The notes under the pieces were generated by a model, which searched no databases, was not told the DNA's origin, and saw nothing but the letters and a program-made list of their open reading frames with translations. Positions 1 to 47,858 of a stretch of DNA of 47,858 nt are shown here, piece by piece. The stretch is taken from IMG/VR virus record IMGVR_UViG_3300025508_000031, positions 1 through 47,858 of that record; one strand, given 5' to 3'. This stretch comes from a virus. Every line of letters starts with the position of its first letter. Position 1 is the first letter of the stretch. The translations under genes were made by a program, and so were the position numbers.

Positions 1-1496
1 GCAAGAAGACATACCACCTCAAGATTGGTGATAGTGCTGAGGCTTGGGCTAAGTCAGCAGGTAAACTGTTTGCTATGAAGGATGCTGTAGATGTATTGGT
101 ACTGGACTTTACTGAGGTACGTGCAGCAGGTGAACGCCTCAAGGGTTATGGTTGGATTAGCTCAGGCGATGAGACTGTATCGTCTGCCTTCAACCGTATC
201 TGTGATTTGATGAATGATCGTGCTGGTCAGTTGCTTACACGTATCGACATCCTTGATGTGCTTAACCACTTGGGTACTACACTGTCCTCTCGTCGTTCAG
301 CTGAGATTGCTTTGATGCCAGTGTCTGACCCTGAAGTAGATGCCTTCATCTCAGCTAAGAAAGACTTCTGGTTACATGATAACGAGCACCGTCAGCAGTC
401 CAACAACTCTATCGTCTTTCACAAGAAACCAACCAAGTGGGAACTGTCATACATCTTCGACAAGATGGTTGAGGCTGGTGGTTCTGAGCCTGGGTTCATT
501 AACGCAGAAAGTGCAAAGAAGAGAGCACCACACTTTAAAGGTGTAAATCCTTGCGCAGAGATTTTGCTTGGAAATAAGAGTTTTTGTAACCTAGTCGAGG
601 TTGACTGGGGTAAATACCTTACTGACTTCGGTGGACTACAGGAGGCTGTTGAGATTGTAGCTCGTGCTAACTACCGTCAGACATGTGTGAACCTAGACGA
701 TGGTGTGTTGCAGCGTTCATGGCATGAGCTTAACGAGTTCCTACGTCTTTGTGGTGTAGGTGCTACAGGTATCGTCAAGTTCTTGGATCACCACACAGGT
801 GCAAGCAACATTGAGGCTATGCTACAGGCTCTGCGTTCTTCTGCTAAGAAGGGTGCTAACTCGATGGCTGATGAACTAGGCTTGCCTCGTGCTAAGCTGG
901 TCACTACAGTCAAGCCTTCTGGTACCTTGTCTAAGATCATGGACACTACTGAGGGTGTACACAAGCCCTTGGGTAAGTACCTTTTCAACAACGTGACTTT
1001 CTCTAAGCATGACGAGATCATCCCTACACTGGTAGCTGCTGGTTATAAGGTGATCGACAAGCCATTCGAGATTGACAGTGTGTTGGTTACATTCCCTGTA
1101 GCATACGAGGATGTTAAGTTCGATGTAGTAGACGGTAAGCATGTCAACCTTGAGTCAGCCATTGGACAGCTTGATCGTTACAAGTTGATGATGGATCACT
1201 ACGTAGACCACAACTGTTCTGTCACTATCAGCTACGACACTGGTGAGGTTCCTGTCATCATTGATTGGATCTTGGACAACTGGGATACGTACGTCGGTGT
1301 ATCTTTCATCTATCGTAATGATCCTACTAAGACAGCAGCTGACCTAGGCTATGCTTACCTTCCACAAGAGGTTGTCTCTGAGGAAGTCTACCGTTCGTAC
1401 GCTAACACACTGATGCCAGTAGACTTGACTAACCTGGCCTCTACAGATGATCTGTCTGACGAAGCTTGTGCTACAGGTGCTTGCCCTATCCGTTAA
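1..1496 (+). CDS. nrdJ: Adenosylcobalamin-dependent (class II, monomeric) ribonucleotide reductase, C-terminal part
   Basis: Reduces ribonucleotides to deoxyribonucleotides for phage DNA synthesis, using coenzyme B12. The frame is open from base 3, so the N-terminal third is cut off by the window edge. Visible class II (RTPR-type) signatures are an NPCAE motif whose Cys (codon 552-554) matches the thiyl-radical cysteine, a CNL cysteine 11 residues later (585-587) matching one of the reducible pair, KPSGT near 912, and a C-terminal CATGACPIR tail whose CxxxxC pair matches the shuttle cysteines of Lactobacillus RTPR. The partner of the reducible pair lies upstream of the window. The glutaredoxin gene follows directly and is a likely electron donor. 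About 500 of a usual 700-750 residues are seen, and no frameshift is visible. Confidence 0.93.
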   Translation, partial: KKTYHLKIGDSAEAWAKSAGKLFAMKDAVDVLVLDFTEVRAAGERLKGYGWISSGDETVSSAFNRICDLMNDRAGQLLTRIDILDVLNHLGTTLSSRRSAEIALMPVSDPEVDAFISAKKDFWLHDNEHRQQSNNSIVFHKKPTKWELSYIFDKMVEAGGSEPGFINAESAKKRAPHFKGVNPCAEILLGNKSFCNLVEVDWGKYLTDFGGLQEAVEIVARANYRQTCVNLDDGVLQRSWHELNEFLRLCGVGATGIVKFLDHHTGASNIEAMLQALRSSAKKGANSMADELGLPRAKLVTTVKPSGTLSKIMDTTEGVHKPLGKYLFNNVTFSKHDEIIPTLVAAGYKVIDKPFEIDSVLVTFPVAYEDVKFDVVDGKHVNLESAIGQLDRYKLMMDHYVDHNCSVTISYDTGEVPVIIDWILDNWDTYVGVSFIYRNDPTKTAADLGYAYLPQEVVSEEVYRSYANTLMPVDLTNLASTDDLSDEACATGACPIR

Positions 1497-1503
1497 CTCT
1501 AAC

Positions 1504-1621
1504 CACCTGAGCATGTGTCTAAACTGCTCGCACCCTAACGTAGAGATAGACTTAGGCTGATAAGTTTGGTCACTGAGGCCAGCGCCTAAGTTTTACACCT
1601 GAGCATGTGTCTAAACTGCTC
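1504..1621. repeat. Pair of perfect 26-bp direct repeats between nrdJ and the glutaredoxin gene
   Basis: Two identical 26-bp copies lie at 1504-1529 and 1596-1621, 92 bp apart. Each contains a short inverted repeat (GAGCA, 11 nt, TGCTC), so each could form a small RNA stem-loop. The second copy ends about 12 bases before a near-perfect Shine-Dalgarno (AAGGAGGTGA). No ORF spans the interval. The role is unknown; a processing signal, operator or recombination remnant are all possible. Confidence 0.8.
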
Positions 1622-1643
1622 ACACCATTGAAGGAGGTGACCA

Positions 1644-1871
1644 ATGACATTCATCATCATTACACAAGACCAGTGTTCGTACTGCGATAAGGCTAAGAAG
1701 CTTATGGTAGGCAATAGACTGCACTCAGTATCCTACAACATCCATAGTTCCAAGTGGCTTAGAGATTTGCTAGGTAAGGCAGAGCTTACAACTGTACCCC
1801 AAATCTGGAACTCAGATGGTGAGTATATTGGTGGGTACGAGGAACTTGACAAGTACATAAAGAGCCTCTAA
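1644..1871 (+). CDS. Glutaredoxin / NrdH-type redoxin
   Basis: A 75-residue thioredoxin-fold protein with the dithiol site CSYC (Cys11, Cys14), the conserved TVP turn with cis-Pro at 52, and GGYEEL near the C-terminus, as in phage glutaredoxins. It is preceded by a strong AAGGAGGTGA ribosome site that fixes the start. It sits directly after the B12-dependent ribonucleotide reductase, so its likely role is to recycle the reductase disulfide, taking electrons from host glutathione or thioredoxin reductase. Whether it is NrdH-like or a classical glutaredoxin cannot be settled here. Length is normal for the family. Confidence 0.9.
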   Translation: MTFIIITQDQCSYCDKAKKLMVGNRLHSVSYNIHSSKWLRDLLGKAELTTVPQIWNSDGEYIGGYEELDKYIKSL

Positions 1872-1882
1872 GTTACAGATAA

Positions 1883-1959
1883 CTTCTCTTAGCTCAACTG
1901 GATAGAGCAAGTCACTTCTAATGACTAGGTTACAGGTTCGAGTCCTGTAGGGAAGACCA
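1883..1959 (+). tRNA. tRNA-Arg (anticodon UCU)
   Basis: A full cloverleaf can be drawn. Acceptor 1883-1889 pairs with 1949-1955 with one G-U. The D-stem is GCTC/GAGC (1892-1895, 1905-1908). The anticodon stem AGTCA/TGACT encloses the 7-nt loop CTTCTAA with anticodon TCT at 1917-1919. The T-stem is ACAGG/CCTGT with loop TTCGAGT. The discriminator is A, and CCA is encoded at 1957-1959. It would read AGA codons, which are frequent in this phage and usually poorly served in GC-rich hosts. Confidence 0.93.
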
Positions 1960-1963
1960 AATT

Positions 1964-2049
1964 GTCAGTGCAGGTTTGCCAATAGCAACAGCTACCTAAG
2001 GCGTCAGTAGCACCGTTATTGAGGGGTTCAATTCCCCTGACTGGCACCA
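1964..2049 (+). tRNA. tRNA-like element, 86 nt, anticodon arm not canonical
   Basis: The 3' half is tRNA-like: T-stem AGGGG/CCCCT with loop TTCAATT (2022-2038), then acceptor strand GACTGGC, discriminator A and encoded CCA (2047-2049). The 5' strand at 1964-1970 pairs with it except for a G-G at the last position and one G-U. The length suits a class II (long variable arm) tRNA. However, the clearest central stem (GCTAC 1991-1995 with GTAGC 2007-2011) has an 11-nt loop and no clear anticodon, and the D-arm (TTGC/GCAA) lacks the usual GG. It may be a degenerate tRNA, an unusual tRNA or a tRNA mimic. Confidence 0.5.
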
Positions 2050-2057
2050 AGACAGCC

Positions 2058-2087
2058 TTGACAAGGCATAACAAAGTGTGGTACACT
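2058..2087 (+). promoter_or_regulatory. Sigma70-like promoter upstream of phoH
   Basis: TTGACA at 2058-2063, an 18-bp spacer, and TACACT at 2082-2087. It shares the CTTGACAAG context and 18-bp spacing with two other + strand promoters (7267, 45932). The expected start point, about 2093-2095, lies inside the left arm of the terminator at 2091. Confidence 0.75.
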
Positions 2088-2090
2088 TAG

Positions 2091-2119
2091 GGGAGGCACC
2101 GCGAGGCGCTTCCCTTTTT
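2091..2119 (+). terminator. Intrinsic terminator of the nrdJ-tRNA transcript, overlapping the phoH promoter start point
   Basis: Stem GGGAGGC (2091-2097) with GCTTCCC (2108-2114), 7 bp with one G-U, followed by five T (2115-2119). It would end transcripts coming from nrdJ and the tRNAs. RNA started at the promoter at 2058 would lack most of the left arm and so should escape it. Confidence 0.7.
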
Positions 2120-2137
2120 CATTAATAGGAACACAGT

Positions 2138-2845
2138 ATGCAACAGAAGCCAAAACCAAAAGCTACAAGAGCTAAGCGTGAAACAACCTATAAGGGAGCG
2201 AGCGCTAAACCCGTCTCAGGTCTTGTACCAAAGACTGACCATCAGGGTGACCTCATCAATGCCATCAAAAGCTCATGTCAGGTGATCGTATTCGGACCTG
2301 CTGGTACTGGTAAGACATACGTTACAGCTACAATGGCTGCTGACTTGTACACCCTTAAGAAGATTGATAAGATCGTAATCACTCGTCCTATGATCTCGGT
2401 AGGTAAAGAGATTGGTATCCTTCCTGGAGACCTAGGCGAGAAGGTAGCCCCTTGGGCACTACCCGTCCTCGACGTATTGAACAAGCATCTTGGTAAGGGT
2501 GCAGTAGAGACAGGGATCAAGAACGGGAACATTGAGATGGCTCCCCTAGCTCTTATGCGTGGCCGTAGTTTCGACGATGCATTCATCATCTGTGATGAGG
2601 CTCAGAACATTACCACACACGAACTAAAGATGCTCCTCACACGAGTAGGTGAAGGTTCCACCATCGTCCTCAACGGGGACATCATGCAGACAGACCTGAA
2701 GGACGGAGATGGTCTTACGAAGATTACACACCTAGCTAAGAAGCACATGCTCCCTATCCCTATTGTGGAGTTCAACCTAGACGACATCGTTCGTTCAGAC
2801 ATCTGCGCCCAATGGGTGCGTGTATTCTACAAGGAGAAGATATAA
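2138..2845 (+). CDS. phoH: PhoH-like P-loop ATPase
   Basis: A 235-residue ATPase of the PhoH family, very common in marine phages. Walker A is GPAGTGKT (53-60) and Walker B is IICDEAQN (150-157) with the DEAQ signature. The first 25 residues are Lys/Arg-rich and probably disordered. In bacteria PhoH belongs to the phosphate regulon; PhoH-like domains in PhoH2 proteins couple to RNA unwinding and cleavage, but the role in phages is not settled. It is the first gene after the promoter at 2058. Its stop overlaps the next start by one base (TAATG), implying coupled translation. Confidence 0.92.
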   Translation: MQQKPKPKATRAKRETTYKGASAKPVSGLVPKTDHQGDLINAIKSSCQVIVFGPAGTGKTYVTATMAADLYTLKKIDKIVITRPMISVGKEIGILPGDLGEKVAPWALPVLDVLNKHLGKGAVETGIKNGNIEMAPLALMRGRSFDDAFIICDEAQNITTHELKMLLTRVGEGSTIVLNGDIMQTDLKDGDGLTKITHLAKKHMLPIPIVEFNLDDIVRSDICAQWVRVFYKEKI

Positions 2846-3165
2846 TGGCTAAATGGAGCTTAGGAGAATACTGCCCGATCTGCGACTGCTTACTTGATGA
2901 TCGAGGCCACTGTGGAGAGTGCTTAATGACAGACAACAACTACAACAACATTGACAAGCCCTTTCACTACAACCAAGCTGGCATCGAGTGCATTGACTAC
3001 ATCAAGCAAGTTCTTGGTAAGGAGGGCTTCATCGCTTACTGTCGAGGTAATGTAATGAAGTACAACCATCGCGCCTTCTATAAAGGCAATCCCACAGAGG
3101 ACATGGCGAAAGCTGAACAGTACCTCAAGTGGGCCAATGAGACACTCAAGGAGATACACAAATGA
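2845..3165 (+). CDS. DUF3310 protein (T7 gp1.7-like) with N-terminal zinc ribbon
   Basis: 106 residues, started at the ATG with the AAGGAGA site just before it; a longer upstream frame overlaps phoH and is unlikely. The body (KPFHYNQAGIECIDYIKQV, then FIAYCRGNVMKY and EDMAKAEQYLKWA) matches DUF3310, the family of T7 gp1.7, which is a nucleotide kinase acting on dGMP and dTMP. The N-terminus carries CPIC and CGEC pairs (CxxC ... CxxC), a likely zinc ribbon not essential to the family. It fits with the neighbouring nucleotide-metabolism genes. Overlap with the next gene is 4 bp (ATGA). Confidence 0.82.
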   Translation: MAKWSLGEYCPICDCLLDDRGHCGECLMTDNNYNNIDKPFHYNQAGIECIDYIKQVLGKEGFIAYCRGNVMKYNHRAFYKGNPTEDMAKAEQYLKWANETLKEIHK

Positions 3166-3515
3166 GAGTTTTGATAGCAGGGGGCAGAGATTTTACAGAT
3201 AAGCAGTTCCTGACTGAGTACATGTCCACTTACCTAGGTTCGGTCACAACCTTAATATCAGGTACAGCTCGTGGTGCTGATACCCTCGGGGAGGAGTGGG
3301 CAAAGGAGAATGGCATTGCCATAGAGAGGTACCCTGCCCAGTGGTCTAGAGACGGTAAGGCTGCGGGCCCCATCCGTAATGCAGAGATGCTGAAGAAAGG
3401 TAACCCTGACTTAGTCGTAGTCTTTGAAGGAGGCAAGGGATCGGCACACATGGCTTCGATTTCCAGAAAGGCTGGGGTTAATACGGTGGAACCAAGAAAG
3501 GAGATTCACAAATGA
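3162..3515 (+). CDS. DUF2493 / SLOG (YspA-like) nucleotide-binding protein
   Basis: 117 residues with the Rossmann-like pattern of the DUF2493 family: MRVLIAGGRDFTD at the start, ISGTARGADTLGEEWA in the middle, then DGKAAGPIRNAEM and the strand DLVVVFEGG. SLOG proteins are thought to bind nucleotides or nucleotide-derived ligands; phage members have no assigned function. Starts at ATGA overlapping the DUF3310 gene and is itself overlapped by the next gene (ATGA), so it is part of one translationally coupled run. Confidence 0.85.
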   Translation: MRVLIAGGRDFTDKQFLTEYMSTYLGSVTTLISGTARGADTLGEEWAKENGIAIERYPAQWSRDGKAAGPIRNAEMLKKGNPDLVVVFEGGKGSAHMASISRKAGVNTVEPRKEIHK

Positions 3516-4195
3516 TTCGTAGTATCATAGCGGGGGCTTTGCTGTTAGCGAGTCCTCTATACGCAGAAGAACTCAGAGTAATCAACCTACCCGAAGAGGA
3601 TGTAATCCTTCTATCTGGAGACATCATTGAAGGTACAGCACAACGCCTTGATGACATCCTGACAGCTAATCCTACCATCACTAAGGTGGGTATGGTCTCT
3701 GGTGGTGGTTTGGCCTACGAAGGCTTCAACGTAGCTGACGTACTAAGTAACCACGACGTTACAGCTGTTGTCCCACGAGGCTACGTCTGCCTCAGTGCTT
3801 GTGCTATTGGTTTCATTGGGGCTAAGGACTATGTCATCCTAGGAGCCCTTGGTTTCCACAACATGTATATCACTGCTGAGAACATGGTTGATGCTGATAA
3901 GCTAATGCTAATCATTCGTGGTCAGCAGTTTGGTGTACGTACAGCTATCTTCTTCATTCAGAATGGCTTTGAGATCGAGTTACCCTACATCATCAGTGCG
4001 GTTACTACACCTGAGGAGTTCATTGTCTTTACCAGTACAGAAGACCTGATGACATTCTTCGCACGTAATGAAGAGGACAACATCATTAACTACCTAGACA
4101 ACAACGACATTGATGACGCATGGATTGAAGAGCACCTATGGGACTCAGAACGGTTCAGGTTGTTCATGCAAGGAGGAGATAACAATGCACCTTAA
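3512..4195 (+). CDS. Secreted ClpP-fold serine protease-like protein (COG3904 type)
   Basis: 227 residues with a clear signal peptide (hydrophobic core 5-14, likely cleavage after LYA at 18). The mature part resembles the periplasmic COG3904 family, which has the ClpP/crotonase fold: strand VGMVSGGG (59-66), helix EGFNVADVL, then CLSACAIGF with candidate nucleophile Ser95, and LGFHNMY with candidate His116. The third catalytic residue cannot be placed with confidence. It would act in the periplasm. It opens the envelope cassette and overlaps the TolQ-like gene by 11 bp. Whether it is an active protease is inference. Confidence 0.72.
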   Translation: MIRSIIAGALLLASPLYAEELRVINLPEEDVILLSGDIIEGTAQRLDDILTANPTITKVGMVSGGGLAYEGFNVADVLSNHDVTAVVPRGYVCLSACAIGFIGAKDYVILGALGFHNMYITAENMVDADKLMLIIRGQQFGVRTAIFFIQNGFEIELPYIISAVTTPEEFIVFTSTEDLMTFFARNEEDNIINYLDNNDIDDAWIEEHLWDSERFRLFMQGGDNNAP

Positions 4196-4637
4196 TCTTA
4201 GATTCTGGAAGTTCTGGACTACGGAGGTTGTACTACTTGTAAGCCTCTACGCTGCCTTAGTACCGCTGGGTGGCTACCACTTCATTCTAGACAATGACTT
4301 CACTTACATCTCACTCATCAACCTAACGATCTTGGTAGCTTCCTCCCTCTGGGTTGGACTACGGATCACCACAGGTGATAAGAAAGGAACGGACTTACAA
4401 TGGTATCTAGCAGATGTCACACTCTCCCTCGGAATGGTAGGCACACTCTTTGGGTTCCTTATGGTTCTCTACTCGACCTTTGAGGGTATCGACGTAACAG
4501 ACACAGACTCAATGAAGGGCGCTATCGAAAGTCTAGCCACAGGAATGGGGACTGCACTGCTTACGTCTCTGGTTGGTCTCGTTAGCTCTATCGTTATGAA
4601 GCTACAGCTGGTCATCTTGGAAGATGAGAATGCGTAA
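4185..4637 (+). CDS. TolQ/ExbB/MotA-like proton-channel subunit (short)
   Basis: 150 residues from the ATG behind AAGGAGGAG; a frame open further upstream has no comparable ribosome site. Four hydrophobic segments are visible at about 13-35, 45-62, 78-98 and 118-140. The last two carry the family pattern GMVGTLFGF and GMGTALLTSLVGL, which resemble the TolQ/ExbB pore helices (GLLGTVxG and GxxxALxxTAxGL). ExbB and TolQ are longer (about 230 residues) and have a large cytoplasmic domain that is mostly missing here. It pairs with the next gene as TolQ-TolR or ExbB-ExbD do. The inner membrane is the expected location. Confidence 0.68.
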   Translation: MHLNLRFWKFWTTEVVLLVSLYAALVPLGGYHFILDNDFTYISLINLTILVASSLWVGLRITTGDKKGTDLQWYLADVTLSLGMVGTLFGFLMVLYSTFEGIDVTDTDSMKGAIESLATGMGTALLTSLVGLVSSIVMKLQLVILEDENA

Positions 4638-5229
4638 GTATTCGTCCAACCTAGCCTTCGTCGATCTACTATTTAACCTACTGGTAGGATTTACCTCTTT
4701 GTTCATCATTGCATTCCTGATGATTAACCCAGTGTCCCAAACGGGACAGACAACCCCACCTGTTAGAATGTTTGTAGAGATCGAGTGGGATAGTGAGTTT
4801 ACTCAAGACATGGACCTGTTTGTACGAGGCCCCAATGGGAACGTAGTCTACTACGCCAACAAGGACGGTGGTTATGTAGTACTCCAACGGGATGACTTAG
4901 GTTCAACCAACGACACCTACATCCTCAATGGGGAGCGTATCGTCATCAAGCGTAACTACGAGATTGCTAACTTCTCTGATTTACCTGCTGGTGAGTACGT
5001 TATCGGAGTCTTTTACTTCTCACGGCTAGGTGATTCAATTGACGTTAAGACAACAGTACGATCCATCTCACCACACCGACTGGTCTACGAGGGTACAGCA
5101 CAAGCCCTTACACCACGCACTGAGCGCACTCTCCTATCCTTTGTAATTGACAAGGACGGGAAGGTTACTGACCTTAACACTGAGGTACAGATACCAATCA
5201 CAGGACGAAGAAAGGTAGGTGGTTTATGA
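4630..5229 (+). CDS. TolR/ExbD-like membrane protein with a periplasmic beta domain
   Basis: 199 residues. The ATG at 4630 is 6 bases after GGAAG, whereas the ATG at 4624 directly abuts it, so 4630 is preferred. A single N-terminal membrane helix (9-32) contains Asp12 in FVDLLFNLL, placed like the proton-carrying Asp of ExbD/TolR. The periplasmic part begins with a beta domain (VEIEWDSEFTQDMDLFVRGPNG, then YYANKDGG) that recalls the DUF2135/YfaP pattern rather than the TolR fold. It overlaps the TolQ-like gene by 8 bp and the next gene by 4 bp. Its partner in the outer envelope is unknown. Confidence 0.62.
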   Translation: MRKYSSNLAFVDLLFNLLVGFTSLFIIAFLMINPVSQTGQTTPPVRMFVEIEWDSEFTQDMDLFVRGPNGNVVYYANKDGGYVVLQRDDLGSTNDTYILNGERIVIKRNYEIANFSDLPAGEYVIGVFYFSRLGDSIDVKTTVRSISPHRLVYEGTAQALTPRTERTLLSFVIDKDGKVTDLNTEVQIPITGRRKVGGL

Positions 5230-5660
5230 CGGTCCTTATAGTTCTAATCATTATGTTTGGGTTAGCAGCCGCTGCCCTTACATATACTTCTAAGTTAAAG
5301 AGTTACATCAAACTTGGTATCCTGCCTATCTTTATATTGAGTACTATGACGGGCTATGCGTACTTCCTCGAAGAAGTAGGTAAACCAGCTGATCGTTCAC
5401 TACCCGCTGAAGCTGACTATGTCTTCCACAGGGTAACATCAGACGATACAATCATTGTGTGGCTGACAGATGCAGGAGAAGATCGACTCTATGTGATCCC
5501 TTACTCAAGGGAAGCAGCTAAGGAGTTAGAGGAGGCTAAGAAGAAGTCTGAGGAGGGTAACGCCCAGTCCATCAAGACTAACGACAATCCAAGGGGTCAG
5601 CAGACGTTATCGACTAGTGATAACCTTGACTTAGACTCTCAACCTGAAACCAAAGAGTAA
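5226..5660 (+). CDS. Small membrane protein of the envelope cassette
   Basis: 144 residues, not recognised. Two hydrophobic segments (about 2-20 and 29-46) are followed by a soluble region with beta-like stretches (DYVFHRVTSDDTIIVWLTD, RLYVIPYS). A long charged, low-complexity tail rich in Glu, Lys and Gln (from about 98) is probably disordered. It starts at an ATGA overlap with the ExbD-like gene and lies 9 bp before the SbmA-like gene, so it is co-translated with both. It may be an accessory subunit of either. Confidence 0.7.
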   Translation: MTVLIVLIIMFGLAAAALTYTSKLKSYIKLGILPIFILSTMTGYAYFLEEVGKPADRSLPAEADYVFHRVTSDDTIIVWLTDAGEDRLYVIPYSREAAKELEEAKKKSEEGNAQSIKTNDNPRGQQTLSTSDNLDLDSQPETKE

Positions 5661-5669
5661 GGACATACA

Positions 5670-6641
5670 ATGTTTAACTTCTTCAAAAGTAGAGAGTGGG
5701 CCTTATGGGCCTACGGGGGTAGCCTAGCTATCCTCTTCACCCTCTGGTACTTAGTACAACTCGACGTTAAGATTAACGATTGGTTCGGGTCGTTCTACGA
5801 TATGATCGGTGAAGCCCTCTCAGGGGACCGTACAGTGACCATCAGTGAGTACTACGGACAGTTGGCTACCTTCGGTAAGATAGCAGCTATCTATGTCGCT
5901 GTGTCCCTCTCTGTGAGCTTCTTCACACAACACTGGTTGTTCCGCTGGCGTACCTCTATGGTAGAGACATACCACGCCCTCTTCTATAAGGCTCGTCACA
6001 TCGAAGGAGCTTCACAGCGTGTCCAAGAAGACACAGTCAAGTTCTCTCGTATCATGGAAGGTCTAGGTGTTTCCTTCGTAGAGAGCATCATGATCCTTGT
6101 AGCCTTCTTCCCGATCCTTATGGGCTTGTCAATGGGTATCACAGTCACCTTCTTCGGTGAGTGGCAGTACGGTCTCGTAGCCTCAGCTATCATCTGGTCA
6201 GCAGGTATCACAGTCGTGTTGCTTGTTGTAGGACACGTACTCCGCCTAGTCAATATCGAGTACGACATCCAAGCCCGTGAAGCAGCCTACCGTAAGGTTC
6301 TAGTCATCGCAGAAGACGAAGATAACATTAGACCCAAAACACTCAACGAAGTGTTTGACACCGTACGTAAAATACACTATACTAACTATGCAAGGTACGC
6401 CATCTTCAACGTAGCTCGTCTTGCATGTCTACAAGCTAACGTACTAGTAGGTTACATCGTACTTGCTCCAGCAATCGTAAGTGGTGCCATTACTCTTGGT
6501 GTCATGCAGCAAATCCTTCGTGCCTTCGGTCGTGTAGAAGGCTCCATGATGTATCTCTTCAAGTCATGGTCCACAATCATCGAACTACTCTCAGTATACA
6601 AGCGCTTAAATGAATTTGAAAAGGAACTCAACAATGCTTAA
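5670..6641 (+). CDS. SbmA/BacA-family peptide transporter
   Basis: 323 residues clearly related to SbmA of E. coli and BacA of rhizobia. These are inner-membrane, proton-driven importers of Pro-rich peptides, microcins B17 and J25, bleomycin and very-long-chain lipid intermediates. Shared stretches include WYLVQLDVKINDWFGSFYD, LFRWRT, ARHIEGASQRVQEDT, GVSFVESIM, EAAYRKVLV, LGVMQQI and the ending WSTIIELLSVYKRLNEFE. SbmA has about 406 residues; the first 70 or so, including its first membrane helix or helices, are missing here. The start is supported by AAGGAC 6 bases upstream. I know of no experimentally described phage SbmA, so the role in infection is open. Confidence 0.9.
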   Translation: MFNFFKSREWALWAYGGSLAILFTLWYLVQLDVKINDWFGSFYDMIGEALSGDRTVTISEYYGQLATFGKIAAIYVAVSLSVSFFTQHWLFRWRTSMVETYHALFYKARHIEGASQRVQEDTVKFSRIMEGLGVSFVESIMILVAFFPILMGLSMGITVTFFGEWQYGLVASAIIWSAGITVVLLVVGHVLRLVNIEYDIQAREAAYRKVLVIAEDEDNIRPKTLNEVFDTVRKIHYTNYARYAIFNVARLACLQANVLVGYIVLAPAIVSGAITLGVMQQILRAFGRVEGSMMYLFKSWSTIIELLSVYKRLNEFEKELNNA

Positions 6642-7263
6642 TGCAATCATCAACGGTAGCAAGAAGAAGTCAAAGAAGACCAAGAGCAAGGAGGCTGTAG
6701 CAGCGCCACCCCAGTTGCAATCTCCTGGCTCCTACCTACGTGAATCAGGTATCCTCTTCCTGACAGATAAGTTCGATCAAGAGAAGATCATGCCACTGGT
6801 AGCTCAGATCTATGAGTACAACTTTATGCCAGAGGAACTACGACCAGAGGCCATTACCTTAGTCATCAACAGCCCAGGAGGTTCAGTACACTCAGCCTTC
6901 CACCTCATTGATGCTATGATGCTATCAGAGATTCCAGTTAATACAATGGGGCACGGACTAGTAGCCTCCTGTGGTGTCCTGACTATCATGGCAGGTAAGA
7001 AGCGTATGGTGACACACAACACCTCAGTGATGAGCCACCAGTACAGCTGGGGTAGCCAAGGTAAGGAACATGAACTCCACGCTAAGATCAAGGAGTTCGA
7101 TATGGCAGGTGATCGTATGGTGAACCACTACAAGAAGTTCACTAAGAAGTCAGAGAAGTACATCCGTAAGCATCTACTACACGCTACAGATGAGTGGTTG
7201 ACACCTGAGGAGTGCCTCAAGCATGGCCTTGTAGACGAAGTCATTAACACTTACTCTAAATAG
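6634..7263 (+). CDS. ClpP-family serine protease
   Basis: 209 residues from the ATG behind AAGGAACTCA; this start overlaps the SbmA-like gene by 8 bp. Visible ClpP features are NSPGGSV (79-85) for the oxyanion strand, LVASCGV with nucleophile Ser112, SHQYSWG with His135, and ATDEWLTPEE with Asp186, followed by GLVDEV. The N-terminus is a 25-residue Lys/Ala-rich extension instead of a propeptide. It has no signal peptide, so it is cytoplasmic and is separate from the secreted ClpP-fold protein at the head of the cassette. It could process phage proteins or work with host ClpX/ClpA; neither is shown. Confidence 0.9.
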   Translation: MLNAIINGSKKKSKKTKSKEAVAAPPQLQSPGSYLRESGILFLTDKFDQEKIMPLVAQIYEYNFMPEELRPEAITLVINSPGGSVHSAFHLIDAMMLSEIPVNTMGHGLVASCGVLTIMAGKKRMVTHNTSVMSHQYSWGSQGKEHELHAKIKEFDMAGDRMVNHYKKFTKKSEKYIRKHLLHATDEWLTPEECLKHGLVDEVINTYSK

Positions 7264-7266
7264 GAC

Positions 7267-7296
7267 TTGACAAGAGGGGTATGCTTATGGTATACT
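7267..7296 (+). promoter_or_regulatory. Sigma70-like promoter before the last gene of the left + strand arm
   Basis: TTGACA at 7267-7272, an 18-bp spacer and TATACT at 7291-7296. The bases ATACTCCT (7292-7299) are an exact inverted repeat of AGGAGTAT (7320-7327), which contains the downstream ribosome site. Read-through RNA could mask that site, while RNA started near 7303 would not include the left arm. Confidence 0.8.
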
Positions 7297-7333
7297 CCTC
7301 CTAAGAGTGTAGCAGTACAAGGAGTATCTAGAC

Positions 7334-7588
7334 ATCAAAAAGGTTACCCCTAAAAGCAAGAAGCCTCCCACTCCATCACTGGAACAAGAGGCCAAGGACT
7401 TCCTTAAAGAGAAGTCTAAAGAGAAACTACTTGATACTGGTCCCGTAGAGAGTCTCTCCACTCCTCGGGAACTACTAGCAGCTTCAGTACTATCTGGGTT
7501 GCTAGCGTCAGGTAGAGGACAGCGAGCAGAAGAACTCGTAGAAGAAGCATACAGATATGTCGATCTCTTGCTTCGGTATAATAAGTAA
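7334..7588 (+). CDS. Small protein with an apparent ATC start codon
   Basis: The frame is open from 7313 to the stop at 7588 but has no ATG, GTG, TTG or CTG near its 5' end. The only start-like codon suitably placed behind the AAGGAG at 7319-7324 is ATC at 7334 (9 nt spacing), giving 84 residues. The product has a basic N-terminus (IKKVTPKSKKPP), a charged helix (EQEAKDFLKEKSKEKL) and a second helical region (LLAASVLSGLLASG). It has its own promoter and is followed by a terminator, so it is likely expressed. The function is unknown. Alternatives are a start-codon mutation or a sequencing error. Confidence 0.55.
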   Translation: MKKVTPKSKKPPTPSLEQEAKDFLKEKSKEKLLDTGPVESLSTPRELLAASVLSGLLASGRGQRAEELVEEAYRYVDLLLRYNK

Positions 7589-7610
7589 CAAGTAACGTAC
7601 CACCTAATGA

Positions 7611-7645
7611 ACCCCCTTGGCCCTAAGAAGCCTTGGGGGTTTTTC
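7611..7645 (+). terminator. Intrinsic terminator between the converging arms
   Basis: CCCCC (7612-7616) pairs with GGGGG (7635-7639), then two T-T mismatches, then GGC/GCC; a run of five T follows at 7640-7644. It ends + strand transcription just before the late operon, which runs the other way and stops at 7658. Confidence 0.85.
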
Positions 7646-7657
7646 TTTGTTTAAAGG

Positions 7658-10600
7658 TTACTTGTTAATACCAGCTAGGTAATCCATAGTATCTCTGGAT
7701 TCGATCAGCCCCTTGATACCAGCTAGCTGTACAGTTGTGGCATCTCCGATATCTTCAAGACCCATCTCAGCTACAGCCCACTCTAAGTCAGCAGCAGGAT
7801 ACTTCTTATGCAGTGAGAACCGGATAGACATATCGTTGTTTGGATCACGGGAACCCTCTACGTATAGCATAGTCTCTGCATACTTCTTAGCATTTGCAAC
7901 AATATTATCCACCATGATACGCTTATACCGCTCAGGCTTATTAGCGAAGTCGTTCTCTTCCCACTCGTAAGTTGCCTTATCGTTAATATAGCTAAAGAAG
8001 ATGTTGTGGTAACGGTTAGCGGCTTCTGGAGCCTTATTGGCAATAGACACAGCGATATTAAGGGTAAACGGTTCAATGCCTACGTTGTTCAACAAACGCT
8101 CTGTATTGGTTAGGTTGAGAGTCCTAGCACCGATGAGAGCAGTAGGCTGTACATCTACAGCACCTTGAGCCGAAGAGTACTTCTGAACAGGCTCTTTACC
8201 TGTAAGTAGAAGTGAAATCTGGTCAAAGTTACGGAGAGCTGTGTTAGCTACGTGCCCAAGACCTTGCCGACGGTCTGGTGTGATATAGGTGTCCCTGTTC
8301 ATTACACCTACGGCAGTATTGACAGCACCAATAGGACGAGTTGCAGCAGCTACAACCTGTGCACCTACGGAACCCATGACGCCTTTAGTCTCAGCCCAAG
8401 CAGCTGCTGTGTCACCAGAGATTAGAGCCTCTGCTACAGCTACAATATCGTTCTGAGTAGTAGTCAAGTTCTTAGTTAGACCACCCAAGCCAAACTGCTT
8501 TTCAAACTGAGCAGTAATCTCTTTAGGAACCTCTTTACCTTCCATGTGATAGGAAGCGATACGAGCAGCATACTTGAAGAAAGAAGCTGGGTAATCGAAC
8601 TTAACGTCAACTACTTCGCCTGTATTATCGATGTCTTGTCCGATACCCAAACCAAGACCTCGTAGGTACGTCTCACGGTCAGCCATTGTGTAGATCAGTG
8701 TAGTCCCCACAAGAGCCTTAGAGAAGACCTCCTTGAAGCTACGGTCCTCGTACTTCCCCATAGCCTTCATAACAAGACCAAGCGGTGTAGCAGCAGTAGA
8801 GAAAGACACAGTGTTGTTAAAGAAGCGACCGAATGGAACCATCAAACCGATACCTGGAATCTTACGTGCATCCTCGATAACAGCTGCTACTTCCCCAATG
8901 GCGTCCTTACCTTTGAATGACTTAGAGAAGATACCTTCCATAGTGCGGTTTACTGCACCAGCTTCTAGTTCACGGTACTCCTTTGTACGCATTACCTGAG
9001 ATAGAGCTGGGTTCTTAGTAGAGTCAAAGAACTCGTTGTAACCACCCTTGAATCGGAGGGTACTCCCATCTTCCAGCTTAACGCCAGTAGTACGCAAAGC
9101 TTTATCAATCTGGTACATAAACTCCTGAGACTTTGTTAAGGCATCCTGCCCTTGCACAAAGGTAGCCCGCTGTAGGCCATCGACAACAGAATCAACACGA
9201 GACCCCACCATCAACTCCTTAGGGGAGAGTTTACCACTGAACAAGTCCTTAGTAGTCTGTTCAACACCACCGGACGTGATGTCATTGAGGTCACCTAGGA
9301 ACTGGCTGCGTACACGCATGTAGTCCTCGAAAGCTTCTCCTGTAGCCCTGTTATCAAGCAGGAGGCGCATACGGTTACCTACTGACTTCAGCATACCAAA
9401 GCCTACGTCAAGGTCAGCCTTCGCCCCTTGGGAGCCTACAACAGCCTTCATCGTACCGTGCCCAACGTGGAGCAAGGCCTGTGACAAATCAGACACAGTG
9501 TTAAAGGCTGCACCACCTGCCCAACCAGATACGTTGAGAGCAGAAGTAGACGGGTGTGCCACAAGAAGTCGTACAACACGTCCTTGGTAATCAGACACTA
9601 GCTTACCTACTTTACCTACTGACCCAGCCGAGGACCAACCAGCATCGAGTGCCTTATCGACGAAGGTAGCTACGTCCAGCTTAGAGATGTCTATTTGGTT
9701 TGTGATCTGAGCAGCACGTCCAATAGCACCCAAGGATGAGCCAGACTCACTCGACTTACGAGCGAATAGGTTACCGAAGTCCTCAGGGGAGATACCATCG
9801 AGCTCCTTAAAGTTCATCTTAAAGTTCTGCTTAAGTACAGACACCAAGTCAGATACTTCCTCAGGGGAGGCATCCTTGATAATGTCAGCCATCCAATCAG
9901 AGTAGAGATCATCCCTATTCTTCTTAACGTGCACAAGGCCACGTTCATTTGTTATCTGAGCAAGGCCCTTAAAGTAGACCTCACCTGTATCAGCGTTGGC
10001 ACGACCCAAGAGTAAGTCTTGGAAGAACTCAGTGTCAGGAGCCCTTACATCTTTACCAGCTGAAACCTTCTGAGCCCATGTACCTGACTTAGGCACAGTC
10101 TCATCTGAGTAGGCTTTAAGGGAGTCTGTAAGCTCTGTAATCAAGTTCTTAGTAGTAGGGATTTCCACCTCGAGGGATGGCATCTTGACACCAGAAGCTC
10201 CCTTTGTTAGTACACGTGCAGCTTGTACACCACCTAGAACGGCACCCCCTACAAAGGCTAGGCCAACGGCTAGCTCATCGACATCGTCTCGAACACCTAG
10301 CTCAATCAAGTTACCTTGGTATAGTGTCTCCATACCTGCGTTAACGATACCATCGATAGCTGTAGTACCTGCAATGTCTTTCAGAGCAGAAGTCTGAGCT
10401 AGACGGGCAATACCATTCTTAGATGCCAGTGCCTTAGCTGCAGCACGGTTAGTGGCAGTCATAGCCGCAGACTCCGAACCCTCTCGGATAATACGGGACA
10501 TGACAGTGTTACCAGCACTACGTGCAGCCTTTGTAGCTACCTCTTGAGTAGCGCCCTTACCTAGCTGAGCTGCAAGAACTTTACCGAACTCCTTGATGCC

Positions 10601-11470
10601 CTGCCGCTTGACTGCTTCAGTAGCAATACGACCACCAGCTCCAGTAGCCAGCTTACCCCACCCGAGGGTTACAAGGTTAATTGGGTCAAGGATAACACCT
10701 TGTGTGTAGTCAACGACTGCCTGACCAAGGTTAGACCAAGAAGAGCTCTTAGAGAAGGAGCCCTCTGCATTGTCGAAGATGCTATAAGCTTCAGCTGTGT
10801 TACGGACTCGATCAGCATCACCTTCAAGACTCTTGATATAGGAGAAATCAGCTAGTCCACGTACAGTGTTACCAGACGACGTTGAGCGACGTTCCTGTAC
10901 AAAGGCATCAATCACTTCTTCTTGTGAATGCTCCTTAACCCAAGACGAACCCCTCCGGTCAGACATGTGAGCCAGAATAGGTTTAATAAGCTTATCATCT
11001 GTATAGAAGTCGTCTACAGTATAGGTCTGAGCTTCTACACCTTCTGGCAAGAAGTTCCAAGTAGTTGCATTCTTTTCATTAGACTCCACTTGTTCAGTTG
11101 AGAGGGGATTACCCTCCCGATCAAAGCGTGGCTTAAAGGTATCAATACTATCTAAACCAGTTACAGGTTCAATAGCAGTCGGGGGAAGATCAACAGGAAT
11201 AGCTTCCTCAGTCTGTGTGTCTACATCACTTACTAATGGGTTACCCTCTCGATCAAAGCGTGGTTTAAAGACACCTGGTTCTGTAACAACAGGTTCCTCT
11301 TGTACAGGTGCAGGTTCTTCAGACACAGGAGTAGGCTCAGGGGCTGCAGGAGCCGCCTGAGGTACTGGTGTAGACTTGAGGGTATCTCCAAGTCGATTGA
11401 TAGGACGACCTAACTCATCCTTCTCTTCAGCTACATTTACAGGTTTAAAGGTATCAGATAGACCAGCCAT
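7658..11470 (-). CDS. Very large virion protein, probable internal/ejection protein
   Basis: 1270 residues, the last gene of the late operon. The first 120 residues are Pro/Glu-rich and carry near-identical copies of FKPRFDREGNP, suggesting a flexible repeated tail. The remainder is mostly helical and Ala-rich with glycine-rich hydrophobic stretches (AVGLAFVGGAVLGGV; VLLVAHPSTSALNVSGWAGGAAF), as in podoviral ejection proteins of the gp15/gp16 type. No catalytic lysozyme motif was found in it; the lytic domain is in the gene at 14535. Size and position at the 3' end of the structural operon support the call, but sequence identity was not recognised, so the exact role is inference. Confidence 0.62.
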   Translation of the reverse strand: MAGLSDTFKPVNVAEEKDELGRPINRLGDTLKSTPVPQAAPAAPEPTPVSEEPAPVQEEPVVTEPGVFKPRFDREGNPLVSDVDTQTEEAIPVDLPPTAIEPVTGLDSIDTFKPRFDREGNPLSTEQVESNEKNATTWNFLPEGVEAQTYTVDDFYTDDKLIKPILAHMSDRRGSSWVKEHSQEEVIDAFVQERRSTSSGNTVRGLADFSYIKSLEGDADRVRNTAEAYSIFDNAEGSFSKSSSWSNLGQAVVDYTQGVILDPINLVTLGWGKLATGAGGRIATEAVKRQGIKEFGKVLAAQLGKGATQEVATKAARSAGNTVMSRIIREGSESAAMTATNRAAAKALASKNGIARLAQTSALKDIAGTTAIDGIVNAGMETLYQGNLIELGVRDDVDELAVGLAFVGGAVLGGVQAARVLTKGASGVKMPSLEVEIPTTKNLITELTDSLKAYSDETVPKSGTWAQKVSAGKDVRAPDTEFFQDLLLGRANADTGEVYFKGLAQITNERGLVHVKKNRDDLYSDWMADIIKDASPEEVSDLVSVLKQNFKMNFKELDGISPEDFGNLFARKSSESGSSLGAIGRAAQITNQIDISKLDVATFVDKALDAGWSSAGSVGKVGKLVSDYQGRVVRLLVAHPSTSALNVSGWAGGAAFNTVSDLSQALLHVGHGTMKAVVGSQGAKADLDVGFGMLKSVGNRMRLLLDNRATGEAFEDYMRVRSQFLGDLNDITSGGVEQTTKDLFSGKLSPKELMVGSRVDSVVDGLQRATFVQGQDALTKSQEFMYQIDKALRTTGVKLEDGSTLRFKGGYNEFFDSTKNPALSQVMRTKEYRELEAGAVNRTMEGIFSKSFKGKDAIGEVAAVIEDARKIPGIGLMVPFGRFFNNTVSFSTAATPLGLVMKAMGKYEDRSFKEVFSKALVGTTLIYTMADRETYLRGLGLGIGQDIDNTGEVVDVKFDYPASFFKYAARIASYHMEGKEVPKEITAQFEKQFGLGGLTKNLTTTQNDIVAVAEALISGDTAAAWAETKGVMGSVGAQVVAAATRPIGAVNTAVGVMNRDTYITPDRRQGLGHVANTALRNFDQISLLLTGKEPVQKYSSAQGAVDVQPTALIGARTLNLTNTERLLNNVGIEPFTLNIAVSIANKAPEAANRYHNIFFSYINDKATYEWEENDFANKPERYKRIMVDNIVANAKKYAETMLYVEGSRDPNNDMSIRFSLHKKYPAADLEWAVAEMGLEDIGDATTVQLAGIKGLIESRDTMDYLAGINK

Positions 11471-11496
11471 GTGTTACTCCTACAGGTTTCTTATTG

Positions 11497-13953
11497 TTAT
11501 TGATTCATAGCTAATACAAGGGCTTCTTGAACCTTCTCATCACCAAACTTCTCTTGCATTTCAATGATTAGAGCGTCGAGTTCAGCTTGATCCATACCGT
11601 TCCCAGAGAGACCCTTGACTATAGCTTCAATACCGACAGCTAGCTCTTCTTCGGGTGCTAGTGGTTTACCCTTAGCCTCTACGTATGGTGCTACTACGGC
11701 GTCTAGCGCAGACCGTACCTTAGGTGAGTTTAGTTCAGTTGCACCCATCTGTGTAGGACGGTAACCATCAGGCATCGACTTAGACTCTGTAGAGAGTTGA
11801 TCAGACTCCATTCCAACCCGATCTAGACGTGACTGTTCCATTCGTCCTAGGTTTGTATCCCCAGCCGTTACTTGAAGTTCAGCCTCGACTATCTTCCGTG
11901 TCTCTGGGCTAAGCGCTTCGAGAATCTTAGGTAAGTTCAACTCAGTTGCACCCATTTGTGTAGGGGTGTAACCATCGGGCATCGACTTAGACTCTGTAGA
12001 GAGCCTATCAGATTCAGCTCCTACTCGTCCTAGTCGGGACTGCTCCATCCGCTCTAGGTTTGTATCAGAAGCATTCTCAGGAGACCCTTGTACACCCGAT
12101 TCAGATGGACGCACCCCTGTGTCTTGGAAGCCTACAGTGCCGATACGTTGACGACTGTCAGTAACAGGAATAATCTGTTGTATCCCACTTACCAGGGAAT
12201 TAATAGCTTCCTTAACTGCAGCACCCTCTGGTGTTGAGCCCGTGTTAATCTCCTCACGAGTAGGAGGTTTCTTTAATTCAGAACCGTAGGCAGCTGCCAT
12301 ACGCTCTTCGTCACCTGTGTCACGGGTTAGACTCTCAGAGTAAATGTCGGCTATCTTCTGAGAAGCTTCTGCAGCAGAGATACCATTGTTCCAGAGATTA
12401 CCTGCTACCTCATCAAGCTCACCTGCAGATTCAAACCAATCAGTTCCGTCTAGACCTATTGTCTCATTTACAAAACCAAGGCCTACACCCATCCAACTAC
12501 CTACTTCAAGAGCAGAGCCTAGCGCCATACCAGCTCCTCGATCAGCACCTTTAAGCATATACTCTCCAGTCTTATTCCAAACGGTCTTAACAGTATCTGC
12601 TACTTTCTGAGCACCTTCCTGACCAAACGCTTCACCGTACTGTTCTCGGATGGCGACAGCACTGGCTTCAGGGAATACACCAAAGTCTTCTACAGATACT
12701 GGGGCACCCGTCTCGATACCGTATGAACCGCCCTCTGCCTTACCTGTGGCAAAACCTTCACTAGGTGTAAAGCCAGAACCGTACGTAATACGAGCTACAC
12801 CTTCTTTACCAAAGACTTCTAGTGCTTGAGCCATAACCTCTGGATCATCTGGATTCTCTAAGAGAGCCTCCTTACGACGTTGTTCCTCAGCAGACTGTGC
12901 TGGACCTGAGCCTACAGGTGCGGCACCCGGGATTGTAGCCCCATCAGCTGGTACGAGACTAGGGCTCTGTGTAACGTAGCCACGGAACATAGGATTATCC
13001 TTATACGCCCTAAACTCAGTAGGATACAGCTCTGCAAGTTCAGACAAGACCTGCTGTCCATGTGTACGCTTACGGCGCTCCATAATAACGTCCCGAGCCG
13101 CTCCATCGGGGGCGCTATAGTACTCACTTAACTCAGTCTCACCCATAGTAGACAGAATACCTTGTTCAAAGGCAGTTTTCTGATTCTTAAACAACTCAGG
13201 ACGCTGCTTATTTATGTCTACAAAGTTAGTCAGGTTAGCATCGATTGTAGCTGAGTTTAGATTTATAGCCTTCAGGTCAGTAAGCAATTCAAGAGATTTG
13301 CTGTAACCCTCTGGGGTAGTCATATCCAAGTTATTGATAGTAGCAAGGTACTCAGCTGCTTTCTTCTTGTTCTCTGCATAGCCAGGGACCTGAGTCACAC
13401 GGATAGTCTCTCGAATTTGGGATGCTGTTGGCATAGTGCCAGTAGTACCCTCAATCTTCTTAATAAGAGACCAGAACTCGTGTGCATCTGCAGGGTCCGT
13501 AAGAGTTTCACTAACAGAGGTAATGTAGTCTACATCTTCTTGAGAGGTAGTATCGTCTGACAAGCTGGTCTCAAGCCAGCCGTTTAACTTAAGAACGCTA
13601 TCCTCTAGTGTTTTTGGAGCAGGAATAGGACCTTCACCACTACCACCGGTAGCAGGGGGAGTTACACCACTGCCAGCCGCCAAACGGGCTGCAGTCCGTA
13701 CAGCTGCATTCTGCTCAGCTTGTGTTCGGTCGTAAGTTCCTTGAGTACGGAGTTCTGCGGAGGCAGTATACTCATCAAGCTTAGCTTGCCGCTTCAGGTT
13801 AATCTCATCCATCCGACGACGATATTCAGTCTCTTCATTCCGGTACGCACGATCCTCGTCGCGAACAGACTTACGCTCCTCAGCCAGAGCTTCCTGTTGG
13901 TCACGCACTTCAATATCCTTGGTAGCCTGTACTACTCCAGCCCAAAATGACAT
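11497..13953 (-). CDS. Large virion-associated protein with coiled-coil N-terminus and internal repeat
   Basis: 818 residues. The N-terminus (about 12-70) is strongly charged and helical (EERKSVRDEDRAYRNEETEYRRRMDEINLKRQAKLDEY), a likely coiled coil. A glycine-rich hydrophobic patch at about 475-495 (GAGMALGSALEVGSWMGVGLGF) could insert in a membrane. Near the C-terminus a block of about 45 residues (NLxRMEQSRL to PTQMGATELN) occurs twice, about 70 residues apart. It sits between the two other candidate internal virion proteins and the 1270-residue protein. An ejection or core protein is the best guess. The start is at the ATG overlapping the stop of the upstream gene. Confidence 0.55.
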   Translation of the reverse strand: MSFWAGVVQATKDIEVRDQQEALAEERKSVRDEDRAYRNEETEYRRRMDEINLKRQAKLDEYTASAELRTQGTYDRTQAEQNAAVRTAARLAAGSGVTPPATGGSGEGPIPAPKTLEDSVLKLNGWLETSLSDDTTSQEDVDYITSVSETLTDPADAHEFWSLIKKIEGTTGTMPTASQIRETIRVTQVPGYAENKKKAAEYLATINNLDMTTPEGYSKSLELLTDLKAINLNSATIDANLTNFVDINKQRPELFKNQKTAFEQGILSTMGETELSEYYSAPDGAARDVIMERRKRTHGQQVLSELAELYPTEFRAYKDNPMFRGYVTQSPSLVPADGATIPGAAPVGSGPAQSAEEQRRKEALLENPDDPEVMAQALEVFGKEGVARITYGSGFTPSEGFATGKAEGGSYGIETGAPVSVEDFGVFPEASAVAIREQYGEAFGQEGAQKVADTVKTVWNKTGEYMLKGADRGAGMALGSALEVGSWMGVGLGFVNETIGLDGTDWFESAGELDEVAGNLWNNGISAAEASQKIADIYSESLTRDTGDEERMAAAYGSELKKPPTREEINTGSTPEGAAVKEAINSLVSGIQQIIPVTDSRQRIGTVGFQDTGVRPSESGVQGSPENASDTNLERMEQSRLGRVGAESDRLSTESKSMPDGYTPTQMGATELNLPKILEALSPETRKIVEAELQVTAGDTNLGRMEQSRLDRVGMESDQLSTESKSMPDGYRPTQMGATELNSPKVRSALDAVVAPYVEAKGKPLAPEEELAVGIEAIVKGLSGNGMDQAELDALIIEMQEKFGDEKVQEALVLAMNQ
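11725..12066 (-). repeat. Intragenic repeat in the 818-residue virion protein gene
   Basis: Two copies of roughly 135 bp, at about 11725-11859 and 11933-12066, encode near-identical peptides with the shared core STESKSMPDGY and PTQMGATELN. DNA identity is high but not perfect, consistent with an old in-frame duplication. Confidence 0.8.
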
Positions 13954-14519
13954 TATACTACACCCTCATTCTTAGACGGACGTGACATCAGACCACCGGT
14001 AGGTGCTGCTGGCTCTTCGCTCATCATAGCTTCATTATCCATCATACCTTCAACAGGCATCATCTCTTCTTGTTCGTCTGTTGTATCTGTCTCACCCGAA
14101 AGGAAGTCAGTAGTCTCACCAGTCTTCTCTTCGTACTCATCAAGAAGCTTACGAGCCTTCTTGCTATTGATGGCATACTTAACCCTACGCTTCTCTTTAC
14201 TCTCGTCAGGGAAACCCTCTTCGTACTCAATACCAGCTTGGTCAGCACTGCTCTTAATGAACTCATGGATGATTGGTGCAATGATAAGAGAGACATCAAC
14301 ACTGTGACGACCATCCATAACAGCACCACGAAGGATACCACTCGTTAGCGTGACGACGTCCATGCCTAACTCCATAGCGTCTAGGAGGTCCTCTGTCTTA
14401 TCAGCTAGTCGATCAAGGTGCCAGAATACAGCATCCTCAGGCTTAGTCATCTGAGGAGGGTTCTCGTAGGGTGCGTTCTTAGGTTCTGCAGTCAAAGACT
14501 GTCCTGGGATAATAGCCAT
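13953..14519 (-). CDS. Conserved-looking virion-region protein of unknown function
   Basis: 188 residues, not recognised. A soluble helical N-terminal half contains FWHLDRLADKTEDLLDAMELGMDVVTLTSGILRGAVMDGRHSVDVS. A highly charged segment follows (ESKEKRRVKYAINSKKARKLLDEYEEKTGE), then an acidic, Met-rich tail (MMPVEGMMDNEAMMSEE), probably disordered. No signal peptide or membrane helix is obvious. Its place between the lytic virion protein and the 818-residue protein suggests an internal virion or core-assembly role. Confidence 0.6.
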   Translation of the reverse strand: MAIIPGQSLTAEPKNAPYENPPQMTKPEDAVFWHLDRLADKTEDLLDAMELGMDVVTLTSGILRGAVMDGRHSVDVSLIIAPIIHEFIKSSADQAGIEYEEGFPDESKEKRRVKYAINSKKARKLLDEYEEKTGETTDFLSGETDTTDEQEEMMPVEGMMDNEAMMSEEPAAPTGGLMSRPSKNEGVV

Positions 14520-14534
14520 TATTGTTATTCCTTC

Positions 14535-15254
14535 TTATACGTTTTGGGACAGGTAGCGAGCAGATCTTCGTTCTCTGTGCTCAGCGGCTGGACGCAGGAA
14601 GCTGTTTACAATAGCTGAAGCAGCCTCACCAGCGGTTCCCGTAGACATAATCTTCTTAGCTGCAGAAGACTCAGTACTACCTAACTCTAACATCAAGAAG
14701 TCTAGTTGTGCATCGATGTCATCTAACGGCTTACCTTGCTTCTTAGCAAAATCTTCGTAAGCAACTCGCCTTGGACCTGTTACTTGGTAAAGACCAAAGC
14801 CACCACGAGATCCCTCTACGAGAGGATTCGCTTCATTAATACCTGCGTCTAAACCTGACTCGTCCCTGAAGTTCATTACAAAACCTTTAGCTACGTGCTT
14901 TGGGAGACCCCTGTCTACAAGACCACGATAGATATCGTCACCACCCCGAGCAACAGGACGACGAGGACCCTCATCACCACCTTCAGGACGAGCCTGTGGA
15001 CGAGGAGACTCAGTAGGAGCTGAAGAATCAGGAGCCCCAGGTTCAGGCATTAAGGCCTCCATAAAGGCTAGTCCAAAACCAGAAACAGGGCTCTGGTTTA
15101 CCTCTTGGGCCTTAGGGCGTGCACGAGGCCGTACAAGGCCCTCTACAGCGGCTTCTTTAGACTCCTTGGCAGTAGGGGCAGCAAACTTAGACCTGCTGTC
15201 CAGGACCGCCTTACGTGCTCTCTCAAGGGATTGCTTATATTCAAACTCTGACAT
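14535..15254 (-). CDS. Virion-associated lysozyme / lytic transglycosylase
   Basis: 239 residues. Residues 1-105 are Pro/Arg/Ala-rich and probably a flexible linker. Residues 107-236 form a lysozyme-like domain: IYRGLVDRGLPKHVAKGFVMNFRDESGLD, with catalytic-type Glu132 in a DESG motif, then GGFGLYQVTGPRRVAYEDFAKKQ and IDAQLDFLMLEL, matching the phage tail lysozyme / transglycosylase pattern. It would cut peptidoglycan locally during DNA entry. It lacks a signal peptide and lies among virion genes, far from the endolysin at 39052, which supports a virion role rather than host lysis. Confidence 0.8.
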   Translation of the reverse strand: MSEFEYKQSLERARKAVLDSRSKFAAPTAKESKEAAVEGLVRPRARPKAQEVNQSPVSGFGLAFMEALMPEPGAPDSSAPTESPRPQARPEGGDEGPRRPVARGGDDIYRGLVDRGLPKHVAKGFVMNFRDESGLDAGINEANPLVEGSRGGFGLYQVTGPRRVAYEDFAKKQGKPLDDIDAQLDFLMLELGSTESSAAKKIMSTGTAGEAASAIVNSFLRPAAEHRERRSARYLSQNV

Positions 15255-15273
15255 GTTGTTACTTAGTCCTTCT

Positions 15274-17088
15274 TTAACCTAGAATCTTATCTAAAGTCCA
15301 ACGGAACATATAGCCCTTAGCAGCCGAGTCTGCTCTCGAATCTGCGCTATCAGATTCCATCTTGGCCAGCTCCTTCTGGAGAGCCGATGTCTTACCAGCA
15401 AGGAATACGCTCAGAGCTCTATCCCCAGCATTCTCGGCTTGACGGAAGGCTTGGTCCATGATGTCACGCTCACGCTGCCAGATCTGATCCATAGTTGACT
15501 GAGTCATACCATTGGTTGCAGCAGCAGCTTGACGGTTAGACTCGTTCTGTGCAGCTGTATTGATGGTAGAGGAGTTCTGACGCCACTGAGCGTTAGCTTG
15601 TGCGATGACCAAAGCATTCTGAGCATTGAACTTGTTTGTATCTAGAGCCATACCAGCGTTGAACTGCTGTACTTGTGTAGCCATGTTAGCAAAGAACTGG
15701 TTAGTCTGGTTCTCACTAGAAGCATTGAACTGCTTAGCTGCGTTATCAGCTGACTGGTCACTGAAGATAGCTGAGATCTTCTGCTGTGACTTAAACAACT
15801 CAGTCTGCTGAGCCAAGTCCATGTTTTTCATATCCATAGCTAGGAATGATTGAGCATTGATGACAGCAGCTTGTTGGCGGTTGTTAAGGTTAGCCATGTC
15901 CATGTTAGACATAGCAGCTGCATCAGACAAGACCTTAGCGTTAGCTGCACTCAAGTTAGCTAAGTCAACTGACTGAGCCATACGAGCATTCTCTAGAGCT
16001 ACCTGCTGTTCAGCAGTGAAGTTCATGTTAGCGATGTCTGAGATCTTAGCTGCGTTAGCTACTTTAGACTGGAAGTTCTGTGAGAACTCCATACCAAGGA
16101 AGTTAGCACGTTGCTCAGCTGCGAACATAGCGGTCTGCTGACGATTAGATAGATTCTGTGACTCAAACTTAGCAAAGGTCTGTGCGTCTGCCATAGCAAT
16201 AGGAAGAGCTGATTCCATAGCTGCTTGGATAAGAGCTTGACCAGCCATACTGGAAGCACCAAGACCACGAGCAGCCATAGCAGCTGTCGCGTTACGGAGG
16301 GCACCAGCGGCCCACGCAGGGGGTTCAGTTCCCTGGAAGTCCTGCATAAGCTCACCCATCTGACCACGTACTGTAGCCTGTACTGAGGGGTCTGCTTGAG
16401 CAGCTTCGATGTCTAGTGCTTCTTCTACAGCAGCCATATCAACAGCTGAACCTGAGATCATCTCACCAGTCTGAAGGGTACGAGCAGCAGCAGGGGATAC
16501 TACTTGTGCTTGATCTATCTGCGCAGCTTCAAGGTCTAGTTGAGCTAACTCAGTAGGATCAGTAGTAGCAGCTTGAACTGTGGCATCAGCTGAGACCTCA
16601 CCTTGTACAGCATTAACATCAGCAAGAGCTGTGTCTACTTGACCTGCTACCTCAGTGGCATCGACTGTAACTGCTGGTGTTTTAGCGGAACCTGTGATGT
16701 CTCCAACAGGATCAATAGTACCTGTACCAGCAGCAAGGTTAGTACCAGCAGCATTAGGATCGATCTGTGCGACATCAGCAGTAGTAACTAGTGAGGAAGG
16801 GTCTGTGACAGAAGCTGTCATCATATCAGCTGCACCTTGGCGAGTAGTCTCAGCCTGAGCCTTCGCTGCGTCTTCCTTAGCCTTCTGAACAGCAGCCGCG
16901 TCTGCTTTAGCTTTAGCAACTTTAGCGGCCTTAGCGGCAGCAGCCAGTTTAGCAGCAGCAGCCTTATCAGCAGCAGTCTTAGCAGCAAGCTGTGCTGCGA
17001 GGGCGTCTCCACCTTTACGACTCCCTCCACCACCTCGGGCGATGTAGCTGTCAAAGCGGTTGGATGGCATAAAGGGGTTATAGATCAT
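15274..17088 (-). CDS. Long helical, Ala/Gln/Asn-rich virion protein
   Basis: 604 residues. After a Gly/Arg-rich start comes a region (30-75) made almost only of Ala and Lys, then a Thr/Asp/Val-rich segment. A long stretch from about 250 to 540 has repeating helical units such as NLNNRQQAAVINAQSF, ANMNFTAEQQVALENARMA and QFNAGMALDTNKFNAQ. Such units recur in internal virion proteins of marine podoviruses. The start overlaps the HlyC-like gene by one base. It probably forms a long helical rod or ejected channel component; this is inference from composition and position. Confidence 0.65.
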   Translation of the reverse strand: MIYNPFMPSNRFDSYIARGGGGSRKGGDALAAQLAAKTAADKAAAAKLAAAAKAAKVAKAKADAAAVQKAKEDAAKAQAETTRQGAADMMTASVTDPSSLVTTADVAQIDPNAAGTNLAAGTGTIDPVGDITGSAKTPAVTVDATEVAGQVDTALADVNAVQGEVSADATVQAATTDPTELAQLDLEAAQIDQAQVVSPAAARTLQTGEMISGSAVDMAAVEEALDIEAAQADPSVQATVRGQMGELMQDFQGTEPPAWAAGALRNATAAMAARGLGASSMAGQALIQAAMESALPIAMADAQTFAKFESQNLSNRQQTAMFAAEQRANFLGMEFSQNFQSKVANAAKISDIANMNFTAEQQVALENARMAQSVDLANLSAANAKVLSDAAAMSNMDMANLNNRQQAAVINAQSFLAMDMKNMDLAQQTELFKSQQKISAIFSDQSADNAAKQFNASSENQTNQFFANMATQVQQFNAGMALDTNKFNAQNALVIAQANAQWRQNSSTINTAAQNESNRQAAAATNGMTQSTMDQIWQRERDIMDQAFRQAENAGDRALSVFLAGKTSALQKELAKMESDSADSRADSAAKGYMFRWTLDKILG

Positions 17089-17525
17089 CAGAAAGTCCTT
17101 CTGTGTAGCTTTTGTCTATTGTAGAACCGACGAAAGTGGACCTTAGTGGTGGTTCCATAGAGTTCTTTGTGCTCAGTCCGTATAGTGCGAATCATCTTAA
17201 GTGCATGACCATACGGAGCTATGAATTCGATACCCCAGAGTTGGTAATCTTCACCTGGGTTCTCCTGCTCGTAGTCTTCACTAGTAGGAGTATATTCATC
17301 TTCTAAGAAGAGGTTAGCTTTATCTGGTGATAACCAACACCAAGTGATTAGACCTATAGGTTTACCATCTACGTAGTATAGTCTAATCCTGTTATGAGTA
17401 ATAGGTAATAGTATATAGGAGATTACTTCACTTGGAGTATACGTAGAGTGTGTATCTCCTGTAGTTAGTAACTCTAGGCTATCACCTACTGCCTTATACT
17501 TGTCTATGTACATACCTATATGCAC
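17088..17525 (-). CDS. HlyC-like toxin-activating lysine acyltransferase
   Basis: 145 residues matching the RTX toxin acyltransferase family, which moves fatty acids from acyl carrier protein to internal lysines. Aligned with HlyC, candidate His26 (DTHSTY) matches catalytic His23, YYVDGKPIGLITWCWLS matches the central strand, and LWGIEFIAPYGHAL matches KWFIDWIAPFGDNL. The conserved Asp of that motif is Glu100 here. The first codon is GTG, with an ATG four codons in; neither has a clean ribosome site. A strong promoter lies just upstream. No RTX toxin gene is present, so the substrate may be a virion or host protein. Confidence 0.8.
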   Translation of the reverse strand: MHIGMYIDKYKAVGDSLELLTTGDTHSTYTPSEVISYILLPITHNRIRLYYVDGKPIGLITWCWLSPDKANLFLEDEYTPTSEDYEQENPGEDYQLWGIEFIAPYGHALKMIRTIRTEHKELYGTTTKVHFRRFYNRQKLHRRTF

Positions 17526-17545
17526 CCCCAGATACCTTAAGTCTT

Positions 17546-17574
17546 ATTATACATGTACCTGAGGGTTTTGTCAA
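17546..17574 (-). promoter_or_regulatory. Consensus sigma70-like promoter of the HlyC-like / internal virion gene block
   Basis: Read on the - strand: TTGACA (17574-17569), a 17-bp spacer, and a perfect TATAAT (17551-17546). It starts a transcript about 15 bases before the acyltransferase gene, giving the acyltransferase and the internal virion genes their own control. Confidence 0.85.
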
Positions 17575-17592
17575 GTATAAACTTACACTTAG

Positions 17593-18003
17593 TTACAATA
17601 AAGCTTGTTTACACTCGTCGAGGGTACGTCCAGTATCGTAACCATTCAGCATCTTAGCGAAGTCTTCTTCTCGCTCAGGTGATGTCTCAACAGACACACG
17701 GTAAGCTTGCACCTCTGCCCAGAAGCGGTACTTCTTGGATAGAGCATAGAGAGCACCGTGAACGCCTACAGACAGTGCCATAGCCTCAAGAGGTAAGGCT
17801 GCGATATACATCTGAGCTACATAGAGTACAGCAGCACAGATAACTGTAAGCATCCACCACTGCTTGACGTGGGTAAGCTCATGTGGAAGCTGGTGTGGGG
17901 TAGTGTCAGCAGGGAGCGTAACGTACGGCCCCCATGCTAGGCCGTAACCACCTGTGTCCTTACGGATACTGATGATTGCTGGTGGGATCAAGTTAAACTT
18001 CAT
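17593..18003 (-). CDS. Membrane-bound HExxH metallopeptidase-like protein
   Basis: 136 residues with a zinc-binding HELTH motif (41-45) followed by VKQWW. A long hydrophobic region (about 50-90) could form one or two membrane helices, and a downstream helix with Glu (FWAEVQAYRVSVE) could supply the third ligand. This is the layout of small zinc peptidases of the gluzincin type. It has no signal peptide and sits between the fibre genes and the acyltransferase. Its target is unknown; roles in virion protein maturation or envelope damage are possible. Confidence 0.65.
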   Translation of the reverse strand: MKFNLIPPAIISIRKDTGGYGLAWGPYVTLPADTTPHQLPHELTHVKQWWMLTVICAAVLYVAQMYIAALPLEAMALSVGVHGALYALSKKYRFWAEVQAYRVSVETSPEREEDFAKMLNGYDTGRTLDECKQALL

Positions 18004-18182
18004 TACTCTGCTTCCAGTACAACCAGTGTACCAGCCTCGACCTGACGCATGATCTCTGCGTAGTGACGGTTAGCTGGGTCTAGTGGGACTGACATCTCTT
18101 GGCCGTCGATGGTGGCTTTGATGGATGTGTTAGTGCCGTCTTCAGCAAAGTATTGTGCTGCTGTGATGTTCATATCATTCAT
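18003..18182 (-). CDS. Small fibre-associated protein (59 residues)
   Basis: Read from ATG at 18182 to TAA at 18003, sharing one base with the next start. The product (MNDMNITAAQYFAEDG ... SVPLDPANRHYAEIMRQVEAG) contains the LDPANRHY-type motif seen in short proteins encoded beside phage tail fibres, often called tail-assembly or fibre chaperones. It follows the 364-residue fibre gene by 2 bp. Two similar small partner genes follow the other fibre genes, supporting the assignment. Confidence 0.72.
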   Translation of the reverse strand: MNDMNITAAQYFAEDGTNTSIKATIDGQEMSVPLDPANRHYAEIMRQVEAGTLVVLEAE

Positions 18183-18184
18183 GA

Positions 18185-19279
18185 TTATAACTCCGCATCA
18201 AAGGCTAGGAAAGCAGTAGCGTCGATTGCTAGTCGTGCTTTACAAACACGGTTTGTTGTGAAGGGCGTCCCAGCATCTGCACCAAAACTAACTCCAACCT
18301 TATGTATGGACGGGTCCACTGTTGCATTAAGGGAGGCGGCTGCGAAAGAAACCCCTGATATTAAGCATTCAACTCCGCTTTCGCTAATCGTAGGGGACGA
18401 CCTCATCGTTGTGGGATAAGCATAGTCTATTACCACAGACGACGTGCCAAAAGCATAACCTATGCCCAGTTCCGTTTGGTCTGATGCGTTGCCCTGAAGA
18501 CGGTGGTAATACCGCTGACACAAAGCCAATTCCTGCCCATAGCTGCGATGCTCGAAGGGGGTAGCTGTATCGCCTACTTCGAGTTGTACGCCTGTGATCT
18601 GGAAAGTATCAGACGTAGTTGCAAATACGTTTGCTTGACCTGTGACACTCTTGAACCCAGTCTCACTTGTCCATTCATACTCAGAAGTAATGTCATCTGG
18701 ACCGCAAGCAAGATGAAATAGTATTGAGAGGGCTAGTACATTGCCGCTTGGAAATGCGTTGATAGTATCTCCGTCAAGCTGAATGGTTTTGTATTCCCAA
18801 GTTGATGCGCTGCTTATGCTATACGACTTCAAACTTGAATAAGATGAGCTGTTAAAGAACTGAACCCCATAAGCACCTGTTACAGTGCTTTTCACCCAGA
18901 ACGAAAGCGTAACAGTCTTTGCGGAAGATGTGCCGTAGTCAAGCTGAGATAAATCGTAGCCCTCCAGTTTATAACTAAGCGACTCGTTTTCACTGGCAAG
19001 TGGTGTTGCGTCCGCTACTGTACAGCTAACTTTATAGCTGTTCTGAAAACCAGATGGGGCATCCGTGCTTTGTTCATGTGTTGCTTCTTGCCCAGTCCCA
19101 GCAGAGCCGTTCCTGTACTGCCAGCGGTCACAGACATAATAACCCGAGCCTGAAACACCAGCCACACTCGTCCCACGCTGGGCCACCTGCATTGCACCAT
19201 TGATAATCAAGTTACGATTACTCAAAGCACCATCGTTGTAGACGTTGCCTAGATCGGCTAGTCCTCTTGCTTTACTCAT
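18185..19279 (-). CDS. Tail fibre / receptor-binding protein
   Basis: 364 residues. It opens with a short anchor-like segment, then NLIINGAMQVAQRGTS and YYVCDRWQYRNGS, and a jelly-roll region rich in Ser and Thr (TVTLSFWVKSTVTGAYGVQF, TWEYKTIQLDGDT). It then has ITGVQLEVGDTATPFEHRSYGQELALCQRYYHR, a signature common to phage tail fibres and host-binding tips. The last 110 residues are probably the receptor-binding tip. It is followed by the 59-residue partner gene. Assignment as a fibre is strong; the receptor is unknown. Confidence 0.85.
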   Translation of the reverse strand: MSKARGLADLGNVYNDGALSNRNLIINGAMQVAQRGTSVAGVSGSGYYVCDRWQYRNGSAGTGQEATHEQSTDAPSGFQNSYKVSCTVADATPLASENESLSYKLEGYDLSQLDYGTSSAKTVTLSFWVKSTVTGAYGVQFFNSSSYSSLKSYSISSASTWEYKTIQLDGDTINAFPSGNVLALSILFHLACGPDDITSEYEWTSETGFKSVTGQANVFATTSDTFQITGVQLEVGDTATPFEHRSYGQELALCQRYYHRLQGNASDQTELGIGYAFGTSSVVIDYAYPTTMRSSPTISESGVECLISGVSFAAASLNATVDPSIHKVGVSFGADAGTPFTTNRVCKARLAIDATAFLAFDAEL

Positions 19280-19282
19280 GGC

Positions 19283-19537
19283 TTATACCTCCTGAGAAGC
19301 TACAACGTGAGCCTCATACGCTGCGATGATCTCTGGGGTGTGCATCAGTGCTACCAATGCTTGAACCTCTTGTGGCTCCCCTGTCACGTCGTCTAAAGGT
19401 GCAATGACGTGGCGGTGGAAGCTACGGCTGATCTCTACGCCATCACGTTCGATGATTGTTGCGTGACGACATTGGATGTGCTTGAAGTCACCGACGATCT
19501 CATATTTGTCGATGATGGTGCGTTCTGTAAGTGCCAT
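19283..19537 (-). CDS. Small fibre-locus protein (84 residues)
   Basis: Begins MALTERTIIDKYEIVGDFKHIQCRHATIIERDG and continues SRSFHRHVIAPLDDV. I have a sense of similar short proteins beside tail fibres in marine phages but no assigned function. It is mostly predicted beta followed by a C-terminal helix (PEIIAAYEAHVVAS). It lies 3 bp before the 364-residue fibre gene and after two small hairpins. It is likely a fibre assembly or attachment factor. Confidence 0.6.
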   Translation of the reverse strand: MALTERTIIDKYEIVGDFKHIQCRHATIIERDGVEISRSFHRHVIAPLDDVTGEPQEVQALVALMHTPEIIAAYEAHVVASQEV

Positions 19538-19557
19538 GATGGCCTCCTTGTTTTATC

Positions 19558-19598
19558 GTGGCGTTGTTGCCACCTGACTACCCTGTGATCCAACAGGG
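19558..19598 (-). promoter_or_regulatory. Two tandem hairpins between fibre genes
   Basis: GTGGC/GCCAC (19558-19562, 19569-19573) and CCCTGT/ACAGGG (19581-19586, 19593-19598). Neither has a T-run on the - strand, so they are more likely RNA-processing or stability elements than terminators. Confidence 0.45.
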
Positions 19599-19605
19599 GT
19601 GGTTG

Positions 19606-20724
19606 TTATGCGTCTGTATAGTATTGCATCGTCACGTTGACACTAAAGTCGTTGCTAGCGTCAGCGTCATCAAACCTAAGAACGAAGCTCGATGTGGATG
19701 AGGTAATTCGCCACAAACTTAGTTCTGAGCTAGATGCAGTAGTGCTAACCGTTATACCAAGCAGACTATTGCACCCAGACCAGACAGCAGCTACACCGCC
19801 CCCCTGCGAGCCAGCTAGATCAGCCGTAGCTGTGAATGGCAGACCTGTAATATAAGCGTTACCTGTGCTTGATCCCTTATTAGTAAGGGAAAGTGAAGTA
19901 GAAATAGTTACTACGTTTCCCACTTTCGTATATTTACCAACTTGTTTGCTGTAAACGATACCCACGGAACCGCCACCAAATTCAACTACAGGTGTCCAAG
20001 TCCCCTCCTCGTAATCATCCAGCGTATTGTCTGCTGAATAAACACCAGCAGCAGTGCCAAGAGTTACACCAGCAGGGATGATGGCATGGCCTGACGAGTC
20101 GATGCGCATACGTTCTGTGGGTTCAGCGCCACCAGAGTTGGTATAGAAAAGCAGATCATGCTTGTTACTAGCGCCCTTCAGCGCTTCAATGATGGTGCCT
20201 CTTACCGTCGGTGCGTTAAGTCCAGACATGTAAAGTTTAGCGCCTAATCCACTAGTACCAGATGGGTGGGAAATGTCCATAGTAGAATATTCTGCCGCAC
20301 CACCACCAACTAGCTGAAATGGGAAGTCAGGCGAAGTCGTACCGATACCCACGTTCTTACTGCTATCAATAGTAATAGCTGTGCTTGTAGCATTGTCGTC
20401 GATGCCTCGTGAAGTGAAGGCTCCAGTAGTAGTTAGAACATCTGTAGTAGTCGTCCCTGTGAACGTCTGATCGGCCACCTCGAAAGGTGTGTAAGCAACG
20501 TACTCAAGGATGTCGTCCAGAGCTGCACCAGTAGTCAGCACGATGTCTGAACCGTTAGTAGCTGTGTAGTCCGCAGCAGCGAGCTTAACGCCGTTGAGGT
20601 ACACGTCTACAAACTGAGGGGTGTAACCTACAGTAGCGAAGGATGTCTGAGAGGCTGTAGCTGTGAATGCTTCACGGTGCTGTGTAGCCTGTGGGACTGG
20701 CTGTGCGCCTATGTATCCACTCAT
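19606..20724 (-). CDS. Tail fibre protein with MSGYIG-type anchor
   Basis: 372 residues. The N-terminus MSGYIGAQPVPQATQHREAFTATASQTSF followed by VGYTPQFVDVYLNGVKLAAADY is a typical fibre base domain. A beta-helical or stalk segment follows with the STGNVGIGTTSP-type motif (SKNVGIGTTSPDFPF) and MRIDSSGHAIIPAG. The last 130 residues are a beta-rich tip with YEEGTWTPVVEFGG, a signature found in many phage fibres. It shares the (M)xGYI start with the two other fibre genes, implying a common attachment site on the tail. It overlaps the upstream chaperone-like gene by 4 bp. Confidence 0.85.
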   Translation of the reverse strand: MSGYIGAQPVPQATQHREAFTATASQTSFATVGYTPQFVDVYLNGVKLAAADYTATNGSDIVLTTGAALDDILEYVAYTPFEVADQTFTGTTTTDVLTTTGAFTSRGIDDNATSTAITIDSSKNVGIGTTSPDFPFQLVGGGAAEYSTMDISHPSGTSGLGAKLYMSGLNAPTVRGTIIEALKGASNKHDLLFYTNSGGAEPTERMRIDSSGHAIIPAGVTLGTAAGVYSADNTLDDYEEGTWTPVVEFGGGSVGIVYSKQVGKYTKVGNVVTISTSLSLTNKGSSTGNAYITGLPFTATADLAGSQGGGVAAVWSGCNSLLGITVSTTASSSELSLWRITSSTSSFVLRFDDADASNDFSVNVTMQYYTDA

Positions 20725-21158
20725 TGTGTAGCCTCCAGTGGGTTAACGGGCCAAGCGACATTGTCAGGGAAGCCAGCTTGTTGTGGGATGTCTCGCAGTG
20801 CTTGACGATAAGCTATCTCAGCATCTGTAGTCACACGATCAGCCACAGCCCACCAGTCAGTCTTTTGCATCAGGTCATCACGACGGGAACGGACGTTGCG
20901 TTCCGCTTGTTCGAGGGGCTGTTGCTCGACCACGTATGGCAATGACCACGCACCAGCGACTTGCTCAAAGGCACCATCTGTCAGGCGATGCGAAAGGCTG
21001 TCGTATTCAGGTGACGATGGTCGTGTGTAGGGATACACATCGTAGCTTGCCAGTAGCTCATCAGGGATTTGCTTCGGAAAGCTGGTGTTTGGATTGTCAC
21101 GGCGCAGTTGTCCAAGCGTGTATTTTGCTGGGGTGCCGTTTGTAAGTTTCAGGTGCAT
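20721..21158 (-). CDS. Tail fibre assembly chaperone-like protein
   Basis: 145 residues. The C-terminal half (RNVRSRRDDLMQKTDWWAVADRVTTDAEIAYRQALRDIPQQ, then FPDNVAWP) matches the helical domain found in phage tail-fibre assembly proteins and short chaperones. The N-terminal half includes MHLKLTNGTPAKYTLGQLRRDNPNTSFP, as in similar marine phage genes. It lies directly upstream of the 372-residue fibre gene with an ATGA overlap. It probably acts in folding or attaching that fibre. Confidence 0.78.
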   Translation of the reverse strand: MHLKLTNGTPAKYTLGQLRRDNPNTSFPKQIPDELLASYDVYPYTRPSSPEYDSLSHRLTDGAFEQVAGAWSLPYVVEQQPLEQAERNVRSRRDDLMQKTDWWAVADRVTTDAEIAYRQALRDIPQQAGFPDNVAWPVNPLEATQ

Positions 21159-21172
21159 TTAGGTAGCCTCCT

Positions 21173-21832
21173 TTATGCGAAACGTGCCGCTACGGCACAC
21201 TGGACTTGAGAGGGGTCAGACAGAGTAACATCAAAAGTCTTGCTGCCACTACTGCTATTAAACCCACCCCAAGCTTGCGAATAAGCATTATTTTCCATTT
21301 GAAAGTTATAGACTTCTGTAGAGTTTGTAACGGATACACCATTACTATCGTTTACAGAAACACCCACAATATAAAGTCCTTGAGACGCATCGCCAACCGT
21401 TAAAGAGGTTGCTCCTGTGGCTTCAGCACTGTCTGTAAAATCTGGAGAAACCCCAGCAGGCAAAGAGAAAGTGCCTATTGCTGTTCGAAGTTGACTAGCG
21501 CCAAAAGTCACAACAATGTCCCCTGTAAAACTGCTTGCAAGGGATATGTAATAAACTCCAGTTACAAATGTGTTATTTCCAAAAGAACTTATTTGCACAG
21601 CCTCAGTAGCGGCGTTGCCCCCCACAGTGACGGAGGATATTGTGTTTGCAGAAGAACCAAATTTCTTAGCGTGGATTGCAATTGCAAGAACGCCTGCATC
21701 ATACCCACTAACGGAAAAAGTATAGGTTGTAAGGCTTCTGCCATCTTCTTTAGTTTCTATGAAGCTTCCTTCAAGAGCTGCCCCTCCGCCAGCGACAGTA
21801 CCCATCCGCAATCTGCTAGGTAGAGTAATCAT
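21173..21832 (-). CDS. Beta-rich fibre-locus protein
   Basis: 219 residues, mostly Ser/Thr/Gly-rich beta strands (TTYTFSVSGYDAGVLAIAIHAKK, GDIVVTFGAS, KTFDVTLSDPSQVQCAVAARFA). This pattern is common in phage tail or appendage domains of the galactose-binding type. It overlaps the upstream fibre gene by 4 bp and is somewhat richer in A and T than its neighbours, which may reflect a recent exchange of this tip module. It could be a separate fibre tip subunit; the function is not recognised. Confidence 0.6.
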   Translation of the reverse strand: MITLPSRLRMGTVAGGGAALEGSFIETKEDGRSLTTYTFSVSGYDAGVLAIAIHAKKFGSSANTISSVTVGGNAATEAVQISSFGNNTFVTGVYYISLASSFTGDIVVTFGASQLRTAIGTFSLPAGVSPDFTDSAEATGATSLTVGDASQGLYIVGVSVNDSNGVSVTNSTEVYNFQMENNAYSQAWGGFNSSSGSKTFDVTLSDPSQVQCAVAARFA

Positions 21833-22698
21833 GACATATCACCTGCACTAACGCCGTAGTAGACAGACCCCTCTTTCCAGATTGTGACAATAGCATAACC
21901 TGTTGTTGGTAGTGTTGGGGCAGCGCCACCAGACCACTGCATCGTAGGCCAGGTGATAGCTGACGCAGAACCATCGTCAATCATAAGGGTGATACCCTCA
22001 TTAGCTGACCAACCAGCTGCGAATGTAGGCGTTGAAGCCCCTGCCAATGTCCACGTCTGGATAGTGCCGTTAGTGGGGTCAATAGCAGGGGTGGTGCCTG
22101 TCAGTGCGAAGTTCGTCTCTGTGACGCCCTTAACTACGATATCACCTGTCATTGTCCCACCAGATTTAGGAAGGGCAGCATCGGCTGCTGTGCCTTGTGC
22201 CGCTGTAGCATAGTCTGAGGAATCAAAGGACTTGACCTGCGCAAGGTTTGTAACCTCACTATCCATTAGTGCGCCTGCAGCTGTTACATTAGTTGCACCT
22301 GTTACATCAGCTAGAGCTTCGATACCATCTAACTTGATGCCATCTGTGGCAACGTCACGACCATCGAATGTAGAGTTAGTTGTGATAGCCCCCGTCATAG
22401 CGCCACCAGATTTAGGCAAGGCGTTCGCTGCGAGTGTTCCTTGGGCGGCTGTAGCGTAATCGGTGGAGCTAAACGCTTTTACTTGAGCAAGGTTTGTAAC
22501 CTCACTGTCCATCAGTGCGCCTGCGGCAGTGACACTGGCCGTGTCGGTTACGTCGGCTAGAGTTTCGATACCGTCTAACTTAGTACCGTCTGTAGATACG
22601 TCTCGTCCGTCTACTGTTCCAGTAATTACAATGCTACCATTGATATCAGCCCCAGTGGTACTGAGGTTGACCGCCTTAGTTCCGATATAACCAGCCAT
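21829..22698 (-). CDS. Repeat-containing tail fibre protein
   Basis: 289 residues starting MAGYIGTKAVNL. Two tandem repeats of about 95 residues each contain a DGRDV(S/A)TDG.KLDGIE block, VTAAGALMDSEVTNLAQVK, DYATAAQG and LPKSGG(A/T)MTG. The last 90 residues (AIDPTNGTIQTWTLAGASTPTFAAGWSANEG) are a beta-rich end domain seen in many fibres. The same DGRDVATDG unit occurs in the 485-residue fibre gene upstream, pointing to duplication between the genes. It probably forms a trimeric stalk. Confidence 0.82.
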   Translation of the reverse strand: MAGYIGTKAVNLSTTGADINGSIVITGTVDGRDVSTDGTKLDGIETLADVTDTASVTAAGALMDSEVTNLAQVKAFSSTDYATAAQGTLAANALPKSGGAMTGAITTNSTFDGRDVATDGIKLDGIEALADVTGATNVTAAGALMDSEVTNLAQVKSFDSSDYATAAQGTAADAALPKSGGTMTGDIVVKGVTETNFALTGTTPAIDPTNGTIQTWTLAGASTPTFAAGWSANEGITLMIDDGSASAITWPTMQWSGGAAPTLPTTGYAIVTIWKEGSVYYGVSAGDMS

Positions 22699-23940
22699 CT
22701 TATGTTTGCTCCAGTACGCTTACGATTACATCAGCTGAGGTAGCTGCACTACTTGTGATGATCACAGTGTTAGTTGTCTCTAGAATGATCTTACCATCAA
22801 GTACTGATACTGCTGAGTTAGCTGGGATAGGTACACCCTTCACTAAGTAGACACCAGCAACCTGGACATCTACAGCAATCTGAGAAGCAGTTACATTAGA
22901 GATATTAAGTCCAATGACAACTGCTGTAGTTGAAGCACCTACCGTATACGTAGTGACAGGCGAGGTGCCAACACTAGCTGAGGTGTAGTTAAGAAATGTA
23001 TTAGCCATCTGTTAGTTCCTTGTTTGATTAGCCTAAGGCAATTGATAGTGCAAGAGCGCTAGCTTCTGCTGTTGCTAAGATAGTTGCCTTGCTGTCTCCA
23101 CCTAGTGTAGCAGCATCGACATTTAAAGCATTGACAAATGCTGTGTCTACCCTAGCGTCTATCGCTGCATTAGCGTTGGCTGTTGTAAAGTACAGGTTAG
23201 TTGCACCCTCAGCTAGGTCGTCCGAGTCGTGGTTGGCTAATGAAGAAACAGTACCAGTTATTGTCGCCGTGACGCCTACAAAGGTTGGGCTATCTGTGGT
23301 AGCTACACCCTGGTCTAGAGCCTTTACAGAAGCAATACTAGTAAGTTCGCTATCCATCAACGCACCAGCAGCTGTTACATTAGCTGTATCGGTCACGTCA
23401 GCTAGAGCTTCGATACCGTCTAGCTTAGTGCCATCTGTGGCAATGTCACGTCCGTCTACGGTACCACTAACAACAATGTTACTCGTAGCAGTAAGGGTTG
23501 TTACAGTTGCCGCTGCTGGAGTAGTAGCACCAATAGTTGTACCATCGATAGTACCTCCATTGAGATCAGTAGTTGTAAGGACTGAGGAGGCTACAGTAAC
23601 GACACCAGTTACATCAGCGATAGTGGCAGCTGCTGTACCGTCCTTAGCCTTGATATTAGTAACCTCAAGGTTAGTCATATCGAAGGTAGTAGCGTTAACA
23701 GTTGTAGCGTTGATAGTTACGAAGGTAGGGCTATCAGTTGTAGCTACACCTTGGTTCAATGCCTTGATAGCTGCGATGTTAGTAAGCTCAGAGTCCATCA
23801 AGGCTCCAGCAGCTGTTACATTGGTAGTATCAGTTACATCAGCGTTAGTTTCTACAGTGTCTAGCTTAGTGCCGTCTGTAGCAACGTCACGTCCGTCTAC
23901 AGTACCACCAACAGTGATGTTACCTGTAGCACTCAGTGCA
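22135..23940 (-). repeat. Dispersed DGRDVATDG-type repeats across two fibre genes
   Basis: Four related units are spread over two genes: two in the 289-residue fibre gene and two longer ones (about 145 residues each) in the 485-residue fibre gene. Similarity is visible at DNA level, for example in blocks encoding TDGTKLDGIEALADVT and AAGALMDSE. These allow homologous recombination and length change of the stalk. Confidence 0.8.
22700..23008 (-). CDS. Small beta-sandwich virion protein
   Basis: 102 residues: MANTFLNYTSASVGTSPVTTYTVGASTTAVVIGLNISN, then VQVAGVYLVKGVPIPANSAVSVLDGKIILETTN. Alternating hydrophobic strands with Thr/Ser loops suggest a compact beta sandwich, as in small head or tail completion proteins and appendage adaptors. 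It lies between two fibre genes. The general plan resembles the 120-residue protein at 36262, though direct homology is not certain. Confidence 0.6.
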   Translation of the reverse strand: MANTFLNYTSASVGTSPVTTYTVGASTTAVVIGLNISNVTASQIAVDVQVAGVYLVKGVPIPANSAVSVLDGKIILETTNTVIITSSAATSADVIVSVLEQT

Positions 23941-24485
23941 GTGAAGCTACCAGCCAGGGGAGTTGTAGCACCGATGACAGTGTTATCAACTGTACCACCG
24001 TTAATATCCGCTGTAGTAAGGACAGCAGAGGCGATAGTGAAGACACCTGTTGCATCTGCGATAGAACCGACTGCTGTACCATCGTTAGCTTTGATGTTAG
24101 TTACTTGAAGGTTAACGGACTCAAGGGTACCAGCAAAGTAGCCGTCCTTGAACATGAAGACTGAAGTACCTAAGTCAATATCGTTGTTAGTAACTGGGTA
24201 AGCTATACCATCTTCAATACGAAGCTGTTCAACAGAAGCAGATGCTACATCAATGTAGAAGCTGAGACGATCGTTGAGTGTATCTACTGCTAGCTTGTTG
24301 AGTGGGATAGTTACCCCAGCATCACCAATCAAACCGATGACTGGACCTTCAGCTGTAGTACCGTCATGAGCATGACCAGTAGAGTTGTTGAATGAGTCTA
24401 AAAGAGCATCAAACTCGTTGTTAGAGTCAGACGACTGGATAACGTCACCGTCTGTGTATGTACTCTGGCGTATGTAACCTGCCAT
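23028..24485 (-). CDS. Main repeat-containing tail fibre protein
   Basis: 485 residues. The N-terminus MAGYIRQSTYTDGDVIQSSDSNNEFDALLDSFNNSTGHAHDGTT is the tail-attachment domain typical of podoviral fibres; the GHAHDGT motif is widespread. Two long repeats follow (LxVTNIKANDGTAVGSIAD ... DGRDVATDGTKLD ... DQGVATTDSPTF). The end (DLAEGATNLYFTTANANAAIDARVD) matches another common fibre motif. It comes directly after the tail-tube B gene, the usual place of the primary fibre, so it probably attaches to the tail itself. Confidence 0.85.
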   Translation of the reverse strand: MAGYIRQSTYTDGDVIQSSDSNNEFDALLDSFNNSTGHAHDGTTAEGPVIGLIGDAGVTIPLNKLAVDTLNDRLSFYIDVASASVEQLRIEDGIAYPVTNNDIDLGTSVFMFKDGYFAGTLESVNLQVTNIKANDGTAVGSIADATGVFTIASAVLTTADINGGTVDNTVIGATTPLAGSFTALSATGNITVGGTVDGRDVATDGTKLDTVETNADVTDTTNVTAAGALMDSELTNIAAIKALNQGVATTDSPTFVTINATTVNATTFDMTNLEVTNIKAKDGTAAATIADVTGVVTVASSVLTTTDLNGGTIDGTTIGATTPAAATVTTLTATSNIVVSGTVDGRDIATDGTKLDGIEALADVTDTANVTAAGALMDSELTSIASVKALDQGVATTDSPTFVGVTATITGTVSSLANHDSDDLAEGATNLYFTTANANAAIDARVDTAFVNALNVDAATLGGDSKATILATAEASALALSIALG

Positions 24486-24497
24486 CTAATCTCTCCT

Positions 24498-26207
24498 TTA
24501 GCGTCTAGCCGCTGTAGTGAATTCTAATTGGAAACCCTTGAGCGAGTAAGGGATCGATACGCCTGAGTCAATAACACGTAGCGCTACTGAGAAGCCTGAA
24601 CCTTCAACTGGCTGTCTGACGAGAGGGTCTGTCTGACCACCGTAGGTTGCCACTCCGTAAACACTAGTGCCATACAAAGCTACAACCTTGGTAGAGTCGA
24701 AAGGATAGGCTGCAGGTCGTGGTGAGTTAGCTGACTCGTAGTCGTAACGAAGGAATAGGTCAGTGTTGATAGCACCCTCTGGAGCGTAGTTAATGATTAC
24801 ACGCTGGAATGCTTTACGGATACCTGGGTCACCAGCTGTGATGTCAGGGCTACGGTAGCGACCAATGATAGTTGTACCATCAAACGTATTACCTTGCTCA
24901 GCACGGTAGACGTAGCCGTGGAAGTCACCCATAATCACGTAGTACTCACCCTGGTACTCCTCCGTATCACTGCAGTAAGGCTTAATGGCCTTTGTTGTAG
25001 CGAACTCGTAGGACTGCTCTGTGCGAGTACAGATAACACCTTGAGTGGTACTGGTGTCAACGTCCGTGGAGCTAAAGAAGATACGGTACTGAGTCTTGTT
25101 AGGGATAACTAAAGCATCAAACTCATCTACGTCACTCCTATCTTGGAATACCTCTTGGATTGGCTTAGAGATTGTACCTAACTCAACGTCACCAATCTTG
25201 TCTGTACCAGCAATAGTACGTAGACCGTCTGGACCAAGGAATACAACATCACCCGCAAACTCCTTGATAGTCCAGCCGTTACGGCAACCAATCTCACGAG
25301 TAATAGGCTGCAGTGTGAAGTCAGCTTGTGAAGAACCTGTAAGCTTGTATATACGGTTAGCTGAGAAGATGTACAAGCTATCACGGAATACAATCATACC
25401 TGTTACAGCTGAGTCAACTACAAAGCTACCAGCACCGTTAGCTACTGAGAAGTCATCTAAGGTAAGAGGAGCTGTGTAGATAATCTCTTGTGGGTTAGAT
25501 GACATTCCTGCATAGAAACCAGTATTCTTGAACACTGAGATATAGTGAGGATCAGCTGGAGCATTAGTTCCGTTTACATCAGTAACAGAAGTACCATCCC
25601 AGTAAGAAGCGTTGTTAGCTCCGTCAGCAAAGGCAAGCAGCTCAGTACCGTTGAAGTTGATACGACGGAAGGTGTACTTCATAGCCCCTGTACGGCCAGA
25701 GTCCACAACAGTCCAAGTCTGGTATACTGCTGCAGCGTCTAAGTGAGCTACTGCTGTAGTACCGTTAGCACCTCGTGTACAGCCAGTGAAGGTAGTTGTA
25801 GTTAAGCCTGTGTACGTGATCTGCTCAGAACCAATAATAATAGTACCTGTAACAGTGAATCCAGTTGTGCTTGCTACAGTAACTGTGGTAGCTACATCTG
25901 ATAGTGCACCACTAAGTTCATTGATTGAATCAGTAGAACGGTAGATAGCTGTACCACGGGCAGCAATGACTTCACCTTGGTAGAAGGCTGACATCAGTAC
26001 TGGCTCAGTAGGAGCTGTAGTAAAGGGTACGACCTCAGATGCCCACTTCTCGTGACCATTGATACGACGGTACCCACCAGCTGTGTCTGGTTCGAAGTTC
26101 TCTAGCTCAAGGGCCATCCCTGGTTGTACAGAGAAGTTAGACTTGTTTAGAACAAGACCACCTTGTAGAGGAAAGATAAAGGGGCTCAGGCCACTTGTGT
26201 CTGCCAT
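24498..26207 (-). CDS. Tail tubular protein B-like / tail nozzle protein
   Basis: 569 residues. The N-terminus (FIFPLQGGLVLNKSNFSVQPGMALELENFEPDTAGGYRRINGHEKW) is the hallmark of podoviral tail tube B / nozzle and stabilisation proteins. A small beta insertion at about 95-150 (VATTVTVASTTGFTVTGTIIIGSEQITYTG ... CTRGANGT) is a module also seen in other phage tail proteins. The rest is beta-propeller-like (RRINFNGTELLAFADGANNASYWDGT; GMIVFRDSLYIFSANRIYKL; GDVVFLGPDGLR). It sits between tail tube A and the main fibre, in the standard order. Confidence 0.82.
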   Translation of the reverse strand: MADTSGLSPFIFPLQGGLVLNKSNFSVQPGMALELENFEPDTAGGYRRINGHEKWASEVVPFTTAPTEPVLMSAFYQGEVIAARGTAIYRSTDSINELSGALSDVATTVTVASTTGFTVTGTIIIGSEQITYTGLTTTTFTGCTRGANGTTAVAHLDAAAVYQTWTVVDSGRTGAMKYTFRRINFNGTELLAFADGANNASYWDGTSVTDVNGTNAPADPHYISVFKNTGFYAGMSSNPQEIIYTAPLTLDDFSVANGAGSFVVDSAVTGMIVFRDSLYIFSANRIYKLTGSSQADFTLQPITREIGCRNGWTIKEFAGDVVFLGPDGLRTIAGTDKIGDVELGTISKPIQEVFQDRSDVDEFDALVIPNKTQYRIFFSSTDVDTSTTQGVICTRTEQSYEFATTKAIKPYCSDTEEYQGEYYVIMGDFHGYVYRAEQGNTFDGTTIIGRYRSPDITAGDPGIRKAFQRVIINYAPEGAINTDLFLRYDYESANSPRPAAYPFDSTKVVALYGTSVYGVATYGGQTDPLVRQPVEGSGFSVALRVIDSGVSIPYSLKGFQLEFTTAARR

Positions 26208-26222
26208 GCTACTTAACCCCTA

Positions 26223-26942
26223 TTAAAGTACAGAAGGAAAGACCGGTGTTGTACCAGACCTTTCAATTACAGTTGAACGTACGTAAGGATAGCGGTTAGT
26301 CAAGATACTACGGATGTCTGAGATGCCCTCTTGGAAGCGAGCCCAGTTAGCGTTGTAATGATCTAGCTCCCCACGGTACTGGTACGCATACGCTGTAGCA
26401 CCGTCTGTTACTACCTGACGATAAGCCTCAGGTACACCTGGGACATCAGCAGCAGCTGAGAGGGCTGTAGGTTGGTCGTAGTACTCATACTTAAGCGAGT
26501 AAGCCTTATCTGGGTAAGGGTACAGGAGATAGTTGTTATCTGGAGTACGTACAACCCAACGAGGTTCACCGCCTTGTAGAGTAGCATCATCTTCTTGATC
26601 GATGTACTTATCAATGTATTCTTTGTAGTCTAAACGACCAAGGCCACCCCCTGCAGTGCCAAGACTAGAATCCTTAACCAAACGGAAGGTATCATAGTCA
26701 ACGGTCTTAGCTGTAGTCGGGATGGCATAACGTGTTGTACCAGCTACCAGAACCTCAGTCTTTGAAGCGTGGTTGAAGGGCCAGTTGAATTCACGGTGGT
26801 TAATGAAGTTAATAGAATCATTCACAGCATTCTTACACTGGATCTGGAATCCACGAGCTGTGTTGAAGCTAGAGGAAGTAAGTGTGACCTCGTTCATACG
26901 AGCTAATACTTCATTAGTAATGTCGAGGTATGTATAAGCCAT
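26223..26942 (-). CDS. Tail tubular protein A-like / head-tail adaptor
   Basis: 239 residues. It begins MAYTYLDITNEVLARMNEVTLTSSSFNTARGFQIQCKNAVNDSINFINHREFNWPFNH and later has EPRWVVRTPDNNYLLYPYPDKAYSLKYEYYDQPTAL and YRQVVTDGATAYAYQYRGE. This is the pattern of T7 gp11-like tail tube A proteins in marine podoviruses. It would form the ring joining the portal to the nozzle. It has its own ribosome site (AAGGTAAGAA) after a UUCG hairpin. Confidence 0.82.
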   Translation of the reverse strand: MAYTYLDITNEVLARMNEVTLTSSSFNTARGFQIQCKNAVNDSINFINHREFNWPFNHASKTEVLVAGTTRYAIPTTAKTVDYDTFRLVKDSSLGTAGGGLGRLDYKEYIDKYIDQEDDATLQGGEPRWVVRTPDNNYLLYPYPDKAYSLKYEYYDQPTALSAAADVPGVPEAYRQVVTDGATAYAYQYRGELDHYNANWARFQEGISDIRSILTNRYPYVRSTVIERSGTTPVFPSVL

Positions 26943-26978
26943 TTCTTACCTTGTCTATAAAGTCTTTACAGGGTTAGC

Positions 26979-26994
26979 GGCCCCCGAAGGGGCC
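26979..26994 (-). terminator. UUCG-type hairpin after the decoration protein gene
   Basis: On the - strand GGCCCC-TTCG-GGGGCC (26994-26979): a 6-bp GC stem with the very stable UUCG tetraloop. No T-run follows, so it may be a partial terminator or an mRNA-stabilising or processing element between the capsid genes and the tail genes. Confidence 0.65.
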
Positions 26995-27005
26995 CCTAGT
27001 TAGTC

Positions 27006-27416
27006 TTATGCGAGTACGTCGCGTACTACTTCAGCAGCGTCACGAGTTGCCTCGTTTACGTCTACTACGATAGCCCATACACGTGCAGTAGCACCTGTAG
27101 TTACACCATCGATAACTGTTACAGCGTCGATAGTGTCTGCGTCAGCAGAGATACCGAGTGTCTGTGTACCGAATACCATTGTACCAGCAGCTGCAGCGTC
27201 AACGCTAGTAGCAGCCATGAAGGTAGTTGTAGCATCAGATACAGCAACAGTGAATGTAGTGATATCTTCTACTGCTGTGATGACTTCTACACCAGCAGCA
27301 AGAACAAGAGTACCAGCGCCAACGGCTGGGCCTACAACAGTACCGGAAGCGGTACCAAGGTTAACCGTCTTTTCGACCATGTAGGCCTTAGACGTAAGGG
27401 AAGTTGAGAGAGCCAT
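27006..27416 (-). CDS. Probable head decoration / capsid-associated protein
   Basis: 136 residues, Ala/Thr/Val-rich: EKTVNLGTASGTVVGPAVGAGTLVLAAGVEVITAVEDITTFTVAVSDATTTF, then AAGTMVFGTQTLGISADADTIDAVTVIDGVTTGATARVWAIVVDV. Repeating short strands suggest a beta-sandwich decoration protein. It is the first gene after the major capsid protein, the common place for such genes in podoviruses and siphoviruses. The family was not recognised. Confidence 0.6.
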   Translation of the reverse strand: MALSTSLTSKAYMVEKTVNLGTASGTVVGPAVGAGTLVLAAGVEVITAVEDITTFTVAVSDATTTFMAATSVDAAAAGTMVFGTQTLGISADADTIDAVTVIDGVTTGATARVWAIVVDVNEATRDAAEVVRDVLA

Positions 27417-27452
27417 TTAAGAATCCTTTCAAGATATATGACTAAGAGGAAT

Positions 27453-27478
27453 AGGTACCCCAGTTTCCCAGGGTACCT
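27453..27478 (-). terminator. Stem-loop just downstream of the major capsid gene
   Basis: AGGTACCC (27453-27460) pairs perfectly with GGGTACCT (27471-27478), 8 bp with a 10-nt loop, 6 bases after the capsid stop. No long T-run is present on the - strand. A leaky terminator or 3' protective hairpin would give extra capsid mRNA relative to tail genes. Confidence 0.65.
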
Positions 27479-27484
27479 GCTCAC

Positions 27485-28558
27485 TTATGCAAGGTTGTAC
27501 TTTGCAGTTACCAGAGCTTCTGGACGAAGGATCTTACGACCGTAGAGGTGCATACCACGAACGATGTCAGCAAAGCTGTCAGGGTCACGGTAAGTCTCAG
27601 TCTTGTTGATCTGCTCAGCAGAAGCTACAGCGGAGTCATGGCCACCAACGATAACACCATAGTCAGTGTTCTGGTTATCAGTACCAGTAGTGGCAGCACC
27701 ACCGCCGACCTGTGGAAGGTTGTTGGATACATACACGCGGAAGCCGTTCCACTTGTTCATAACCAGACCGTTACGGAGACCACCAGAATCGCCGAAGTCA
27801 GCGTTCAAGAAGCGGGAGTCTTCGTCCATCAGGACTTCCAGCATGACTGGATCGATTACCAACCAACGGCCATCTTTGTCAACGTTCTGCTGGTCGAGCA
27901 AACGACCCATACGGTTGATAAGCATGACAGGAGAAGCGTAAGCTGTTGGCAGAGCAGTCGCACCAGGCAAACGAGCAGCAACAGGGATCGAGTGATCGCC
28001 AGCGGAGCCAGTTGTGATGTTACCGAAAGAACCCTTGATGAGCTTCATGGAAGTCAGCAATTCGTCTGTACCAGCAGTCGAAACAGCAACAGTACCGTTT
28101 ACCTGATCGTTAACAGTGTCACCAGCTGTGTGCAAAGCAGACTGCTTGTAACCTGAGAGGTAACCCAGAACTTCTTGGTCAAGCTGGTCAGCCAAGCGGT
28201 AAGCCGCACGGTTGGTTGCAAGGTCCATGAAGTTAACGTGGCTGTGAGCCTCTTCAATGTCGTCGATCTTGAAAGCGAAGTAGTTAGCTTTGTCGATTGT
28301 CAGGGAGAAGTCTTCGTCATCAAGATCTTGAGCAGCGATCTGTGTACCACGAGCATAGCTGGATACAGAGATTTCAGGCTCTTTGATGATCTTAACAGTA
28401 TCGCCTTGGGAAGCGATCTCACCGAAGTAGTCGGAGTTAGTGATGTCGTTGCAGATCGATTTCTTACGGAAAGCAAGTTGTACTTTCTTAGAGTAGATAA
28501 CCGAAGAGAAGTTGCCGTTAGGTAGGTTGCCGTGACCGGCTGCAGATTGAAAAGCCAT
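27485..28558 (-). CDS. Major capsid protein
   Basis: 357 residues from the ATG that has GGAGG 8 bases upstream; a longer frame starting 15 codons earlier includes this ribosome site and is rejected. The protein (MAFQSAAGHGNLPNGNFSSVIYSKKVQLAFRKKSICNDITNSDYFGEI, then GDTVKIIKEPEISV, DQEVLGYLSGY, LPTAYASPVMLINRMGRLLDQQNVDKDGRWLVIDP, DYGVIVGGHDSAVASAEQI) has the HK97-fold pattern of podoviral capsid proteins. It lies after the scaffold gene and has a promoter in the leader. A hairpin follows its stop. Confidence 0.88.
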   Translation of the reverse strand: MAFQSAAGHGNLPNGNFSSVIYSKKVQLAFRKKSICNDITNSDYFGEIASQGDTVKIIKEPEISVSSYARGTQIAAQDLDDEDFSLTIDKANYFAFKIDDIEEAHSHVNFMDLATNRAAYRLADQLDQEVLGYLSGYKQSALHTAGDTVNDQVNGTVAVSTAGTDELLTSMKLIKGSFGNITTGSAGDHSIPVAARLPGATALPTAYASPVMLINRMGRLLDQQNVDKDGRWLVIDPVMLEVLMDEDSRFLNADFGDSGGLRNGLVMNKWNGFRVYVSNNLPQVGGGAATTGTDNQNTDYGVIVGGHDSAVASAEQINKTETYRDPDSFADIVRGMHLYGRKILRPEALVTAKYNLA

Positions 28559-28894
28559 TTGAATATCCTCCAAAGATGTTTGGCTTGATAAGACAAGACA
28601 CACGTATAGTATTGATTAAAGGGAAGGGTGTGTCTCAGTTAAGAGAACCTAAACAATCATTCTAAGAGGCTAATCGTTTCTAGGGTGCAACCTACCTTCG
28701 CTTGCCAGCTAGAGTAGATCGGGCCTATACTTAATTAGGTAGGTCTTTGTGTTGATTATTAGCGTTCAGTAATGGACCCAAAGGGGTCTACTGTAGGGGT
28801 CTAACAGGTATCCTACTGAAAGGGGCTATTAGACCTCTAAAGTTATACCATACTCGATACCTGCTGTCAAGGCTTAATATCGAGTATAGAGGTA
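28559..28894 (-). promoter_or_regulatory. Capsid gene leader with promoter and stem-loops (336 nt, no gene)
   Basis: No credible ORF. On the - strand TTGACA (28870-28865), 17 bp, TATAAC (28847-28842) forms a sigma70-like promoter, so the capsid mRNA has a leader of about 280 nt. The leader holds a GACCC-AAAG-GGGTC hairpin around 28778-28791 and repeated GGGGTCTA-like units on the + strand. Such a long leader before the most highly made protein suggests mRNA stability or translational control. Confidence 0.75.
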
Positions 28895-29818
28895 TTAGCG
28901 AGCTTTACCAGATACGTCGTAAACGAACTTACCTGAAGCCATTGCTTCTTGGATAGCATCATAGCGATCCTCGAATTGTTTATCTGACATCTTAGCTACA
29001 TCAGATTCCTTGATGGTTGAACCTGAGTCGTTAGAGTCAACAGATGTACGGCTTCCCTTAGATACAGTCTTAGCTGCATCCTTAGCACGAGCCTTCTTAT
29101 CTGAAGGTGTAAGACCATTGTCTACTTTGTAGAGGTCAAGTACACGGATAACACTGTCAGCATCGTCTGAGTTCTCATAGAGAGCATCACGTACCCACTT
29201 AGGTTGCTCTTCAACCCAGTCATGGAACTTATCAGCCTCACGTAGCTCATCGAAGTCAGCATGTGCCTTACGGATGTTTGTCTCAGCCTTAGTACGAGTA
29301 GCCTCATACTTAGCCTCGTCGAGCTCCTTGAAGCGTCCCTCAGCTGCAGCAAAGCGCTCAGAGGCCTTCTTGTCAGCGATGGTCTCCACAATGGCAGCTA
29401 CGTCAGGGTACTTACGGGCCCAAGCCTCGATGTCTTCGTCTGACTTAGGGGCACGGATAGAATCGGATTGAACAGTAGAGGCTACGTCAAGCTTCTCTTT
29501 CCACTCCTTCTCCTTCTCAGCCATATGACGACGAAGATCACCGTACCGCTTCTTGAAGGACTTCTCCTCACGGCTTAGCTTGGAGTCGTCTTCTTCATCC
29601 TCTTCTACTTGAGGCTCAGCTTCGACTACGTCCTCTTCCTCCTCAGTATCATCGACCTCTTCCGTGTCTTTAGATACGTTAGTACGACCCTTCATCAACT
29701 CTTCCAGTTCCTTCTCATCCTTGTCTAGGCGAGCTTGCTTAGCTGAGTAGTTGGAACCACGTCCTGAGAAACTAGCTGTATCAGGGGTTGCGTTAGTTGC
29801 CATTGTGTTGATAGACAT
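28895..29818 (-). CDS. Capsid scaffolding protein
   Basis: 307 residues, highly charged. A very acidic stretch at about 48-80 (EEVDDTEEEEDVVEAEPQVEEDEEDDSK) is followed by long helices (REEKSFKKRYGDLRRHMAEKEKEWKEK; AAAEGRFKELDEAKYEATRTKAETNIRKAHADFDELREADKFHDWVEEQPKWVRDALYEN). This is the composition and position (directly before the major capsid gene) of podoviral scaffold proteins, which guide procapsid assembly and then leave. The start is supported by AAAGGAAA upstream. Confidence 0.85.
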   Translation of the reverse strand: MSINTMATNATPDTASFSGRGSNYSAKQARLDKDEKELEELMKGRTNVSKDTEEVDDTEEEEDVVEAEPQVEEDEEDDSKLSREEKSFKKRYGDLRRHMAEKEKEWKEKLDVASTVQSDSIRAPKSDEDIEAWARKYPDVAAIVETIADKKASERFAAAEGRFKELDEAKYEATRTKAETNIRKAHADFDELREADKFHDWVEEQPKWVRDALYENSDDADSVIRVLDLYKVDNGLTPSDKKARAKDAAKTVSKGSRTSVDSNDSGSTIKESDVAKMSDKQFEDRYDAIQEAMASGKFVYDVSGKAR

Positions 29819-29884
29819 TGTATTTCCTTTGTGTTGGGGCCAGCGTTATGCTGAGTAGCCTTATTATTTATTGTAGGAGTTGTA

Positions 29885-31513
29885 TTACTTCTTCTTCTTG
29901 CGAGGCTGGATAAGACCGCCCCTATTCTGCGGCCCTACCCGAGTGCCTCCACCCGAACCCGAACCTACCTCTGTTCCTGCTTTCATCTGACTACCAGAAA
30001 GCTTCGAAGCTGTCTTAGCGCTAACCCCAGCATTACGGGCTGCGTTCATACTCTTCGCTTTAGACGCAGAAGTTGGAGTACTTACTTGGTTGGCCTTCTG
30101 TTGTGTAGCTGCTTTGTTTGTAGCTGCATTAGCTCGTGCACGGTCCGCTGCATCATTCTTACCGCCATCAGACGAACTAGACTTAGAGTTAGAACTAGAA
30201 CTAGAGGCAGGTCTACTTGCTAAGCCAGTTTTAGAGGAAGAAGATGGAGCAGCAGCACGTTGAGTAGGGTCAGTACTCCAGTCAGCTCCGTACTCTTTCT
30301 TAACTGCACCGTATAGTTGATCCCCGTCACGCATAAACTCAGGAACAAGACTAATACCTGAGTCCTTTACATAGGTTCCATTCTGGGCTCTAAGCTGATC
30401 TGCCAAGTCTTTACGGCCCATAGCTTCGAGTGCGTCAGCATTAGCCATTGTCTCAGCAGCATTGCGTGTAGCTGTGAACTTACCGATAAGACCACCAGCT
30501 AGGCCACCGCTGAGTAGACCTTTGGCTGCATCACCAAGTGACCCAAGCCAGCTCTGCTCTTCTTCTTCAGCAGCGCCTTCCTTACGAACACCTAGTTTCT
30601 CCATAGACTGATTGAACAGATTCTCTGGGTCTTTGTAGTCGTACTTATCCATCCAAGCGTTAGGGTTACCAGCATACTCAGGGGCAGGAGACCGATCAGA
30701 CCGTCCTTGGGTAGGGGCACCACCACCACCACCTAAACCACCGTAGTTAGAAACAGGCACACAAGCACTTGTGACTGCGTCCCAGCGGTAACCAGGAGGG
30801 CACTGTGGTGCTACAGCAGCTGTTTCTGTACCAGGAGCTTGACCAGTTACACCAGACTCGATAGAGAAGCCAGGTGTGTGGTCGTAAGGGTTGTACCCAC
30901 TCTTGTAGTTAGCTGGATTGTACTCACCTTCTCCGTAGACCATACCACCTTCAGCAAAGGCTGTTGGCATGTCTTGGCCTTCAATAGCTGGAGGTGCAGC
31001 TTGAGTTGGAACAGCACCACCAGCCATAGCTGCCTGTTGCATTGTACCCTGTGGTTGTGGCTCTTGTACAAAGATACCTTTAGCCTTAAGCATGTTAGTG
31101 ATAGATGGGTCCTGCGCTGCAGCAGCTTTGACTCGATCGATGATACCGTCTACGTCCATGCCCTCTACGAGGCCACCAGTTGCGTAACCATCAAGAGAAG
31201 CCAAGTCACCACCGAGGGTGTACTCTTCTTCCATCTCTTCCATGTCCTCTTCAACAGGATCACCACCTACACGACCATCTTCTTGCATCTCTTCAAGACC
31301 TTCTTTAGCCTTGTTACGGAGCTTCTCAAAGTAGGAGACACCGAAGTACTTTACTACGTCAGCAGGTACTACGTACTCACCTTCAGATAGCTTAGCATCT
31401 ACGTCATCCCGTACGTCTGCAGCATTGGACCCAGTAGGGATCTCATTACCTGAGATAGGATCAATGTCCATACCGTCTGTGGCTAGGCCACCTTCTTTAT
31501 ACATCTTATCCAT
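29885..31513 (-). CDS. Virion-region protein with conserved N-terminal domain and disordered body
   Basis: 542 residues. The first 75 residues (EGGLATDGMDIDPISGNEIPTGSNAADVRDDVDAKLSEGEYVVPADVVKYFGVSYFEKLRNKAKEGL) form a domain I recognise from many marine phage genomes but without an assigned role. The middle is acidic, Gly- and Pro-rich, with a short Cys-bearing motif (CPPGYRWDAVTSACVPV) and a Gly run. The last 120 residues are Ser/Ala/Lys-rich and end RKKKK. It may be a core or scaffold-linked protein. Overlap or extension is absent; the next gene starts one base away. Confidence 0.6.
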   Translation of the reverse strand: MDKMYKEGGLATDGMDIDPISGNEIPTGSNAADVRDDVDAKLSEGEYVVPADVVKYFGVSYFEKLRNKAKEGLEEMQEDGRVGGDPVEEDMEEMEEEYTLGGDLASLDGYATGGLVEGMDVDGIIDRVKAAAAQDPSITNMLKAKGIFVQEPQPQGTMQQAAMAGGAVPTQAAPPAIEGQDMPTAFAEGGMVYGEGEYNPANYKSGYNPYDHTPGFSIESGVTGQAPGTETAAVAPQCPPGYRWDAVTSACVPVSNYGGLGGGGGAPTQGRSDRSPAPEYAGNPNAWMDKYDYKDPENLFNQSMEKLGVRKEGAAEEEEQSWLGSLGDAAKGLLSGGLAGGLIGKFTATRNAAETMANADALEAMGRKDLADQLRAQNGTYVKDSGISLVPEFMRDGDQLYGAVKKEYGADWSTDPTQRAAAPSSSSKTGLASRPASSSSSNSKSSSSDGGKNDAADRARANAATNKAATQQKANQVSTPTSASKAKSMNAARNAGVSAKTASKLSGSQMKAGTEVGSGSGGGTRVGPQNRGGLIQPRKKKK

Positions 31514-31720
31514 CTAGATCATCTCCGTTCTAGCGCCATTAACTTTATCACGCAGCTGTTTAAGGCTACGTAATGCTTTGATTTCACCTTGTATGCGGTG
31601 TAGTTCAGCAGGTTCAATCCGCTGCTCTAGTTGTTTTTGAGCAAAGACGATACGTGTATCTACTTCTTCTAAGAAGGAGTCCCAGAGTATCTTATCATTT
31701 ACTAGTCTTTTGATTTGCAT
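31514..31720 (-). CDS. Small coiled-coil protein (68 residues)
   Basis: MQIKRLVNDKILWDSFLEEVDTRIVFAQKQLEQRIEPAELHRIQGEIKALRSLKQLRDKVNGARTEMI is almost all helix with heptad-like spacing. Proteins of this size and composition are common between portal and scaffold genes in T7-like marine phages; the function is unknown. It stops directly before the start of the 542-residue gene. Confidence 0.7.
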   Translation of the reverse strand: MQIKRLVNDKILWDSFLEEVDTRIVFAQKQLEQRIEPAELHRIQGEIKALRSLKQLRDKVNGARTEMI

Positions 31721-31736
31721 TGTACTTCTCTCTAAG

Positions 31737-31829
31737 GAGGCTGAGAGGCCTCTGTGTACCTTTTGGCTACCCTAGCCTACCTTTGAGCGAGAAGGCCCTC
31801 TAGGAGCCCTCTCTGTGGCTCTCAGAGCC
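31737..31829. other. Cluster of short hairpins between the portal gene and the 68-residue gene
   Basis: At least three clear 5-bp stems occur in 93 bases: GAGGC/GCCTC (31737-31741, 31748-31752), GGCTA/TAGCC (31765-31769, 31773-31777) and GGCTC/GAGCC (31817-31821, 31825-31829, overlapping the portal stop). A fourth, imperfect one lies near 31794. No T-run is present. They may control RNA processing between portal and scaffold mRNA. Confidence 0.55.
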
Positions 31830-33957
31830 CTTCAGGTGGCATACCACCGCCTGTGTTACCTGAGAATCCTTGTTCTCCTGGGACTGGAGCAGAGCCTGTA
31901 CCCATACCCCCAGCCTGTGCTCCACCAGTAGGTGCAGCTGGGGCAGCGTTAGGATCAGCAGCAGGAGCAGCAGGAGGAGGAGGGTTCTGCTCTTGGAACT
32001 TCTTGAGGATCTCAGCCTGTACAGCAGCTTCACCAATAGAGTTAGCTACCTTGTCTGGGTCGAGGTCCATAGACTCAGCGATCTCACGGATGATGAAGTC
32101 CATCTTAGCAAATGGAGCCAAGGCTGGGTTCTGTACAACCTGCAAGAACTGAAGAAGACGTTGACTACGTACTTCGTTAGCCATAAGAGAAGATGTACCA
32201 CGAGCTTTGACTTCTAGGTCACCCTTGATCTCTGGGTCATGATCGAACTGCATGTTGAATGAGAAGAAGGCTTTACCGATAGGCCCAAGCAAGTAATCAT
32301 CTACGTTCTTGATAACTGTACGGATAGAACCGTTAGCAGCTGACATGAGCATAGAGATGCCTGAGGCAGTACGACCAACACCTGATACACCAGTCTGACC
32401 ATGCGAGAAGCTAGGTAGACCAGTAGACTCATCAGCTAGTACACGAGCCTTATCAAACATCTGCATGTTCTCGTTAGACACGTTAGGGAAGGATGTACCG
32501 AAGATAGCTTGACCTGGGGCACCACCACTACGGCGGAAGACCTTGCCAGGGTAAATCTCTAGGTCTTGACCAGGAACTAGGTTGTTCTCGTCTACCTCAA
32601 GGATAAGGTTACCTGAGAGTGCAGCATTGTCAACAGCCATACGCATGAAGCCGTTCATGAGTGTCTGTGTATCGTCCATGTTCTCAGCGAGTCCTACACC
32701 GAAGAAGGAGTAAGGGTTTACTTCGTATGGTACTGCGTAGTACGGAATGATCTGTGGGTTAAATGGGTTCATAACCAAACGAAGGACTTGACCGTTACAT
32801 ACCCAGATGTTTACGTTAAGCTGGTCAGCCTTACGTAGTTCACGAGGGATGTCTACGTCATGATCCTCAAGGATCTCACGATCTACAAAGCCCCAGAACT
32901 CCAGAACTTCGTAACGCTCTGTCTGAGTCTCCTGTGAGTCGTCTTCCATAGCCTGTTCCCACCACTCTTTAGTGTAGGACTCACCGTACGTCAAAGCGAG
33001 GTCGATAGAGTTGTTACGGAAGAAGGGACGACGCTTAAGAGCACGCATCTGTGAGCGAGACATCTTGTGACGCTCGACTACGTACTCAGCTTCGTCCATG
33101 TTGTTAGCGTCTGGGTCTGGATAGAAGTTCCATACGGACACAGAGTCACACGATGGGATAGTTTTGATGCGAGGCTTGTAGTTACCCTCGTCATCCCAGT
33201 TCGGATACTCTTTATCTACAGCAAATGGGCCCTTCATGATGCCTGTACCGAACAAAGCACACTCAAATGCTGCTGTACGTAGCTTCTTAGAGGCGTTAGA
33301 CTCCTCCAGCTGGTCATGAATCTTCTTTTCCATCTTCTTAGCAGCGTACATAGCTGGATGGAAGGTAACTTCAGTGGCTGTACGGCCTTCACCCTCCTTA
33401 AGAAGGTCAGCAACGGGCTCTAGCTTGCTCTTCATGCCTCCAAGACGCTCCTGGAGGTCCATGAGGGTCTCTCCTGGACGTAGTTTAGCGTCTTCTGGGG
33501 AGATTTCAGGCTTAGCTTGGGCAGAACCCTCTTTTTTAGCCTTCTGCATCTCAGGATTGGACTCAAAGTGCACTGATTCTGCAATGCCTTCAGGCAAAGA
33601 GGTAGGATCAATAGAGATTGGGAACTTGTTATTGCCGAAAAGGACCTCAACAAGCTGCCCGTAGGCTGCTAGAACCTTAGTCTTAGTAACTTTAACAAAG
33701 ATACGGGACTTCTCAGTAGATGTAAAGCGAACATCAGGACCGTACAGGCCCCGATAGTTGCGATAGGAGCGTACCCAGCGTTGCTCGTCTTGGTAACGGG
33801 CTGTCTCAGCCTTCCTGAAGCGCTCCGTAACGAAGCTGACGACTGTACCAACAGGTGAATCGGTTGTCTCATCTTCACTCATATCATCAATAAAAGAAGA
33901 TTCTGACTCTTCCATGTTGTACTCAGTGGATGACTTGTCGTCTTCGAACGTATCCAT
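31822..33957 (-). CDS. Portal protein (head-tail connector)
   Basis: 711 residues, the size of the large podoviral portals. Typical regions are FVTERFRKAETARYQDEQRWVRSYRNYRGLYG near the N-terminus, FECALFGTGIMKGPFAVDKEYPNWDD, DSVSVWNFYPDPDANNMDEAEYVVERHKMSRSQMRALKRRP, and IPYYAVPYEVNPYSFFGVGLAENMDDTQTLMNGFMRMAVDNAALSGNLILEVDENNL. The C-terminus is Pro/Gly/Ala-rich and disordered. It lies 12 bp after the large terminase gene. Twelve copies would form the DNA gate at one capsid vertex. Confidence 0.9.
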   Translation of the reverse strand: MDTFEDDKSSTEYNMEESESSFIDDMSEDETTDSPVGTVVSFVTERFRKAETARYQDEQRWVRSYRNYRGLYGPDVRFTSTEKSRIFVKVTKTKVLAAYGQLVEVLFGNNKFPISIDPTSLPEGIAESVHFESNPEMQKAKKEGSAQAKPEISPEDAKLRPGETLMDLQERLGGMKSKLEPVADLLKEGEGRTATEVTFHPAMYAAKKMEKKIHDQLEESNASKKLRTAAFECALFGTGIMKGPFAVDKEYPNWDDEGNYKPRIKTIPSCDSVSVWNFYPDPDANNMDEAEYVVERHKMSRSQMRALKRRPFFRNNSIDLALTYGESYTKEWWEQAMEDDSQETQTERYEVLEFWGFVDREILEDHDVDIPRELRKADQLNVNIWVCNGQVLRLVMNPFNPQIIPYYAVPYEVNPYSFFGVGLAENMDDTQTLMNGFMRMAVDNAALSGNLILEVDENNLVPGQDLEIYPGKVFRRSGGAPGQAIFGTSFPNVSNENMQMFDKARVLADESTGLPSFSHGQTGVSGVGRTASGISMLMSAANGSIRTVIKNVDDYLLGPIGKAFFSFNMQFDHDPEIKGDLEVKARGTSSLMANEVRSQRLLQFLQVVQNPALAPFAKMDFIIREIAESMDLDPDKVANSIGEAAVQAEILKKFQEQNPPPPAAPAADPNAAPAAPTGGAQAGGMGTGSAPVPGEQGFSGNTGGGMPPEGL

Positions 33958-33969
33958 TGTAATTCCTTA

Positions 33970-35559
33970 TCAGTAACCGAATGTCGAGTCAGCAGCTTGG
34001 AAGCCTGATCTCTGTGAGTTGGGGTCGTAGTCGAAGAGACTGCTACGAGGGCGTGTCATGAGTCCGTAGCGTAGGGCGTCGTAGCCGTGGTCAATAGGAC
34101 TCTTAGTATCTACATCGTCTAGGTTGTTCTTGTCGAGAGGGAGAGACGGTAGCTCCGAGATAATGTTACGACAAGTGTTAAAGAATATGATACGAGGTTC
34201 TTCTGTGAAGTCATCTATCTGTAGTCTGCGGTGTACTTCGTTCTTACCAGCAATACGAGAGCCACGGGATCGATCTGATGGTCGCCAACGGCAACCTTTG
34301 TTAATCATCTGCTCAGCGAGTGAAGGACCAGTGTCGCCTCGGTTGTGCCACAGTGAGCTGTCTAGTACACCGTACCGTATCTTCTCACCACGTTCAGCCT
34401 CTAGGATCATACCAGCTAAGTCTTGTGCTGTAACCTTGCTGCAGTAGAGCTCACGATAGATCACGATCTGTTCAGAGGGTGACACAGCAAACCAGAGTAC
34501 TGCTGTCATCGAACCGTATCCGTAGTCACACGCTCTGAACTTAGCCCAATCACTAGGGATATCGAATGGAGCGACTACGTGCACCTTAGGGTTGAACTCT
34601 GAGAAGGCAGCTCCTTCTGAGATACTCCAATCACCGTCTAGCAACTGTCTCCGCTGATGCTCAGGCATAGAGAGAAGGTTAGCTTCGTACATACCATCTT
34701 CTGACAAGTACGGGTTGTTGAACAGGTTAGCTGGGATGAACCTACGCTTAAACAAGGGTTGACCCTCGTTCGTGTGACCCTTGGGCCATCGGATAGTTTC
34801 ACCGTGTTCGTCTGTAGCCCAGAAGGACGTATTGGCTGGAGCAGGGTCAATGAACATCTTCTTAACCCAGAAGTGCCCAGGACCCCCAGGGTTTGTTGTA
34901 GCCCGCATGTACAAGGGAAGACCTGAGGCCTTAGTTGTACGTAGACGAGAGCGCATGTAGTTCCAAGCATAAGGCGTAGGCCACTGAGTCATCTCGTCGA
35001 GACCAATCCAGTTGAAGGCTTGACCTTGGTAACGCATAACGTCATCGTCTCGGTCTAGGTAGGACATCCAGAGAGTAGCACCACTAGGGGCTACCCAAGT
35101 CTTATCTCGTTCCATGAACTTGATACCTGGGATAGCCCTAGGGTAAAGTTGTTTAGATACTGAGATAAGTTCACGGAGTTCCTCTGTACTACGACGGACT
35201 AGGAGTCCGCGGGAGTGAGGGTTGTTAAAGAATCGTACTGGGTCAGCTACCATCGCGTAGGACTTACCACCACCAGCTGCACCACCGTAGAGAACCTCTT
35301 GCTCACAGGACGCTAGGAAGTCTTCCTGTGGGCCTGGGTTAGCTTCAAAGATAATCTCTTGAGCCTTCTTGATATCGATAGGTTCGGGTCTAGCTGTCGC
35401 TGGAGCCTTCGCCTGTATCGGTGTCAAGGTTTCTTGTACGTCTTCCACCGAGACGGTCTTCTTCGAGCTTGCGGGCCGCTTCCGAGGCTTCTTTGTAACG
35501 CCTTTCATAGACTCGATAGGATTGGGCCGCGTTCCGCCGTTTTGATTCGATGCTGACAC
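33970..35559 (-). CDS. Terminase large subunit
   Basis: 529 residues. The ATPase has Walker A YGGAAGGGKS (91-100) and Walker B WIGLDEM (184-190). The C-terminal nuclease shows FRACDYGYGSM and YGVLDSSLWHNRGDTGPS, with acidic residues for metal binding. It packages DNA into the procapsid and cuts it. The first 60 residues are Lys/Pro-rich and probably flexible. That part is encoded over 120-170 bases that also encode the end of the upstream gene in another frame. An internal ATG at 35508 is an alternative start; starts after Walker A are excluded. Confidence 0.93.
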   Translation of the reverse strand: MSASNQNGGTRPNPIESMKGVTKKPRKRPASSKKTVSVEDVQETLTPIQAKAPATARPEPIDIKKAQEIIFEANPGPQEDFLASCEQEVLYGGAAGGGKSYAMVADPVRFFNNPHSRGLLVRRSTEELRELISVSKQLYPRAIPGIKFMERDKTWVAPSGATLWMSYLDRDDDVMRYQGQAFNWIGLDEMTQWPTPYAWNYMRSRLRTTKASGLPLYMRATTNPGGPGHFWVKKMFIDPAPANTSFWATDEHGETIRWPKGHTNEGQPLFKRRFIPANLFNNPYLSEDGMYEANLLSMPEHQRRQLLDGDWSISEGAAFSEFNPKVHVVAPFDIPSDWAKFRACDYGYGSMTAVLWFAVSPSEQIVIYRELYCSKVTAQDLAGMILEAERGEKIRYGVLDSSLWHNRGDTGPSLAEQMINKGCRWRPSDRSRGSRIAGKNEVHRRLQIDDFTEEPRIIFFNTCRNIISELPSLPLDKNNLDDVDTKSPIDHGYDALRYGLMTRPRSSLFDYDPNSQRSGFQAADSTFGY

Positions 35560-35851
35560 GTTTGTTAAGTCCTACATGAGAGATGTATCGTCCTGACTCC
35601 TCTGTTAGCCAACGGGCTACCATACGAAGACTATACTCCGCTAAGTACTTCTTAGCTTGTTCTAGCATCTCTAATTCTAATGGGATAGGTTGGAGGACAT
35701 TCTCATCCTCAGGATCTTGCTCGTACCCGAAAGGGATGTATCTACCTACGCGTACGATAGGGAACCATTCACCATCTTCACCTCGCTTTGGTATCTTCCA
35801 AGCTTGGTTAGTTATGATGTTGTTCATTGATGGAGCTTGTTTTCTAGCCAT
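35390..35851 (-). CDS. HTH DNA-binding protein overlapping terL, possible packaging factor
   Basis: 153 residues from the ATG at 35851; a further upstream TTG is the -35 box of a promoter and is unlikely to be used. The region LEMLEQAKKYLAEYSLRMVARWLTEESGRYISHVGLNKRV resembles a recombinase-type helix-turn-helix, followed by a charged helix (SKRRNAAQSYRVYERRYKEASEAARKLEEDRLG). It overlaps terL by 170 bp. Being directly upstream of terL, it may be the true small terminase or a packaging accessory; the neighbour at 35885 is the other candidate. Confidence 0.65.
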   Translation of the reverse strand: MARKQAPSMNNIITNQAWKIPKRGEDGEWFPIVRVGRYIPFGYEQDPEDENVLQPIPLELEMLEQAKKYLAEYSLRMVARWLTEESGRYISHVGLNKRVSIESKRRNAAQSYRVYERRYKEASEAARKLEEDRLGGRRTRNLDTDTGEGSSDS

Positions 35852-35852
35852 A

Positions 35853-35881
35853 CTTATACCATATGTGTTCTTGTTTGTCAA
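35853..35881 (-). promoter_or_regulatory. Sigma70-like promoter at the head of the terminase genes
   Basis: On the - strand TTGACA (35881-35876), 17 bp, TATAAG (35858-35853). The start point would fall at about 35846, inside the first codons of the 153-residue gene. The transcript may therefore serve that gene only from an internal start, or serve mainly terL and the portal gene. Confidence 0.65.
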
Positions 35882-35884
35882 GCA

Positions 35885-36262
35885 TTAGTCTTCGTCTTTA
35901 GAAGACCTTTTAGCTGGGAGAATGAATACTGGCTCAGAAGTAGTTACTTCTACCTTCTCAGTCTTAACGAAACCAGCACGGTCCATCAAGTCCTTAGCAG
36001 CAGCCATACGCTCTTTAGCACCGAGCATGTCTTTAGCACCCATCACCTTAAACATGGTGTAGGCTGCTTTAGTAGAACTCTGTGCAATGAACTTACGGGT
36101 AAGCTCCGCGATCTCATCTACGAGAGAGGCTGTGACAGAAGAAGTAGGTACGTTGTCTGAGTAACCAGCTAGCTTCTTAGCGGTCAGTGGGTCACCCTCA
36201 GCTTCCTCAAAGAGGACATCAAGGAACATCTGCTGCTTGTCTGTTAGTTCACGTTTAGCCAT
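35885..36262 (-). CDS. Small terminase subunit-like protein
   Basis: 125 residues. N-terminal LTDKQQMFLDVLFEEAEGDPLTAKKLAGYSDN is a helix-turn-helix of the kind seen in small terminases (KQxxFxxxL ... AxxxAGYS). The C-terminal part (AAYTMFKVMGAKDMLGAKERMAAAKDLMDRAGFVKTEKVEVT) is the helical oligomerisation region with the DRAGxVK signature. It would recognise phage DNA for packaging. It shares one base with the upstream gene. Confidence 0.72.
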   Translation of the reverse strand: MAKRELTDKQQMFLDVLFEEAEGDPLTAKKLAGYSDNVPTSSVTASLVDEIAELTRKFIAQSSTKAAYTMFKVMGAKDMLGAKERMAAAKDLMDRAGFVKTEKVEVTTSEPVFILPAKRSSKDED

Positions 36263-36624
36263 TAGATATTCCTCACTGGGTTGTAGAAAAGTTTACCGGA
36301 GATAGATACATCAAAAACACCTCCAACTTTGTATGCTAGAATCTTATCACCTTGATGAAGATACAAACGTGCCTGAGTAATCACAGAGTATACACCGTTT
36401 GCTTGAATCTTGTAATCCCTAAGCAAGTAATGGTAAGTATCATCAGCTGAGTGATACATAAGTATATTTATACTATCAGTCCCAGTTCCGTGCGTTATCG
36501 TAAGAAAAGAAACCTCTGCATCGTGGTTGTTAGGTACAGTGTAAATAAGGTCTGACCCAGCCCCAGCCGTCGTGCTTACGATTGAAACACCTTCAACAAA
36601 AGTAGTGTACTCTTGATTTGGCAT
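36262..36624 (-). CDS. Small beta-structured protein
   Basis: 120 residues: TTFVEGVSIVSTTAGAGSDLIYTVPNNHDAEVSFLTITHGTGTDSINILMYHSADDTYHYLL, then GDKILAYKVGGVFDVSISGKLFYNP. The alternating strands fit a beta sandwich like that of small virion or neck proteins in marine podoviruses. Its gene lies upstream of the terminase genes. Function is not recognised. Confidence 0.65.
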   Translation of the reverse strand: MPNQEYTTFVEGVSIVSTTAGAGSDLIYTVPNNHDAEVSFLTITHGTGTDSINILMYHSADDTYHYLLRDYKIQANGVYSVITQARLYLHQGDKILAYKVGGVFDVSISGKLFYNPVRNI

Positions 36625-36627
36625 TTG

Positions 36628-36912
36628 TTAGTCTTTAACTACAAGTTGGGAGGGTGCCTTAGGGGACTCCTGTGGCTCTTCAAGCTTACTCTTTTTAACA
36701 GGTTTTTTAACTGTTTCTTTAGTAGCTTTAACTTCTTGAGCTTCCGCCTGAGCTGCCTTACAGATAAGAACCATAAGGTCATCATCGCTTGAGAGGAAGG
36801 AACCGTAAGGGTCCATCTGTCCTGCAACGTCACCACGGCTGTTCACAATCTGGTCAGTCGAGATAAAGTAACCTGCTTTGTTCAACTCTTTTTCATACTT
36901 CTTAAAGATCAT
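36628..36912 (-). CDS. Small protein with Lys-rich tail (94 residues)
   Basis: MIFKKYEKELNKAGYFISTDQIVNSRGDVAGQMDPYGSFLSSDDDLMVLICKAAQAEAQEV, followed by a Lys/Pro/Glu-rich tail that is probably disordered. Not recognised. It is tightly packed between two other short genes of the late operon. Confidence 0.62.
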   Translation of the reverse strand: MIFKKYEKELNKAGYFISTDQIVNSRGDVAGQMDPYGSFLSSDDDLMVLICKAAQAEAQEVKATKETVKKPVKKSKLEEPQESPKAPSQLVVKD

Positions 36913-36913
36913 A

Positions 36914-37294
36914 TTACTTCTTCCTTTGTGTAGGCTTCATGGAAGCACCACAGTTAGCCTTCTTGACCATACCGCCCTTAGCGAACCCAGGCTTACGGGT
37001 CTGGGTCTTTGTGGACTTGGATGTTCCAGTCTCTTGGTAGATGTCTGCAATAGAGATTTCAGCGAGCTGGTTACCCAAAGCACGTGCAAGGCGGTCCTTA
37101 ACCTCTTTAGATTTACCTTTACCACCAAGGAGGTCTACCGCCTCTTCGGTTGTTATCTCTCCAGCGGAATGTCTTGCTGCAATGGATCTAGCCTTTGGAG
37201 ACATATACTGCTGAGAACCTGGGGTGCCACTGCTGCGAGTTGCAAGTTCCTTCTTTTTAGGTGCACTCTTCTTCTTATCGTCAGCCATTTTCAT
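36914..37294 (-). CDS. Small basic protein with PTQRKK C-terminus (126 residues)
   Basis: A Lys-rich start (ADDKKKSAPKKKEL), a helical middle (ARSIAARHSAGEITTEEAVDLLGGKGKSKEVKDRLARALGNQLAEISIADIY) and a basic end (KPGFAKGGMVKKANCGASMKPTQRKK). The last residues GAS-x-PTQRKK also end the HNH protein just upstream. Starts with an ATGA overlap. DNA-binding is plausible from charge alone; the family is not recognised. Confidence 0.65.
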   Translation of the reverse strand: MKMADDKKKSAPKKKELATRSSGTPGSQQYMSPKARSIAARHSAGEITTEEAVDLLGGKGKSKEVKDRLARALGNQLAEISIADIYQETGTSKSTKTQTRKPGFAKGGMVKKANCGASMKPTQRKK

Positions 37295-37596
37295 TTCTTC
37301 CTCTGTGTAGGTGGGTTAGATGCGCCAATGTTCTTGGCATACTTCTTAGCGTTAACTTTACGAGAGAAGCTACGGTTAGCTGACTTAGGTTTAACCTTTA
37401 GGTTACTCCTACCGTTGTCTAGTGGGTTACGGTTGTTGTGGTCTACGTCTTTACCATCATGCTTCTTAACCTTCCCCTCCTTCTCTAGCAGACGACGAGC
37501 ACGCTTACGTGCAGCATTCTTAGCTAGTTCAGAAGGAGTAGACTGGAGCTCACGCTCACGCTGATAGTCTCTTTTATAATTCTTAGAACTTGGCAT
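37291..37596 (-). CDS. HNH-type endonuclease
   Basis: 101 residues. A basic helical N-terminus is followed by the HNH core: KHDGKDVDHNNRNPLDNGRSNLKVKPKSANRSF, with the DH-N dyad (52-54), the NPLDNGxxNL bend and the following N. HNH proteins next to terminase genes often assist DNA cutting during packaging; free-standing homing enzymes share the fold. Here the compact size and late-operon position favour a packaging role, but this is inference. Confidence 0.8.
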   Translation of the reverse strand: MPSSKNYKRDYQRERELQSTPSELAKNAARKRARRLLEKEGKVKKHDGKDVDHNNRNPLDNGRSNLKVKPKSANRSFSRKVNAKKYAKNIGASNPPTQRKK

Positions 37597-37602
37597 TAGA
37601 TC

Positions 37603-37893
37603 TCACCACTTCGCTTTGTCAGCCCAGTAGGCAGCACTAAGCTTACCCTTCTTGATGTTCTTACCGTGCCGAGCCTTGAAGCTAGCACGTTTCTTCTTCA
37701 TAGCATCAGACTCACCAGCCTTAGGAGCACCAGCAGTAGAAGCACCTTGCTCACCAAAGCGAATGGTCTTGATTGTATCACCTTCTTTGGCTACTACAAC
37801 GTGTGACTTCTTAGGGTGACCAGGGGTACGCTTAGGTTTGTTGAAGCCAGATACACCTGCTCGCTCTAGACGTGGGTCTTTCTTAGCAGCCAT
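37603..37893 (-). CDS. Conserved small basic phage protein (96 residues)
   Basis: MAAKKDPRLERAGVSGFNKPKRTPGHPKKSHVVVAKEGDTIKTIRFGEQGASTAGAP, then KKKRASFKARHGKNIKKGKLSAAYWADKAKW. I recognise this pattern (strands VVVAKEGDxIKTIRFGxQG and the ending KKGKxSAAYWADKxKW) as a widespread marine phage family of unknown function, near terminase genes. It is strongly basic, so nucleic-acid binding is plausible. Confidence 0.78.
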   Translation of the reverse strand: MAAKKDPRLERAGVSGFNKPKRTPGHPKKSHVVVAKEGDTIKTIRFGEQGASTAGAPKAGESDAMKKKRASFKARHGKNIKKGKLSAAYWADKAKW

Positions 37894-38075
37894 TACTTAG
37901 TCCTCTTCTTCGGTTTAGTAGCCTTGACCTTAATGGCTTTAGTTGCGAGCTTTGCAGTGCCCTTCTTCAACTTACCAGACTTCTGAAGTTGGCTCGTAGC
38001 TACAGCGTAGGCCTTGTCCTGCGGGACACCCTTCGCCTTCAACTTAGAGACAAGCTTATCAAGTACTTTAGGCAT
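37893..38075 (-). CDS. Small basic protein (60 residues)
   Basis: MPKVLDKLVSKLKAKGVPQDKAYAVATSQLQKSGKLKKGTAKL and a Lys/Thr-rich tail. The N-terminal 35 residues form a small helical domain (AKGxPxxKAYAVATSxLQKSG) common in small marine phage proteins. A GTG directly before the ATG could also serve. Overlaps the next start by one base. Confidence 0.7.
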   Translation of the reverse strand: MPKVLDKLVSKLKAKGVPQDKAYAVATSQLQKSGKLKKGTAKLATKAIKVKATKPKKRTK

Positions 38076-38080
38076 CACTC

Positions 38081-38215
38081 TTATCCGAAGATGCAGATAG
38101 ACATAATGACGGTTGTGTTGTACAACTTATGCCGTGTAGAAATAGAAGCTGGGTCCATGTTCCAGCAGCCAAAGCACTTGTTACAAGGTTCGTCTTTGTT
38201 AATCCAGCAACCCAT
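38081..38215 (-). CDS. Cys-rich microprotein (44 residues)
   Basis: ATG at 38215 follows AAAGGA with proper spacing and the frame closes at 38081. The product has five Cys in its first third to half (MGCW, CNKCFGCW) in a CxxC-xxC arrangement that could bind a metal, then a hydrophobic end (TVIMSICIFG). It fits between the 3TM holin gene (7 bp) and the next gene (5 bp) without overlap, supporting a real gene. Confidence 0.6.
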   Translation of the reverse strand: MGCWINKDEPCNKCFGCWNMDPASISTRHKLYNTTVIMSICIFG

Positions 38216-38222
38216 AGTCTTA

Positions 38223-38585
38223 TTATCCTTTTCTCTTCTCAAACCCACGGGTCAAGAAGTAAGCTCCGAAGATGACCATCTGTAGCTGCCAGTAGGAGGC
38301 AGAGAGATCATCGGTGATACCTAAACCTAAGACCTTGTCATAGACAATGACCTTGAAGTTATAGATGATGAATGGTAAAGCAAAGAGAGGACGAATCATA
38401 CGAGTCATCCAAGACCCTTGCTCAGCTATCAGTACAGACTGTCGTGCTTCCAACTGTAGGATCAGCACATCAGCTTCTATACGTTCTTGTTCTGTCTTAG
38501 CATCTAACCGTAGAGTCCTGGCCTCAATCAAGTTGTCAGCTATCTTAGACAAGGGATTAACTAAGGAGATGAGGAACCCTAGCAC
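38223..38585 (-). CDS. Holin of the 3TM family
   Basis: 120 residues. The C-terminal half (SWMTRMIRPLFALPFIIYNFKVIVYDKVLGLGITDDLSASYWQLQMVIFGAYFLTRG) matches the Gram-negative 3TM holin pattern (RPxxAxxFxxYxxKVxxxD ... GxYxxxRG). The N-terminal part is a charged helix (LIEARTLRLDAKTEQERIEADVLILQLEARQ). It would permeabilise the inner membrane to release or activate the endolysin. The start is GTG, with only a weak AAGAAG upstream. It lies in the lysis group 38223-39612. Confidence 0.75.
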   Translation of the reverse strand: MLGFLISLVNPLSKIADNLIEARTLRLDAKTEQERIEADVLILQLEARQSVLIAEQGSWMTRMIRPLFALPFIIYNFKVIVYDKVLGLGITDDLSASYWQLQMVIFGAYFLTRGFEKRKG

Positions 38586-38590
38586 TACTA

Positions 38591-38779
38591 CTACTTCTTA
38601 CCCATTGGGGTAGTTGTAACAGAACGGAGGTACACGTTACCCATAGCTACAGCTAAGACGTAGAATGGTAGATACTCTTCTGGTACGATACCCTTCATCT
38701 CTGTGAGTTCAAGGATAGGTACAACAGCAGCTAGTACGTTGAATGTGACTGTCTTCCAGCCTTTGAACATATCAGTCAT
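38591..38779 (-). CDS. Small holin-like membrane protein (62 residues)
   Basis: MTDMFKGWKTVTFNVLAAVVPILELTEMKGIVPEEYLPFYVLAVAMGNVYLRSVTTTPMGKK: two hydrophobic segments (about 11-25 and 37-52) separated by a short acidic loop. The pattern KGWKTxxFNxxxxVxPxLE is seen in small membrane proteins of phage lysis modules. It could be a second holin or an antiholin. Confidence 0.68.
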   Translation of the reverse strand: MTDMFKGWKTVTFNVLAAVVPILELTEMKGIVPEEYLPFYVLAVAMGNVYLRSVTTTPMGKK

Positions 38780-39019
38780 TTATACACTTCCTTTGAGTAG
38801 GTAGAGCCCTACACTGACTACGACAGATACAAGAGTAGTTAAGACTAGCTTAGAGTTATTGTCGAGCTTCTCAGTGATCTTAGTCAAAGCTACGCTCGTG
38901 TGAACGTAGTTAGTCTTAAGCTCTACAATATCGTCTTTCATCTTACGTTGGTCATCGGCGAGTCGATGTTGCTCTGCTCTGATCTGTTCAATATCATCTT
39001 TTAAATGATCCCCTGACAT
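38780..39019 (-). CDS. XhlA-like protein (coiled coil plus C-terminal membrane helix)
   Basis: 79 residues. A long charged helix (DDIEQIRAEQHRLADDQRKMKDDIVELKTNYVHTSVALTKITEKLDNNSK) is followed by a C-terminal membrane helix (LVLTTLVSVVVSVGLYLL). This is the layout of the XhlA (hemolysin/holin-associated) family that helps lysis in several phages. It ends one base before the small holin-like gene. Confidence 0.72.
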   Translation of the reverse strand: MSGDHLKDDIEQIRAEQHRLADDQRKMKDDIVELKTNYVHTSVALTKITEKLDNNSKLVLTTLVSVVVSVGLYLLKGSV

Positions 39020-39051
39020 GCATCTCTCCCTGCTGTCGATAATTAAGTAAC

Positions 39052-39612
39052 CTACGTCAGGAACAGATCTCGTTCATGGTTACGTCTGATAGTAAGACCT
39101 TTGAGAGTCTTACCCTTTTGCTTATCCCAACGAGGCAACTGGTCAGCTGCTCCTTGGTAGTCACCCTTGTTCAACATCTTCAAGAGTGTCGAGTTCTTGA
39201 AGTTAGTCTCACCTAAGTTATAAACGAAGGAGGCAAGGGCATCATATTGATTCTGTGTGAGGGGTACCTTAACGTACTTCTTGAGTGCTGCCTCAACCCA
39301 AGCTAGATCGTGCTTGAGGAGTGCTTCAGCACCAGCGAGTGTAATACGCATACCTGGCTTAGCTGTCTTGGTGTGACCGTACCCAATGGTCCATACGTCG
39401 TTAGGAGTAGGAAGGTAGGCCTCTAGTCGTATACCTTCAGATACCTTAATCAACTCCACATCACCTAAGAACAACTGGTCTACAGGATAGAACTTGTCTT
39501 CACCTTTAGGTGGACCCAAGTCAATGACCTGACTAGTCTTACTAGAAAGAGACTCAAGGATCTTCTTCAGCATCGCTATGATCTGTTCCATACTCATCTC
39601 TTCCTTAGTCAT
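39052..39612 (-). CDS. Endolysin, GH24 (T4-type) lysozyme
   Basis: 186 residues from the ATG that overlaps the previous stop (ATGA); a longer frame to 39708 lies inside the upstream gene. The lysozyme domain begins at about 50: LIKVSEGIRLEAYLPTPNDVWTIGYGHT, with catalytic Glu59 and the YxxxxDxWTIGYGHT motif. LTQNQYDALASFVYNLGE and LPRWDKQKGKTLKGLTIRRNHERDLFL follow. It cuts peptidoglycan at the end of infection. The first 45 residues are helical (EEMSMEQIIAMLKKILESL) and lack a plain signal peptide, so export probably depends on the holin. Confidence 0.9.
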   Translation of the reverse strand: MTKEEMSMEQIIAMLKKILESLSSKTSQVIDLGPPKGEDKFYPVDQLFLGDVELIKVSEGIRLEAYLPTPNDVWTIGYGHTKTAKPGMRITLAGAEALLKHDLAWVEAALKKYVKVPLTQNQYDALASFVYNLGETNFKNSTLLKMLNKGDYQGAADQLPRWDKQKGKTLKGLTIRRNHERDLFLT

Positions 39613-39863
39613 TCCCAGTCTCGCTTCCTGTGAGGGTCCTTCACATCGTGTGCGTGTAGGTGCCTCTCTAAGTACATTGCTCGTTCCATTCGGTCTAAGG
39701 AGATCCAACTCCCTGTATCCTGGAAGTACTTCTGCCTTACGTAGAAGACATCAGAACGAGGGATGTGGATAGAACGTAGAGCTTGTATATTGTCATCTGC
39801 TAGAGCATTGAAAAAGTCAGCTAAGACATCATCTCCGTCTAGGTATGTTTCATTGGTTCTCAT
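39609..39863 (-). CDS. Small leading protein of the late operon (84 residues)
   Basis: MRTNETYLDGDDVLADFFNALADDNIQALRSIHIPRSDVFYVRQKYFQDTGSWISLDRMERAMYLERHLHAHDV: soluble and helical, not recognised. It is the first gene after the late promoters at 39910 and 40214 and overlaps the endolysin gene by 4 bp, so it is co-translated with it. It could regulate late expression or lysis; nothing in the sequence shows which. Confidence 0.65.
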   Translation of the reverse strand: MRTNETYLDGDDVLADFFNALADDNIQALRSIHIPRSDVFYVRQKYFQDTGSWISLDRMERAMYLERHLHAHDVKDPHRKRDWE

Positions 39864-39909
39864 GAGCTTGGTCTCTTATGATTAGGAGTAAGCTTGATGG
39901 ACCCCTCCA

Positions 39910-39938
39910 GTTATAACATAGGGGTCTGTGTAAGTCAA
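39910..39938 (-). promoter_or_regulatory. Leftward sigma70-like promoter of the late operon
   Basis: On the - strand TTGACT (39938-39933), 17 bp, TATAAC (39915-39910). The start point, about 39903, lies 40 bases before the first late gene. Confidence 0.7.
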
Positions 39939-40056
39939 GCTAAAAGGAGGGGAGGGTCCCCAAAAAGTTACCTTCTTGGAGAAGGGTATGACATAGAGGG
40001 ATGACAACCGAGAGGTTAGATGGAACTCTAAGCCGCGAGGTCAACCCTCAAGCGGT

Positions 40057-40145
40057 ACTTTAAGTGTACTATAAGTATTACTTTAAGTACTTATCATCTA
40101 TTGTTATTATTAATAGGTATTACATACTTATAGTATACTTTAAGT
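40057..40145. repeat. ACTTTAAGT repeats (three copies) in the AT-rich leader
   Basis: Copies at 40057, 40080 and 40137. The unit is nearly palindromic (ACTT-T-AAGT). The third is embedded in AGTATACTTTAAGT, which recurs exactly at 46016-46029. Candidate operator for a phage regulator. Confidence 0.7.
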
Positions 40146-40213
40146 TACACTCTAAGTAGTTAATATCTAATAATCAATAATAGATTATAACCTCTACTCT
40201 CTACTCTAAGTAT

Positions 40214-40242
40214 ATTATACCATAAGTGCTAAAAGATGTCAA
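40214..40242 (-). promoter_or_regulatory. Consensus leftward sigma70 promoter of the late arm
   Basis: On the - strand a perfect TTGACA (40242-40237), a 17-bp spacer and a perfect TATAAT (40219-40214). The ACTTTAAGT repeats lie 70-160 bases downstream of it, where a bound protein could block elongation. Confidence 0.85.
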
Positions 40243-40425
40243 CCCCTAATCGTATGTCACCCCCTGTCTACCCCTCAGATATCCTGAGAGTGTGTCATTG
40301 TTGCACCACTTATTACACCTAGTATACTAGCAGGACCAGAACATAGGCCAGAATACCCTCGGTATAACCTAAAGTGGTTAACAGAACGGTATTTACCCCC
40401 CGCTGTCATCCTGGGTGTATATGTA

Positions 40426-40458
40426 CCCCTGGACCCCCCGTGGCCCCTCTACCCCCCC
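40426..40458 (-). other. G-quadruplex motif
   Basis: On the - strand four G-runs (7, 4, 6 and 4 G; + strand C-runs at 40452-40458, 40444-40447, 40434-40439 and 40426-40429) are separated by three loops of exactly 4 nt. A fifth run of six lies at 40396-40401. It sits right after a possible leftward promoter at 40469. Confidence 0.8.
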
Positions 40459-40468
40459 TCGATGCTAT

Positions 40469-40496
40469 AGTATAACATATCGTTACAATAGGTCAA
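40469..40496 (-). promoter_or_regulatory. Possible leftward promoter just before the G4 motif
   Basis: TTGACC (40496-40491), 16 bp, TATACT (40474-40469) on the - strand. Spacing is one short and the -35 box is imperfect, so it is weaker than the others. A transcript from it would start at about 40462 and open with the G-rich motif. Confidence 0.45.
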
Positions 40497-40899
40497 CCTT
40501 GCTGACATACAATAGGTAAGGACTGCTGACATACCCCTAATGTAACAACCATTAACAATGTAACGGGGTATTACATACGGTTTTCGTAGGGTAACTCGCG
40601 GTAAGGTTGTTTTTGTATACCCCTAGACAACCTATACGATACCCCTCAACTGCTAGTTGCACGACCCCTAACGCCACTCGCCTTAAACGATACAACTCGC
40701 CTTCTAGTTGCAATACCCATACCCATACAACCTGAATGCGACTGGGAAGAACGGAACGAGAACATGCAATAGGAACATAACGTAAACACGACGTAGACCC
40801 CGATTTTAGCCCCATACAGCGCAACCTTGCTATTTCCCTTACCTTGACCCACTAAAACCTATGTTCTTGCTCTGTTCACGTTCTCAGAGCTTTGCATAA

Positions 40900-40951
40900 A
40901 CGCGCATACGCGCATACGCGTAGTAATACTATACGCGCATCATGCACGCGT
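40900..40951. repeat. ACGCGCAT / ACGCGT iteron-like cluster
   Basis: ACGCGCAT at 40900, 40908 and 40933, and ACGCGT at 40916 and 40946, with an inverted arrangement CGCGTA ... TACGCG around 40917-40937. Five related units fall within 52 bases. Confidence 0.75.
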
Positions 40952-40983
40952 AATCTAATCACATATTAGAAGGCTTATCTGGG

Positions 40984-41060
40984 TTTATCGTTTGTTTTCA
41001 ATAGGTTAGCCAATTGTTACAGTTCGATCACGACTTTTATCGTTTGTTTTCAATAGGTTA
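40984..41060. repeat. Perfect 25-bp direct repeat containing CAATAGG
   Basis: Identical copies at 40984-41008 and 41036-41060, 52 bp apart. Each ends with TTTTCAATAGGTTA. Candidate origin iterons or binding sites or promoters for a phage-encoded polymerase. Confidence 0.85.
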
Positions 41061-41116
41061 TAAGAAAGTTTATTTAATCTCAAATTAGTTGTTGTTTATC
41101 TCGGTCACTCAATCTA

Positions 41117-41450
41117 GATTTAACTTATCGGCAAGACGGACAGACAATCCAGCCAGCCGAAGCGGGGAAGGGAACCCCTAGGAACAAAGTTAAATCCCTC
41201 GACCCTTAGGGTCACGTGAAGCCGATACCCCGATAGGACGGGTAAGCAGCGTGGTTCTGGTTTAGGGCGGTTATCCATCGAGTAATTCGGTAGCAACTAT
41301 GGTTCGCTACTTAACGAGTGAAGGAGGTGGATAGGTTCCCGATTGCAAGTATCGGACTCGCGTATTTCTCCTTTAAGTAGGGTTTGGTCACGAGGTAGAA
41401 AAAGCGAAAGGGAATCCATTTTATATAAGAGCGCATCCGTTGTGGGTGCG
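41117..41450 (+). ncRNA. Candidate multi-stem structured RNA upstream of the right + strand arm
   Basis: Several long-range and local pairings are nested in a GC-richer, ORF-free stretch. GATTTAACTT (41117-41126) pairs with AAGTTAAATC (41187-41196), enclosing GGGG/CCCC (41164, 41175). Next is GACCC/GGGTC (41201, 41209). TATCCATC (41272-41279) pairs with GGTGGATA (41326-41333), enclosing GTAGC/GCTAC (41290, 41306). CCGAT/ATCGG (41339, 41351) and CGCATCC/GGGTGCG (41432, 41444) follow. TATCGGC (41126) can alternatively pair with GCCGATA (41221). No known riboswitch or ribozyme class was recognised. It could be a free ncRNA or the leader of the gene at 41480. Confidence 0.6.
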
Positions 41451-41479
41451 TTGCTAGTGAAATGGAAAAGGAAAACCCC

Positions 41480-41974
41480 ATGACAAATACAGCAATCGTA
41501 AACGACATCAAAGTAATCGAGAACAACTTCGTAACTGCAATGGGTAGCGGTGTTGCTGCTACTGCCCACTTGATTGCTCTCATTCAATCAGTAGTGAAGT
41601 CAGAGCAAGGCGGTGTCCTTGCTAGTGCCATTGCCCGATTGAATAAGAAGGGCGATGCGCATGGCTCACGTGCTGTCCGCTCTATTACTGCTGCCATCTT
41701 TGTTGGTGCCAAGATTGGGACTGCCAAAGACAAGAAAACCCTCCTTGTATCCCTCAAGGATGCTACCGTTGACGTCGAGGCCCTTGGTCGCTTGGTTGCC
41801 GCTGGTGGTGAGAAGCTCTCCATTCGTGATGCATTGGTAAAGCGTGTGAAGGGTGAGACTGAAGTGAAGGAGTTGGACTTGGTCAAGTATGCCGAAGGTC
41901 TTGTGAAGCGCATGGAGAAAGAGGGTGTTACATCCGCTGCCCTTATTGCTGCCATCCAAGCCGCTGCCAAGTAA
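41480..41974 (+). CDS. Helical, Ala-rich early protein (164 residues)
   Basis: Starts at the ATG behind AAAAGGAAAA; the ATG at 41462 has no ribosome site. MTNTAIVNDIKVIENNFVTAMGSGVAATAHLIALIQSVV ... KKGDAHGSRAVRSITAAIFVGAKIGTAKDKKTLLVSLKDATVDVEALGRLVAAGGEKLSIRDALVKRVKGETEVKELDLVKYAEGLVKRMEKEGVTSAALIAAIQAAAK. Almost entirely helical with Lys-rich segments. No family was recognised. As the first gene of the right + strand arm, next to the putative origin, it could be a DNA-binding or host-takeover protein. Confidence 0.75.
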   Translation: MTNTAIVNDIKVIENNFVTAMGSGVAATAHLIALIQSVVKSEQGGVLASAIARLNKKGDAHGSRAVRSITAAIFVGAKIGTAKDKKTLLVSLKDATVDVEALGRLVAAGGEKLSIRDALVKRVKGETEVKELDLVKYAEGLVKRMEKEGVTSAALIAAIQAAAK

Positions 41975-41987
41975 TTGCTTTCTAATG

Positions 41988-42008
41988 GGTGCCGCTATCG
42001 GTGGCACC
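41988..42008 (+). terminator. Possible weak terminator after the first early gene
   Basis: GGTGCC (41988-41993) pairs with GGCACC (42003-42008) and is followed by TTATT, a poor T-run. May reduce transcription of the microprotein genes downstream. Confidence 0.4.
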
Positions 42009-42062
42009 TTATTGAGTGCAATCGAGTGCTTACATGAAACACGTAGGAAAGGTGTGACTACT

Positions 42063-42191
42063 ATGACACAAGTAATTTTGAACGGACAGAGCGTGGGTGC
42101 AATCACTCGTGAGAACCTCTCCACATTCCTTCGTGTCTCCACTATGGTGGTGGTGTCACATACGCCAACAACAATCTGCTTGGAAGGGTAA
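42063..42191 (+). CDS. Microprotein with MTQVILNGQ N-terminus (42 residues)
   Basis: MTQVILNGQSVGAITRENLSTFLRVSTMVVVSHTPTTICLEG, behind AGGAAAGGTG. The start is supported by the paralogous microprotein at 42799 (MSQVILNGQ). The same frame is open upstream to an ATG at 41985, but that start lies in a hairpin and lacks a ribosome site. Function unknown. Confidence 0.6.
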   Translation: MTQVILNGQSVGAITRENLSTFLRVSTMVVVSHTPTTICLEG

Positions 42192-42195
42192 TACC

Positions 42196-42273
42196 ATGGG
42201 TGCTGCCCTCCTACTTATCATATCAACGGCCGTGATGGCCTATCTCATATACAAGGACGAAAGCAATGGGTGA
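42196..42273 (+). CDS. Single-helix membrane microprotein (25 residues)
   Basis: MGAALLLIISTAVMAYLIYKDESNG: one membrane helix with a short charged tail. It has AAGGG upstream. The end of its frame contains the ribosome site and start of the next gene (AAGGACGAAAGCAATGG), giving the KDESNG tail. Confidence 0.5.
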   Translation: MGAALLLIISTAVMAYLIYKDESNG

Positions 42274-42667
42274 AGTATATCTTGAAAAGGTGGTGTTTGC
42301 CATCGATGACAATTGGAATGTCCATACCGTCGCCAAGTTCTTGCGACACGTGGACACCTTGCGTGCCATGGGAAAGATCAAGCCTGTGGTGCAATGCATC
42401 GGGAACTGGGAAGGCGTTCTGGAGGTCTCTTACATGATGGACCTCAAGGAATTCGACAAGCATGTAGTCCCATACGGCTTTGTGGAGGGGCAGGAGGCCG
42501 TCCTAGTGGTGGCAGGTGATACACGCCAACCTTGCCATATCCGCTTCCCTACCGGTCACACAGTGAGCGTGGGGCCTATGGTGGAAATTGACGGGCCTAT
42601 AGGTAACTGGACGTATGTTCCAGCCACAAACAAATACTTCACATGTAAGGACGAAAGCAATGGTTAA
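42266..42667 (+). CDS. Early protein of unknown function (133 residues)
   Basis: MGEVYLEKVVFAIDDNWNVHTVAKFLRHVDTLRAMGKIKPVVQCIGNWEGVLEVSYMMDLKEFDKHVVPYGFVEGQEAVLVVAGDTRQPCHIRFPTGHTVSVGPMVEIDGPIGNWTYVPATNKYFTCKDESNG. Soluble alpha/beta protein, not recognised. The start is supported by AAGGACGAAAGC. Its last six residues equal those of the preceding microprotein because both genes end over the same 17-bp linker. Confidence 0.75.
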   Translation: MGEVYLEKVVFAIDDNWNVHTVAKFLRHVDTLRAMGKIKPVVQCIGNWEGVLEVSYMMDLKEFDKHVVPYGFVEGQEAVLVVAGDTRQPCHIRFPTGHTVSVGPMVEIDGPIGNWTYVPATNKYFTCKDESNG

Positions 42668-42788
42668 GAAACTATCTCTCACGATCATCGCCGCGTGCTA
42701 CCTAGTGAACACGGTCGCCATTTATGGGGCCGAAGGTGGTGGCTCTAACGTTTGTGCAGGTAACTTCTGCTATCATATTGAGGATTAA
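42660..42788 (+). CDS. Secreted Cys-containing microprotein (42 residues)
   Basis: MVKKLSLTIIAACYLVNTVAIYGAEGGGSNVCAGNFCYHIED, read from the ATG at the end of the repeated AAGGACGAAAGC linker. A signal-peptide-like start (KK, then a hydrophobic core to about 21) is followed by a short tail with two Cys (CAGNFC). It would be periplasmic or lipid-anchored-like; no lipobox is clear. Overlaps the previous gene by 8 bp. Confidence 0.6.
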   Translation: MVKKLSLTIIAACYLVNTVAIYGAEGGGSNVCAGNFCYHIED

Positions 42789-42798
42789 GGCAAGGACT

Positions 42799-42876
42799 AT
42801 GTCACAAGTAATCTTGAATGGACAACGTGTTAAACTTATGGTGGTGGTAACGATCACCAAACATCTAAAGGATTAA
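42799..42876 (+). CDS. Microprotein paralogous to the one at 42063 (25 residues)
   Basis: MSQVILNGQRVKLMVVVTITKHLKD, behind AAGGCAAGGAC. The first nine residues match MTQVILNGQ of the gene at 42063, and MVVV also recurs, with the middle removed. Probably a shortened duplicate; the function is unknown. Confidence 0.5.
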   Translation: MSQVILNGQRVKLMVVVTITKHLKD

Positions 42877-42880
42877 GAAC

Positions 42881-42970
42881 ATGATGGACTACCTAGAAGA
42901 ACTAGCCGACACACCCACCTTGTCCGAGGACATGGATGATATTGAAACAATCTTGATGGAGGAACTCTGA
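42881..42970 (+). CDS. Acidic microprotein (29 residues)
   Basis: MMDYLEELADTPTLSEDMDDIETILMEEL, behind AAAGGATTAAGAAC. Eleven of 29 residues are Asp or Glu and there is no Lys or Arg, the composition of phage DNA mimics and host-enzyme inhibitors, though such a role is only a guess. It ends one base before the next start. Confidence 0.55.
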   Translation: MMDYLEELADTPTLSEDMDDIETILMEEL

Positions 42971-42971
42971 T

Positions 42972-43193
42972 ATGTCATATATTTCTGGATGGTTTGAAGG
43001 GGAGTGCGGTGCAGTCTTGTTTGAATACGAGGGTATCACTGACTTTGAGGCCCTCGCCTTTCGTCTATACCTAGACTTTGGTGACGATTGTTGGGGTGTA
43101 GATATGGAGATTGAAGGGGAGTATCTAGACGGGACAGACGTTGAGACTACTATGACAGAGCTACGCAGCGACTTGGAGTTCCTGTGTAGTTAA
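42972..43193 (+). CDS. Small acidic early protein (73 residues)
   Basis: MSYISGWFEGECGAVLFEYEGITDFEALAFRLYLDFGDDCWGVDMEIEGEYLDGTDVETTMTELRSDLEFLCS. Strongly acidic, with aromatic residues and three Cys. Not recognised. Preceded by GGAGGAACTCTGAT and immediately downstream of the acidic microprotein. Confidence 0.68.
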   Translation: MSYISGWFEGECGAVLFEYEGITDFEALAFRLYLDFGDDCWGVDMEIEGEYLDGTDVETTMTELRSDLEFLCS

Positions 43194-43231
43194 TGGAAAC
43201 CAAGACACTAACTTAGGAAAGGGTTAGTCTG

Positions 43232-44737
43232 ATGGAAAACGTTAGAGAACCAATCAAGGTGGGTGACTACCTGCAAGTGAAGCGCGGCTCAGTTACTGCG
43301 CACTGGTGTGAAGTCGTGGCTATATCACAGTGTGGTAGGCACATCGTGTATACGGGCCAAGGCCTCTTGGATACGCACCTATTCTTTGAGCCAAGGCTGC
43401 GTGAGTATGCATCAGCTGGTGATGTATACGACATGGCTGGCTCAGTCTTTGATAGAAGTGGGATCAAGCCGTCCAAGTATGGCACAATTGATGAGGTGGC
43501 CGCTGTCCTGTTGCAAACAGCTATGACATCCTCTCACTCTCAGCCTTGGCGTCCTTTCGTCTCCTTCTTGGAAGGTAACTATTCAGGTGCTGGTATCCAG
43601 TATGATGGTCTATGTGAGGCCGATCGTGCCCTAGCTATATTCAAGCCAGAAAAGGTGGAGGGTAGCTCAGCTATCAGTCTCTACCTTAACGCCAAGGACG
43701 CTAAGCGTGAGCGCCGTACAACAATGAAAGGTGGTCGTGCGTTCAAGCACATGTTCAACCACCTGTCCGATAAGGAGATTGCCGCTTTAGCTGAGGCATG
43801 GATCGAGGAGAGTTCACCTCGTGAGTTCGTTCTCAAGGTAGGTGGTGAGCGTAAAGACTTTCGCAGGGCATACTGTGGTGTTCGTGCTAAGTATCGCAAC
43901 CCAGCAACAACTAGCTACCGTAAGTCTCTTGCTACCTCATGTATGCATACCACCAAAGTAGATGATGGTTGTGAGAACATGTCACCAGCTGAGGTGTATG
44001 CATCAGGTGACTTCAAGGTTGCTTGGCTAGAGACGCTGGAAGGCCACATAGCGGCCCGTGTTGTGTTCTCAGCTAGGGTAGACACCCAGTCGTACCATGC
44101 ACCCATCTACGGAGCCTGTGAGCAATCCTTAGACATGCTTGACACCTACTTGCAGGATAACAAGGTAGAACTGTCCTCTGACTTAGGTGAGTGGCATAGC
44201 CTCAAGCTTCTGAACATAGAGTCGAATGGTCGCACCGTTGGCCCATACATGGATGGATGCATCAGGGGTAACGTTAGCGGTGACCATATCGTTCTGTCAC
44301 ACAGTGGAGACCTTGACTTTGACTCCACTGATGGTTACGCTAGTGATGGTGAGATGTGTGCTCACTGCGGTGATAGTGTTCATGAGGATGAGCTATACCA
44401 TACTGACGATGGTGGCCTTTGCGAGCACTGCTTCAATGAGAACTTCGCTTACACTGAGGGTGGTGACGTTATCCCAGCTGAGAATGCTGTCTATGCTCTG
44501 AATCGTAGCTCATGGAATGGTAACTGCTACGAGATCTGCGTTCACATTGATGATGCTGTATTCTGTGAAGACCTTGACCAGTATTGGGTTGAAGAAGATG
44601 TTACTTACTCTGAGTGTGGTGACTATGCTATCCCTACCCACCTCATGAAGGACTACCCTGCGTATTTCCCTAGTGAGTTCGGGGAAGATGATGATGAAAC
44701 AACTAACAACAACAACATAGAGGAGGAAGCAGCATGA
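43232..44737 (+). CDS. Large early protein with zinc ribbon (501 residues)
   Basis: The largest early gene here, with no recognised family. The N-terminus is a small beta domain (IKVGDYLQVKRGSVTAHWCEVVAISQCGRHIVYTG). The middle is alpha/beta and Lys/Arg-rich (NAKDAKRERRTTMKGGRAFKHMFNHLSDKEIAALAEAWIEES). Residues 376-400 form a CxxC-17-CxxC zinc ribbon (CAHCGDSVHEDELYHTDDGGLCEHC). More Cys follow at about 432-462 (CYEIC, FCEDL, SECGDY), and the tail is Asp/Glu/Asn-rich. The start has AGGAAAGGG upstream. A regulatory or nucleic-acid-binding role fits but is not shown. Confidence 0.75.
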   Translation: MENVREPIKVGDYLQVKRGSVTAHWCEVVAISQCGRHIVYTGQGLLDTHLFFEPRLREYASAGDVYDMAGSVFDRSGIKPSKYGTIDEVAAVLLQTAMTSSHSQPWRPFVSFLEGNYSGAGIQYDGLCEADRALAIFKPEKVEGSSAISLYLNAKDAKRERRTTMKGGRAFKHMFNHLSDKEIAALAEAWIEESSPREFVLKVGGERKDFRRAYCGVRAKYRNPATTSYRKSLATSCMHTTKVDDGCENMSPAEVYASGDFKVAWLETLEGHIAARVVFSARVDTQSYHAPIYGACEQSLDMLDTYLQDNKVELSSDLGEWHSLKLLNIESNGRTVGPYMDGCIRGNVSGDHIVLSHSGDLDFDSTDGYASDGEMCAHCGDSVHEDELYHTDDGGLCEHCFNENFAYTEGGDVIPAENAVYALNRSSWNGNCYEICVHIDDAVFCEDLDQYWVEEDVTYSECGDYAIPTHLMKDYPAYFPSEFGEDDDETTNNNNIEEEAA

Positions 44738-45699
44738 GTAACGTAACAAGACACACGCTGATAAACCTACTGCAAACCATGCGTCCAGCCTACTCGCTGA
44801 CTGAACGTAGGTTCTGTGAGACTTACCTTGAACCTACATTCGGTAAGCCTGACGCACATGGTAACTATATCTTGAGTGTAGGCAACAACCCAACGATTGC
44901 CTTCACTGCCCATACCGACACTGTCCACCGCACTGAGGGTGTTCAGACCCTATCCGTGGAGAACAACTTTGTTACTTCTATGACGGGTAGTTGCTTGGGT
45001 GCTGATTGTACTACAGGCCTTTGGTTACTCTTAGGAATGATCGAAGCGGGTATCGAAGGTGTCTACATTGCCCATGCCGCCGAGGAAATCGGTGGGGTCG
45101 GTAGCTCCAAACTGGTAGAGGACAACCCTGCTTGGCTCTCTAATATCCAAGTATGCTTGTCTTTCGATAGGTTCGGCACCAACAGTGTCATCACCCACCA
45201 AGGTGGTAGGCGGACAGCTAGTGACGACTTTGCGGAATCCCTCGCGGATATCCTTGGGATGCCACAGCTTAAACCCGACACGACAGGGACCTACACAGAC
45301 AGCATGGAGTATGCTGGTATCGTGCCTGAGTGTAGCAATCTCAGTGTCGGATACTACGATCAGCACACGTCTAAGGAGTCACAGGACATACTCTACGCTG
45401 AAACACTGCTTGAGAGGCTCTGTAAGGCCGACTGGAGCGCCTTGGTGGTTTCTCGTGACCATACCCAGCCTATAACGTATGACGACGCTCTACGGTCCTC
45501 TTATCAAGATGCCTCTGATGAGGTGAATGAGGAGGACATAGACGCCATTACAGCTCTACTCCTTGACAGGCCACGCCTGATAGCCGAGCTTCTATATGAT
45601 TACGGCTTGACTATCGACGTGCTGGCTGACGAGCTAAAGCTTGACTACTCAGATATGAGATATTATACTGATGAACACTCAGCTAAGTCTTATTATTAA
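44734..45699 (+). CDS. M20/M28-like zinc aminopeptidase or deacylase
   Basis: 321 residues. Motifs of the co-catalytic metallopeptidases are in order: AFTAHTDTVHR (His60, Asp62), CLGADCTTGLW (Asp91, where the family usually has GADD or GADN), IAHAAEEIGGVG (Glu117-Glu118), SFDRFGT (Asp145), and ECSNLSVGYYDQHTSKE near 225. These supply the two-metal site and the general base. It is cytoplasmic, with no signal peptide. It overlaps the 501-residue gene by 4 bp (ATGA). Whether it cuts peptides or removes acyl groups is not decidable here. The C-terminal 60 residues are an extra helical region. Confidence 0.82.
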   Translation: MSNVTRHTLINLLQTMRPAYSLTERRFCETYLEPTFGKPDAHGNYILSVGNNPTIAFTAHTDTVHRTEGVQTLSVENNFVTSMTGSCLGADCTTGLWLLLGMIEAGIEGVYIAHAAEEIGGVGSSKLVEDNPAWLSNIQVCLSFDRFGTNSVITHQGGRRTASDDFAESLADILGMPQLKPDTTGTYTDSMEYAGIVPECSNLSVGYYDQHTSKESQDILYAETLLERLCKADWSALVVSRDHTQPITYDDALRSSYQDASDEVNEEDIDAITALLLDRPRLIAELLYDYGLTIDVLADELKLDYSDMRYYTDEHSAKSYY

Positions 45700-45718
45700 T
45701 CCTTGGAAAGGAAACACT

Positions 45719-45922
45719 ATGTCTTTCACATACATCTTCGAAATCAAAGTAAACAAGAATGTGGTCGAGTCCTTGACGACTAATGACATGAGCGAGGGCC
45801 AAGAGTGGGCCTCAGCTAACACACTCGTAGGGGACTTGGTCGTCGTCTCAGAAGCCTATGAAGGCTTGGATGGCCAACTAGAGGTGACAGAACATGTGAC
45901 CTCCTACTATGTAGACCTATAA
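45719..45922 (+). CDS. Small early protein (67 residues)
   Basis: MSFTYIFEIKVNKNVVESLTTNDMSEGQEWASANTLVGDLVVVSEAYEGLDGQLEVTEHVTSYYVDL, from the ATG behind AAAGGAAAC; an upstream in-frame extension lacks a ribosome site. A compact alpha/beta protein, acidic, not recognised. It closes the operon before the promoter at 45932. Confidence 0.7.
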   Translation: MSFTYIFEIKVNKNVVESLTTNDMSEGQEWASANTLVGDLVVVSEAYEGLDGQLEVTEHVTSYYVDL

Positions 45923-45931
45923 AGATTTAGC

Positions 45932-45961
45932 TTGACAAGGTGCCTAACTGTTTGTTATACT
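45932..45961 (+). promoter_or_regulatory. Sigma70-like promoter of the far-right early genes
   Basis: TTGACA (45932-45937), 18 bp, TATACT (45956-45961), in the same CTTGACAAG context as those at 2058 and 7267. A short palindrome (TGCC-GTAG-GGCA flanked by TATA) lies over the start region. Confidence 0.85.
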
Positions 45962-46009
45962 TGCCGTAGGGCATATAAGAGAATGACTATAAATTAGAAG
46001 ATTGGTTAT

Positions 46010-46029
46010 ACTTTAAGTATACTTTAAGT
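46010..46029. repeat. Two ACTTTAAGT units one helical turn apart
   Basis: Copies at 46010-46018 and 46021-46029, spaced 11 bp start to start, so a bound protein would lie on one face of the DNA. They sit about 40-60 bases downstream of the start of the promoter at 45932. The same 14-bp core is found in the AT-rich leader at 40132. Confidence 0.75.
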
Positions 46030-46074
46030 AACACTTAGAGTTAGCCAACCTCCTACTCAGAAGGAGTAACTACT

Positions 46075-46299
46075 ATGAGACATTCACCAGTATCATTCCA
46101 CGAGGAGCTTGAGGAGATTATGGATCAGATGTCCGACGATGATATGTCGGTAGGTGATAAGCTTGATGTAGCAATCTCCTTAGCTGGTCTCCTCCTACTT
46201 CGAATAGATGACCTTCAAGGCTTCGCAGTAAGCAAGGGTCTAACTGACAAGGACTTCCAAAGATACATTGAGGGTATTTCGAATGTCACATACCATTGA
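46075..46299 (+). CDS. Small acidic early protein (74 residues)
   Basis: MRHSPVSFHEELEEIMDQMSDDDMSVGDKLDVAISLAGLLLLRIDDLQGFAVSKGLTDKDFQRYIEGISNVTYH. Helical, with an acidic first half and an amphipathic middle. AGAAGGAG lies 10 bases upstream. First gene after the promoter at 45932. Not recognised. Confidence 0.72.
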   Translation: MRHSPVSFHEELEEIMDQMSDDDMSVGDKLDVAISLAGLLLLRIDDLQGFAVSKGLTDKDFQRYIEGISNVTYH

Positions 46300-46384
46300 C
46301 ACCGTCGATGATCCCTGCGATGATATCAGTGAGAACATTGACAAGTGGATCAGAACCCTAACACCAAAGACAGAGGAGACCTAA
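46283..46384 (+). CDS. Acidic microprotein (33 residues)
   Basis: MSHTIDTVDDPCDDISENIDKWIRTLTPKTEET, overlapping the previous gene by 17 bp with GAGGG upstream. Tight placement before the next start (3 bp) supports it. Function unknown. Confidence 0.45.
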   Translation: MSHTIDTVDDPCDDISENIDKWIRTLTPKTEET

Positions 46385-46387
46385 CAG

Positions 46388-46567
46388 ATGTTTATAACAC
46401 TTGACACAGCTCTACCAGTCATCACGTTACTTATCGTAGCATATCAGTCATATAAGCTGTATGAGCTAGACAAGGACATGGATGACCTAGTAGACAAGCA
46501 CAACGACTTCGTGGAGAGTGTAGCCACTGTCTTCGACGCCATCATTGAACAAACACCAGAGGAATAA
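46388..46567 (+). CDS. Small single-pass membrane protein (59 residues)
   Basis: MFITLDTALPVITLLIVAYQSYKLYELDKDMDDLVDKHNDFVESVATVFDAIIEQTPEE: one membrane helix (about 7-22) then a charged helical, probably coiled-coil, cytoplasmic tail. The layout recalls i-spanins and immunity or exclusion proteins, without sequence support for either. It is 4 bp upstream of the collagen-like gene, so the two may act together in the envelope. Confidence 0.62.
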   Translation: MFITLDTALPVITLLIVAYQSYKLYELDKDMDDLVDKHNDFVESVATVFDAIIEQTPEE

Positions 46568-46571
46568 CACC

Positions 46572-47204
46572 ATGAAAACCATCATCACAACAACCGCAAT
46601 CATCCTGCTAATGACTACAGCAGCAACAGCAAGCCCTAAGACTTGCCCAGTTAAGACAAACACAAGCGGCGTACAGATCATCAAGAATGGCTGCGCTGCC
46701 TTTGTAGGTGGCACAGGCGCTACAGGCCCTCAGGGGCCCCAAGGAGAGCAAGGTCCACAAGGTGAGCAAGGGGTATCAGGTAATGACGGACAAGACGGCG
46801 CACAGGGCCTTACAGGGGCTAATGGAACAAACGGAACGGATGGAACAGATGGACAAGACGGGACCAACGGTACTAACGGTGTTGATGGTATTAATGGCAC
46901 AGATGGGGCTAATGGCTCTGACGGTTCTGCTGGTCGTGACGGTGTAGATGGTGCTGACGGAGACAAGGGAGACACTGGTAAGGATGCTGTAGCACCACTA
47001 GGCTCACTATCCTTTGCAGCAGCTAGTGCAACCTTATACGGGGATGGTATCGGCTTTGGTCTATCTAACTCTAACTACGGTAGCCTTGAAGGTTCTATCG
47101 TGGTAGGCTTCGACCTTGATAACGACTGGCGCTTGGTGGGTGGTATCACTACAGACTTCAACGGTAAGACTGCGGTATCTGTCGGCCTCGGCTACAACTT
47201 CTAA
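46572..47204 (+). CDS. Secreted collagen-like protein with YadA-like outer-membrane anchor
   Basis: 210 residues from the ATG at 46572. A signal peptide (1-20, cleavage likely after ATASA or ATA) is followed by a short head with Cys25 and Cys41. About 30 unbroken Gly-X-Y triplets (46-138) form a collagen-like stalk. The last 70 residues are beta-rich (LSFAAASATLYGDGIGFGLSNSNYGSLEGSIVVGFDLDNDWRLVGGITTDFNGKTAVSVGLGYNF) and end in Phe. The anchor size, strand pattern and terminal aromatic match the four-strand membrane anchor of trimeric autotransporters. It would place a trimeric rod on the host cell surface. It is not in the structural operon, so a virion fibre is less likely. Confidence 0.75.
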   Translation: MKTIITTTAIILLMTTAATASPKTCPVKTNTSGVQIIKNGCAAFVGGTGATGPQGPQGEQGPQGEQGVSGNDGQDGAQGLTGANGTNGTDGTDGQDGTNGTNGVDGINGTDGANGSDGSAGRDGVDGADGDKGDTGKDAVAPLGSLSFAAASATLYGDGIGFGLSNSNYGSLEGSIVVGFDLDNDWRLVGGITTDFNGKTAVSVGLGYNF

Positions 47205-47216
47205 AGGAGAACTAAC

Positions 47217-47453
47217 ATGCTACTCAAGGTAGAAACAATCGAGAAGGTACAAGGCAGCTCAATCCAAGAATTCTGGACTGCACCTATGTATATCGTGAAC
47301 GGTGAGTTCTTGGCCTCGTCTATTGACCGCCATAACATTCAAGGTAAGCCCTTCGACTTAAAAGAAGGTGAGACGGTGGAGGTGCTTACCAAACCCGATA
47401 GTCAGTCCGACAGGTTCACATGGATAGCCCGCAAGTATACGCAAACGAAGTGA
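47217..47453 (+). CDS. Small early protein (78 residues)
   Basis: MLLKVETIEKVQGSSIQEFWTAPMYIVNGEFLASSIDRHNIQGKPFDLKEGETVEVLTKPDSQSDRFTWIARKYTQTK. Predicted mostly beta with the character of a small OB-like or SH3-like fold; not recognised. AAAGGAGAAC lies 7 bases upstream. Confidence 0.68.
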   Translation: MLLKVETIEKVQGSSIQEFWTAPMYIVNGEFLASSIDRHNIQGKPFDLKEGETVEVLTKPDSQSDRFTWIARKYTQTK

Positions 47454-47466
47454 TAGGAGAACTACT

Positions 47467-47664
47467 ATGACTAAGGAAACACAAGCACAGATCGACTCAC
47501 TACTCCGAATGATTGCACTGAACCAAGGACGAGTAGACAGCCTGATCGAAGAGCATGGTCATGGGTGTCGCCCCTCCTACGTTAGTGAGGAGCTATGTCA
47601 CTACGGGGAACGAGTGGAACGTTACAAGGCTGAGCTCAAAGAACTACAAGGGGAACCTAAATGA
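47467..47664 (+). CDS. Small helical protein (65 residues)
   Basis: MTKETQAQIDSLLRMIALNQGRVDSLIEEHGHGCRPSYVSEELCHYGERVERYKAELKELQGEPK. Two helices joined by a Gly/His/Cys segment, likely a helical hairpin. Not recognised. It overlaps thyX by 4 bp (ATGA), so the two are translationally coupled. Confidence 0.68.
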   Translation: MTKETQAQIDSLLRMIALNQGRVDSLIEEHGHGCRPSYVSEELCHYGERVERYKAELKELQGEPK

Positions 47665-47858
47665 CTAACCAGATAACAGCAACTTACATCGACCACTGCG
47701 GATCGGACCTATCAACTGTCAACGCAGCACGGGTTAGCTTCGGTAAGAGCAGCCATTTTGAAGGACGGGTAGGTGGCCCTAACGTACTGTCAGACAGAGA
47801 CACTAAGCTAATCAACTACCTAGCCAAGCACAAGCACCTATCACCCTTCGGGCATGCC
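47661..47858 (+). CDS. thyX: Flavin-dependent thymidylate synthase, N-terminal part
   Basis: ThyX makes dTMP from dUMP with FAD, NADPH and methylene-tetrahydrofolate. The first 66 residues are present and the rest lies past the window edge. Visible features are VNAARVSFGKSS (the AARVSxG region), a loop, then DTKLINYLAKHKHLSPFGHA, matching the family's DxxLIxYLxxHxHxSPFxH core. The RHRxxSxNExSxR motif is not yet reached. It pairs functionally with the ribonucleotide reductase at the other end of the window. Confidence 0.93.
   Translation, partial: MTNQITATYIDHCGSDLSTVNAARVSFGKSSHFEGRVGGPNVLSDRDTKLINYLAKHKHLSPFGHA

Follow-up and report, generated by a model that had tools for sequence, protein, structure and literature searches.

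Why should one seven-base word, CAATAGG, recur five times within 1.6 kb of non-coding DNA in a marine phage, just where its genes part in two directions, and what might read it? The window, by which we mean the whole 47,858-base virus record analysed here, comes from a marine podovirus of the HMO-2011/CRP-9 type; over the matched part, its terminase large subunit is 69-78% identical to those of CRP-13, CRP-9, CRP-2 and Puniceispirillum phage HMO-2011. HMO-2011-type phages have been counted among the ocean's most abundant viruses (PMC6918029). In the literature searched (PMC6918029, PMC9038755, PMC8528129) we saw no account of how they control transcription, and no mention of promoters, of the 24-bp element or of the RNA reported here. 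From the non-coding region (39864-41461), structural and lysis genes run leftward and early genes rightward; a distant blastn search with this control region against named phages gave no match. A contig with 100% identity to window positions 41312-47858 and 1-14491 (G001) joins the end of the window to its start, giving a circular map of about 57,586 bp. The 9.7 kb absent from the window encode ThyX, a Toprim/DnaB primase-helicase, a family A DNA polymerase (PolA) and RNR, together with a PD-(D/E)XK nuclease, endonuclease I, a MazG-like protein and a PAPS-reductase-like protein. The first rightward gene (41480-41974, plus strand) specifies 164 amino acids of unknown family. Farther along the plus strand, an early protein (42266-42667) matches the family of phage S-adenosylmethionine lyases, PF23780, though below threshold (E 1.2e-4), and may be the product of an anti-restriction gene; a ClpP-type head maturation protease-like gene (6610-7263) lies at the end of the rightward arm, distant from the head genes; and a tRNA-Arg (TCT) is found at 1883-1959, the same tRNA having been reported for roseophage CRP-9 (PMC8528129).

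The sequence-only reading from which we started placed CAATAGG at 40486, 40510, 40767, 40999 and 41051. All five positions are right, all lie on the plus strand, and its chance expectation of about 0.1 is borne out by 1000 dinucleotide shuffles of 39864-41461, in which the mean was 0.118 and none reached five; a 7-mer of any kind attained that number in only 2.4% of them. Its observation that the last two copies sit in identical 25-bp repeats, TTTATCGTTTGTTTTCAATAGGTTA, also holds: the repeat is perfect (40984-41008 and 41036-41060), and the longest exact repeat in the shuffles was 16. The cluster is restricted to the control region; elsewhere the motif stays at chance level, with six occurrences on both strands of the remaining 46 kb (expectation for the whole window, 5.45) and one in the 9.7 kb absent from the window. 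An equal frequency in coding regions throughout the genome, which the earlier reading had named as telling against itself, is not what these counts show. The five copies nevertheless make up three classes. The 25-bp repeat accounts for two of them and a tandem 24-bp repeat, TACAATAGGT(C/A)A...TGCTGACA (40484-40531, plus strand; CAATAGG at 40486 and 40510), for two more, while the last is a singleton with no repeat context (40767-40773, plus strand). A single family of five was rejected, a matrix of the element described below giving 7.3 bits at 40486 and no match at 40510 or 40767. By eye, the tandem repeat differs from that element in having three mismatches to the consensus of integration host factor (IHF), and its first copy overlaps a leftward sigma70-like match of 10/12 (40496-40469).

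Within the 25-bp repeats lies an element of 24 bp, which in the direction of the window reads TWATYSWWTRWWWTCAATRRSTTA. Copy A (TTATCGTTTGTTTTCAATAGGTTA, 40985-41008, in the plus-strand repeat 40984-41008) has an IHF-like core, TTTCAATAGGTTA, at 40996-41008, one mismatch from the IHF consensus WATCAANNNNTTR; copy B occupies 41037-41060 of the plus-strand repeat 41036-41060, with its core at 41048-41060. The copies are 52 bp apart (4.95 turns), and copy B ends 31 bp before the -35 hexamer of the putative rightward promoter. The surrounding segment, from a C-rich block to that promoter, is mostly hypervariable between clades. Relatives of about 67% nucleotide identity hold GCTAACCTATTGATTTTAAACGATAA at the same place, which is the reverse complement of the window repeat except for four central bases; the element is thus inverted in sister phages relative to the window, and its orientation varies among relatives. 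A matrix built from the first copies recovered more in the isolates CRP-2, CRP-603 and CRP-9 and in many contigs. Among matches above 13 bits in 0.998 Mb scanned, 37 of 44 fell inside this intergenic region, and none was found elsewhere in the window. When the matrix was rebuilt without the window's clade and its closest relatives, both window copies still ranked first at 25.4 bits, against best scores of 9.2-17.9 in locally shuffled windows. Relatives carry two to six copies, mostly two or three and almost confined to the control region, and close neighbours in the same direction are spaced by 52, 62, 63, 64, 40 or 41 bp (3.8-6.1 turns). In three contigs (L101, L102 and L103) the spacing is 86 bp (8.2 turns) and one copy abuts a -35 TTGACA (...GGGTTGACA). 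The six copies of L019 (105-453 of that contig) form two facing triplets with near-identical spacings (63/40 and 64/41 bp). No good copy of the element was found in CRP-13, HMO-2011 or L065. A sigma70 promoter inside the 25-bp repeat was also considered, and the consensus scan showed none there. The intergenic regions of L105 and L089 (the CRP-603 and CRP-13 control regions) contain repeated palindromes, TTTGTGATCACAAA.

The element stands between two promoters of apparently different strength. The leftward promoter, P_L (40214-40242, minus strand), reads TTGACA-17-TATAAT with TG before the -10 hexamer and matches sigma70 at 12 of 12 positions. A leftward match of 11-12/12 is present in most relatives' intergenic regions (among those examined, L034, L104 and L107 are the exceptions), and the hexamers appear to be under selection because the spacers differ among relatives. 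No rightward match of 11-12/12 was seen in the relatives' intergenic regions examined. The putative rightward promoter, P_R (41092-41120, plus strand; TTGTTT-17-TAGATT), looks weaker than the consensus P_L; sister phages have TTGACA-17-TAGATT or similar at its position. Just downstream of P_L is a conserved AT-rich segment (40057-40219) in which ACTTTAAGTA/ACTCTAAGTA words recur and which also contains an inverted repeat of 22 nt; it is a candidate unwinding or operator region. A second conserved block, AAAGTGGTTAACAGA...GGCCCCTCTACCCCC (40371-40457), is C-rich on the plus strand and G-rich on the minus strand, where several G runs could possibly form a G-quadruplex. The leader of the leftward transcript includes two terminator-like hairpins (39949-39985, minus strand) shortly before the first leftward gene.

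P_R would lead into an RNA of about 340 nt (41128-41465, plus strand), which ends before the first rightward gene and whose structure is supported by strong covariation. Over five distinct sequences, 70 pairs were tested and 99.4% of the pair cells hold; compensatory double changes occur in 21 pairs, no shuffle equals the pairing or double-change values, and conserved G-U pairs on the plus strand fit that strand as the RNA. Further members, found with a covariance model built on a 141-nt core, lie in L243, L244 and L246 (100-118 bits), ahead of genes homologous to the one at 41480. Covariance-model searches gave no homologue in the CRP-type isolates, L042 or L070. When folded singly, the CRP-9 and L042 leaders show only a slight gain in stability over shuffles. 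Assignment to a known family was tried and rejected, a search of Rfam even at E=5 giving one weak, unrelated match, and this RNA is possibly a new class.

What, then, reads the repeats at 40984 and 41036? With moderate confidence, and reasoning from sequence comparison, we favour a conserved protein-binding element whose protein would most likely be host IHF. The conserved half of the element, WWTCAANNNNTTA, matches the IHF consensus with at most one mismatch in 31 of 32 sites (15 exact, 16 with one), and the positions 5' of the core (1-11) are mostly A/T in the 32 sites, with preferences beyond A/T richness. The published consensus, which was not derived from the element, occurs exactly 20 times in the intergenic regions of these phages where 2.4 are expected. 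A precedent at an alphaproteobacterial phage-like promoter exists in Caulobacter, where the promoter of a phage-like gene transfer agent (GTA) is activated by IHF (PMC11150451). A search for HU/IHF genes (PF00216) found none in the phages searched and three matches in each of two Rhodobacteraceae genomes. Several features count against IHF. The window copies themselves are one-mismatch sites (TTTCAA), and conservation of the NNNN (mostly TRGG or TGAC) and of the distal 5' part exceeds what IHF needs. Phased arrays, here with as many as six copies, are not usual with IHF; they are typically the mark of initiators or dedicated regulators.

Hosts are expected to carry the element if one of their own proteins reads it. 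Searches with its 19-base form returned 20 matches against none for a reversed pattern in 101 genomes of the Ruegeria family (Rhodobacteraceae), a set in which the centre genome itself had been chosen for two of the 20, and 21 against one in 57 genomes of the Pseudomonas order (Pseudomonadales). The corresponding counts were four against one in 98 genomes of the Apilactobacillus order (Lactobacillales) and one against one in 61 genomes of the Arachidicoccus order (Chitinophagales); the reversed-pattern control handles composition, though not all intergenic bias. Chromosomal matches are non-coding in 64 of 81 cases, against 11% of random positions, and by eye some adjoin tRNA genes or a transposase gene. 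Exact matches to the 22-base form occur in at least 116 viral contigs, mostly in non-coding DNA, and 91% of 82 matches in viral contigs of 32-63% GC are non-coding, against 31% of random positions. These context counts depend on crude ORF calling and are weakened because AT-rich motifs fall in intergenic DNA anyway. Most viral contigs have one or two copies, and one has six. In five SAR116 contigs (L113, L152, L157, L158 and L187) the 24-bp element abuts the 3' end of tRNA-Met, as judged by eye. Since the element is present in proteobacterial chromosomes and in unrelated phages, a host protein is favoured; the distribution fits a proteobacterial host factor, for which IHF would be the obvious candidate.

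The sequence-only reading had suggested instead that the motifs are iterons for an initiator, or else promoters of a phage RNA polymerase whose gene lies beyond the window. As regards promoters of a phage single-subunit polymerase, the 25-bp length and AATAGG end do resemble T7-class promoters, both window copies point toward the rightward genes, and of 22 tandem contexts in other viral contigs, 15 have the element facing the gene that follows. However, no RNA polymerase was found in the window or in the bridging 9.7 kb, the element is inverted in sister phages, and CAATAGG is not found before other genes. CRP-13 lacks phrog_414 (RNA polymerase), as do 13 of 14 contigs that carry the element, the other one being positive; a PF00940 scan gave no match either, a result that counts little alone because its control also matched nowhere. 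A strictly gene-ward orientation, considered separately, was dropped, since 15 of 22 is not significant. Because the phage appears to lack such a polymerase, the element should not be its promoter, and this proposal, now extremely improbable, is largely refuted for the window phage. What holds of the earlier reading is the cluster itself, which occupies only the control region and is in part a repeated element of the protein-binding type; its assignment to phage RNA polymerase promoters does not stand. Even less probable is an origin of the whole cluster in chance or low-complexity similarity. Three other 7-mers reach five occurrences in this biased region (AATAGGT, ACCCCTA and TACCCCT), and for three of the five CAATAGG conservation gives no support, the comparison between phages backing only the class in the 25-bp repeat (40999 and 41051). 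The copy at 40767 is probably due to chance. For 40984-41060, chance is refuted by the perfect repeat and its conservation across clades.

More serious, though still unlikely, is the view that a regulator or replication initiator encoded by the phage has the 24-bp element as its operator or iteron, the phased copies and the AT-rich segment together forming an origin or early-gene switch. It is consistent with the multi-copy phased arrays, including the facing triplets of L019, with the conserved AT-rich repeats of 40057-40219, 0.8 kb from the two direct 25-bp copies, and with the cumulative GC-skew minimum of the genome at 40962, although this last sign is confounded because gene direction switches there. 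No initiator gene was recognised among the scanned proteins, but many small early proteins lack a family; that proteobacterial chromosomes and many other viral contigs, these mostly with one or two copies each, also have the element argues against it. It is very improbable that the element is what remains of a temperate ancestor's integrase arm or attachment site. Some HMO-2011-type phages encode an integrase, CRP-3 integrates at tRNA-Met (PMC6918029), and several chromosomal copies adjoin tRNA genes; yet the window phage has no recognised integrase, the integrase of the isolates sits upstream of the replication genes rather than at the control region, and the element forms multi-copy phased arrays at a divergent promoter region. 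Finally, and again rather doubtfully, the element could be recognised not by IHF in the ordinary way but by an undescribed protein, architectural or regulatory, that proteobacteria have in common with many of their phages; in the lineage of the window phage, its phased arrays would then control an early transcript opening with a new class of structured RNA (41128-41465).

Under the IHF reading, host IHF would bind WWTCAANNNNTTA and the AT-rich flank 5' of the core and bend the DNA sharply. Copies set near integral turns just upstream of P_R could then draw the region together into a compact complex of DNA and protein, which may set how active both host-sigma70 promoters are, leftward and rightward, and perhaps whether an origin opens; a contribution of the element to replication is possible. 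The phage would most likely rely on the host sigma70 polymerase for both arms, with IHF-bent DNA between them. The binder, the bending and the regulation of transcription or replication are all inferred in this proposal. The cis parts can now be named: a consensus sigma70 P_L, a P_R opening onto a covarying RNA, and IHF-like arrays between them. Dependence on a host DNA-bending protein becomes directly testable. Many marine phages keep the 24-bp element where two opposed gene blocks start, where it is probably a docking site for IHF.

How does this control region compare with known systems? In its structural module, with a terminase 69-74% identical, and in gene order, the window phage is like HMO-2011-type phages and the roseophages CRP-9 and CRP-13. 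With the T7-class promoters of Autographiviridae its element shares a similar length and the ...ATAGG end, but the phage has no polymerase gene, few genes are preceded by the element, and its orientation is not conserved. With the iterons of plasmid and phage origins it has in common repeat units of about 24 bp, near-helical spacing and AT-rich DNA nearby; unlike iterons, it comes in few copies and both orientations, no initiator gene was found with it, and chromosomes and unrelated phages carry it. From standard IHF sites it differs in the conservation of 24 bp, in a preferred NNNN and in its arrangement as two to six phased copies, which run in either direction. Yet with IHF sites such as that of the Caulobacter GTA promoter (PMC11150451) it shares an asymmetric core, a TT(A/G) end and an AT-rich 5' side, as well as a place upstream of the sigma70 promoters of phage-like genes and an occurrence in Proteobacteria.
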